From positions 5,973,810 to 6,037,809 of the forward strand of contig CM041197.1 of assembly GCA_023078555.1 (NCBI GenBank): a stretch of DNA of 64,000 nt. The letters run 5' to 3'. Position numbers and translations under genes: made by a program. The notes below the pieces were generated by a model that was not told where the DNA came from, made no database searches, and saw nothing but the letters and a program-made list of their open reading frames with translations. This stretch comes from Ulva prolifera. Taxonomy: Eukaryota > Chlorophyta > Ulvophyceae > Ulvales > Ulvaceae. Shown piece after piece: positions 1 through 64,000 of the stretch (its first letter is position 1; each line of letters opens with the position of its first letter).

Positions 1-3000
1 TGAAGTTGAAAAGTCAACAGGTGCTGAATATGTAATGTATTGGCTCATCGAGAAATGATTTTTCACACGTCGAAGTTGAGTGCTTTACTACAACACACTT
101 AACTCAAGATATAGGTGTGTGTGACCTTTGCGCACGTCCGTTAAAGCGCAACCGGGTTCCCTGTCACCTTGAAGTTGAAAAGTTCACAGGTGCTGAATAT
201 GTAATGTATTGGCTCATCGAGAAAAGATTTTCCACACGTCGAAGTTGAGTGCTTTACTGCAACACACTCTTCACATGACATAGCTGTGTGTGACCTTTGC
301 GCACGTCTGTTAAGAGCAACATGCTTCCCTGTCACCTTGAAGTTGAAAAGTTCACAGGTGATGAATATGACTTGTATTGGCTCATCGAGAAAAGATTTTC
401 CACACGTCGAAGTTGAGTGCTTTACTGCAACACACTCTTCACATGACATAGGTGTGTGTGACCTTTGCGCACGTCCGTTAAAGCGCAACCGGCTTCCCTG
501 TCACCTAGTAGTTGAAAAATTCACAGGCGCTGTATATGGCATGCATTTACACAGCGAGAAGAGAATTCGACACATTGGATCAGAGCGCTACTCTAAAAAA
601 CACTTATCACAAGACATAGGTGTGTGTGACCTTTGCGCACGTCCGTTAAGAGCAACATGCTTCCCTGTCACCTTGAAGTTAAAAAGTTCACAGGTGCTGA
701 ATATGTAATGTATTGGCTCATCGAGAAAAGATTTTCCACACGTCGAAGTTGAGTGCTTTACTACAACACACTCTTCACATGACATAGGTGTGTGTGACCT
801 TTGCGCACGTCCGTTAAGAGCAACATGCTTCCCTGTCACCTTGAAGTTGAAAAGTTCACAGGTGCTGAATATGTAATGTATTGGCTCAATCGAGAAAAGA
901 TTTTTCAGACGTCGAAGTTAAGTGATTTACTACATCACACTCTACACATGACATAGGTGTGTGTGACCTTTGCGCACGGCCGTTAAGAGCAACATGCTTC
1001 CCTGTCACCTTGAAGTTGAAAAGTTCACAGGTGCTGAATATGTAATGTATTGGCTCATCGAGAAACGATTTTTCAGACGTCGAAGTTAAGTGATTTACTA
1101 CATCACACTCTACACATGACATAGGTGTGTGTGACCTTTGTTCACGTCCGTTAAGAGCAACATGCTTCCCTGTCACCTTGAAGTTGAAAAGTTCACAGGT
1201 GCTGAATATGTAATGTATTGGCTCATCGAGAAATAATTTTTCAGACGTCGAAGTTGAGTGCTTCACTACACCACACTATTCACATGACATAGGTGTGTGT
1301 GACCTTTGCGCACGTCCGTTAAGAGCAACATGCTTCCCTGTCACCTAGTAGTTGAAAAGTTCACAGGCGCTGTATATGGCATGCATTTACACAGCGAGAA
1401 GAGAATTCGACACATTGGATCAGAGCGCTACTCTAAAAAACACTTATCACAAGACATAGGTGTGTGTGACCTTTGCGCACGTCCGTTAAGAGCAACATGC
1501 TTCCCTGTCACCTTGAAGTTAAAAAGTTCACAGGTGCTGAATATGTAATGTATTGGCTCATCGAGAAAAGATTTTCCACACGTCGAAGTTGAGTGCTTTA
1601 CTACAACACACTCTTCACATGACATAGGTGTGTGTGACCTTTGCGCACGTCCGTTAAGAGCAACATGCTTCCCTGTCACCTTGAAGTTGAAAAGTTCACA
1701 GGTGCTGAATATGTAATGTATTGGCTCAATCGAGAAAAGATTTTTCAGACGTCGAAGTTAAGTGATTTACTACATCACACTCTACACATGACATAGGTGT
1801 GTGTGACCTTTGCGCACGGCCGTTAAGAGCAACATGCTTCCCTGTCACCTTGAAGTTGAAAAGTTCACAGGTGCTGAATATGTAATGTATTGGCTCATCG
1901 AGAAACGATTTTTCAGACGTCGAAGTTAAGTGATTTACTACATCACACTCTACACATGACATAGGTGTGTGTGACCTTTGTTCACGTCCGTTAAGAGCAA
2001 CATGCTTCCCTGTCACCTTGAAGTTGAAAAGTTCACAGGTGCTGAATATGTAATGTATTGGCTCATCGAGAAATAATTTTTCAGACGTCGAAGTTGAGTG
2101 CTTCACTACACCACACTATTCACATGACATAGGTGTGTGTGACCTTTGCGCACGTCCGTTAAGAGCAACATGCTTCCCTGTCACCTAGTAGTTGAAAAGT
2201 TCACAGGCGCTGTATATGGCATGCATTTACACAGCGAGAAGAGAATTCGACACATTGGATCAGAGCGCTACTCTAAAAAACACTTATCACAAGACATAGG
2301 TGTGTGTGACCTTTGCGCACGTCCGTTAAGAGCAACATGCTTCCCTGTCACCTTGAAGTTAAAAAGTTCACAGGTGCTGAATATGTAATGTATTGGCTCA
2401 TCGAGAAACGATGTTTCAGACGTCGAAGTTAAGTGATTTACTACATCACACTCTACACATGACATAGGTGTGTGTGACCTTTGTTCACGGCCGTTAAGAG
2501 CAACATGCTTCCCTGTCACCTTGAAGTTGAAAAGTTCACAGGTGCTGAATATGTAATGTATTGGCTCATCGAGAAAAGATTTTCCACACGTCGAAGTTGA
2601 GTGCTTCACTACAACACACTCTTCACATGACATAGGTGTGTGTGACCTTTGCGCACGTCCGTTAAGAGCAACATGCTTCCCTGTCACCTTGAAGATGAAA
2701 AGTTCACAGGTGCTGAATATGTAATGTATTGGCTCATCGAGAAAAGATTTTCCACACGTCGAAGTTGAGTGCTTTACTACAACACACTCTTCACATGACA
2801 TAGGTGTGTGTGACCTTTGCGCACGTCCGTTAAGAGCAACATGCTTCCCTGTCAATTTGAAGTTGAAAAGTTCACAGGTGCTGAATATGTAATGTATTGG
2901 CTCAATCGAGAAAAGATTTTTCAGACGTCGAAGTTAAGTGATTTACTACATCACACTCTACACATGACATAGGTGTGTGTGACCTTTGCGCACGGCCGTT

Positions 3001-3134
3001 AAGAGCAACATGCTTCCCTGTCACCTTGAAGTTGAAAAGTTCACAGGTGCTGAATATGTAATGTATTGGCTCATCGAGAAACGATGTTTCAGACGTCGAA
3101 GTGAAGTGATTTACTACATCACACTCTACACATG

Positions 3135-5120
3135 ACATAGGTGTGTGTGACCTTTGCGCACGTCCGTTAAGAGCAACATGCTTCCCTGTCACCTTGAAGT
3201 TGAAAAGTTCACAGGTGCTGAATATGTAATGTATTGGCTCATCGAGAAATAATTTTTCAGACGTCGAAGTTGAGTGCTTCACTACACCACACTATTCACA
3301 TGACATAGGTGTGTGTGACCTTTGCGCACGTCCGTTAAGAGCAACATGCTTCCCTGTCACCTAGTAGTTGAAAAGTTCACAGGCGCTGTATATGGCATGC
3401 ATTTACACAGCGAGAAGAGAATTCGACACATTGGATCAGAGCGCTACTCTAAAAAACACTTATCACATGACATAGGTGTGTGTGACCTTTGCGCACGTCC
3501 GTTAAGAGCAACATGCTTCCCTGTCACCTTGAAGTTAAAAAGTTCACAGGTGCTGAATATGTAATGTATTGGCTCATCGAGAAAAGATTTTCCACACGTC
3601 GAAGTTGAGTGCTTTACTACAACACACTCTTCACATGACATAGGTGTGTGTGACCTTTGCGCACGTCCGTTAAGAGCAACATGCTTCCCTGTCACCTTGA
3701 AGTTGAAAAGTTCACAGGTGCTGAATATGTAATGTATTGGCTCAATCGAGAAAAGATTTTTCAGACGTCGAAGTTAAGTGATTTACTACATCACACTCTA
3801 CACATGACATAGGTGTGTGTGACCTTTGCGCACGGCCGTTAAGAGCAACATGCTTCCCTGTCACCTTGAAGTTGAAAAGTTCACAGGTGCTGAATATGTA
3901 ATGTATTGGCTCATCGAGAAACGATGTTTCAGACGTCGAAGTTAAGTGATTTACTACATCACACTCTACACATGACATAGGTGTGTGTGACCTTTGTTCA
4001 CGGCCGTTAAGAGCAACATGCTTCCCTGTCACCTTGAAGTTGAAAAGTTCACAGGTGCTGAATATGTAATGTATTGGCTCATCGAGAAAAGATTTTCCAC
4101 ACGTCGAAGTTGAGTGCTTCACTACAACACACTCTTCACATGACATAGGTGTGTGTGACCTTTGCGCACGTCCGTTAAGAGCAACATGCTTCCCTGTCAC
4201 CTTGAAGATGAAAAGTTCACAGGTGCTGAATATGTAATGTATTGGCTCATCGAGAAATAATTTTTCAGACGTCGAAGTTGAGTGCTTCACTACACCACAC
4301 TATTCACATGACATAGGTGTGTGTGACCTTTGCGCACGTCCGTTAAGAGCAACATGCTTCCCTGTCACCTAGTAGTTGAAAAGTTCACAGGCGCTGTATA
4401 TGGCATGCATTTACACAGCGAGAAGAGAATTCGACACATTGGATCAGAGCGCTACTCTAAAAAACACTTATCACAAGACATAGGTGTGTGTGACCTTTGC
4501 GCACGTCCGTTAAGAGCAACATGCTTCCCTGTCACCTTGAAGTTGAAAAGTTCACAGGTGATGAATATGACTTGTATTGGCTCATCGAGAAAAGATTTTC
4601 CACACGTCGAAGTTGAGTGCTTCACTACAACACACTCTTCACATGACATAGGTGTGTGTGACCTTTGCGCACGTCCGTTAAGAGCAACATGCTTCCCTGT
4701 CACCTTGAAGTTGAAAAGTCAACAGGTGCTGAATATGTAATGTATTGGCTCATCGAGAAATGATTTTTCACACGTCGAAGTTGAGTGCTTTACTACAACA
4801 CACTTAACTCAAGATATAGGTGTGTGTGACCTTTGCGCACGTCCGTTAAAGCGCAACCGGGTTCCCTGTCACCTTGAAGATGAAAAGTTCACAGGTGCTG
4901 AATATGTAATGTATTGGCTCATCGAGAAAAGATTTTCCACACGTCGAAGTTGAGTGCTTTACTGCAACACACTCTTCACATGACATAGCTGTGTGTGACC
5001 TTTGCGCACGTCTGTTAAGAGCAACATGCTTCCCTGTCACCTTGAAGTTGAAAAGTTCACAGGTGATGAATATGACTTGTATTGGCTCATCGAGAAAAGA
5101 TTTTCCACACGTCGAAGTTG
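3135..5120. repeat. Long-range duplicated block in satellite 1, copy 1
   Basis: This block of about 2 kb matches 22310-24295 at a constant offset of 19,175 bp with only a few substitutions (for example C/T in TTGGCTCATCG, A/C in GAAATGATTTT, A/T in GAAGATGAAAAG). Its first 1.5 kb also matches 8682-10167 at offset 5,547. Alignment breaks at both ends where the monomer sub-type order differs, so these are copied segments and not just the ordinary similarity of neighbouring monomers. Confidence 0.8.
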
Positions 5121-8100
5121 AGTGCTTTACTGCAACACACTCTTCACATGACATAGGTGTGTGTGACCTTTGCGCACGTCCGTTAAAGCGCAACCGGCTT
5201 CCCTGTCACCTTGAAGTTGAAAAGTTCACAGGTGCTGAATATGAAATGTATTGGCTCAGCGAGAAAAGATTTTCCACACGTCGAAGTTGAGTGCTTTACT
5301 ACAACACACTCTTCACATGACATAGGTGTGTGTGACCTTTGCGCACGTCCGTTAAGAGCAACATGCTTCCCTGTCACCTTGAAGTTGAAAAGTTCACAGG
5401 TGCTGAATATGTAATGTATTGGCTCATCGAGAAATAATTTTTCAGACGTCGAAGTTGAGTGCTTCACTACACCACACTATTCACATGACATAGGTGTGTG
5501 TGACCTTTGCGCACGTCCGTTAAGAGCAACATGCTTCCCTGTCACCTAGTAGTTGAAAAGTTCACAGGCGCTGTATATGGCATGCATTTACACAGCGAGA
5601 AGAGAATTCGACACATTGGATCAGAGCGCTACTCTAAAAAACACTTATCACAAGACATAGGTGTGTGTGACCTTTGCGCACGTCCGTTAAGAGCAACATG
5701 CTTCCCTGTCACCTTGAAGTTAAAAAGTTCACAGGTGCTGAATATGTAATGTATTGGCTCATCGAGAAAAGATTTTCCACACGTCGAAGTTGAGTGCTTT
5801 ACTACAACACACTCTTCACATGACATAGGTGTGTGTGACCTTTGCGCACGTCCGTTAAGAGCAACATGCTTCCCTGTCACCTTGAAGTTGAAAAGTTCAC
5901 AGGTGCTGAATATGTAATGTATTGGCTCAATCGAGAAAAGATTTTTCAGACGTCGAAGTTAAGTGATTTACTACATCACACTCTACACATGACATAGGTG
6001 TGTGTGACCTTTGCGCACGGCCGTTAAGAGCAACATGCTTCCCTGTCACCTTGAAGTTGAAAAGTTCACAGGTGCTGAATATGTAATGTATTGGCTCATC
6101 GAGAAACGATTTTTCAGACGTCGAAGTTAAGTGATTTACTACATCACACTCTACACATGACATAGGTGTGTGTGACCTTTGTTCACGTCCGTTAAGAGCA
6201 ACATGCTTCCCTGTCACCTTGAAGTTGAAAAGTTCACAGGTGCTGAATATGTAATGTATTGGCTCATCGAGAAATAATTTTTCAGACGTCGAAGTTGAGT
6301 GCTTCACTACACCACACTATTCACATGACATAGGTGTGTGTGACCTTTGCGCACGTCCGTTAAGAGCAACATGCTTCCCTGTCACCTAGTAGTTGAAAAG
6401 TTCACAGGCGCTGTATATGGCATGCATTTACACAGCGAGAAGAGAATTCGACACATTGGATCAGAGCGCTACTCTAAAAAACACTTATCACAAGACATAG
6501 GTGTGTGTGACCTTTGCGCACGTCCGTTAAGAGCAACATGCTTCCCTGTCACCTTGAAGTTAAAAAGTTCACAGGTGCTGAATATGTAATGTATTGGCTC
6601 ATCGAGAAAAGATTTTCCACACGTCGAAGTTGAGTGCTTTACTACAACACACTCTTCACATGACATAGGTGTGTGTGACCTTTGCGCACGTCCGTTAAGA
6701 GCAACATGCTTCCCTGTCACCTTGAAGTTGAAAAGTTCACAGGTGCTGAATATGTAATGTATTGGCTCAATCGAGAAAAGATTTTTCAGACGTCGAAGTT
6801 AAGTGATTTACTACATCACACTCTACACATGACATAGGTGTGTGTGACCTTTGCGCACGGCCGTTAAGAGCAACATGCTTCCCTGTCACCTTGAAGTTGA
6901 AAAGTTCACAGGTGCTGAATATGTAATGTATTGGCTCATCGAGAAACGATTTTTCAGACGTCGAAGTTAAGTGATTTACTACATCACACTCTACACATGA
7001 CATAGGTGTGTGTGACCTTTGTTCACGTCCGTTAAGAGCAACATGCTTCCCTGTCACCTTGAAGTTGAAAAGTTCACAGGTGCTGAATATGTAATGTATT
7101 GGCTCATCGAGAAACGATGTTTCAGACGTCGAAGTTAAGTGATTTACTACATCACACTCTACACATGACATAGGTGTGTGTGACCTTTGTTCACGGCCGT
7201 TAAGAGCAACATGCTTCCCTGTCACCTTGAAGTTGAAAAGTTCACAGGTGCTGAATATGTAATGTATTGGCTCATCGAGAAAAGATTTTCCACACGTCGA
7301 AGTTGAGTGCTTCACTACAACACACTCTTCACATGACATAGGTGTGTGTGACCTTTGCGCACGTCCGTTAAGAGCAACATGCTTCCCTGTCACCTTGAAG
7401 ATGAAAAGTTCACAGGTGCTGAATATGTAATGTATTGGCTCAGCGAGAAAAGATTTTCCACACGTCGAAGTTGAGTGCTTTACTACAACACACTCTTCAC
7501 ATGACATAGGTGTGTGTGACCTTTGCGCACGTCCGTTAAGAGCAACATGCTTCCCTGTCAATTTGAAGTTGAAAAGTTCACAGGTGCTGAATATGTAATG
7601 TATTGGCTCAATCGAGAAAAGATTTTTCAGACGTCGAAGTTAAGTGATTTACTACATCACACTCTACACATGACATAGGTGTGTGTGACCTTTGCGCACG
7701 GCCGTTAAGAGCAACATGCTTCCCTGTCACCTTGAAGTTGAAAAGTTCACAGGTGCTGAATATGTAATGTATTGGCTCATCGAGAAACGATGTTTCAGAC
7801 GTCGAAGTGAAGTGATTTACTACATCACACTCTACACATGACATAGGTGTGTGTGACCTTTGTTCACGGCCGTTAAGAGCAACATGCTTCCCTGTCACCT
7901 TGAAGTTGAAAAGTTCACAGGTGCTGAATATGTAATGTATTGGCTCATCGAGAAAAGATTTTCCACACGTCGAAGTTGAGTGCTTCACTACAACACACTC
8001 TTCACATGACATAGGTGTGTGTGACCTTTGCGCACGTCCGTTAAGAGCAACATGCTTCCCTGTCACCTTGAAGATGAAAAGTTCACAGGTGCTGAATATG

Positions 8101-11100
8101 TAATGTATTGGCTCAGCGAGAAAAGATTTTCCACACGTCGAAGTTGAGTGCTTTACTACAACACACTCTTCACATGACATAGGTGTGTGTGACCTTTGCG
8201 CACGTCCGTTAAGAGCAACATGCTTCCCTGTCAATTTGAAGTTGAAAAGTTCACAGGTGCTGAATATGTAATGTATTGGCTCAATCGAGAAAAGATTTTT
8301 CAGACGTCGAAGTTAAGTGATTTACTACATCACACTCTACACATGACATAGGTGTGTGTGACCTTTGCGCACGGCCGTTAAGAGCAACATGCTTCCCTGT
8401 CACCTTGAAGTTGAAAAGTTCACAGGTGCTGAATATGTAATGTATTGGCTCATCGAGAAACGATGTTTCAGACGTCGAAGTGAAGTGATTTACTACATCA
8501 CACTCTACACATGACATAGGTGTGTGTGACCTTTGTTCACGGCCGTTAAGAGCAACATGCTTCCCTGTCACCTTGAAGTTGAAAAGTTCACAGGTGATGA
8601 ATATGACTTGTATTGGCTCATCGAGAAAAGATTTTCCACACGTCGAAGTTGAGTGCTTTACTACAACACACTCTTCACATGACATAGGTGTGTGTGACCT
8701 TTGCGCACGTCCGTTAAGAGCAACATGCTTCCCTGTCACCTTGAAGTTGAAAAGTTCACAGGTGCTGAATATGTAATGTATTGGCTCATCGAGAAATAAT
8801 TTTTCAGACGTCGAAGTTGAGTGCTTCACTACACCACACTATTCACATGACATAGGTGTGTGTGACCTTTGCGCACGTCCGTTAAGAGCAACATGCTTCC
8901 CTGTCACCTAGTAGTTGAAAAGTTCACAGGCGCTGTATATGGCATGCATTTACACAGCGAGAAGAGAATTCGACACATTGGATCAGAGCGCTACTCTAAA
9001 AAACACTTATCACATGACATAGGTGTGTGTGACCTTTGCGCACGTCCGTTAAGAGCAACATGCTTCCCTGTCACCTTGAAGTTAAAAAGTTCACAGGTGC
9101 TGAATATGTAATGTATTGGCTCATCGAGAAAAGATTTTCCACACGTCGAAGTTGAGTGCTTTACTACAACACACTCTTCACATGACATAGGTGTGTGTGA
9201 CCTTTGCGCACGTCCGTTAAGAGCAACATGCTTCCCTGTCACCTTGAAGTTGAAAAGTTCACAGGTGCTGAATATGTAATGTATTGGCTCAATCGAGAAA
9301 AGATTTTTCAGACGTCGAAGTTAAGTGATTTACTACATCACACTCTACACATGACATAGGTGTGTGTGACCTTTGCGCACGGCCGTTAAGAGCAACATGC
9401 TTCCCTGTCACCTTGAAGTTGAAAAGTTCACAGGTGCTGAATATGTAATGTATTGGCTCATCGAGAAACGATGTTTCAGACGTCGAAGTTAAGTGATTTA
9501 CTACATCACACTCTACACATGACATAGGTGTGTGTGACCTTTGTTCACGGCCGTTAAGAGCAACATGCTTCCCTGTCACCTTGAAGTTGAAAAGTTCACA
9601 GGTGCTGAATATGTAATGTATTGGCTCATCGAGAAAAGATTTTCCACACGTCGAAGTTGAGTGCTTCACTACAACACACTCTTCACATGACATAGGTGTG
9701 TGTGACCTTTGCGCACGTCCGTTAAGAGCAACATGCTTCCCTGTCACCTTGAAGATGAAAAGTTCACAGGTGCTGAATATGTAATGTATTGGCTCATCGA
9801 GAAATAATTTTTCAGACGTCGAAGTTGAGTGCTTCACTACACCACACTATTCACATGACATAGGTGTGTGTGACCTTTGCGCACGTCCGTTAAGAGCAAC
9901 ATGCTTCCCTGTCACCTAGTAGTTGAAAAGTTCACAGGCGCTGTATATGGCATGCATTTACACAGCGAGAAGAGAATTCGACACATTGGATCAGAGCGCT
10001 ACTCTAAAAAACACTTATCACAAGACATAGGTGTGTGTGACCTTTGCGCACGTCCGTTAAGAGCAACATGCTTCCCTGTCACCTTGAAGTTGAAAAGTTC
10101 ACAGGTGATGAATATGACTTGTATTGGCTCATCGAGAAAAGATTTTCCACACGTCGAAGTTGAGTGCTTTACTGCAACACACTCTTCACATGACATAGGT
10201 GTGTGTGACCTTTGCGCACGTCCGTTAAAGCGCAACCGGCTTCCCTGTCACCTTGAAGTTGAAAAGTTCACAGGTGCTGAATATGAAATGTATTGGCTCA
10301 GCGAGAAAAGATTTTCCACACGTCGAAGTTGAGTGCTTTACTACAACACACTCTTCACATGACATAGGTGTGTGTGACCTTTGCGCACGTCCGTTAAGAG
10401 CAACATGCTTCCCTGTCACCTTGAAGTTGAAAAGTTCACAGGTGCTGAATATGTAATGTATTGGCTCATCGAGAAACGATGTTTCAGACGTCGAAGTTAA
10501 GTGATTTACTACATCACACTCTACACATGACATAGGTGTGTGTGACCTTTGTTCACGTCCGTTAAGAGCAACATGCTTCCCTGTCACCTTGAAGTTGAAA
10601 AGTTCACAGGTGCTGAATATGTAATGTATTGGCTCATCGAGAAAAGATTTTCCACACGTCGAAGTTGAGTGCTTTACTACAACACACTCTTCACATGACA
10701 TAGGTGTGTGTGACCTTTGCGCACGTCTGTTAAGAGCAACATGCTTCCATGTCACCTTGAAGTTGAAAAGTTCACAGGTGATGAATATGACTTGTATTGG
10801 CTCATCGAGAAAAGATTTTCCACACGTCGAAGTCGAGTGCTTTACTGCAACACACTCTTCACATGACATAGGTGTGTGTGACCTTTGCGCACGTCCGTTA
10901 AAGCGCAACCGGCTTCCCTGTCACCTTGAAGTTGAAAAGTTCACAGGTGCTGAATATGAAATGTATTGGCTCAGCGAGAAAAGATTTTCCACACGTCGAA
11001 GTTGAGTGCTTTACTACAACACACTCTTCACATGACATAGGTGTGTGTGACCTTTGCGCACGTCCGTTAAGAGCAACATGCTTCCCTGTCACCTTGAAGT

Positions 11101-11564
11101 TGAAAAGTTCACAGGTGCTGAATATGTAATGTATTGGCTCATCGAGAAACGATGTTTCAGACGTCGAAGTTAAGTGATTTACTACATCACACTCTACACA
11201 TGACATAGGTGTGTGTGACCTTTGTTCACGTCCGTTAAGAGCAACATGCTTCCCTGTCACCTTGAAGTTGAAAAGTTCACAGGTGCTGAATATGTAATGT
11301 ATTGGCTCATCGAGAAAAGATTTTCCACACGTCGAAGTTGAGTGCTTCACTACAACACACTCTTCACATGACATAGGTGTGTGTGACCTTTGCGCACGTC
11401 CGTTAAGAGCAACATGCTTCCCTGTCACCTTGAAGTTAAAAAGTTCACAGGTGCTGAATATGTAATGTATTGGCTCATCGAGAAAAGATTTTCCACACGT
11501 CGAAGTTGAGTGCTTTACTACAACACACTCTTCACATGACATTGGTGTGTGTGACCTTTGCGCA

Positions 11565-13500
11565 CGTCCGTTAAGAGCAACATGCTTCCCTGTCACCTTG
11601 AAGTTGAAAAGTTCACAGGTGCTGAATATGTAATGTATTGGCTCAATCGAGAAAAGATTTTTCAGACGTCGAAGTTAAGTGATTTACTACATCACACTCT
11701 ACACATGACATAGGTGTGTGTGACCTTTGCGCACGGCCGTTAAGAGCAACATGCTTCCCTGTCACCTTGAAGTTGAAAAGTTCACAGGTGCTGAATATGT
11801 AATGTATTGGCTCATCGAGAAACGATGTTTCAGACGTCGAAGTTAAGTGATTTACTACATCACACTCTACACATGACATAGGTGTGTGTGACCTTTGTTC
11901 ACGGCCGTTAAGAGCAACATGCTTCCCTGTCACCTTGAAGTTGAAAAGTTCACAGGTGCTGAATATGTAATGTATTGGCTCATCGAGAAAAGATTTTCCA
12001 CACGTCGAAGTTGAGTGCTTCACTACAACACACTCTTCACATGACATAGGTGTGTGTGACCTTTGCGCACGTCCGTTAAGAGCAACATGCTTCCCTGTCA
12101 CCTTGAAGATGAAAAGTTCACAGGTGCTGAATATGTAATGTATTGGCTCATCGAGAAATAATTTTTCAGACGTCGAAGTTGAGTGCTTCACTACACCACA
12201 CTATTCACATGACATAGGTGTGTGTGACCTTTGCGCACGTCCGTTAAGAGCAACATGCTTCCCTGTCACCTAGTAGTTGAAAAGTTCACAGGCGCTGTAT
12301 ATGGCATGCATTTACACAGCGAGAAGAGAATTCGACACATTGGATCAGAGCGCTACTCTAAAAAACACTTATCACAAGACATAGGTGTGTGTGACCTTTG
12401 CGCACGTCCGTTAAGAGCAACATGCTTCCCTGTCACCTTGAAGTTGAAAAGTTCACAGGTGATGAATATGACTTGTATTGGCTCATCGAGAAAAGATTTT
12501 CCACACGTCGAAGTTGAGTGCTTTACTGCAACACACTCTTCACATGACATAGGTGTGTGTGACCTTTGCGCACGTCCGTTAAAGCGCAACCGGCTTCCCT
12601 GTCACCTTGAAGTTGAAAAGTTCACAGGTGCTGAATATGAAATGTATTGGCTCAGCGAGAAAAGATTTTCCACACGTCGAAGTTGAGTGCTTTACTACAA
12701 CACACTCTTCACATGACATAGGTGTGTGTGACCTTTGCGCACGTCCGTTAAGAGCAACATGCTTCCCTGTCACCTTGAAGTTGAAAAGTTCACAGGTGCT
12801 GAATATGTAATGTATTGGCTCATCGAGAAACGATGTTTCAGACGTCGAAGTTAAGTGATTTACTACATCACACTCTACACATGACATAGGTGTGTGTGAC
12901 CTTTGTTCACGTCCGTTAAGAGCAACATGCTTCCCTGTCACCTTGAAGTTGAAAAGTTCACAGGTGCTGAATATGTAATGTATTGGCTCATCGAGAAAAG
13001 ATTTTCCACACGTCGAAGTTGAGTGCTTTACTACAACACACTCTTCACATGACATAGGTGTGTGTGACCTTTGCGCACGTCTGTTAAGAGCAACATGCTT
13101 CCCTGTCACCTTGAAGTTGAAAAGTTCACAGGTGATGAATATGACTTGTATTGGCTCATCGAGAAAAGATTTTCCACACGTCGAAGTCGAGTGCTTTACT
13201 GCAACACACTCTTCACATGACATAGGTGTGTGTGACCTTTGCGCACGTCCGTTAAAGCGCAACCGGCTTCCCTGTCACCTTGAAGTTGAAAAGTTCACAG
13301 GTGCTGAATATGAAATGTATTGGCTCAGCGAGAAAAGATTTTCCACACGTCGAAGTTGAGTGCTTTACTACAACACACTCTTCACATGACATAGGTGTGT
13401 GTGACCTTTGCGCACGTCCGTTAAGAGCAACATGCTTCCCTGTCACCTTGAAGTTGAAAAGTTCACAGGTGCTGAATATGTAATGTATTGGCTCATCGAG
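11565..13500. repeat. Second long-range duplicated block in satellite 1, copy 1
   Basis: Matches 16952-18887 at a constant offset of 5,387 bp over about 1.94 kb, with the same order of monomer sub-types, including one marker monomer and the GATGAATATGACTTGTATTG variant. The match stops where one copy continues with a GAAAAGATTTTCC monomer and the other with a GAAACGATGTTTC monomer. Confidence 0.8.
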
Positions 13501-16500
13501 AAAAGATTTTCCACACGTCGAAGTTGAGTGCTTCACTACAACACACTCTTCACATGACATAGGTGTGTGTGACCTTTGCGCACGTCCGTTAAGAGCAACA
13601 TGCTTCCCTGTCACCTTGAAGTTGAAAAGTCAACAGGTGCTGAATATGTAATGTATTGGCTCATCGAGAAATGATTTTTCACACGTCGAAGTTGAGTGCT
13701 TTACTACAACACACTTAACTCAAGATATAGGTGTGTGTGACCTTTGCGCACGTCCGTTAAAGCGCAACCGGGTTCCCTGTCACCTTGAAGTTGAAAAGTT
13801 CACAGGTGCTGAATATGTAATGTATTGGCTCATCGAGAAAAGATTTTCCACACGTCGAAGTTGAGTGCTTTACTACAACACACTCTTCACATGACATAGG
13901 TGTGTGTGTGTGTGACCTTTGCGCACGTCTGTTAAGAGCAACATGCTTCCCTGTCACCTTGAAGTTGAAAAGTTCACAGGTGATGAATATGACTTGTATT
14001 GGCTCATCGAGAAAAGATTTTCCACACGTCGAAGTTGAGTGCTTTACTGCAACACACTCTTCACATGACATAGGTGTGTGTGACCTTTGCGCACGTCCGT
14101 TAAAGCGCAACCGGCTTCCCTGTCACCTTGAAGTTGAAAAGTTCACAGGTGCTGAATATGAAATGTATTGGCTCAGCGAGAAAAGATTTTCCACACGTCG
14201 AAGTTGAGTGCTTTACTACAACACACTCTTCACATGACATAGGTGTGTGTGACCTTTGCGCACGTCCGTTAAGAGCAACATGCTTCCCTGTCACCTTGAA
14301 GTTGAAAAGTTCACAGGTGCTGAATATGTAATGTATTGGCTCATCGAGAAATAATTTTTCAGACGTCGAAGTTGAGTGCTTCACTACACCACACTATTCA
14401 CATGACATAGGTGTGTGTGACCTTTGCGCACGTCCGTTAAGAGCAACATGCTTCCCTGTCACCTAGTAGTTGAAAAGTTCACAGGCGCTGTATATGGCAT
14501 GCATTTTCACAGCGAGAAGAGAATTCGACACATTGGATCAGAGCGCTACTCTAAAAAACACTTATCACAAGACATAGGTGTGTGTGACCTTTGCGCACGT
14601 CCGTTAAGAGCAACATGCTTCCCTGTCACCTTGAAATTAAAAAGTTCACAGGTGCTGAATATGTAATGTATTGGCTCATCGAGAAAAGATTTTCCACACG
14701 TCGAAGTTGAGTGCTTTACTACAACACACTCTTCACATGACATAGGTGTGTGTGACCTTTGCGCACGTCCGTTAAGAGCAACATGCTTCCCTGTCACCTT
14801 GAAGTTGAAAAGTTCACAGGTGCTGAATATGTAATGTATTGGCTCATCGAGAAACGATGTTTCAGACGTCGAAGTTAAGTGATTTACTACATCACACTCT
14901 ACACATGACATAGGTGTGTGTGACCTTTGTTCACGTCCGTTAAGAGCAACATGCTTCCCTGTCACCTTGAAGTTGAAAAGTTCACAGGTGCTGAATATGT
15001 AATGTATTGGCTCATCGAGAAATGATTTTTCAGACGTCGAAGTTAAGTGATTTACTACATCACACTCTACACATGACATAGGTGTGTGTGACCTTTGCGC
15101 ACGGCCGTTAAGAGCAACATGCTTCCCTGTCACCTTGAAGTTGAAAAGTTCACAGGTGCTGAATATGTAATGTATTGGCTCATCGAGAAAAGATTTTCCA
15201 CACGTCGAAGTTGAGTGCTTCACTACAACACACTCTTCACATGACATAGGTGTGTGTGACCTTTGCGCACGTCCGTTAAGAGCAACATGCTTCCCTGTCA
15301 CCTTGAAGTTGAAAAGTTCACAGGTGATGAATATGACTTGTATTGGCTCATCGAGAAAAGATTTTCCACACGTCGAAGTCGAGTGCTTTACTGCAACACA
15401 CTCTTCACATGACATAGGTGTGTGTGACCTTTGCGCACGTCCGTTAAAGCGCAACCGGGTTCCCTGTCACCTTGAAGTTGAAAAGTTCACAGGTGCTGAA
15501 TATGTAATGTATTGGCTCATCGAGAAAAGATTTTCCACACGTCGAAGTTGAGTGCTTTACTACAACACACTCTTCACATGACATAGGTGTGTGTGACCTT
15601 TGCGCACGTCTGTTAAGAGCAACATGCTTCCCTGTCACCTTGAAGTTGAAAAGTTCACAGGTGATGAATATGACTTGTATTGGCTCATCGAGAAAAGATT
15701 TTCCACACGTCGAAGTTGAGTGCTTTACTGCAACACACTCTTCACATGACATAGGTGTGTGTGACCTTTGCGCACGTCCGTTAAAGCGCAACCGGCTTCC
15801 CTGTCACCTTGAAGTTGAAAAGTTCACAGGTGCTGAATATGAAATGTATTGGCTCAGCGAGAAAAGATTTTCCACACGTCGAAGTTGAGTGCTTTACTAC
15901 AACACACTCTTCACATGACATAGGTGTGTGTGACCTTTGCGCACGTCCGTTAAGAGCAACATGCTTCCCTGTCACCTTGAAGTTGAAAAGTTCACAGGTG
16001 CTGAATATGTAATGTATTGGCTCATCGAGAAATAATTTTTCAGACGTCGAAGTTGAGTGCTTCACTACACCACACTATTCACATGACATAGGTGTGTGTG
16101 ACCTTTGCGCACGTCCGTTAAGAGCAACATGCTTCCCTGTCACCTAGTAGTTGAAAAGTTCACAGGCGCTGTATATGGCATGCATTTTCACAGCGAGAAG
16201 AGAATTCGACACATTGGATCAGAGCGCTACTCTAAAAAACACTTATCACAAGACATAGGTGTGTGTGACCTTTGCGCACGTCCGTTAAGAGCAACATGCT
16301 TCCCTGTCACCTTGAAATTAAAAAGTTCACAGGTGCTGAATATGTAATGTATTGGCTCATCGAGAAAAGATTTTCCACACGTCGAAGTTGAGTGCTTTAC
16401 TACAACACACTCTTCACATGACATAGGTGTGTGTGACCTTTGCGCACGTCTGTTAAGAGCAACATGCTTCCCTGTCACCTTGAAGTTGAAAAGTTCACAG

Positions 16501-16951
16501 GTGATGAATATGACTTGTATTGGCTCATCGAGAAAAGATTTTCCACACGTCGAAGTCGAGTGCTTTACTGCAACACACTCTTCACATGACATAGGTGTGT
16601 GTGACCTTTGCGCACGTCCGTTAAAGCGCAACCGGCTTCCCTGTCACCTTGAAGTTGAAAAGTTCACAGGTGCTGAATATGAAATGTATTGGCTCAGCGA
16701 GAAAAGATTTTCCACACGTCGAAGTTGAGTGCTTTACTACAACACACTCTTCACATGACATAGGTGTGTGTGACCTTTGCGCACGTCCGTTAAGAGCAAC
16801 ATGCTTCCCTGTCACCTTGAAGTTGAAAAGTTCACAGGTGCTGAATATGTAATGTATTGGCTCATCGAGAAACGATGTTTCAGACGTCGAAGTTAAGTGA
16901 TTTACTACATCACACTCTACACATGACATAGGTGTGTGTGACCTTTGTTCA

Positions 16952-18887
16952 CGTCCGTTAAGAGCAACATGCTTCCCTGTCACCTTGAAGTTGAAAAGTT
17001 CACAGGTGCTGAATATGTAATGTATTGGCTCAATCGAGAAAAGATTTTTCAGACGTCGAAGTTAAGTGATTTACTACATCACACTCTACACATGACATAG
17101 GTGTGTGTGACCTTTGCGCACGGCCGTTAAGAGCAACATGCTTCCCTGTCACCTTGAAGTTGAAAAGTTCACAGGTGCTGAATATGTAATGTATTGGCTC
17201 ATCGAGAAACGATGTTTCAGACGTCGAAGTTAAGTGATTTACTACATCACACTCTACACATGACATAGGTGTGTGTGACCTTTGTTCACGGCCGTTAAGA
17301 GCAACATGCTTCCCTGTCACCTTGAAGTTGAAAAGTTCACAGGTGCTGAATATGTAATGTATTGGCTCATCGAGAAAAGATTTTCCACACGTCGAAGTTG
17401 AGTGCTTCACTACAACACACTCTTCACATGACATAGGTGTGTGTGACCTTTGCGCACGTCCGTTAAGAGCAACATGCTTCCCTGTCACCTTGAAGATGAA
17501 AAGTTCACAGGTGCTGAATATGTAATGTATTGGCTCATCGAGAAATAATTTTTCAGACGTCGAAGTTGAGTGCTTCACTACACCACACTATTCACATGAC
17601 ATAGGTGTGTGTGACCTTTGCGCACGTCCGTTAAGAGCAACATGCTTCCCTGTCACCTAGTAGTTGAAAAGTTCACAGGCGCTGTATATGGCATGCATTT
17701 ACACAGCGAGAAGAGAATTCGACACATTGGATCAGAGCGCTACTCTAAAAAACACTTATCACAAGACATAGGTGTGTGTGACCTTTGCGCACGTCCGTTA
17801 AGAGCAACATGCTTCCCTGTCACCTTGAAGTTGAAAAGTTCACAGGTGATGAATATGACTTGTATTGGCTCATCGAGAAAAGATTTTCCACACGTCGAAG
17901 TTGAGTGCTTTACTGCAACACACTCTTCACATGACATAGGTGTGTGTGACCTTTGCGCACGTCCGTTAAAGCGCAACCGGCTTCCCTGTCACCTTGAAGT
18001 TGAAAAGTTCACAGGTGCTGAATATGAAATGTATTGGCTCAGCGAGAAAAGATTTTCCACACGTCGAAGTTGAGTGCTTTACTACAACACACTCTTCACA
18101 TGACATAGGTGTGTGTGACCTTTGCGCACGTCCGTTAAGAGCAACATGCTTCCCTGTCACCTTGAAGTTGAAAAGTTCACAGGTGCTGAATATGTAATGT
18201 ATTGGCTCATCGAGAAACGATGTTTCAGACGTCGAAGTTAAGTGATTTACTACATCACACTCTACACATGACATAGGTGTGTGTGACCTTTGTTCACGTC
18301 CGTTAAGAGCAACATGCTTCCCTGTCACCTTGAAGTTGAAAAGTTCACAGGTGCTGAATATGTAATGTATTGGCTCATCGAGAAAAGATTTTCCACACGT
18401 CGAAGTTGAGTGCTTTACTACAACACACTCTTCACATGACATAGGTGTGTGTGACCTTTGCGCACGTCTGTTAAGAGCAACATGCTTCCCTGTCACCTTG
18501 AAGTTGAAAAGTTCACAGGTGATGAATATGACTTGTATTGGCTCATCGAGAAAAGATTTTCCACACGTCGAAGTCGAGTGCTTTACTGCAACACACTCTT
18601 CACATGACATAGGTGTGTGTGACCTTTGCGCACGTCCGTTAAAGCGCAACCGGCTTCCCTGTCACCTTGAAGTTGAAAAGTTCACAGGTGCTGAATATGA
18701 AATGTATTGGCTCAGCGAGAAAAGATTTTCCACACGTCGAAGTTGAGTGCTTTACTACAACACACTCTTCAAATGACATAGGTGTGTGTGACCTTTGCGC
18801 ACGTCCGTTAAGAGCAACATGCTTCCCTGTCACCTTGAAGTTGAAAAGTTCACAGGTGCTGAATATGTAATGTATTGGCTCATCGAG
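16952..18887. repeat. Second long-range duplicated block in satellite 1, copy 2
   Basis: Same-orientation copy of 11565-13500. Few differences are visible; one is CTTCAAATGACATAGG at about 18770 in place of CTTCACATGACATAGG. Confidence 0.8.
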
Positions 18888-21800
18888 AAACGATGTTTCA
18901 GACGTCGAAGTTAAGTGATTTACTACATCACACTCTACACATGACATAGGTGTGTGTGACCTTTGTTCACGTCCGTTAAGAGCAACATGCTTCCCTGTCA
19001 CCTTGAAGTTGAAAAGTTCACAGGTGCTGAATATGTAATGTATTGGCTCATCGAGAAAAGATTTTCCACACGTCGAAGTTGAGTGCTTCACTACAACACA
19101 CTCTTCACATGACATAGGTGTGTGTGACCTTTGCGCACGTCCGTTAAGAGCAACATGCTTCCCTGTCACCTTGAAGTTGAAAAGTCAACAGGTGCTGAAT
19201 ATGTAATGTATTGGCTCATCCAGAAATGATTTTTCACACGTCGAAGTTGAGTGCTTTACTACAACACACTTAACTCAAGATATAGGTGTGTGTGACCTTT
19301 GCGCACGTCCGTTAAAGCGCAACCGGGTTCCCTGTCACCTTGAAGTTGAAAAGTTCACAGGTGCTGAATATGTAATGTATTGACTCATCGAGAAAAGATT
19401 TTCCACACGTCGAAGTTGAGTGCTTTACTACAACACACTCTTCACATGACATAGGTGTGTGTGTGACCTTTGCGCACGTCTGTTAAGAGCAACATGCTTC
19501 CCTGTCACCTTGAAGTTGAAAAGTTCACAGGTGATGAATATGACTTGTATTGGCTCATCGAGAAAAGATTTTCCACACGTCGAAGTTGAGTGCTTTACTG
19601 CAACACACTCTTCACATGACATAGGTGTGTGTGACCTTTGCGCACGTCCGTTAAAGCGCAACCGGCTTCCCTGTCACCTTGAAGTTGAAAAGTTCACAGG
19701 TGCTGAATATGAAATGTATTGGCTCAGCGAGAAAAGATTTTCCACACGTCGAAGTTGAGTGCTTTACTACAACACACTCTTCACATGACATAGGTGTGTG
19801 TGACCTTTGCGCACGTCCGTTAAGAGCAACATGCTTCCCTGTCACCTTGAAGTTGAAAAGTTCACAGGTGCTGAATATGTAATGTATTGGCTCATCGAGA
19901 AATAATTTTTCAGACGTCGAAGTTGAGTGCTTCACTACACCACACTATTCACATGACATAGGTGTGTGTGACCTTTGCGCACGTCCGTTAAGAGCAACAT
20001 GCTTCCCTGTCACCTAGTAGTTGAAAAGTTCACAGGCGCTGTATATGGCATGCATTTTCACAGCGAGAAGAGAATTCGACACATTGGATCAGAGCGCTAC
20101 TCTAAAAAACACTTATCACAAGACATAGGTGTGTGTGACCTTTGCGCACGTCCGTTAAGAGCAACATGCTTCCCTGTCACCTTGAAATTAAAAAGTTCAC
20201 AGGTGCTGAATATGTAATGTATTGGCTCATCGAGAAAAGATTTTCCACACGTCGAAGTTGAGTGCTTTACTACAACACACTCTTCACATGACATAGGTGT
20301 GTGTGACCTTTGCGCACGTCCGTTAAGAGCAACATGCTTCCCTGTCACCTTGAAGTTGAAAAGTTCACAGGTGCTGAATATGTAATGTATTGGCTCATCG
20401 AGAAACGATGTTTCAGACGTCGAAGTTAAGTGATTTACTACATCACACTCTACACATGACATAGGTGTGTGTGACCTTTGTTCACGTCCGTTAAGAGCAA
20501 CATGCTTCCCTGTCACCTTGAAGTTGAAAAGTTCACAGGTGCTGAATATGTAATGTATTGGCTCATCGAGAAATGATTTTTCAGACGTCGAAGTTAAGTG
20601 ATTTACTACATCACACTCTACACATGACATAGGTGTGTGTGACCTTTGCGCACGGCCGTTAAGAGCAACATGCTTCCCTGTCACCTTGAAGTTGAAAAGT
20701 TCACAGGTGCTGAATATGTAATGTATTGGCTCAATCGAGAAAAGGTTTTCCACACGTCGAAGTTGAGTGCTTTACTACAACACACTCTTCACATGACATA
20801 GGTGTGTGTGACCTTTGCGCACGTCCGTTAAGAGCAACATGCTTCCCTGTCACCTTGAAGTTGAAAAGTTCACAGGTGCTGAATATGTAATGTATTGGCT
20901 CATCGAGAAAAGATTTTCCACACGTCGAAGTTGAGTGCTTCACTACAACACACTCTTCACATGACATAGGTGTGTGTGACCTTTGCGCACGTCCGTTAAG
21001 AGCAACATGCTTCCCTGTCACCTTGAAGTTGAAAAGTCAACAGGTGCTGAATATGTAATGTATTGGCTCATCGAGAAATGATTTTTCACACGTCGAAGTT
21101 GAGTGCTTTACTACAACACACTTAACTCAAGATATAGGTGTGTGTGACCTTTGCGCACGTCCGTTAAAGCGCAACCGGGTTCCCTGTCACCTTGAAGTTG
21201 AAAAGTTCACAGGTGCTGAATATGTAATGTATTGGCTCATCGAGAAAAGATTTTCCACACGTCGAAGTTGAGTGCTTTACTGCATCACACTCTACACATG
21301 ACATAGGTGTGTGTGACCTTTGCGCACGGCCGTTAAGAGCAACATGCTTCCCTGTCACCTTGAAGTTGAAAAGTTCACAGGTGCTGAATATGTAATGTAT
21401 TGGCTCATCGAGAAACGATGTTTCAGACGTCGAAGTTAAGTGATTTACTACATCACACTCTACACATGACATAGGTGTGTGTGACCTTTGTTCACGTCCG
21501 TTAAGAGCAACATGCTTCCCTGTCACCTTGAAGATGAAAAGTTCACAGGTGCTGAATATGTAATGTATTGGCTCATCGAGAAACGATGTTTCAGACGTCG
21601 AAGTTAAGTGATTTACTACATCACACTCTACACATGACATAGGTGTGTGTGACCTTTGTTCACGGCCGTTAAGAGCAACATGCTTCCCTGTCACCTTGAA
21701 GTTGAAAAGTCAACAGGTGCTGAATATGTAATGTATTGGCTCATCGAGAAATGATTTTTCACACGTCGAAGTTGAGTGCTTTACTACAACACACTCTTCA

Positions 21801-22309
21801 CATGACATAGGTGTGTGTGACCTTTGCGCACGTCCGTTAAGAGCAACATGCTTCCCTGTAACCTTGAAGTTGAAAAGTTCACAGGTGCTGAATATGTAAT
21901 GTATTGGCTCAATCGAGAAAAGGTTTTCCACACGTCGAAGTTGAGTGCTTTACTACAACACACTCTTCACATGACATAGGTGTGTGTGACCTTTGCGCAC
22001 GTCCGTTAAGAGCAACATGCTTCCCTGTCACCTTGAAGTTGAAAAGTTCACAGGTGCTGAATATGTAATGTATTGGCTCATCGAGAAAAGATTTTCCACA
22101 CGTCGAAGTTGAGTGCTTTACTACAACACACTCTACACATGACATAGGTGTGTGTGACCTTTGTTCACGGCCGTTAAGAGCAACATGCTTCCCTGTCTCC
22201 TTGAAGTTGAAAAGTTCACAGGTGCTGAATATGACTTGTATTGGCTCATCGAGAAAAGATTTTCCACACGTCGAAGTTGAGTGCTTTACTACAACACACT
22301 CTTCACATG

Positions 22310-24295
22310 ACATAGGTGTGTGTGACCTTTGCGCACGTCCGTTAAGAGCAACATGCTTCCCTGTCACCTTGAAGTTGAAAAGTTCACAGGTGCTGAATAT
22401 GTAATGTATTGGCTCATCGAGAAATAATTTTTCAGACGTCGAAGTTGAGTGCTTCACTACACCACACTATTCACATGACATAGGTGTGTGTGACCTTTGC
22501 GCACGTCCGTTAAGAGCAACATGCTTCCCTGTCACCTAGTAGTTGAAAAGTTCACAGGCGCTGTATATGGCATGCATTTACACAGCGAGAAGAGAATTCG
22601 ACACATTGGATCAGAGCGCTACTCTAAAAAACACTTATCACATGACATAGGTGTGTGTGACCTTTGCGCACGTCCGTTAAGAGCAACATGCTTCCCTGTC
22701 ACCTTGAAGTTAAAAAGTTCACAGGTGCTGAATATGTAATGTATTGGTTCATCGAGAAAAGATTTTCCACACGTCGAAGTTGAGTGCTTTACTACAACAC
22801 ACTCTTCACATGACATAGGTGTGTGTGACCTTTGCGCACGTCCGTTAAGAGCAACATGCTTCCCTGTCACCTTGAAGTTGAAAAGTTCACAGGTGCTGAA
22901 TATGTAATGTATTGGCTCAATCGAGAAAAGATTTTTCAGACGTCGAAGTTAAGTGATTTACTACATCACACTCTACACATGACATAGGTGTGTGTGACCT
23001 TTGCGCACGGCCGTTAAGAGCAACATGCTTCCCTGTCACCTTGAAGTTGAAAAGTTCACAGGTGCTGAATATGTAATGTATTGGCTCATCGAGAAACGAT
23101 GTTTCAGACGTCGAAGTTAAGTGATTTACTACATCACACTCTACACATGACATAGGTGTGTGTGACCTTTGTTCACGGCCGTTAAGAGCAACATGCTTCC
23201 CTGTCACCTTGAAGTTGAAAAGTTCACAGGTGCTGAATATGTAATGTATTGGCTCATCGAGAAAAGATTTTCCACACGTCGAAGTTGAGTGCTTCACTAC
23301 AACACACTCTTCACATGACATAGGTGTGTGTGACCTTTGCGCACGTCCGTTAAGAGCAACATGCTTCCCTGTCACCTTGAAGATGAAAAGTTCACAGGTG
23401 CTGAATATGTAATGTATTGGCTCATCGAGAAATAATTTTTCAGACGTCGAAGTTGAGTGCTTCACTACACCACACTATTCACATGACATAGGTGTGTGTG
23501 ACCTTTGCGCACGTCCGTTAAGAGCAACATGCTTCCCTGTCACCTAGTAGTTGAAAAGTTCACAGGCGCTGTATATGGCATGCATTTACACAGCGAGAAG
23601 AGAATTCGACACATTGGATCAGAGCGCTACTCTAAAAAACACTTATCACAAGACATAGGTGTGTGTGACCTTTGCGCACGTCCGTTAAGAGCAACATGCT
23701 TCCCTGTCACCTTGAAGTTGAAAAGTTCACAGGTGATGAATATGACTTGTATTGGCTCATCGAGAAAAGATTTTCCACACGTCGAAGTTGAGTGCTTCAC
23801 TACAACACACTCTTCACATGACATAGGTGTGTGTGACCTTTGCGCACGTCCGTTAAGAGCAACATGCTTCCCTGTCACCTTGAAGTTGAAAAGTCAACAG
23901 GTGCTGAATATGTAATGTATTGGCTCATCGAGAAATGCTTTTTCACACGTCGAAGTTGAGTGCTTTACTACAACACACTTAACTCAAGATATAGGTGTGT
24001 GTGACCTTTGCGCACGTCCGTTAAAGCGCAACCGGGTTCCCTGTCACCTTGAAGTTGAAAAGTTCACAGGTGCTGAATATGTAATGTATTGGCTCATCGA
24101 GAAAAGATTTTCCACACGTCGAAGTTGAGTGCTTTACTGCAACACACTCTTCACATGACATAGCTGTGTGTGACCTTTGCGCACGTCTGTTAAGAGCAAC
24201 ATGCTTCCCTGTCACCTTGAAGTTGAAAAGTTCACAGGTGATGAATATGACTTGTATTGGCTCATCGAGAAAAGATTTTCCACACGTCGAAGTTG
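22310..24295. repeat. Long-range duplicated block in satellite 1, copy 2
   Basis: Second copy of the 3135-5120 block, 19,175 bp away in the same orientation. The order of monomer sub-types, including two marker monomers and the rare AGTCAACAGG and ACTTAACTCAAGATATAGG variants, is preserved. Confidence 0.8.
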
Positions 24296-25054
24296 AGTGC
24301 TTCACTACAACACACTCTTCACATGACATAGGTGTGTGTGACCTTTGCGCACGTCCGTTAAGAGCAACATGCTTCCCTGTCACCTTGAAGATGAAAAGTT
24401 CACAGGTGCTGAATATGTAATGTATTGGCTCATCGAGAAAAGATTTTCCACACGTCGAAGTTGAGTGCTTTACTACAACACACTCTTCACATGACATAGG
24501 TGTGTGTGACCTTTGCGCACGTCCGTTAAGAGCAACATGCTTCCCTGTCAATTTGAAGTTGAAAAGTTCACAGGTGCTGAATATGTAATGTATTGGCTCA
24601 ATCGAGAAAAGATTTTTCAGACGTCGAAGTTAAGTGATTTACTACATCACACTCTACACATGACATAGGTGTGTGTGACCTTTGCGCACGGCCGTTAAGA
24701 GCAACATGCTTCCCTGTCACCTTGAAGTTGACAAGTTCACAGGTGCTGAATATGTAATGTATTGGCTCATCGAGAAACGATGTTTCAGACGTCGAAGTTA
24801 AGTGATTTACTACATCACACTCTACACATGACATAGGTGTGTGTGACCTTTGTTCACGTCCGTTAAGAGCAACATGCTTCCCTGTCACCTTGAAGTTGAA
24901 AAGTTCACAGGTGCTGAATATGTAATGTATTGGCTCATCGAGAAAAGATTTTCCACACGTCGAAGTTGAGTGCTTTACTACAACACACTCTTCACATGAC
25001 ATAGGTGTGTGTGACCTTTGCGCACGTCTGTTAAGAGCAACATGCTTCCCTGTC

Positions 25055-25272
25055 ATGTCTTCAGCCGCACATACACTTGGAACCCTGTCCCACTCATACA
25101 TGCGGGATCAACGCCACTGCTGGCAATTATGCGCATCATCATTTGTCTTTGTAGGTGTAAATCCAGCGTAACAGCACACCCAGAGCTGCGCTAAACTATG
25201 ACACAACCGAGAGACATCCTGCTGAAAGAGCAGCCAGGTCATTGGCGGGACGCATTTGCTTTACATGCGATG
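25055..25272. other. Unique junction between satellite 1 and the telomere-type tract
   Basis: The last satellite monomer stops after CCTGTCA, followed by about 218 bp that I find nowhere else in the window, then ATGGGGGGTTAGGGG. No open frame, tRNA fold or recognisable element is apparent. If the telomere reading is right, this is the complete subtelomere of this chromosome end, with satellite reaching to about 220 bp from the telomere repeats. Confidence 0.6.
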
Positions 25273-27332
25273 GGGGGTTAGGGGTTAGGGGTTAGGGGTT
25301 AGGGGTTAGGGGTTAGGGGTTAGGGTTAGGGGTTAGGGGTTAGGGGTTAGGGGTTAGGGGTTAGGGGTGAGGGGGTAAGGGGTTAGGGGGTTAGGGGTTA
25401 GGGGTTAGGGTGTTAGGGTTAGGGGTTAGGGGTTAGGGGTTAGGGTTAGGGGTTAGGGGTTAGGGGTTAGGGGTTAGGGGTAGGGGTTAGGGGTTAGGGG
25501 TTAGGGGTTAGGGGTTTGGGGTTGGGGTTAGGGGTTAGGGGGTTAGGGGTTAGGGGTGGTTAGGGGTAGGGGTTAGGGTAGGGGTTAGGGTAGGGTTAGG
25601 GGGTTAGGGGTTAGGGGTTAGGGTTAGGGGTTAGGGGGTTAGGGGTTAGGGGTTAGGGGTTAGGGGTTAGGGGGTTAGGGTTAGGGGTTAGGGGTTAGGG
25701 GTTAGGGTTAGGGGTAGGGGTTAGGGGTTAGGGGTTAGGGGTTAGGGGTTAGGGGTTAGGGGTTATGGGGGGTTAGGGGTTAGGGGTTAGGGTTAGGGGG
25801 TTAGGGGTTAGGGGTTAGGGGGTTAGGGGTTAGGGGTTAGGGGTTAGGGGTAGGGTTAGGGGTTAGGGGTTAGGGTTAGGGGTTAGGGGTTAGGGGTTAG
25901 GGGTTAGGGGTTAGGGGTTAGGGGTTAGGGGTTAGGGGTTAGGGGTTAGGGGTTAGGGGTTAGGGGTTAGGGGTTAGGGGTTAGGGGTTAGGGGTTAGGG
26001 GTTAGGGGTTAGGGGTTAGGGGTTAGGGGTTAGGGGTTAGGGGTTAGGGGTAGGGGTTAGGGGTTAGGGGTTAGGGGTTAGGGGTTAGGGGTTAGGGGTT
26101 AGGGGTTAGGGGTTAGGGGTTAGGGGTTAGGGGTTAGGGGTTAGGGGTTAGGGGTTAGGGGTTAGGGGTTAGGGGTTAGGGGTTAGGGGTTAGGGGTTAG
26201 GGGTTAGGGGTTAGGGGTTAGGGGTTAGGGGTTAGGGGTTAGGGGTTAGGGGTTAGGGTTAGGGGTTAGGGGTTAGGGGTTAGGGGTTAGGGGTTAGGGG
26301 TTAGGGGTTAGGGGTTAGGGGTTAGGGGTTAGGGGTTAGGGGTTAGGGGTTAGGGGTAGGGGTTAGGGGTTAGGGGTTAGGGGTTAGGGGTTAGGGGTTA
26401 GGGGTTAGGGGTTAGGGGTTAGGGTTAGGGGTTAGGGGTTAGGGGTTAGGGGTTAGGGGTTAGGGGTTAGGGGTTAGGGGTTAGGGGTTAGGGGTTAGGG
26501 TTAGGGGTTAGGGGTTAGGGTTAGGGTTAGGGGTTAGGGGTTAGGGTTAGGGGTTAGGGGTTAGGGGTAGGGTAGGGTTAGGGGTTAGGGGTTAGGGGTT
26601 AGGGGTTAGGGGTTAGGGGTTAGGGGTTAGGGGTTAGGGGTTAGGGGTTAGGGTTAGGGTTAGGGGTTAGGGGTTAGGGGTTAGGGGTTAGGGGTTAGGG
26701 GTTAGGGGTTAGGGGTTAGGGGTTAGGGGTTAGGGGTTAGGGGTTAGGGGTTAGGGGTTAGGGTAGGGTTAGGGGTTAGGGGTTAGGGGTTAGGGGTTAG
26801 GGGTTAGGGGTTAGGGGTTAGGGGTTAGGGGTTAGGGGTTAGGGGTTAGGGGTTAGGGGTTAGGGGTTAGGGGTTAGGGGTTAGGGGTTAGGGGTTAGGG
26901 TTAGGGGTTAGGGGTTAGGGGTTAGGGGTTAGGGGTTAGGGGTTAGGGGTTAGGGGTTAGGGGGTTAGGGGTTAGGGGTTAGGGGTTAGGGGTTAGGGGT
27001 TAGGGGTTAGGGGTTAGGGTTAGGGGTTAGGGGTTAGGGGTTAGGGGTTAGGGGTTAGGGGTTAGGGGTTAGGGGTTAGGGGTTAGGGGTTAGGGTTAGG
27101 GGTTAGGGGTTAGGGGTTAGGGGTTAGGGGTTAGGGTTAGGGTTAGGGGTTAGGGGTTAGGGGTTAGGGGTTAGGGGTTGGGTTAGGGGTTAGGGGTAGG
27201 GGTTAGGGGTTAGGGGTTAGGGGTTAGGGGTTAGGGGTTAGGGTTAGGGTTAGGGGTTAGGGGTTAGGGGTTAGGGGTTAGGGGTTAGGGTTAGGGGTTA
27301 GGTGGTATTAGGCGTACGGGTGTAGGGGTTAG
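25273..27332 (+). repeat. Telomere-type repeat tract, (TTAGGGG)n with variants
   Basis: About 2.06 kb of 7-bp TTAGGGG repeats, with interspersed TTAGGG, TAGGGG and TTAGGGGG variants and rare substitutions (TTTGGGG, TTATGGGG). The left 0.6 kb is the most irregular; from about 25870 long perfect runs dominate. The last 30 bases before the gap are degenerate (GGTGGTATTAGGCGTACGGG). The G-rich strand reads 5'->3' to the right, which is the orientation of a right-hand chromosome end. Read errors in G runs could explain part of the length variation. An interstitial telomeric tract is possible, but the length, orientation and abutting gap favour a true terminus. Confidence 0.9.
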
Positions 27333-27432
27333 NNNNNNNNNNNNNNNNNNNNNNNNNNNNNNNNNNNNNNNNNNNNNNNNNNNNNNNNNNNNNNNNNNNN
27401 NNNNNNNNNNNNNNNNNNNNNNNNNNNNNNNN
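27333..27432. other. Assembly gap of exactly 100 N
   Basis: One hundred consecutive undefined bases. A round number of this size is a conventional placeholder for a join of unknown length made by scaffolding, so the sequence on the two sides need not be adjacent in the genome. Confidence 0.98.
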
Positions 27433-27479
27433 GTAAACTATCCCTTCTGTCCCTGAGGGACGGATCATTTGGGACCAAG

Positions 27480-28334
27480 ATGGACCGAGACGGGTCGTGT
27501 TCAGCGTCAACATATGTACACCGGTGGTCGCCTGCCTCATCCAGTCCCTGTGCTCAGTGCCCGTGTAGCCACATGTGGCCTTCTTCGACCACCGGCGTCG
27601 CAATCGCTAGCGCATGTCGTCTCCATTGCACAGAATACTACCTGTCGATTGTGCAATCGTCTTTGCCAGTGTATGTTGACAATGACGAAGGAGTGAGGTT
27701 TCAATTCGCGGTGAATCTCCGAGTACTGTCGTCGTGTGCAAGTATGATCTCGGCTGGGGCCTTACGGACATTGAAAGCTAAATTAGACAGTAATGAGTCG
27801 TATGAGAAGTCTTTCTATCGATTCGTGAAGGCCGCAGAGAGAGGAAAGTGGACGCCTGGGCAACCCATCCCAGAGATATCGCTATGCGACAGGGACGCGG
27901 GATTCCCCGTCGATCTCATGGGTCTTGGCTACGTTCTTACAGCAGCAGACATTACCATGGTGGGATGTGTGGTAGCAGCCGGTGGGGATGGGCTGGAGAT
28001 GTACCTTGATTCGATACAGGCGATGAAAGAAGCGGCAGACGCAGTGACCCCGACGGACAACGACTCCTACGTAGAGTGGAAGATGGTGTCCTTGTGGCAT
28101 GACCTTCGAGCACTCGCGTTCGAGCGCGCGGTCCGTACCGAGGCCCCGTGCGAGCCCCCAGAGATTGTGTTGTATAGATCGTGCCTGGACACGGTGGGAG
28201 TGGGGGAGGATGCCGGCGGCGCCCGCGAGCGTGTGCTGCTCACAGGCGGGACAGAGAGGATACAGGGAATGGGTAGGAGCGGGAGTCCACGGCTCCGCGG
28301 AATCCGGTACCGAAGTGGCCAGCGGCTGCAGTAA
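27480..28334 (+). CDS. Unrecognised coding exon(s), possible 5' part of the Ulp1-like gene
   Basis: An open frame runs from the gap edge to the TAA at 28332-28334; the first ATG is at 27480, but the frame is already open upstream, so the true start may lie in or beyond the gap. The stretch from about 27690 to 28215 looks genuinely coding: mixed amphipathic composition with EKSFYRFVKAAERGKW, FPVDLMGLGYVLTAADITM and YVEWKMVSLWHDLRALAFER. The first 70 codons (Cys/Ser/Pro-rich) look less coding and may be intronic, with a possible acceptor before TGTATGTTGACAATGAC near 27670. The last 35 codons become Gly/Arg-rich and probably run past a splice donor. I do not recognise a domain. The same strand and about 0.5 kb spacing suggest it is the amino-terminal part of the protease gene downstream, but the connecting low-complexity exons (28220-28735) cannot be resolved by eye. 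It could also be a separate gene. Confidence 0.45.
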   Translation: MDRDGSCSASTYVHRWSPASSSPCAQCPCSHMWPSSTTGVAIASACRLHCTEYYLSIVQSSLPVYVDNDEGVRFQFAVNLRVLSSCASMISAGALRTLKAKLDSNESYEKSFYRFVKAAERGKWTPGQPIPEISLCDRDAGFPVDLMGLGYVLTAADITMVGCVVAAGGDGLEMYLDSIQAMKEAADAVTPTDNDSYVEWKMVSLWHDLRALAFERAVRTEAPCEPPEIVLYRSCLDTVGVGEDAGGARERVLLTGGTERIQGMGRSGSPRLRGIRYRSGQRLQ

Positions 28335-28734
28335 CGGAGGCCCCGCTACAGGCACCGAGGATGTCAGTGCAGATCGATCTGGGGGACGCCGCTCGCTCGA
28401 GTCCGGTGGGAGCTTCCGAGGCACGCCATAACCTCGGGACCCGAGGAGGACCGTGCTTCGGTGCAGGCTGATTCCAGCGTCGGCAGTGCATCGGAGGGCG
28501 GGGCCAGGGGAGGGCGTGGTCAGCGGCTCAGGGGGGGCCGGGGGGGAGGCCGGTTCGGGGTGGGCATGCCCTTAGTCGTGGGCAGAGCCTACAACAGCCA
28601 GCACAGCTGCGAAGGGGGGGTCATCGTGGCAGGCGAGGGGGATGCTGCCGCAGTAGAGCGGGCCTTGGGAAGTCAGGCAGCCAAAGGGGGGGAGCACGCG
28701 AACCCCCAGGACCGATGGGGGGCCCCAGACAGCA

Positions 28735-31008
28735 GAGCCGCCTGAGCAACTACAGCCCGGCACCCTAGAGGCACCTGCCTCCCCACCCTCCAGGACCACC
28801 GGATGTCTGCCCCCACCGCTGGAGGGCTTGGGTCCATCACAGGCCGCCCCGCCCGCGCCCAAGGCGTCTGTGCTGCCAGGTGGGTCCAACCAAGAGCCTC
28901 TCCCAGCAGCAGGAGAGGACGTCAGTCACAGCGACACCTCCCACCACTCCTGGTGGAGGGGTGGTAGCGGGCGCGGGCCCGTCTGCCGGGCCTGGCCCCA
29001 TTGCCCCCAATGCGGCCGGGTACAGCGCGGCCACCCCCATCCCCGGCGGCGCAGACCCCACGGCGCAGCCACCCGCCGACCCGTCCGGGGCTACCCCCGG
29101 ACTGGTGGGGCCGAGGCTGCCTGCCCCCCACCCGGGAGCGGCCGATCGAGATGCTGCTACCATGGCTGAAGGTGTCGGGGTGTTGTCCGTCGCACATCTT
29201 GCCCCGCCTTTGTCTGATCCTCCGGCGTGGGTTTCAAACCTGCCAGCCAAGCCTCGGGCGAAACTGAAGCAGCTGTGGTCGCCCATTGCTCCAGGAGCTG
29301 GCGCCGTACAGTGGCATGGGGGGGAACCTGCGACGGAGATTTCCTCCGGCGAAGACGACGAGCCATCTCTACCGACGGGGGGCGTCTCGGTGCAGCTGGG
29401 TCACTTCGGGGAAGCTAGGGTGTTTGTGGAGGTGAGCTTGGATGCCATCGGGAGAGGCTGGCCCGAGGAGTGGCTGGAGTCGACCCACGTAGATTATGCG
29501 TGCGCTAGATGTGTGCAGCTGGCAGGTGGGGGTGTCATCGCAGTGCCTAGCCAGAACATGGCTAGGGTGTGCATGGGGGATTCGGGAGCAGAATGGACTG
29601 AAAGCCGCTCCGTCGCCTTGGGGAGCTGGCTGCACAAAGCGCATGCATTCGAACACGATAGCATCCTCGTCCCAGTCCCGCGGAACGGCCATTGGGCGTT
29701 GGCTGTCGTATGGCATCCATGTACGCTCCCTCGGCTGACCATGCCTGTGCAGAGTGTTAGGTGGGCATATAGTCCTCTCACCTGGCGGGGAGGCCCCTGA
29801 CTGTCAACACACATTGTGCTAGCTTGATGCAGGGCTCATGCTACAAGACCAGACCCCGAGTATGTTGTTTTTTGACAGCTTCACGGAAGCCGGGCCGGGC
29901 ACAGCTGAGCGGGTGCAGGACGCCCTAAGCGAGGCCCTGTGCAGGGCTCTCGACAAGGCGGAGGGCAGGGCCCCCGCTCATGCCAACCCCCCCCCAAAGC
30001 CCCAGTCACTGCCGGCAGGACAGGGCCGGCGACACAATGTTAGATTGGTCACCCGGCCGACAAAAGGAACGGCGAGGATAATGCTGAAGTTGTCGAAGGT
30101 TCGAATCTCACTGTTAGACACGCAGCTTAGAACGAGGCCTAGCAGTCCCTGAAATCTGCGTACAGCGAGTCGGATGAAACAACAAATGACCTTGTAGCCC
30201 CATTACAATCCGCATCCCGGCCCCACCCCTGACAGCACCCCACTGGGCCGTTCCATCGTTCTGGACCGTACGTTGCATCGGTTACCCGATGTCACCTCAG
30301 CCCCCCCACCAGACCCCACTGTGGAGTGCAGGTCGCCGGAGTCCCGCAGCAACCGAACGGCCACGACTGCGGGGTCTACACAGCTTTAATGGCCGACGCG
30401 CTATGCCAGGCTATGAGCGAGATGCGACAGGAGGGGGGGGACATGTTGCGCAGTGATCAGCACGGCGTGGAAATGACTTGAAGAATCGTTGTTCGCACTA
30501 AGCGCATCACCGTGCAACACGCGGTTTTGTACCGTATCCGCGTAACCCGGGCACTCATACAAGAGTGGCACCGGGGTGGGAGAGGTGGCGATGTGCTGGG
30601 CCGCCTATCCGCGGAGGATGCCACCAACATTCTAGCCGACGCGAGATGGGACCGCCACCTCCAGTCTCCGCCCTTTTCAAACAAGACCGAAGAGGAGTTG
30701 AGGTATGCACCTCCACACCCAACTGTGATGAGCAGGGCTACCTGTTTCCTCCCTCGATGCATCTCGGCGCAGTAGGGTTCCACAGGGGTAGCAGACCCAT
30801 TAAGTATTCAGAATCTCGGGAGAGCTGCTCCCCCAAACCGCAACGCCGCTGTATCAAGACCGTCTCACACTAGGGACTACCTGACTGCAGGCTGTGGTAT
30901 CTCCAAGCGAGTTTTGACGCCTTCATGGAGGAAGCAAAGCCGCACGTCAAAACACTCTGCAGGCAATACAACCAGCTAATGGCCAAGAAACTGCAACTGC
31001 GTCGCTGA
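28735..31008 (+). CDS. Ulp1/SENP-like (C48) cysteine protease domain, multi-exon, with an in-frame TGA
   Basis: C48 proteases cleave SUMO or related ubiquitin-like proteins from precursors or conjugates using a His-Asp-Cys triad and an oxyanion-hole Gln. All four are seen here in the usual order and spacing: His in NGHWALAVVW (codon 29690-29692), Asp in MLFFDSF (29874-29876), Gln (30350-30352) and Cys (30368-30370) in PQQPNGHDCGVYT. The model has exons from about 28735-28879, then 28932-29753, 29833-30038, 30332-30702 and 30891-31008; introns start with GT and end with AG and keep phase, though the donor near 30039 is the least certain. The exons before the domain encode a Pro/Ala/Gly-rich linker. 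The last two exons encode a charged helical tail ending KKLQLRR. A TGA at 30479-30481 interrupts the frame 36 codons after the Cys; the reading continues cleanly beyond it, so it is a nonsense mutation, a small intron, or readthrough. Ulp1-like domains occur in host SUMO proteases and in several DNA transposon families; I cannot decide between them. Confidence 0.7.
29754..29832 (+). other. Intron between the catalytic His and Asp exons
   Basis: The donor GTGTTAGG follows codon position 1 (phase 1); the acceptor TTGATGCAG precedes GGCTCATG. Splicing makes an Arg codon and joins the His strand to the LMLQDQTPSMLFFDSF segment. Length 79 bp. Without removal the frame stops at the TGA within GGCCCCTGACTG near 29798. 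Confidence 0.55.
30703..30890 (+). other. Last intron of the Ulp1-like gene
   Basis: The donor GTATGC after TTGAG and the acceptor CTGACTGCAG before GCTGTGG give a phase-2 junction that forms an Arg codon and continues LWYLQASFDAFMEEAKPHV to the stop at 31006-31008. Length 188 bp. The frame gained downstream has clear coding character, which supports the junction. Confidence 0.6.
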
Positions 31009-31287
31009 GTCATGAAGAAGTGGACATCATCGCCGGTAGGATCACAGGCATAGCCACGCAGCCGGTGGTGTGCTCGCCAGTCAGGTGGCAGGGATCATGT
31101 ATGTACCACTGCTACTGTAGGCCATAGGAAATGGGGCGGTGGCCACAGGGTCCCTTTGGCGAAGGGGCTACTGTAGAGGTAGACATGTCAAATCTCGACC
31201 TAGGGTGTTGGACTGCCTATCGGTACAACGGATACACCAGAAGTTGTACACCGAGTACTGAACTTGTATATTTGCAATATGATTACT

Positions 31288-31292
31288 TGTAA
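31288..31292 (+). terminator. Possible TGTAA polyadenylation signal (plus-strand gene)
   Basis: TGTAA, the signal typical of green algae, lies 280 bp past the stop of the Ulp1-like gene in an A/T-richer stretch. A pentamer occurs often by chance, so this is weak and matters only if the organism is a green alga. Confidence 0.2.
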
Positions 31293-31720
31293 TATGTCAC
31301 ATTTTGGACAGGTTGTACACTCGACAATACAGAAACGATACTCTTCAGCTATGATGTGAAGGACGAAGGGTAGCTTGTTCGCAGTGTATTGAGTACAACT
31401 GTAGAGGCCTAAGAAAAGCTCAACATTTGATACCCACGCTCACGCAGCCGCTCTGTCACATATGTACTGATGTACAGCATGCCAACAGCTTACATTCGTT
31501 AATATTCAAAGGATCATCATCAGACACTGAGAAACCAGCTTCGACAGCACAGAATGACTGCCTCCATACGCCCAACAAAACAAGGCTTAACCGCACGTCA
31601 AACCCCAAGGGACCCCCCCCCCCCCCCCCCCCCACCCCCCCCCCCCCCCCCCCTGGTCACGGAACCCTGCTGCATGCCCACATACCCCCAGTAGTGCATC
31701 TTCGACCGCCGGGCACTCCT

Positions 31721-31725
31721 TTACA
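31721..31725 (-). terminator. Possible TGTAA polyadenylation signal (minus-strand gene)
   Basis: TTACA on the plus strand (TGTAA on the minus strand) lies about 172 bp past the stop of the minus-strand gene. Same caveat as for the plus-strand signal: a pentamer can occur by chance. Confidence 0.2.
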
Positions 31726-31896
31726 GTGCTCCCCTAGGTAGTCTGGCGTCCCTGCACTTGGAGAAGCGTCACGCCGTAGGAACTACCGACAGAGGACAAG
31801 GCGGGGGCAGGGCGGAGCGGCGGTACAGGTTATGGGTACGGGGAGCATATGCAACAGTAGGGGGCTGGGGCAAACAGCTGTCACGTTCAGGGCAAG

Positions 31897-34800
31897 TTAA
31901 TTGAAAATGACGGAGCATACCCGTCGGAAAAGCTGGATGACCTCCCTGACAGTGGCATCGTCGGGCTGAAGCCCATACAGCTGAATCACCGACATGAGGC
32001 TGGCAGTCAGTGCTTCCGGATCCGACTGCAGCCTGGGATTACTCATCATCATGCATTCGCAGGCCACCACGATGAGCCGCAGTTGAGCAGGGCGCCCTAT
32101 TCCATGTGCCTGCGAGGTGTCTAAGTAGGCGTCCACCCGCAGGTGGGTTTGCTGCGCTGCGGGATACTGGTCCACGGTCAGCTGCAGGCTGCCCTCTTCA
32201 TCCTGCAGGTGGATGCCCTGGGATGGCGGGGGCCCCGGCATGAAGTCCTCACCCGCCTGATCATCATCCGACTCACCGTCAAGGCCCAGACTGGAAAGAC
32301 CGTCCGATGCTTCATCTGTAAGACGAACAGCGAAGGCGATGGCTGATGCATAGTCGGTGATGGCACAAGCAGCATCAACACCATCGCCATGGCCACCGAC
32401 AGCTTCCCTTGCCCCTAATGCCGCTGGTCTCGCCTGAGGGGAAGATGGGTTGGCCAAACCCGGCCCTGCCGATGCAACTCGGCTTGGGGCCCCACCCGAC
32501 TGTGCAGCAGTAGGCACGGCACTCACCTCGCTCGGGCGGACCGGCATCCTGAGACCACATCCGAGGTCGTCTGGGGGACATGCCCCATCCGATGGAAGTG
32601 CTGCAGCTACAGCAGACGGCGCTGCTAGGCCCGGCGGCATGACAGGAGCCAGCGACTCGGGCGGCCTGCCGGCTGCTGGCGCTGTGGACTGAAACTCTCC
32701 GGGTTCTGCTGGATCAGGCACCAGGCCATCCTCACCCCCCCCGACCTCCCTCGGCTGCGGAGCTGGTCCTCCCTGCCCGGACATAGCTGCGTCAGCGCTG
32801 CCGAGCGGCTTAGGAGCCGCTGCCCCCCCGCCCCCCCTCGGCTGCGGAGCTGGTCCTCCCTGCCCGGACACAACTGCGGCAGCGCTGCCGAGCGGCTTAG
32901 GAGCCGCTGCCCCCCCGCCCCCCCTCGGCTGCGGAGCTGGTCCTCCCTGCCCGGACATAGCTGCGTCAGCGCTGCCGAGCGGCTTAGGAGCCGCTGCCCC
33001 CCCGCCCCCCCTCGGCTGCGGAGCTGGTCCTCCCTGCCCGGACACAACTGCGGCAGCGCTGCCGAGCGGCTTAGGAGCCGCTGCCCCCCCGCCCCCCCTC
33101 GGCTGCGGAGCTGGTCCTCCCTGCCCGGACATAGCTGCGTCAGCGCTGCCGAGCGGCTTAGGAGCCGCTGCCCCCCCCCGCCCCCCCTCGGCTGCGGAGC
33201 TGGTCCTCCCTGCCCGGACACAACTGCGGCAGCGCTGCCGAGCGGCTTAGGAGCCGCTGCCCCCCCGCCCCCCCTCGGCTGCGGAGCTGGTCCTCCCTGC
33301 CCGGACATAGCTGCGTCAGCGCTGCCGAGCGGCTTAGGAGCCGCTGCCCCCCCGGTTGGAGGGGCCGGGGTCCCCCCCTGCCCACCGGACTCCTCAGTGT
33401 CGCTGTCGCTGTCCGCGGGGGCACTGGCAGCCGTGGCTCCCTTTTCGGCTTTCCGGGCGCCCAGTTTGCGCAGCAACAAAGCCTTTCCGCGTGCAGTGGT
33501 GCCTCCCGCGCCGGTCACCCTCCCCACTCCAGCCTTCCCACCGGCTACACGAACGCGCTTGTCAGCAGCAGCCTTCTCTGCTGCACTGCGCCCGACGCCG
33601 ACCCCCCCCGTGCCGGCACTTGGTGGTATGACAGGGGGGTGGCGGCTGTCCTCCGGGAGAGCGGCGAGGATGCCCGCGGGTATGTGGACGAGCTCGGCAC
33701 TGCACAAGTACCAGATGTGCACCCAAAGAAAGATACACTGAAGTGGCCACAGGGTATTACATAACAAGTTGGGACACGTGGTACAGGCAATAGACACAGC
33801 AATGTAGTAAACAGATACCCGCTGGCACAGAAACACGCGGCTTACGGGGTGTGCGCACTTGTAGCAGCTTGGACTCTGCATTCCTTTGGCGATTGACAGC
33901 TTTGCCAGTTCCACAGCGCCGGCGTATCCCCAGTCCTTGATCTCAGGGAACGTCCCTGGCCTTAGGCGAACGGGGGTCGTGGAGACCGGCCTGCCCGAAC
34001 TGCTCCCCGCGGAGACTTTATGCGCCACACTCAGGTGCCGCCAGCTCCGGAGCGCCCAGTGCCAGAGCGTGTGGGAAGGGCACAAGGGCAGCAGCTTGTC
34101 CACCAACCTCTTGACGGGAAGACCGTACCCCGACTTCACCAAGGCTGCACGCGCCGTGTGCGTCAGGTGTCCGCAACGCCTGCTCATTATTGGCTTGCCC
34201 CACACGAGGGGCTACTACAAGGCAGCACTGTACAGTGCACTGGCACCATGGCAAAAGAAAAGGAGACTGCGCACCGCTTGTATTCACCACGCACACCAGG
34301 ATGGCGGCAAAGGCAGGATCCTCGAGGGTGGGCTCCATCGCTGGAACGTCCTCTTGGCACCGCGTTTCCAGGACAGGCGCCCCAGGATGGCCGGTCACTG
34401 CCGCAGCGACGAGGCGCCGGTAGGCATGCATGAAGAGGTGGACACCACTTTCGGCAAATGCCGCCAGGTCCTCGGTGGTTCGCCGCAGCCCTACACATGC
34501 TCCCATAATTTGGGAGTAGCAGTTGTGGACAGAGCTCCACATGGGGCGGAGGGCTCGGGCAACTCGGTCTCCCTACACGGTTAGAACAAGGTGTTAACCA
34601 GCCCGGGGGGATGGACAAACTGGTGGAAGCCATAGCATAACGAAGTCACGCAGGTCAAGCTAACACTTACAGATGATTGGCGCATCGCACCCCTGACCTA
34701 TCGAACAGCGGGTGCTCCGCCGCATAAGCCAACACCCATGGTGTTAGAGTGGAAACGGCGGAGACAAGGTCGCCGAGGCATTTCATATCCTGCACACAAG

Positions 34801-36356
34801 GAGGTCTGCTGGACAACTCGAGCGAAGCCCTGTGTCAGGGTAGGACCGAGGTGTCACTCGTGACGGGGACACCACAGCCACTACCATGCATGCGCGAGTG
34901 AAGGCAGTGCCCTGCGTACAACAACCCGCACGAATACATGCAATGCTGCCAAACGACACAGCAAAAGTGTAAAGTCAGGAGCGCACGAGCGCGTGGATGA
35001 GGTCAGAGTGGAAGGATTCCACGTCCGCTAAGACCGGAGCGCCCGAGGTCAGCTGGTACACCGGGGTGGCAGGGACCCCATTTGTGTTGGCCAGCATTGC
35101 GTGACACCGGTCCCCAATGTGCCGGGCTACCGAATCGGCCGGCTGGAGCAGCTTTTCATTCATGCGGCTGAATCGGCTGCAGTGTGCGTTTACGTACAGC
35201 ACCCACGCTACCAGAGGGTTGAGTCCCTCTGGAAGGTTGGAGGTGGGTCTCTCCCTGCTCCGGCCTGCCTCGGCCCCCCCCTCCGCGGCACTCTGCTTCC
35301 CGGCGGTCCACAGTTTTGTGGCATGTGGGGACAGGCCGGAGACGTACGAAGCCCATGCCCACACAATGTGTCGGGGTGTTGAGCACCAGAACACTGCACC
35401 GACGACTCCGATTAAGTGCCTTACCCAGGACCTCTGGGACACGCCAATGAACTACAGGTACTGCAACTATGTACAAACGCGGTGGTGTTGGCGCGCACGC
35501 GGGGGCGCCAAAGGGACTGACTGCCGCAGATGGAACGTGAGCACACCGTCAGGAGGCGGGGGGTCCGGGCCTTTGCGCTTTTCCCCCACGTTGGCGTGTG
35601 GGATCTCAAAGCGCTGGGCCAGCTCCGGATCTCTTGCCTCGGTGATTGCTGTTGTCCGGACGCCTGAATCGGTTACCTGGCCGGTCACCCTAACCTGCAC
35701 AGGTGGTGGCACTAACTCCTCACCCACTCCGCACACCGGCTGGGCCCCTTGTCAGTCGAACAGGCGGTCGCAGCGGAGCGAGGGTGCAGGTCATGAACAT
35801 GTGATACCGCCCACCTGCCCAACAGGCACACACCTCCGTCGTTCCCTTCAGAGGCTTCCACCTCCGGGGCTCCGTACACCCAACTGGGGTCTTCCCCTGT
35901 CCCTCCCACGAGGACACGAGCAGAGTCTGCTCGTGGAGCCAGCCGGCGAACAGGAGGCAGGCTGTAATGATCACCTCCTTGGCCGTACCCAGCTCCTCGT
36001 CCCGACTGGCGACCACGGCGTCCCGCAATACCAACCCCAGGCCCCACCACACATCAACCCCAGGCCCGGATGCTGGACCACTTGAGCCACCGACGCGGGC
36101 ACGGTCCGTAAAACGCCCGTCTCTAGTAATAAACGATCCCACTACTGGGATTCTCCTAGTGCGCATGCGGCCGACCAGTAAGTCTGCGCTGCGCGCGGAA
36201 GTCACCCCATGTTGGGTACTTGGCAGGCCTGCCACAGCTGCAGAATGGCGCGGATCCATGACTACAGGCCACAGTAGGAGATCAAATGCTTTTTCGCTAA
36301 AGCGATAACTACTCACAAGCTGCGCAAATATGCGTTTAAACTCGACGTCCTTCCGA
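31897..36356 (-). CDS. Unrecognised large multi-exon protein with Cys/His clusters and a 29-residue repeat region
   Basis: Six exons on the minus strand fit together in phase: 36356-35834, 35739-35499, 35393-34987, 34572-34288, 34211-33846 and 33737-31897, with introns of 94, 105, 414, 76 and 108 bp, all GT-AG. They give about 1,219 codons; the start is not resolved, and a frame over about 36590-36440 may be an earlier exon. Order of features: a helical segment with KDVEFKRIFAQL and LLLWPVVMDPRHS; a Pro-rich piece; a helical region (SDLIHAL joined to GDRVARALRPMW); a Cys/His-rich region with RRCGHL, LCPSH and CYKCAHP joined to CIFLW; a Lys/Ala-rich basic stretch; an acidic DSDSDTEES patch; the 29-residue repeats; and a Gly/Ala/Pro linker followed by a folded-looking C-terminus ending RRVCSVIFN. 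The Cys/His groups could bind zinc. I recognise no family. The last exon is in frame only if two extra C's at 33171-33179 are discounted. The gene converges on the protease gene; a functional link is only a guess. Confidence 0.55.
32745..33352 (-). repeat. Seven-copy 87-bp coding minisatellite (29-residue unit)
   Basis: The unit boundary motif CCGGACA starts near 32778 and recurs every 87 bp (next to last interval 89). Each unit encodes SGQGGPAPQPRGGGG followed by AAAPKPLGS and a four-residue variable end. Two unit types alternate strictly along the array: one ends ADAAM (TAGCTGCGTCAG on the plus strand), the other AAVV (CAACTGCGGCAG). So the array grew as 174-bp dimers. It lies inside the last exon of the minus-strand gene. 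The encoded region is expected to be disordered. Confidence 0.85.
33171..33179 (-). other. Frame-breaking C9 homopolymer in the coding minisatellite
   Basis: All other repeat units have seven C's at this place (before the G and the next C7); this unit has nine. The two extra bases shift the frame between the upstream part of the last exon and its C-terminal part. With seven C's the exon is 1,839 nt, exactly 613 codons including the stop. Either a sequencing or assembly error in a homopolymer, or a real inactivating mutation. Confidence 0.7.
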
Positions 36357-37085
36357 CTGCCTCAAAGTGCAACACCAGGTCTGCTAAGAACGCACGCGAT
36401 CAATACAATCCTGCCTCAACAGGCTCTAGATAGATCTATCCTGTCCTTCTGCAAGAGTCAGGTTCGAGGGCACCAAAGCAGCTGCATCGTGCTCTCTCGG
36501 ATGGGTGGATGACGTCATTCCACCAGAGTAGCCATTCGGCGAATGGCCACTCTGGACCAGCGCATGCATGCGTTATTGGAAAAGTATTTCGCAGCGCGAC
36601 GACCCTCGCATAACACTGTTTTACCTGCTGCCGCGCCAGAACTGCAGACTATTCGTCCTGATCAAATAAAACATCCAAGAATACAGTGCCCGCCGCCTCC
36701 AAGTTCTGGCCACAACGTCACCTGCCCAAAGTCTTGCTCATGCCGTCCAACTCGAACATGCTATAGCACCGTCGTTGATACTAGCCATCTAAGATGCAAA
36801 ACGAATCGTAGTAATATTGTATCTGCCCATCCACTGTGCGCAATAGCGTGGTCCAACGTGGCCTCGTAGCATGACAGCATCGCCCGCATTGACCAGCAGA
36901 TGCCAAGTATACGAGCACGGTCCGGCAGATAATGGGCGTGTCAACGGATAATACGGCGCCAAAGTCCAAGCACCTCGGATCCGGTGACATCGGAACGCTG
37001 CCGAGAAGTGACGGAGAGTCAACGGCCTATCCGAATCTGTCGGACGACACCCGGATCCGTCTCGCAATGTCGCCATTCTCCTAGT
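36357..37085. other. Region between the minus-strand gene and satellite 2
   Basis: About 730 bp without a supportable gene. On the minus strand a frame over roughly 36590-36440 (with EWPFAEWLLWWNDVIHP) could be a 5' exon of the unrecognised gene, but no splice pair can be fixed. On the plus strand an ATG frame at 36543-36869 starts MATLDQRMHALLEKYFAARR and then loses coding character. The two overlap, so at most one is real. Confidence 0.35.
36523..36555. repeat. 33-bp near-perfect inverted repeat
   Basis: Two 16-base arms around one central G: CCAGAGTAGCCATTCG and CGAATGGCCACTCTGG, with a single mismatch. It would form a stable hairpin as RNA or a cruciform. It is 167 bp upstream of the first resolved exon of the minus-strand gene and about 530 bp from satellite 2. 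It could be a protein-binding palindrome, a transposon end or a chance hairpin; I saw no second copy in the window. Confidence 0.8.
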
Positions 37086-38534
37086 GACAGTTTTCGCAGA
37101 ACGTGGTCTACACACTAGTAGGAATGCACGCGGGCACGAGGTCAATGAAAAATTTCCATCTGACACCCATTGGCATGATATGTATGTATACAACATGAAG
37201 AAGTGAGCGCGCCAATGTAAACGTACTCCCATGCATGCCTGCTTCGAAAGTACACAGTTTTTGAAGATCGTGATCTACACACCAGTTGTTATGCACGCGG
37301 GCATAGGCTCAATGTAAATCAGTATATCCGACACACATTAACATTATATGTATGTATACAACATGTAGAAATGAGCGCGTCGATGTAAAGGTACTCCCAG
37401 GCCTGCCTGCTTCGAAAGTACACAGTTTTCGAAGAACGTGGTCTATACACTAGTAGGAATGCACGCGGGCACGAGGTCAATGAAAATTTTCCATCTGACA
37501 CACATTGGCATGATATGTATGTATACAACATGAAGAAATGAGCGCGGTGTGTAAAGGCCCTCCCATGCATGTCTTCTCCGAAAGTACACAGTTTTTGAAG
37601 AATGTGGACTACACAACAGCTAGAATGCAAGCAGGCATGGGCTCAATGTAAATCAGTATATCTGACACACATAAATATTATATGTATGTATACAACATGT
37701 AGAAATGAGCGCGTCGATGTAAAGGTACTCCCAGGCCTGCCTGCTTCGAAAGTACACAGTTTTCGAAGAACGTGGTCTACACACTAGTAGGAATGCACGC
37801 GGGCACGAGGTCAATGAAACTTTTCCATCTGACACACATTGGCATGATATGTATGTATACAACATGTAGAAGTGAGCGCGCCAATGTAAACGTACTCTCA
37901 TGCATGCCTGCTTCGAAAGTACACAGTTTTCGCAGAACGTGGTCTACACACTAGTAGGAATGCACGCGGGCACGAGGTCAATGAAAATTTTCCATCTGAC
38001 ACACATTGGCATGATATGTATGTATACAACATGAAGAAATGAGCGCGGTGTGTAAAGGCCCTCCCATGCATGTCTTCTCCGAAAGTACACAGTTTTTGAA
38101 GAATGTGGACTACACAACAGCTAGAATGCAAGCAGGCATGGGCTCAATGTAAATCAGTATCTCTGACAAACATTGGCATGATATGTATGTATACAACATG
38201 TAGAAGTGAGCGCGCCAATGTAAACGTACTCCCATGCCTGCCAGCTTCGAAAGTACACAGTTTTTGAAGATCGTGGTCTACACACTAGTAGGAATGCACG
38301 CGGGCACGAGGACAATGAAAATTTTCCGTCTGACACACATTGGCATGATATGTATGTATACAACATGAAGAAATGAGCGCGGCGTGTAAAGGACCTCCCA
38401 TGCATGTCTTCTCCGAAAGTACACAGTTTTTGAAGAACGTGGACTACACAACAGCTAGAATGCAAGCAGGCATGGGCTCAATGTAAATCAGTATATCTGA
38501 CACACATAAATATTATATGTATGTATACAACATG

Positions 38535-40050
38535 TAGAAATGAGCGCGGTGTGTAAAGGCCCTCCCATGCATGTCTTCTCCGAAAGTACACAGTTTTTGA
38601 AGAATGTGGACTACACAACAGCTAGAATGCAAGCAGGCATGGGCTCAATGTAAATCAGTATATCTGACACACATAAATATTATATGTATGTATACAACAT
38701 GTAGAAATGAGCGCGTCGATGTAAAGGTACTCCCAGGCCTGCCTGCTTCGAAAGTACACAGTTTTCGAAGAACGTGGTCTACACACTAGTAGGAATGCAC
38801 GCGGGCACGAGGTCAATGAAACTTTTCCATCTGACACACATTGGCATGATATGTATGTATACAACATGTAGAAGTGAGCGCGCCAATGTAAACGTACTCC
38901 CATGCCTGCCAGCTTCGAAAGTACACAGTTTTTGAAGATCGTGGTCTATACACTAGTAGGAATGCACGCGGGCACGAGGACAATGAAAATTTTCCGTCTG
39001 ACACACATTGGCATGATATGTATGTATACAACATGAAGAAATGAGCGCGGCGTGTAAAGGACCTCCCATGCATGTCTTCTCCGAAAGTACACAGTTTTTG
39101 AAGAACGTGGACTACACAACAGCTAGAATGCAAGCAGGCATGGGCTCAATGTAAATCAGTATATCTGACACACATTAACATTATATGTATGTATACAACA
39201 TGTAGAAATGAGCGCGTCGATGTAAAGGTACTCCCAGGCCTGCCTGCTTCGAAAGTACACAGTTTTCGCAGAACGTGGTCTACACACTAGTAGGAATGCA
39301 CGCGGGCACGAGGTCAATGAAAATTTTCCATCTGACACACATTGGCATGATATGTATGTATACAACATGAAGAAATGAGCGCGGTGTGTAAAGGCCCTCC
39401 CATGCATGTCTTCTCCGAAAGTACACAGTTTTTGAAGAATGTGGACTGCACAACAGCTAGAATGCAAGCAGGCATGGGCTCAATGTAAATCAGTATATCT
39501 GACAAACATTGGCATGATATGTATGTATACAACATGTAGAAGTGAGCGCGCCAATGTAAACGTACTCCCATGCCTGCCAGCTTCGAAAGTACACAATTTT
39601 TGAAGATCGTGGTCTATACACTAGTAGGAATGCACGCGGGCACGAGGTCAATGAAAATTTTCCATCTGACACACATTGGCATGATATGTATGTATACAAC
39701 ATGAAGAAATGAGCGCGGTGTGTAAAGGCCCTCCCATGCATGTCTTCTCCGAAAGTACACAGTTGTTGAAGAATGTGGACTACACAACAGCTAGAATGCA
39801 AGCAGGCATGGGCTCAATGTAAATCAGTATATCTGACACACATAAATATTATATGTATGTATACAACATGTAGAAATGAGCGCGTCGATGTAAAGGTACT
39901 CCCAGGCCTGCCTGCTTCGAAAGTACACAGTTTTCGAAGAACGTGGTCTACACACTAGTAGGAATGCACGCGGGCACGAGGTCAATGAAACTTTTCCATC
40001 TGACACACATTGGCATGATATGTATGTATACAACATGTAGAAGTGAGCGC
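38535..40050. repeat. Long-range duplicated block in satellite 2 (pair with 42712-44227)
   Basis: Matches 42712-44227 at a constant offset of 4,177 bp, sharing rare variants such as GGACTGCACAACAGC and GTACACAATTTTTGAAG. Few differences: GTTGTTGAAG versus GTTTTTGAAG, and GTGGACTAC versus GTGGCCTAC. Confidence 0.75.
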
Positions 40051-42040
40051 GCCAATGTAAACGTACTCTCATGCATGCCTGCTTCGAAAGTACACAGTTT
40101 TTGAAGATCGTGATCTACACACCAGTTGTTATGCACGCCGGCATGGGCTCAATGTAAATCAGTATATCCGACACACATTAACATTATATGTATGTATACA
40201 ACATGTAGAAATGAGCGCGTCGATGTAAAGGTACTCCCAGGCCTGCCTGCTTCGAAAGTACACAGTTTTCGCAGAACGTGGTCTATACACTAGTAGGAAT
40301 GCACGCGGGCACGAGGTCAATGAAAATTTTCCATCTGACACACATTGGCATGATATGTATGTATACAACATGCAGAAATGAGCGCGGTGTGTAAAGGCCC
40401 TCCCATGCATGTCTTCTCCGAAAGTACACAGTTTTTGAAGAATGTGGACTACACAACAGCTAGAATGCAAGCAGGCATGGGCTCAATGTAAATCAGTATA
40501 TCTGACACACATTGGCATGATATGTATGTATACAACATGTAGAAGTGAGCGCGCCAATGTAAACGTACTCCCATGCCTGCCAGCTTCGAAAGTACACAGT
40601 TTTTGAAGATCGTGGTCTACACACTAGTAGGAATGCACGCGGGCACGAGGACAATGAAAATTTTCCGTCTGACACACATTGGCATGATATGTATGTATAC
40701 AACATGCAGAAATGAGCGCGGTGTGTAAAGGCCCTCCCATGCATGTCTTCTCCGAAAGTACACAGTTTTTGAAGAATGTGGACTACACAACAGCTAGAAT
40801 GCAAGCAGGCATGGGCTCAATGTAAATCAGTATATCTGACACACATTGGCATGATATGTATGTATACAACATGTAGAAGTGAGCGCGCCAATGTCAACGT
40901 ACTCCCATGCCTGCCAGCTTCGAAAGTACACAGTTTTTGAAGATCGTGGTCTACACACTAGTAGGAATGCACGCGGGCACGAGGACAATGAAAATTTTCC
41001 GTCTGACACACATTGGCATGATATGTATGTATACAACATGAAGAAATGAGCGCGGCGTGTAAAGGACCTCCCATGCATGTCTTCTCCGAAAGTACACAGT
41101 TTTTGAAGAACGTGGACTACACAACAGCTAGAATGCAAGCAGGCATGGGCTCAATGTAAATCAGTATATCTGACACACATTAACATTATATGTATGTATA
41201 CAACATGTAGAAATGAGCGCGTCGATGTAAAGGTACTCCCAGGCCTGCCTGCTTCGAAAGTACACAGTTTTTGAAGATCGTGGTCTATACACTAGTAGGA
41301 ATGCACGCGGGCACGAGGTCAATGAAAATTTACCATCTGACACACATTGGCATGATATGTATGTATACAACATGAAGAAATGAGCGCGGTGTGTAAAGGC
41401 CCTCCCATGCATGTCTTCTCCGAAAGTACACAGTTTTTGAAGAATGTGGACTACACAACAGCTAGAATGCAAGCAGGCATGGGCTCAATGTAAATCAGTA
41501 TATCTGACACACATAAATATTATATGTATGTATACAACATGTAGAAATGAGCGCGTCGATGTAAAGGTACTCCCAGGCCTGCCTGCTTCGAAAGTACATA
41601 GTTTTCGAAGAACGTGGTCTACACACTAGTAGGAATGCACGCGGGCACGAGGTCAATGAAACTTTTCCATCTGACACACATTGGCATGATATGTATGTAT
41701 ACAACATGTAGAAGTGAGCGCGCCAATGTAAACGTACTCTCATGCATGCCTGCTTCGAAAGTACACAGTTTTTGAAGATCGTGATCTACACACCAGTTGT
41801 TATGCACGCGGGCATGGGCTCAATGTAAATCAGTATATCCGACACATATTAACATTATATGTATGTATACAACATGTAGAAATGAGTGCGTCGATGTAAA
41901 GGTACTCCCAGGCTTGCCTGCTTCGAAAGTACACAGTTTTCGCAGAACGTGGTCTACACACTAGTAGGAATGCACGCGGGCACGAGGTCAATGAAAAATT
42001 TCCATCTGACACCCATTGGCATGATATGTATGTATACAAC
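39945..42040. repeat. Long-range duplicated block in satellite 2 (pair with 45458-47553)
   Basis: Matches 45458-47553 at offset 5,513 bp (about 33 monomers) with the same order of monomer variants and only scattered substitutions. It overlaps the end of the block starting at 38535, which shows nested rounds of copying. Confidence 0.75.
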
Positions 42041-42711
42041 ATGCAGAAATGAGCGCGGTGTGTAAAGGCCCTCCCATGCATGTCTTCTCCGAAAGTACAC
42101 AGTTTTTGAAGAACGTGGACTACACAACAGCTAGAATGCAAGCAGGCATGGGCTCAATGTAAATCAGTATATCTGACACACATAAATATTATATGTATGT
42201 ATACAACATGTAGAAATGAGCGCGGTGTGTAAAGGCCCTCCCATGCATGTCTTCTCCGAAAGTACACAGTTTTTGAAGAATGTGGACTACACAACAGCTA
42301 GAATGCAAGCAGGCATGGGCTCAATGTAAATCAGTATATCTGACACACATAAATATTATATGTATGTATACAACATGTAGAAATGAGCGCGTCGATGTAA
42401 AGGTACTCCCAGGCCTGCCTGCTTCGAAAGTACACAGTTTTCGAAGAACGTGGTCTACACACTAGTAGGAATGCACGCGGGCACGAGGTCAATGAAACTT
42501 TTCCATCTGACACACATTGGCATGATATGTATGTATACAACATGTAGAAGTGAGCGCGCCAATGTAAACGTACTCTCATGCATGCCTGCTTCGAAAGTAC
42601 ACAGTTGTTGAAGATCGTGATCTACACACCAGTTGTTATGCACGCGGGCATGGGCTCAATGAAAATTTTCCATCTGACACACATTGGCATGATATGTATG
42701 TATACAACATG

Positions 42712-44227
42712 AAGAAATGAGCGCGGTGTGTAAAGGCCCTCCCATGCATGTCTTCTCCGAAAGTACACAGTTTTTGAAGAATGTGGACTACACAACAGCT
42801 AGAATGCAAGCAGGCATGGGCTCAATGTAAATCAGTATATCTGACACACATAAATATTATATGTATGTATACAACATGTAGAAATGAGCGCGTCGATGTA
42901 AAGGTACTCCCAGGCCTGCCTGCTTCGAAAGTACACAGTTTTCGAAGAACGTGGTCTACACACTAGTAGGAATGCACGCGGGCACGAGGTCAATGAAACT
43001 TTTCCATCTGACACACATTGGCATGATATGTATGTATACAACATGTAGAAGTGAGCGCGCCAATGTAAACGTACTCCCATGCCTGCCAGCTTCGAAAGTA
43101 CACAGTTTTTGAAGATCGTGGTCTATACACTAGTAGGAATGCACGCGGGCACGAGGACAATGAAAATTTTCCGTCTGACACACATTGGCATGATATGTAT
43201 GTATACAACATGAAGAAATGAGCGCGGCGTGTAAAGGACCTCCCATGCATGTCTTCTCCGAAAGTACACAGTTTTTGAAGAACGTGGACTACACAACAGC
43301 TAGAATGCAAGCAGGCATGGGCTCAATGTAAATCATTATATCTGACACACATTAACATTATATGTATGTATACAACATGTAGAAATGAGCGCGTCGATGT
43401 AAAGGTACTCCCAGGCCTGCCTGCTTCGAAAGTACACAGTTTTCGCAGAACGTGGTCTACACACTAGTAGGAATGCACGCGGGCACGAGGTCAATGAAAA
43501 TTTTCCATCTGACACACATTGGCATGATATGTATGTATACAACATGAAGAAATGAGCGCGGTGTGTAAATGCCCTCCCATGCATGTCTTCTCCGAAAGTA
43601 CACAGTTTTTGAAGAATGTGGACTGCACAACAGCTAGAATGCAAGCAGGCATGGGCTCAATGTAAATCAGTATATCTGACAAACATTGGCATGATATGTA
43701 TGTATACAACATGTAGAAGTGAGCGCGCCAATGTAAACGTACTCCCATGCCTGCCAGCTTCGAAAGTACACAATTTTTGAAGATCGTGGTCTATACACTA
43801 GTAGGAATGCACGCGGGCACGAGGTCAATGAAAATTTTCCATCTGACACACATTGGCATGATATGTATGTATACAACATGAAGAAATGAGCGCGGTGTGT
43901 AAAGGCCCTCCCATGCATGTCTTCTCCGAAAGTACACAGTTTTTGAAGAATGTGGCCTACACAACAGCTAGAATGCAAGCAGGCATGGGCTCAATGTAAA
44001 TCAGTATATCTGACACACATAAATATTATATGTATGTATACAACATGTAGAAATGAGCGCGTCGATGTAAAGGTACTCCCAAGCCTGCCTGCTTCGAAAG
44101 TACACAGTTTTCGAAGAACGTGGTCTACACACTAGTAGGAATGCACGCGGGCACGAGGTCAATGAAACTTTTCCATCTGACACACATTGGCATGATATGT
44201 ATGTATACAACATGTAGAAGTGAGCGC
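42712..44227. repeat. Long-range duplicated block in satellite 2 (pair with 38535-40050)
   Basis: Same-orientation copy of 38535-40050. It diverges at its right edge, where GAGCGCGGTGTG replaces GAGCGCGCCAATG. Confidence 0.75.
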
Positions 44228-45457
44228 GGTGTGTAAAGGCCCTCCCATGCATGTCTTCTCCGAAAGTACACAGTTTTTGAAGAATGTGGACTACACAACA
44301 GCTAGAATGCAAGCAGGCATGGGCTCAATGTAAATCAGTATATCTGACACACATTGGCATGATATGTATGTATACAACATGTAGAAGTGAGCGCGCCAAT
44401 GTAAACGTACTCCCATGCCTGCCAGCTTCGAAAGTACACAGTTTTTGAAGATCGTGGTCTACACACTAGTAGGAATGCACGCGGGCACGAGGACAATGGA
44501 AATTTTCCGTCTGACACACATTGGCATGATATGTATGTATACAACATGCAGAAATGAGCGCGGTGTGTAAAGGCCCTCCCATGCATGTCTTCTCCGAAAG
44601 TACACAGTTTTTGAAGAATGTGGACTACACAACAGCTAGAATGCAAGCAGGCATGGGCTCAATGTAAATCAGTATATCTGACACACATTGGCATGATATG
44701 TATGTATACAACATGTAGAAGTGAGCGCGCCAATGTAAACGTACTCCCATGCCTGCCAGCTTCGAAAGTACACAGTTTTTGAAGATCGTGGTCTACACAC
44801 TAGTAGGAATGCACGCGGGCACGAGGACAATGAAAATTTTCCGTCTGACACACATTGGCATGATATGTATGTATACAACATGCAGAAATGAGCGCGGTGT
44901 GTAAAGGCCCTCCCATGCATGTCTTCTCCGAAAGTACACAGTTTTTGAAGAATGTGGACTACACAACAGCTAGAATGCAAGCAGGCATGGGCTCAATGTA
45001 AATCAGTATATCTGACACACATTGGCATGATATGTATGTATACAACATGTAGAAGTGAGCGCGCCAATGTAAACGTACTCCCATGCCTGCCAGCTTCGAA
45101 AGTACACAGTTTTTGAAGATCGTGGTCTACACACTAGTAGGAATGCACGCGGGCACGAGGACAATGAAAATTTTCCGTCTGACACACATTGGCATGATAT
45201 GTATGTATACAACATGAAGAAATGAGCGCGGCGTGTAAAGGACCTCCCATGCATGTCTTCTCCGAAAGTACACAGTTTTTGAAGAACGTGGACTACACAA
45301 CAGCTAGAATGCAAGCAGGCATGGGCTCAATGTAAATCAGTATATCTGACACACATTAACATTATATGTATGTATACAACATGTAGAAATGAGCGCGTCG
45401 ATGTAAAGGTACTCCCAGGCCTGCCTGCTTCGAAAGTACACAGTTTTTGAAGATCGT

Positions 45458-47553
45458 GGTCTACCCACTAGTAGGAATGCACGCGGGCACGAGGTCAATG
45501 AAATTTTTCCATCTGACACACATTGGCATGATATGTATGTATACAACATGTAGAAGTGAGCGCGCCAATGTAAACGTACTCTCATGCATGCCTGCTTCGA
45601 AAGTACACAGTTTTTGAAGATCGTGATCTACACACCAGTTGTTATGCACGCGGGCATGGGCTCAATGTAAATCAGTATATCCGACACATATTAACATTAT
45701 ATGTATGTATACAACATGTAGAAATGAGCGCGTCGATGTAAAGGTACTCCCAGGCCTGCCTGCTTCGAAAGTACACAGTTTTCGCAGAACGTGGTCTATA
45801 CACTAGTAGGAATGCACGCGGGCACGAGGTCAATGAAAATTTTCCATCTGACACACATTGGCATGATATGTATGTATACAACATGCAGAAATGAGCGCGG
45901 TGTGTAAAGGCCCTCCCATGCATGTCTTCTCCGAAAGTACACAGTTTTTGAAGAATGTGGACTACACAACAGCTAGAATGCAAGCAGGCATGGGCTCAAT
46001 GTAAATCAGTATATCTGACACACATTGGCATGATATGTATGTATACAACATGTAGAAGTGAGCGCGCCAATGTAAACGTACTCCCATGCCTGCCAGCTTC
46101 GAAAGTACACAGTTTTTGAAGATCGTGGTCTACACACTAGTAGGAATGCACGCGGGCACGAGGACAATGGAAATTTTCCGTCTGACACACATTGGCATGA
46201 TATGTATGTATACAACATGCAGAAATGAGCGCGGTGTGTAAAGGCCCTCCCATGCATGTCTTCTCCGAAAGTACACAGTTTTTGAAGAATGTGGACTACA
46301 CAACAGCTAGAATGCAAGCAGGCATGGGCTCAATGTAAATCAGTATATCTGACACACATTGGCATGATATGTATGTATACAACATGTAGAAGTGAGCGCG
46401 CCAATGTAAACGTACTCCCATGCCTGCCAGCTTCGAAAGTACACAGTTTTTGAAGATCGTGGTCTACACACTAGTAGGAATGCACGCGGGCACGAGGACA
46501 ATGAAAATTTTCCGTCTGACACACATTGGCATGATATGTATGTATACAACATGAAGAAATGAGCGCGGCGTGTAAAGGACCTCCCATGCATGTCTTCTCC
46601 GAAAGTACACAGTTTTTGAAGAACGTGGACTACACAACAGCTAGAATGCAAGCAGGCATGGGCTCAATGTAAATCAGTATATCTGACACACATTAACATT
46701 ATATGTATGTATACAACATGTAGAAATGAGCGCGTCGATGTAAAGGTACTCCCAGGCCTGCCTGCTTCGAAAGTACACAGTTTTTGAAGATCGTGGTCTA
46801 TACACTAGTAGGAATGCACGCGGGCACGAGGTCAATGAAAATTTACCATCTGACACACATTGGCATGATATGTATGTATACAACATGAAGAAATGAGCGC
46901 GGTGTGTAAAGGCCCTCCCATGCATGTCTTCTCCGAAAGTACACAGTTTTTGAAGAATGTGGACTACACAACAGCTAGAATGCAAGCAGGCATGGGCTCA
47001 ATGTAAATCAGTATATCTGACACACATAAATATTATATGTATGTATACAACATGTAGAAATGAGCGCGTCGATGTAAAGGTACTCCCAGGCCTGCCTGCT
47101 TCGAAAGTACACAGTTTTCGAAGAACGTGGTCTACACACTAGTAGGAATGCACGCGGGCACGAGGTCAATGAAACTTTTCCATCTGACACACATTGGCAT
47201 GATATGTATGTATACAACATGTAGAAGTGAGCGCGCCAATGTAAACGTACTCTCATGCATGCCTGCTTCGAAAGTACACAGTTTTTGAAGATCGTGATCT
47301 ACACACCAGTTGTTATGCACGCCGGCATGGGCTCAATGTAAATCAGTATATCCGACACACATTAACATTATATGTATGTATACAACATGTAGAAATGAGT
47401 GCGTCGATGTAAAGGTACTCCCAGGCTTGCCTGCTTCGAAAGTACACAGTTTTCGCAGAACGTGGTCTACACACTAGTAGGAATGCACGCGGGCACGAGG
47501 TCAATGAAAAATTTCCATCTGACACCCATTGGCATGATATGTATGTATACAAC
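45458..47553. repeat. Long-range duplicated block in satellite 2 (pair with 39945-42040)
   Basis: Same-orientation copy of 39945-42040. The region just after it (47440-48260) in turn resembles 37086-37900 at an offset of about 10,359 bp. Confidence 0.75.
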
Positions 47554-50500
47554 ATGAAGAAGTGAGCGCGCCAATGTAAACGTACTCCCATGCATGCCTG
47601 CTTCGAAAGTACACAGTTTTTGAAGATCGTGATCTACACACCAGTTGTTATGCACGCGGGCATAGGCTCAATGTAATTCAGTATATCCGACACACATTAA
47701 CATTATATGTATGTATACAACATGTAGAAATGAGCGCGTCGATGTAAAGGTACTCCCAGGCCTGCCTGCTTCGAAAGTACACAGTTTTCGAAGAACGTGG
47801 TCTATACACTAGTAGGAATGCACGCGGGCACGAGGTCAATGAAAATTTTCCATCTGACACACATTGGCATGATATGTATGTATACAACATGAAGAAATGA
47901 GCGCGGTGTGTAAAGGCCCTCCCATGCATGTCTTCTCCGAAAGTACACAGTTTTTGAAGAATGTGGACTACACAACAGCTAGAATGCAAGCAGGCATGGG
48001 CTCAATGTAAATCAGTATATCTGACACACATAAATATTATATGTATGTATACAACATGTAGAAATGAGCGCGTCGATGTAAAGGTACTCCCAGGCCTGCC
48101 TGCTTCGAAAGTACACAGTTTTCGAAGAACGTGGTCTACACACTAGTAGGAATGCACGCGGGCACGAGGTCAATGAAATTTTTCCATCTGACACACATTG
48201 GCATGATATGTATGTATACAACATGTAGAAGTGAGCGCGCCAATGTAAACGTACTCTCATGCATGCCTGCTTCGAAAGTACACAGTTTTTGAAGATCGTG
48301 ATCTACACACCAGTTGTTATGCACGCGGGCATGGGCTCAATGTAAATCAGTATATCCGACACATATTAACATTATATGTATGTATACAACATGTAGAAAT
48401 GAGTGCGTCGATGTAAAGGTACTCCCAGGCTTGCCTGCTTCGAAAGTACACAGTTTTCGCAGAACATGGTCTACACACTAGTAGGAATGTACGCGGGCAC
48501 GAGGTCAATGAAAAATTTCCATCTGACACCCATTGGCATGATATGTATGTATACAACATGAAGAAGTGAGCGCGCCAATGTAAACGTACTCCCATGCATG
48601 CCTGCTTCGAAAGTACACAGTTTTTGAAGATCGTGATCTACACACCAGTTGTTATGCACGCGGGCATAGGCTCAATGTAAATCAGTATATCCGACACACA
48701 TTAACATTATATGTATGTATACAACATGTAGAAATGAGCGCGTCGATGTAAAGGTACTCCCAGGCCTGCCTGCTTCGAAAGTACACAGTTTTCGAAGAAC
48801 GTGGTCTATACACTAGTAGGAATGCACGCGGGCACGAGGTCAATGAAAATTTTCCATCTGACACACATTGGCATGATATGTATGTATACAACATGAAGAA
48901 ATGAGCGCGGTGTGTAAAGGCCCTCCCATGCATGTCTTCTCCGAAAGTACACAGTTTTTGAAGAACGTGGACTACACAACAGCTAGAATGCAAGAAGGCA
49001 TGGGCTCAATGTAAATCAGTATATCTGACACACATAAATATTATATGTATGTATACAACATGTAGAAATGAGCGCGTCGATGTAAAGGTACTCCCAGGCC
49101 TGCCTGCTTCGAAAGTACACAGTTTTTGAAGATCGTGGTCTACACACTAGTAGGAATGCACGCGGGCACGAGGTCAATGAAAATTATCCATCTGACACAC
49201 ATTGGCATGATATGTATGTATACAACATGAAGAAATGAGCGCGGTGTGTAAAGGCCCTCCCATGCATGTCTTCTCCGAAAGTACACATTTTTTGAAGAAC
49301 GTGGACTACACAACAGCTAGAATGCAAGCGGGCATGGGCTCAATGTAAATCAGTATATCCGACACATATTAACATTATATGTATGTATACAACATGTAGA
49401 AATGAGCGCGTCGATGTAAAGGTACTCCCAGGCTTGCCTGCTTCGAAAGTACACAGTTTTCGCAGAACATGGTCTACACACTAGTAGGAATGCACGCGGG
49501 CACGAGGTCAATGAAACATTTCCATCTGACACCCATTGGCATGATATGTATGTATACAACATGAAGAAATGAGCGCGGCGTGTAAAGGACCTCCCATGCA
49601 TGTCTTCTCCGAAAGTACACAGTTTTTGAAGAACGTGGACTACACAACAGCTAGAATGCAAGAAGGCATGGGCTCAATGTAAATCAGTATATCTGACACA
49701 CATTGGCATGATATGTATGTATACAACATGTAGAAGTGAGCGCGCCAATGTAAACGTACTCCCATGCCTGCCTGCTTCGAAAGTACACAGTTTTCGAAGA
49801 ACGTGGTCTACACACTAGTAGGAATGCACGCGGGCACGAGGTCAATGAAAATTTTCCATCTGACACACATTGGCATGATATGTATGTATACAACATGAAG
49901 AAATGAGCGCGGCGTGTAAAGGCCCTCCCATGCATGTCTGCTCCGAAAGTACACAGTTTTTGAAGAACGTGGACTACACAACAGCTAGAATGCAAGCAGG
50001 CATGGGCTCAATGTAAATCAGTATATCTGACACACATTAACATTATATGTATGTATACAACATTTAGAAATGAGCGCGTCGATGTAAAGGTACTCCCTGG
50101 CCTGCCTGCTTCGAAAGTACACAGTTTTCGCAGAACGTGGTCTACACACTAGTAGGAATGCACGCGGGCACGAGGTCAATGAAAATTATCCATCTGACAC
50201 ACATTGGCATGATATGTATGTATACAACATGAAGAAATGAGCGCGGTGTGTAAAGGCCCTCCCATGCATGTCTTCTTCGAAAGTACACAGTTTTTGAAGA
50301 TCGTGGTCTACACACTAGTAGGAATGCACGCGGGCACGAGGAAAATGAAAATTTTCCATCTGACACACATTGGCATGATATGTATGTATACAACATGAAG
50401 AAATGAGCGCGGCGTGTAAAGGACCTCCCATGCATGTCTTCTCCGAAAGTACACAGTTTTTGAAGAACGTGGACTACACAACAGCTAGAATGCAAGAAGG

Positions 50501-53469
50501 CATGGGCTCAATGTAAATCAGTATATCTGACACACATTGGCATGATATGTATGTATACAACATGTAGAAGTGAGCGCGCCAATGTAAACGTACTCCCATG
50601 CCTGCCAGCTTCGAAAGTACACAGTTTTTGAAGATCGTGGTCTACACACTAGTAGGAATGCACGCGGGCACGAGGTCAATGAAAATTATCCATCTGACAC
50701 ACATTGGCATGATATGTATGTATACAACATGAAGAAATGAGCGCGGTGTGTAAAGGCCCTCCCATGCATGTCTTCTCCGAAAGTACACATTTTTTGAAGA
50801 ACGTGGACTACACAACAGCTAGAATGCAAGCGGGCATGGGCTCAATGTAAATCAGTATATCCGACACATATTAACATTATATGTATGTATACAACATGTA
50901 GAAATGAGCGCGTCGATGTAAAGGTACTCCCAGGCCTGCCTGCTTCGAAAGTACACAGTTTTCGAAGAACGTGGTCTACACACTAGTAGGAATGCACGCG
51001 GGCACGAGGTCAATGAAAATTTTCCATCTGACACACATTGGCATGATATGTATGTATACAACATGAAGAAATGAGCGCGGCGTGTAAAGGCCCTCCCATG
51101 CATGTCTGCTCCGAAAGTACACAGTTTTTGAAGAACGTGGACTACACAACAGCTAGAATGCAAGCAGGCATGGGCTCAATGTAAATCAGTATATCTGACA
51201 CACATTAACATTATATGTATGTATACAACATTTAGAAATGAGCGCGTCGATGTAAAGGTACTCCCTGGCCTGCCTGCTTCGAAAGTACACAGTTTTTGAA
51301 GATCGTGGTCTACACACTAGTAGGAATGCACGCGGGCACGAGGAAAATGAAAATTTTCCATCTGACACACATTGGCATGATATGTATGTATACAACATGA
51401 AGAAATGAGCGCGGCGTGTAAAGGACCTCCCATGCATGTCTGCTCCGAAAGTACACAGTTTTTGAAGAACGTGGACTACACAACAGCTAGAATGCAAGAA
51501 GGCATGGGCTCAATGTAAATCAGTATATCTGACACACATTAACATTATATGTATGTATACAACATGAAGAAATGAGCGCGGTGTGTAAAGGCCCTCCCAT
51601 GCATGTCTTCTTCGAAAGTACACAGTTTTTGAAGATCGTGGTCTACACACTAGTAGGAATGCACGCGGGCACGAGGAAAATGAAAATTTTCCATCTGACA
51701 CACATTGGCATGATATGTATGTATACAACATGAAGAAATGAGCGCGGCGTGTAAAGGACCTCCCATGCATGTCTTCTCCGAAAGTACACAGTTTTTGAAG
51801 AACGTGGACTACACAACAGCTAGAATGCAAGAAGGCATGGGCTCAATGTAAATCAGTATACCTGACACACATTGGCATGATATGTATGTATACAACATGT
51901 AGAAGTGAGCGCGCCAATGTAAACGTACTCCCATGCCTGCCAGCTTCGAAAGTACACAGTTTTTGAAGATCGTGGTCTACACACTAGTAGGAATGCACGC
52001 GGGCACGAGGTCAATGAAAATTATCCATCTGACACACATTGGCATGATATGTATGTATACAACATGAAGAAATGAGCGCGGTGTGTAAAGGCCCTCCCAT
52101 GCATGTCTTCTCCGAAAGTACACATTTTTTGAAGAACGTGGACTACACAACAGCTAGAATGCAAGCGGGCATGGGCTCAATGTAAATCAGTATATCCGAC
52201 ACATATTAACATTATATGTGTGTATACAACATGTAGAAATGAGCGCGTCGATGTAAAGGTACTCCCAGGCCTGCCTGCTTCGAAAGTACACAGTTTTCGA
52301 AGAACGTGGTCTACACACTAGAAGGAATGCACGCGGGCACGAGGAAAATGAAAAATTTCCATCTGACACCCATTGGCATGATATGTATGTATACAACATG
52401 AAGAAGTGAGCGCGCCAATGTAAACGTACTCCCATGCATGCCTGCTTCGAAAGTACACAGTTTTTGAAGATCGTGATCTACACACCAGTTGTTATGCACG
52501 CGGGCATAGGCTCAATGTAAATCAGTATATCCGACACACATTAACATTATATGTATGTATACAACATGTAGAAATGAGCGCGTCGATGTAAAGGTACTCC
52601 CAGGCCTGCCTGCTTCGAAAGTACACAGTTTTCGAAGAACGTGGTCTACACACTAGTAGGAATGCACGCGGGCACGAGGAAAATGAAAATTTTCCATCTG
52701 ACACACATTGGCATGATATGTATGTATACAACATGAAGAAATGAGCGCGGCGTGTAAAGGACCTCCCATGCATGTCTTCTCCGAAAGTACACAGTTTTTG
52801 AAGAACGTCGACTACACAACAGCTAGAATGCAAGAAGGCATGGGCTCAATGTAAATCAGTATATCTGACACACATTGGCATGATATGTATGTATACAACA
52901 TGTAGAAGTGAGCGCGCCAATGTAAACGTACTCCCATGCCTGCCAGCTTCGAAAGTACACAGTTTTTGAAGATCGTGGTCTACACACTAGTAGGAATGCA
53001 CGCGGGCAAGAGGTCAATGAAAATTATCCATCTGACACACATTGGCATGATATGTATGTATACAACATGAAGAAATGAGCGCGGTGTGTAAAGGCCCTCC
53101 CATGCATGTCTTCTCCGAAAGTACACATTTTTTAAAGAACGTGGACTACACAACAGCTAGAATGCAAGCAGGCATGGGCTCAATGTAAATCAGTATATCT
53201 GACACACATTAACATTATATGTATGTATACAACATTTAGAAATGAGCGCGTCGATGTAAAGGTACTCCCAGGCCTGCCTGCTTCGAAAGTACACAGTTTT
53301 CGCAGAACGTGGTCTACACACTAGTAGGAATGCACGCGGGCACAAGGTCAATGAAAATTATCCATCTGACACACATTGGCATGATATGTATGTATACAAC
53401 ATGAAGAAATGAGCGCGGTGTGTAAAGGCCCTCCCATGCATGTCTTCTCCGAAAGTACACGGTTTTTGT

Positions 53470-56400
53470 AGAACGTGGACTACACACAGCTAGAATGGAA
53501 GCAGGCATGGGCTCAATGTAAATCAGTATATCTGACACACAACAACATTATATGTATGTATACAACATGTAGAAATGAGCGCGTCGATGTAAAGGTACTC
53601 CCAGGCCTGCCTGCTTCGAAAGTACACAGTTTTCGCAGAACGTGGTCTACACACTAGTAGGAATGCACGCGGGCACGAGGTCAATGAAAATTTTCCATCT
53701 GACACACATTGGCATGATATGTATGTATACAACATGAAGAAATGAGCGCGGTGTATAAAGGCCCTCCCATGCATGTCTTCTTCGAAAGTACACAGTTTTT
53801 GAAGATCGTGGTCTACACACTAGTAGGAATGCACGCGGGCACGAGGTCAATGAAAATTATCCATCTGACACACATTGGCATGATATGTATGTATACAACA
53901 TGAAGAAATGAGCGCGGCGTGTAAAGGCCCTCCCATGCATGTCTTCTCCGAAAGTACACAGTTTTTGAAGATCGTGGTCTACACACTAGTAGGAATGCAC
54001 GCGGGCACGAGGTCAATGAAAATTTTCCATCTGACACACATTGGCATGATATGTATGTATACAACATGAAGAGATGAGCGCGGCGTGTAAAGGCCCTCCC
54101 ATGCATGTCTGCTCCGAAAGTACACAGTTTTTGAAGAACGTGGACTACACAACAGCTAGAATGCAAGCAGGCATGGGCTCAATTTAAATCAGTATATCTG
54201 ACACACATTAACATTATATGTATGTATACAACATTTAGAAATGAGCGCGTCGATGTAAAGGTACTCCCAGGCCTGCCTGCTTCGAAAGTACACAGATTTC
54301 GCAGAACGTGGTCTACACACTAGTAGGAATGCACGCGGGCACGAGGTCAATGAAAATTTTCCATCTGACACACATTGGCATGATATGTATGTATACAACA
54401 TGAAGAAATGAGCGCGGTGTGTAAAGGCCCTCCCATGCATGTCTTCTCCGAAAGTACACAGTTTTTGAAGAACGTGGACTACACAACAGCTAGACTGCAA
54501 GCAGGCATGGGCTCAATGTAAATCAGTATATCTGACACACATTAACAGGATATTTATGTATACAACATGTAGAAATGAGCGCGTCGATGTAAAGGTACTC
54601 CCAGGCCTGCCTGCTTCGAAAGTACACAGTTTTCGCAGAACGTGGTCTACACACTAGTAGGAATGCACGCGGGCACGAGGTCAATGAAAATTTTCCATCT
54701 GACACACATTGGCATGATATGTATGTATACAACATGAAGAAATGAGCGCGGTGTGTAAAGGCCCTCCCATGCATGTCTTCTTCGAAAGTACACAGTTTTC
54801 GAAGAACGTGGTCTACACATTAGTAGGAATGCACGCGGGCACGAGGTCAATGAAAATTTTCCATCTGACACACATTGGCATGATATGTATGTATACAACA
54901 TGTAGAAGTGAGCGCGCCAATGTAAACGTACTCCCATGCATGCCTGCTTCGAAAGTACACAGTTTTTGAAGATCGTGATCTACACACCAGTTGTTATGCA
55001 CGCGGGCATGGGCTCAATGTAAATCAGTATATCCGACACACATTAACATTATATGTATGTATACAACATGAAGAAATGAGTGCGCCAATGTAAACGTACT
55101 CCCATGCCTGCCAGCTTCGAAAGTACACAGTTTTTGAAGATCGTGGTCTACACACTAGTAGGAATGCACGCGGGCACGAGGTCAATGAAAATTTTCCATC
55201 TGACACACATTGGCATGATATGTATGTATACAACATGAAGAAATGAGCGCGGCGTGTAAAGGACCTCCCATGCATGTCTTCTCCGAAAGTACACAGTTTT
55301 TGAAGAACGTGGACTACACAACAGCTAGAATGCAAGCAGGCATGGGCTCAATGTAAATCAGTATATCTGACACACATTAACATTATATGTATGTATACAA
55401 CATGTAGAAATGAACGCGTCGATGTAAAGGTACTCCCAGGCCTGCCTGCTTCGAAAGTACACAGTTTTCGAAGAACGTGGTCTATACACTAGTAGGAATG
55501 CACGCGGGCACGAGGTCAATGAAAATTTTCCATCTGACACACATTGGCATGATATGTATGTATACAACATGAAGAAATGAGCGCGGTGTGTAAAGGCCCT
55601 CCCATGCATGTCTTCTCCGAAAGTACACAGTTTTTGAAGAATGTGGACTACACAACAGCTAGAATGCAAGCAGGCATGGGCTCAATGTAAATCAGTATAT
55701 CTGACACACATAAATAATATATGTATGTATACAACATGTAGAAATGAGCGCGTCGATGTAAAGGTACTCCCAGGCCTGCCTGCTTCGAAAGTACACAGTT
55801 TTCGAAGAACGTGGTCTACACACTAGTAGGAATGCACGCGGGCACGAGGTCAATGAAACTTTTCCATCTGACACACATTGGCATGATATGTATGTATACA
55901 ACATGTAGAAATGAGCGCGGTGTGTAAAGGCCCTCCCATGCATGTCTTCTCCGAAAGTACACAGTTTTTGAAGAATGTGGACTACACAACAGCTAGAATG
56001 CAAGCAGGCATGGGCTCAATGTAAATCAGTATATCTGACACACATAAATATTATATGTATGTATACAACATGAAGAAATGAGCGCGGCGTGTAAAGGACC
56101 TCCCATGCATGTCTTCTCCGAAAGTACACAGTTTTTGAAGAACGTGGACTACACACAGCTAGAATGGAAGCAGGCATGGGCTCAATGTAAATCAGTATAT
56201 CTGACACACAACAACATTATATGTATGTATACAACATGTAGAAATGAGTGCGTCGATGTAAAGGTACTCCCATGCCTGCCTGCTTCGAAAGTACACAGTT
56301 TTCGCAGAACGTGGTCTACACACTAGTAGGAATGCACGCGGGCACGAGGTCAATGAAAATTTTCCATCTGACACACATTGGCATGATATGTATGTATACA

Positions 56401-59400
56401 ACATGAAGAAATGAGCGCGGTGTGTAAAGGCCCTCCCATGCATGTCTTCTTCGAAAGTACACAGTTTTTGAAGATCGTGGTCTACACACTAGTAGGAATG
56501 CACGCGGGCACGAGGTCAATGAAAATTATCCATCTGACACACATTGGCATGATATGTATGTATACAACATGAAGAAATGAGCGCGGCGTGTAAAGGCCCT
56601 CCCATGCATGTCTTCTCCGAAAGTACACGGTTTTTGAAGATCGTGGTCTACACACTAGTAGGAATGCACGCGGGCACGAGGTCAATGAAAATTTTCCATC
56701 TGACACACATTGGCATGATATGTATGTATACAACATGAAGAGATGAGCGCGGCGTGTAAAGGCCCTCCCATGCATGTCTGCTCCGAAAGTACACAGTTTT
56801 TGAAGAACGTGGACTACACAACAGCTAGAATGCAAGCAGGCATGGGCTCAATGTAAATCAGTATATCTGACACACATTAACATTATATGTATGTATACAA
56901 CATTTAGAAATGAGCGCGTCGATGTAAAGGTACTCCCAGGCCTGCCTGCTTCGAAAGTACACAGATTTCGCAGAACGTGGTCTACACACTAGTAGGAATG
57001 CACGCGGGCACGAGGTCAATGAAAATTTTCCATCTGACACACATTGGCATGATATGTATGTATACAACATGAAGAAATGAGCGCGGTGTGTAAAGGCCCT
57101 CCCATGCATGTCTTCTCCGAAAGTACACAGTTTTTGAAGAACGTGGACTACACAACAGCTAGACTGCAAGCAGGCATGGGCTCAATGTAAATCAGTATAT
57201 CTGACACACATTAACAGGATATTTATGTATACAACATGTAGAAATGAGCGCGTCGATGTAAAGGTACTCCCAGGCCTGCCTGCTTCGAAAGTACACAGTT
57301 TTCGCAGAACGTGGTCTACACACTAGTAGGAATGCACGCGGGCACGAGGTCAATGAAAATTTTCCATCTGACACACATTGGCATGATATGTATGTATACA
57401 ACATGAAGAAATGAGCGCGGTGTGTAAAGGCCCTCCCATGCATGTCTTCTTCGAAAGTACACAGTTTTCGAAGAACGTGGTCTACACATTAGTAGGAATG
57501 CACGCGGGCACGAGGTCAATGAAAATTTTCCATCTGACACACATTGGCATGATATGTATGTATACAACATGAAGAAATGAGCGCGGCGTGTAAAGGACCT
57601 CCCATGCATGTCTTCTCCGAAAGTACACAGTTTTTGAAGAACGTGGACTACACAACAGCTAGAATGCAAGCAGGCATGGGCTCAATGTAAATCAGTATAT
57701 CTGACACACATTGACATTATATGTATGTATACAACATGTAGAAATGAGCGCGTCGATGTAAAGGTACTCCCAGGCCTGCCTGCTTCGAAAGTACACAGTT
57801 TTCGAAGAACGTGGTCTATACACTAGTAGGAATGCACGCGGGCACGAGGTCAATGAAAATTTTCCATCTGACACACATTGGCATGATATGTATGTATACA
57901 ACATGAAGAAATGAGCGCGGTGTGTAAAGGCCCTCCCATGCATGTCTTCTCCGAAAGTACACAGTTTTTGAAGAATGTGGACTACACAACAGCTAGAATG
58001 CAAGCAGGCATGGGCTCAATGTAAATCAGTATATCTGACACACATAAATATTATATGTATGTATACAACATGTAGAAATGAGCGCGTCGATGTAAAGGTA
58101 CTCCCAGGCCTGCCTGCTTCGAAAGTACACAGTTTTCGAAGAACGTGGTCTACACACTAGTAGGAATGCACGCAGGCACGAGGTCAATGAAACTTTTCCA
58201 TCTGACACACATTGGCATGATATGTATGTATACAACATGTAGAAATGAGCGCGGTGTGTAAAGGCCCTCCCATGCATGTCTTCTCCGAAAGTACACAGTT
58301 TTTGAAGAATGTGGACTACACAACAGCTAGAATGCAAGCAGGCATGGGCTCAATGTAAATCAGTATATCTGACACACATAAATATTATATGTATGTATAC
58401 AACATGAAGAAATGAGCGCGGCGTGTAAAGGACCTCCCATGCATGTCTTCTCCGAAAGTACACAGTTTTTGAAGAACGTGGACTACACACAGCTAGAATG
58501 GAAGCAGGCATGGGCTCAATGTAAATCAGTATATCTGACACACAACAACATTATATGTATGTATACAACATGTAGAAATGAGCGCGTCGATGTAAAGGTA
58601 CTCCCAGGCCTGCCTGCTTCGAAAGTACACAGTTTTCGCAGAACGTGGTCTACACACTAGTAGGAATGCACGCGGGCACGAGGTCAATGAAAATTTTCCA
58701 TCTGACACACATTGGCATGATATGTATGTATACAACATGAAGAAATGAGCGCGGTGTGTAAAGGCCCTCCCATGCATGTCTTCTTCGAAAGTACACAGTT
58801 TTTGAAGATCGTGGTCTACACACTAGTAGGAATGCACGCGGGCACGAGGTCAATGAAAATTATCCATCTGACACACATTGGCATGATATGTATTTATACA
58901 ACATGAAGAAATGAGCGCGGCGTGTAAAGGCCCTCCCATGCATGTCTTCTCCGAAAGTACACAGTTTTTGAAGATCGTGGTCTACACACTAGTAGGAATG
59001 CACGCGGGCACGAGGTCAATGAAAATTTTCCATCTGACACACATTGGCATGATATGTATGTATACAACATGAAGAGATGAGCGCGGCGTGTAAAGGCCCT
59101 CCCATGCATGTCTGCTCCGAAAGTACACAGTTTTTGAAGAACGTGGACTACACAACAGCTAGAATGCAAGCAGGCATGGGCTCAATGTAAATCAGTATAT
59201 CTGACACACATTAACATTATATGTATGTATACAACATTTAGAAATGAGCGCGTCGATGTAAAGGTACTCCCAGGCCTGCCTGCTTCGAAAGTACACAGAT
59301 TTCGCAGAACGTGGTCTACACACTAGTAGGAATGCACGCGGGCACGGGGTCAATGAAAATTTTCCATCTGACACACATTGGCATGATATGTATGTATACA

Positions 59401-60338
59401 ACATGAAGAAATGAGCGCGGTGTGTAAAGGCCCTCCCATGCATGTCTTCTCCGAAAGTACACAGTTTTTGAAGAACGTGGACTACACAACAGCTAGACTG
59501 CAAGCAGGCATGGGCTCAATGTAAATCAGTATATCTGACACACATTAACAGGATATTTATGTATACAACATGTAGAAATGAGCGCGTCGATGTAAAGGTA
59601 CTCCCAGGCCTGCCTGCTTCGAAAGTACACAGTTTTCGCAGAACGTGGTCTACACACTAGTAGGAATGCACGCGGGCACGAGGTCAATGAAAATTTTCCA
59701 TCTGACACACATTGGCATGATATGTATGTATACAACATGAAGAAATGAGCGCGGTGTGTAAAGGCCCTCCCATGCATGTCTTCTTCGAAAGTACACAGTT
59801 TTCGAAGAACGTGGTCTACACATTAGTAGGAATGCACGCGGGCACGAGGTCAATGAAAATTTTCCATCTGACACACATTGGCATGATATGTATGTATACA
59901 ACATGTAGAAGTGAGCGCGCCAATGTAAACGTACTCCCATGCATGCCTGCTTCGAAAGTACACAGTTTTTGAAGATCGTGATCTACACACCAGTTGTTAT
60001 GCACGCGGGCATGGGCTCAATGTAAATCAGTATATCCGACACACATTAACATTATATGTATGTATACAACATGAAGAAATGAGTGCGCCAATGTAAACGT
60101 ACTCCCATGCCTGCCAGCTTCGAAAGTACACAGTTTTTGAAGATCGTGGTCTACACACTAGTAGGAATGCACGCGGGCACGAGGTCAATGAAAATTTTCC
60201 ATCTGACACACATTGGCATGATATGTATGTATACAACATGAAGAAATGAGCGCGGCGTGTAAAGGACCTCCCATGCATGTCTTCTCCGAAAGTACACAGT
60301 TTTTGAAGAACGTGGACTACACAACAGCTAGAATGCAA
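53470..60338. repeat. Tandem triplication of a 2.3-2.7 kb higher-order unit in satellite 2
   Basis: Three near-identical segments start near 53470, 56139 and 58473 (intervals of 2,669 and 2,334 bp, that is 16 and 14 monomers less a few bases). They share rare variants: CTACACACAGCTAGAATGGAAG (one base shorter than the usual CACAACAGC form), ACACACAACAACATTATATG, ACAGATTTCGCAGAACG, AACAGGATATTTATG and CTAGACTGCAAG. Copies one and three stay alike beyond the point where copy two diverges (54890 and 59893), so copy two has a different right end. Confidence 0.8.
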
Positions 60339-63300
60339 GCAGGCATGGGCTCAATGTAAATCAGTATATCTGACACACATTAACATTATATGTATGTATA
60401 CAACATGTAGAAATGAGCGCGTCGATGTAAAGGTACTCCCAGGCCTGCCTGCTTCGAAAGTACACAGTTTTCGCAGAACGTGGTCTACACACTAGTAGGA
60501 ATGCACGCGGGCACGAGGTCAATGAAAATTTTCCATCTGACACACATTGGCATGATATGTATGTATACAACATGAAGAAATGAGCGCGGTGTGTAAAGGC
60601 CCTCCCATGCATGTCTTCTTCGAAAGTACACAGTTTTCGAAGAACGTGGTCTACACATTAGTAGGAATGCACGCGGGCACGAGGTCAATGAAAATTTTCC
60701 ATCTGACACACATTGGCATGATATGTATGTATACAACATGTAGAAGTGAGCGCGCCAATGTAAACGTACTCCCATGCATGCCTGCTTCGAAAGTACACAG
60801 TTTTTGAAGATCGTGATCTACACACCAGTTGTTATGCACGCGGGCATGGGCTCAATGTAAATCAGTATATCCGACACACATTAACATTATATGTATGTAT
60901 ACAACATGAAGAAATGAGTGCGCCAATGTAAACGTACTCCCATGCCTGCCAGCTTCGAAAGTACACAGTTTTTGAAGATCGTGGTCTACACACTAGTAGG
61001 AATGCACGCGGGCACGAGGTCAATGAAAATTTTCCATCTGACACACATTGGCATGATATGTATGTATACAACATGAAGAAATGAGCGCGGCGTGTAAAGG
61101 ACCTCCCATGCATGTCTTCTCCGAAAGTACACAGTTTTTGAAGAACGTGGACTACACAACAGCTAGAATGCAAGCAGGCATGGGCTCAATGTAAATCAGT
61201 ATATCTGACACACATTAACATTATATGTATGTATACAACATGTAGAAATGAGCGCGTCGATGTAAAGGTACTCCCAGGCCTGCCTGCTTCGAAAGTACAC
61301 AGTTTTCGCAGAACGTGGTCTACACACTAGTAGGAATGCACGCGGGCACGAGGTCAATGAAAATTTTCCATCTGACACACATTGGCATGATATGTATGTA
61401 TACAACATGAAGAAATGAGCGCGGTGTGTAAAGGCCGTCCCATGCATGTCTTCTCCGAAAGTACACAGTTTTTGAAGAATGTGGACTACACAACAGCTAG
61501 AATGCAAGCAGGCATGGGCTCAATGTGAATCAGTATATCTGACACACATAAATATTATATGTATGTATACAACATGTAGAAATGAGCGCGTCGATGTAAA
61601 GGTACTCCCAGGCCTGCCTGCTTCGAAAGTACACAGTTTTCGAAGAACGTGGTCTACACACTAGTAGGAATGCACGCGGGCACGAGGTCAATGAAAATTT
61701 TCCATCTGACACACATTGGCATGATATGTATGTATACAACATGAAGAAATGAGCGCGGTGTGTAAAGGCCCTCCCATGCATGTCTTCTTCGAAAGTACAC
61801 AGTTTTCGAAGAACGTGGTCTACACATTAGTAGGAATGCACGCGGGCACGAGGTCAATGAAAATTTTCCATCTGACACACATTGGCATGATATGTATGTA
61901 TACAACATGTAGAAGTGAGCGCGCCAATGTAAACGTACTCCCATGCATGCCTGCTTCGAAAGTACACAGTTTTTGAAGATCGTGATCTACACACCAGTTG
62001 TTATGCACGCGGGCATGGGCTCAATGTAAATCAGTATATCCGACACACATTAACATTATATGTATGTATACAACATGAAGAAATGAGTGCGCCAATGTAA
62101 ACGTACTCCCATGCCTGCCAGCTTCGAAAGTACACAGTTTTTGAAGATCGTGGTCTACACACTAGTAGGAATGCACGCGGGCACGAGGTCAATGAAAATT
62201 TTCCATCTGACACACATTGGCATGATATGTATGTATACAACATGAAGAAATGAGCGCGGCGTGTAAAGGACCTCCCATGCATGTCTTCTCCGAAAGTACA
62301 CAGTTTTTGAAGAACGTGGACTACACAACAGCTAGAATGCAAGCAGGCATGGGCTCAATGTAAATCAGTATATCTGACACACATTAACATTATATGTATG
62401 TATACAACATGTAGAAATGAGCGCGTCGATGTAAAGGTACTCCCAGGCCTGCCTGCTTCGAAAGTACACAGTTTTCGCAGAACGTGGTCTACACACTAGT
62501 AGGAATGCACGCGGGCACGAGGTCAATGAAAATTTTCCATCTGACACACATTGGCATGATATGTATGTATACAACATGAAGAAATGAGCGCGGTGTGTAA
62601 AGGCCGTCCCATGCATGTCTTCTCCGAAAGTACACAGTTTTTGAAGAATGTGGACTACACAACAGCTAGAATGCAAGCAGGCATGGGCTCAATGTAAATC
62701 AGTATATCTGACACACATAAATATTATATGTATGTATACAACATGTAGAAATGAGCGCGTCGATGTAAAGGTACTCCCAGGCCTGCCTGCTTCGAAAGTA
62801 CACAGTTTTCGAAGAACGTGGTCTACACACTAGTAGGAATGCACGCGGGCACGAGGTCAATGAAAATTTTCCATCTGACACACATTGGCATGATATGTAT
62901 GTATACAACATGTAGAAGTGAGCGCGCCAATGTTAACGTACTCCCATGCATGCCTGCTTCGAAAGTACACAGTTTTTGAAGATCATGATCTACACACCAG
63001 TTGTTATGCACGCGGGCATGGGCTCAATGTAAATCAGTATATCTGACACACATAAATATTATATGTATGTATACAACATGTAGAAATGAGCGCGTCGATG
63101 TAAAGGTACTCGCAGGCCTGCCTGCTTCGAAAGTACACAGTTTTTGCAGAACGTGGTCTACACACTAGTAGGAATGCACGCGGGCACGAGGTCAATGAAA
63201 ATTTTCCATCTGACACACATTGGCATGATATGTATGTATACAACATGAAGAAATGAGCGCGGCGTGTAAAGGACCTCCCATGCATGTCTTCTCCGAAAGT

Positions 63301-64000
63301 ACACAGTTTTTGAAGAACGTGGACTACACAACATCTAGAATGCAAGCAGGCATGGGCTCAATGTAAATCAGTATATCTGACACACATTAACATTATATGT
63401 ATGTATACAACATGTAGAAGTGAGCGCGCCAATGTAAACGTACTCCCATGCCTGCCAGCTTCGAAAGTACACAGTTTTCGCAGAACGTGGTCTACACACT
63501 AGTAGGAATGCACGCGGGCACAAGGTCAATGAAAATTATCCATCTGACACACATTGGCATGATATGTATGTATACAACATGAAGAAATGAGCGCGGTGTG
63601 TAAAGGCCCTCCCATGCATGTCTTCTCCGAAAGTACACAGTTTTTGAAGAACGTGGACTACACACAGCTAGAATGGAAGCAGGCATGGGCTCAATGTAAA
63701 TCAGTATATCTGACACACATTAACATTATAAGTATGTATACAACATGTAGAAATGAGCGCGTCGATGTAAAGGTACTCCCAGGCCTGCCTGCTTCGAAAG
63801 TACACAGTTTTCGCAGAACGTGGTCTACACACTAGTAGGAATGCACGCGGGCACGAGGTCAATGAAAATTTTCCATCTGACACACATTGGCATGATATGT
63901 ATGTATACAACATGAAGAAATGAGCGCGGTGTGTAAAGGCCCTCCCATGCATGTCTTCTTCGAAAGTACACAATTTTTGAAGATCGTGGTCTACACACTA

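Follow-up and report, generated by a model that had tools for sequence, protein, structure and literature searches.

A telomere-capped contig probably joined in error to a contig that begins inside a CACTA-type transposon on a scaffold of Ulva prolifera

The left-hand part of the analyzed stretch of Ulva prolifera DNA (64,000 nucleotides, C2:5973810-6037809, hereafter the window) is very probably a real chromosome end that was falsely joined to a contig starting in the middle of a transposon. The scaffold in question, C2, is 12.5 Mb long, in a genome assembly of 88.9 Mb and 44 contigs. The left contig would consist of satellite 1, a short captured fragment and telomerase-type GGGGTTA repeats running off the contig end. 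The right contig would begin inside a high-copy CACTA-type transposon because the assembly broke within that repeat, and the two would have been joined with a 100-N placeholder, presumably in a scaffolding step. The account is built on features observed in the assembly, namely the telomere array and the direction in which it runs, the gap, the start of the right contig in mid-transposon and the distant mate junction of the transposon. Overall, it amounts to ordinary telomere biology together with a scaffolding error. The coordinates are collected in Table 1; an Rfam scan of the window gave no matches, and Pfam detected no families in nine window ORFs.

Table 1. Features of the window (positions counted from its first letter), the mate junction and the long telomere arrays of the genome
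Feature	Position	Strand	Details	Basis
Satellite 1	1..25055	+	168-bp unit, 149 copies within the window	TRF
Putative captured fragment, 213 bp, separating satellite 1 from the telomere repeats	25058..25270	+		Identity matches to C33 and C8
Telomere repeat array (GGGGTTA)n	25274..27332	+	G-strand towards the gap; 2,059 bp	TRF
100-N placeholder at the probable false scaffold join	27333..27432	.		
Right 9,654 bp of putative CACTA-type DNA transposon	27433..37086	+	Left ~8.2 kb absent at the gap	
Peptidase_C48 (Ulp1-type protease) domain fragment in the transposon	30233..30478	+		PF02902
ACA, right copy of predicted 3-bp target duplication	37087..37089	+		
ACA, left copy	near C2:6209238-6209240	read on minus strand		Mate junction
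Satellite 2, presumed insertion site of the transposon	37087..64000	+	167-bp unit	TRF
Long GGGGTTA arrays	C2 6.00 (window), 6.21 and 7.20 Mb; C4 8.02 and 10.59 Mb; C7 6.26 Mb; C12 0.023 Mb			Search with the window array

The array in the window is a tandem repeat of the 7-bp unit GGGGTTA, in which TRF counted 298.1 copies with 93% matches (score 3567). The exact unit occurred in 236 of the 296 parsed units, and the longest perfect run measured 203 bp, versus 7 bp at most when these bases were shuffled 200 times. The final stretch was irregular: of the 9 units from 27272 onward, 4 were canonical. The G-rich strand reads 5' to 3' rightward, as at a right-hand chromosome end, and the run of N that follows is exactly 100 long. 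A previous reading of the same DNA, made from its letters (the sequence-only reading), had described about 2 kb of telomere repeats in this orientation, reaching up to a 100-N placeholder. That description was accurate except for its starting point at 25055, which is the end of satellite 1; positions 25056-25273 are not telomeric. A gradient of regularity, as seen in the less canonical first 600 bp of the window array, was rejected as a general mark of such arrays, the counterexamples being those on C7 and at C4 10.59 Mb, where the inner edge was the most, or nearly the most, regular part.

The array resembles telomerase-type telomeres of the TTAGGG-like family, in that it is a short G-rich tandem repeat with its G-strand towards the end and with some variant units, and in that the genome encodes a telomerase RNA-binding domain. 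It differs in its seven-base unit, TTAGGGG, and in being set on a satellite block by way of the 213-bp putative captured fragment. The telomerase domain (PF12009) was detected at C9:2069418-2070019 in two stretches of 58.5 and 40.8 bits (cut-off 25), and in none of 14 control genomes; one frame of this telomerase locus, searched against PDB, gave no matches. Nothing tying GGGGTTA telomeres to this genome was found in the literature searched, including passages of PMC10100673 and PMC10767889. Similarly, the literature on interstitial telomeres at misassemblies and on CACTA elements in algae yielded nothing tied to this genome.

A search of the genome with the window array revealed at least seven long GGGGTTA arrays, 435-3,192 bp in length, a count that is a lower bound, as arrays without an adjoining N may be missing from it. 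Nine further matches were short (31-83 bp) and lay away from the long arrays. In all seven of the long arrays found, a run of N occurred at the distal side, and in all seven the G-strand pointed towards it. The run consisted of 100 N in three cases and of a single N in the other four, and single Ns in sequence need not all mark joins. In some scaffolders, a single N denotes a predicted overlap. None of the seven was flanked on both sides by non-telomeric DNA in continuous sequence, which is what would distinguish an interstitial array. Moreover, no telomere array was detected in the first 9.9 kb of any of C1-C9, the nine largest scaffolds, or in the last 0.8 kb of any of them. Given the common orientation, the runs of N and the lack of arrays at the tested scaffold tips, the arrays have the character of contig ends, oriented as true telomeres would be, in agreement with the proposal in the sequence-only reading that a telomere-capped contig meets a scaffold join here. 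We infer from these patterns that the window array is a real chromosome end, which would also be the physical terminus of the chromosome in vivo.

The false joining of telomere-capped contigs during scaffolding is a recognized assembly artefact. The window shares with such cases the N run of fixed size after the array and the repeat-broken contig beyond it, and differs in that the false join is argued here from sequence alone, through the mate junction of a split transposon. Other peculiarities of the assembly were observed: scaffolds C3 and C7 have identical last 200 bases, with the same final base, and C11 and C20 are exactly 100,000 and 200,000 bases long, respectively, as if an assembly tool had cut them out in bins of fixed size.

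The region to the right of the gap, previously taken for a gene island, has instead the character of a truncated CACTA-type element. Its first 4,168 bp were matched in full at 11 other places, with 92-98% identity, as in a dispersed element. In the six best-scoring copies, which were fetched, the match continued upstream of the gap-edge base for at least 1,479 bp in every case, with mutual identity above 99.3%. At the right boundary (37086), the match stopped exactly in four of these copies and extended by 4-5 bases, with a mismatch, in the other two; all six carried the same 19-base terminus at this end. Two of the six right-end copies have a downstream flank in common, and the set therefore represents five independent flanks. 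In the window, the element terminates on the right with ...CTCCTAGTG; the copy on C1 has CACTAGGAGAATGGCGACA at its left end, which lies 8,178 bp upstream of the position equivalent to 27433. The same left end occurs in the mate piece described below, and the window right end is its reverse complement, so that the element has a terminal inverted repeat starting with CACTA, in which the 19 terminal bases are identical. Six end pairs, picked by hand from the ends listed, were separated by 17,603-18,260 bp, which gives a whole element of ~17.6-18.3 kb. From the mid-element start, the dispersed copies and the termini, the 9,654 bp right of the gap would thus represent a truncated CACTA-type transposon, apparently inserted in satellite 2, and the contig begins mid-element.

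In common with CACTA (En/Spm) elements, the transposon has ends of the form CACTA...TAGTG and a fragment of an Ulp1-type protease (PF02902, 23.4 bits, cut-off 20.7, E 6.1e-05), to which the window insertion would add a 3-bp ACA duplication. In contrast, no transposase family was recognized by Pfam among the 21 unspliced stretches scanned within it (9 + 4 + 8), and DUF4218 scored 14.5 bits, below its cut-off of 27. The target duplication was present in one of the two copies examined: ACA is found on either side of the window insertion and its mate, versus CAG before the left end and CCC after the right end of the C1 copy, a lack of duplication that counts against the CACTA label. The right flank of the C1 copy is shared with a copy on C6. 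Matches to PF03491 (above its cut-off) and to four further families (below theirs), obtained with one frame of the C1 copy that is rich in repeats, were regarded as low-complexity. Within the transposon in the window are a 41-bp run of C (31613-31653) and, at 32736-33354, a minisatellite with 7.1 copies of an 87-bp unit; the matches of other copies enter the minisatellite at steps of ~87 bp, and its copy number seems to be variable.

A test of the join was provided by the missing left end of the element. If the element was inserted into satellite 2 and duplicated 3 bp of its target there, the predicted left junction consists of 28 bases, in which satellite 2 is followed by ACA and CACTAGGAG... 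(CACTAGGAGAATGG). A genome-wide search, allowing up to three mismatches, detected a single match, which was perfect and located at C2:6209224-6209251(-), i.e., on the same scaffold, 198 kb from the window element and inverted. The mate piece (C2:6208666-6209237) comprises 572 bp of the left end of the element, with 99.5% identity to the C1 copy, and extends between the border with satellite 2 and a single N (6208665), beyond which lies another telomere array. The bases next to the element are ACA at both the window and the mate junctions. Joining the two flanks without the element produced an ungapped match to an intact satellite 2 monomer (99.2% over 241 bp), and at least 225 bp of the rejoined flanks were spanned in 86 of 161 matches. 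When 800 bp of each flank was used, the true register was the best of eight (2,727 bits versus 2,347-2,623 in the seven shifted controls), a control that is weak by itself (1 in 8) yet consistent with the other results. In the 6.0-7.1 Mb interval of C2, these two were the sole perfect 19-base ends; copies with one mismatch were seen among the matches listed.

The window and mate pieces would thus appear to be the two ends of one insertion, now split and 198 kb apart, with one piece inverted and ~7.6 kb missing, a reading that relies on the target duplication, the satellite register and the absence of other perfect ends nearby rather than on spanning sequence. If they belong to one split insertion, the join at the window gap would be false, as would that at C2:6208665. 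Since the mate junction is in satellite 2, the base after the gap would properly be preceded by the remainder of the transposon, with satellite 2 further out, and not by a telomere; the contig of this satellite now lies inverted from C2:6208666 on. The sequence-only reading had suggested that the satellite 1 block and the gene island would not be neighbors, and this is what the element indicates: the right side starts ~8.2 kb inside a transposon whose left junction lies, reversed, in the mate piece.

As for the far sides of the other six arrays, the one at C2 6.21 Mb is the mate piece itself, and the one on C12 opens with the truncated left end of a CACTA-type element (89.7% over 1.4 kb). The far side at C4 8.02 Mb begins within another dispersed repeat, three further long copies of which run at least 533 bp past the edge. 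The array at C4 10.59 Mb faces a satellite, as does the one at C2 7.20 Mb, and the far side on C7 had no match elsewhere among the loci compared. In total, four of the seven far sides, that of the window included, are contig ends broken in repeats. In C2:6205000-6212000, the second array lies inside satellite 2 and is followed by one N and then by the left 572 bp of the CACTA-type element. The layout on C12 repeats this arrangement: in C12:18000-27900 (4868-7382), a satellite is followed by the array, a single N, the cut and reversed CACTA-type left end of ~1.4 kb, and then the same satellite.

The satellites bear on the order of C2 beyond the gap. To the left of the window, satellite 1 was present in 13 of 15 samples from 5.48-5.95 Mb, always in the same orientation, and it occurred again, in that orientation, in samples at 6.62, 6.67 and 6.82 Mb, beyond satellite 2. 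Its closest matches, among those listed, were all on C2. Satellite 2 extends into C2:6037000-6046900 and, among 24 samples taken between 6.05 and 6.42 Mb, was present in 20, with the orientation of the window in 4 and the reverse in 16. The middle of C2 resembles a stack of satellite contigs in poor order, where two chromosome ends (at 6.00 and 7.20 Mb) may face each other, with satellite contigs placed between them. The description of the right-hand contig as unrelated is sound only for adjacency at this gap; further on, the recurrence of satellite 1 past satellite 2 makes a common chromosome possible. The comparison of one monomer each of satellites 1 and 2 revealed no relation (score 19, with 37 of 200 shuffles as good), nor was any found between satellites 1 and 3 (score 15, 178 of 200) or 2 and 3 (score 14, 198 of 200). 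The three satellites, for which no sequence relation was detected, have units of nearly equal length (167-168 bp), close to the nucleosome repeat. A 53-bp satellite to the left of the 7.20-Mb gap (C2:7199400-7206400, 1-1842) also makes up the start of C2 (C2:1-9900).

The fragment between satellite 1 and the array shows 100% identity to an internal part of a repeat, with one such locus on C33 and two on C8. The donor repeat is at least 9.8 kb long, and the fragment is devoid of the donor flanks. In this position, it looks like the product of broken-end healing, i.e., telomere addition with capture, and the capture would be recent, as the 213 bp are still fully identical to the donor. The arrays at C4 10.59 Mb and on C12 begin inside a satellite monomer at TTGG, and at C2 6.21 and 7.20 Mb the satellite continues to within ~20 bases of the array. 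Tentatively, chromosome ends in this alga may turn over, by breakage in large satellites and addition of GGGGTTA by telomerase, either to a monomer (at TTGG) or to captured DNA.

The same observations raise the alternative that the array caps a chromosome that was broken and healed, in a fraction of the culture or on just one of the homologues, and that the standard chromosome continues through satellite 1. The recurrence of satellite 1 at 6.62-6.82 Mb indicates that a variant or truncated copy, rather than the standard chromosome, could be capped; the captured fragment adjoining the array, the two arrays that begin at TTGG within a monomer, and the occurrence of the same satellite on both sides of the join at C12, C4 10.59 Mb and C2 6.21 Mb also favor this explanation. 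We consider it rather unlikely, as a scaffolder that groups contigs of the same satellite would give the same picture without truncation. The join at the window gap would be false in this case as well.

Far less probable, and rejected, is an interstitial array, for example the relic of a chromosome fusion, with the scaffold order across the gap being right. The position of the array, at 6.0 Mb of a 12.5-Mb scaffold, and the reappearance of satellite 1 further to the right would suit such an array. Conversely, the right side starts mid-transposon, with its left junction elsewhere in satellite 2, and all seven long arrays end at N in telomere orientation, none continuing distally in the seven loci read. 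Least credible, and likewise rejected, is a CACTA element inserted into or beside the telomere, its left 8 kb merely hidden by a placeholder whose 100 N do not give the true gap size: cut CACTA-type left ends do lie beyond the arrays on C12 and at C2 6.21 Mb, but these have satellite on the outside and are cut on the array side, and the window element has satellite 2 as its right flank and a matching left junction, with the same ACA, also in satellite 2.

A false join between a telomere-capped contig and a mid-transposon contig thus remains much the best explanation of the window. To treat this stretch of C2 as one locus, whether as a satellite 1 block with the transposon and satellite 2 next to it, as a mid-chromosome telomere or as a fusion point, would be wrong at the gap. 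The fault is likely to be wider than this single gap: all seven of the long arrays found are situated at internal runs of N, and the chromosome number, chromosome ends and synteny of the assembly therefore need to be checked. The split-transposon test offers a way to reveal such false joins without reads.
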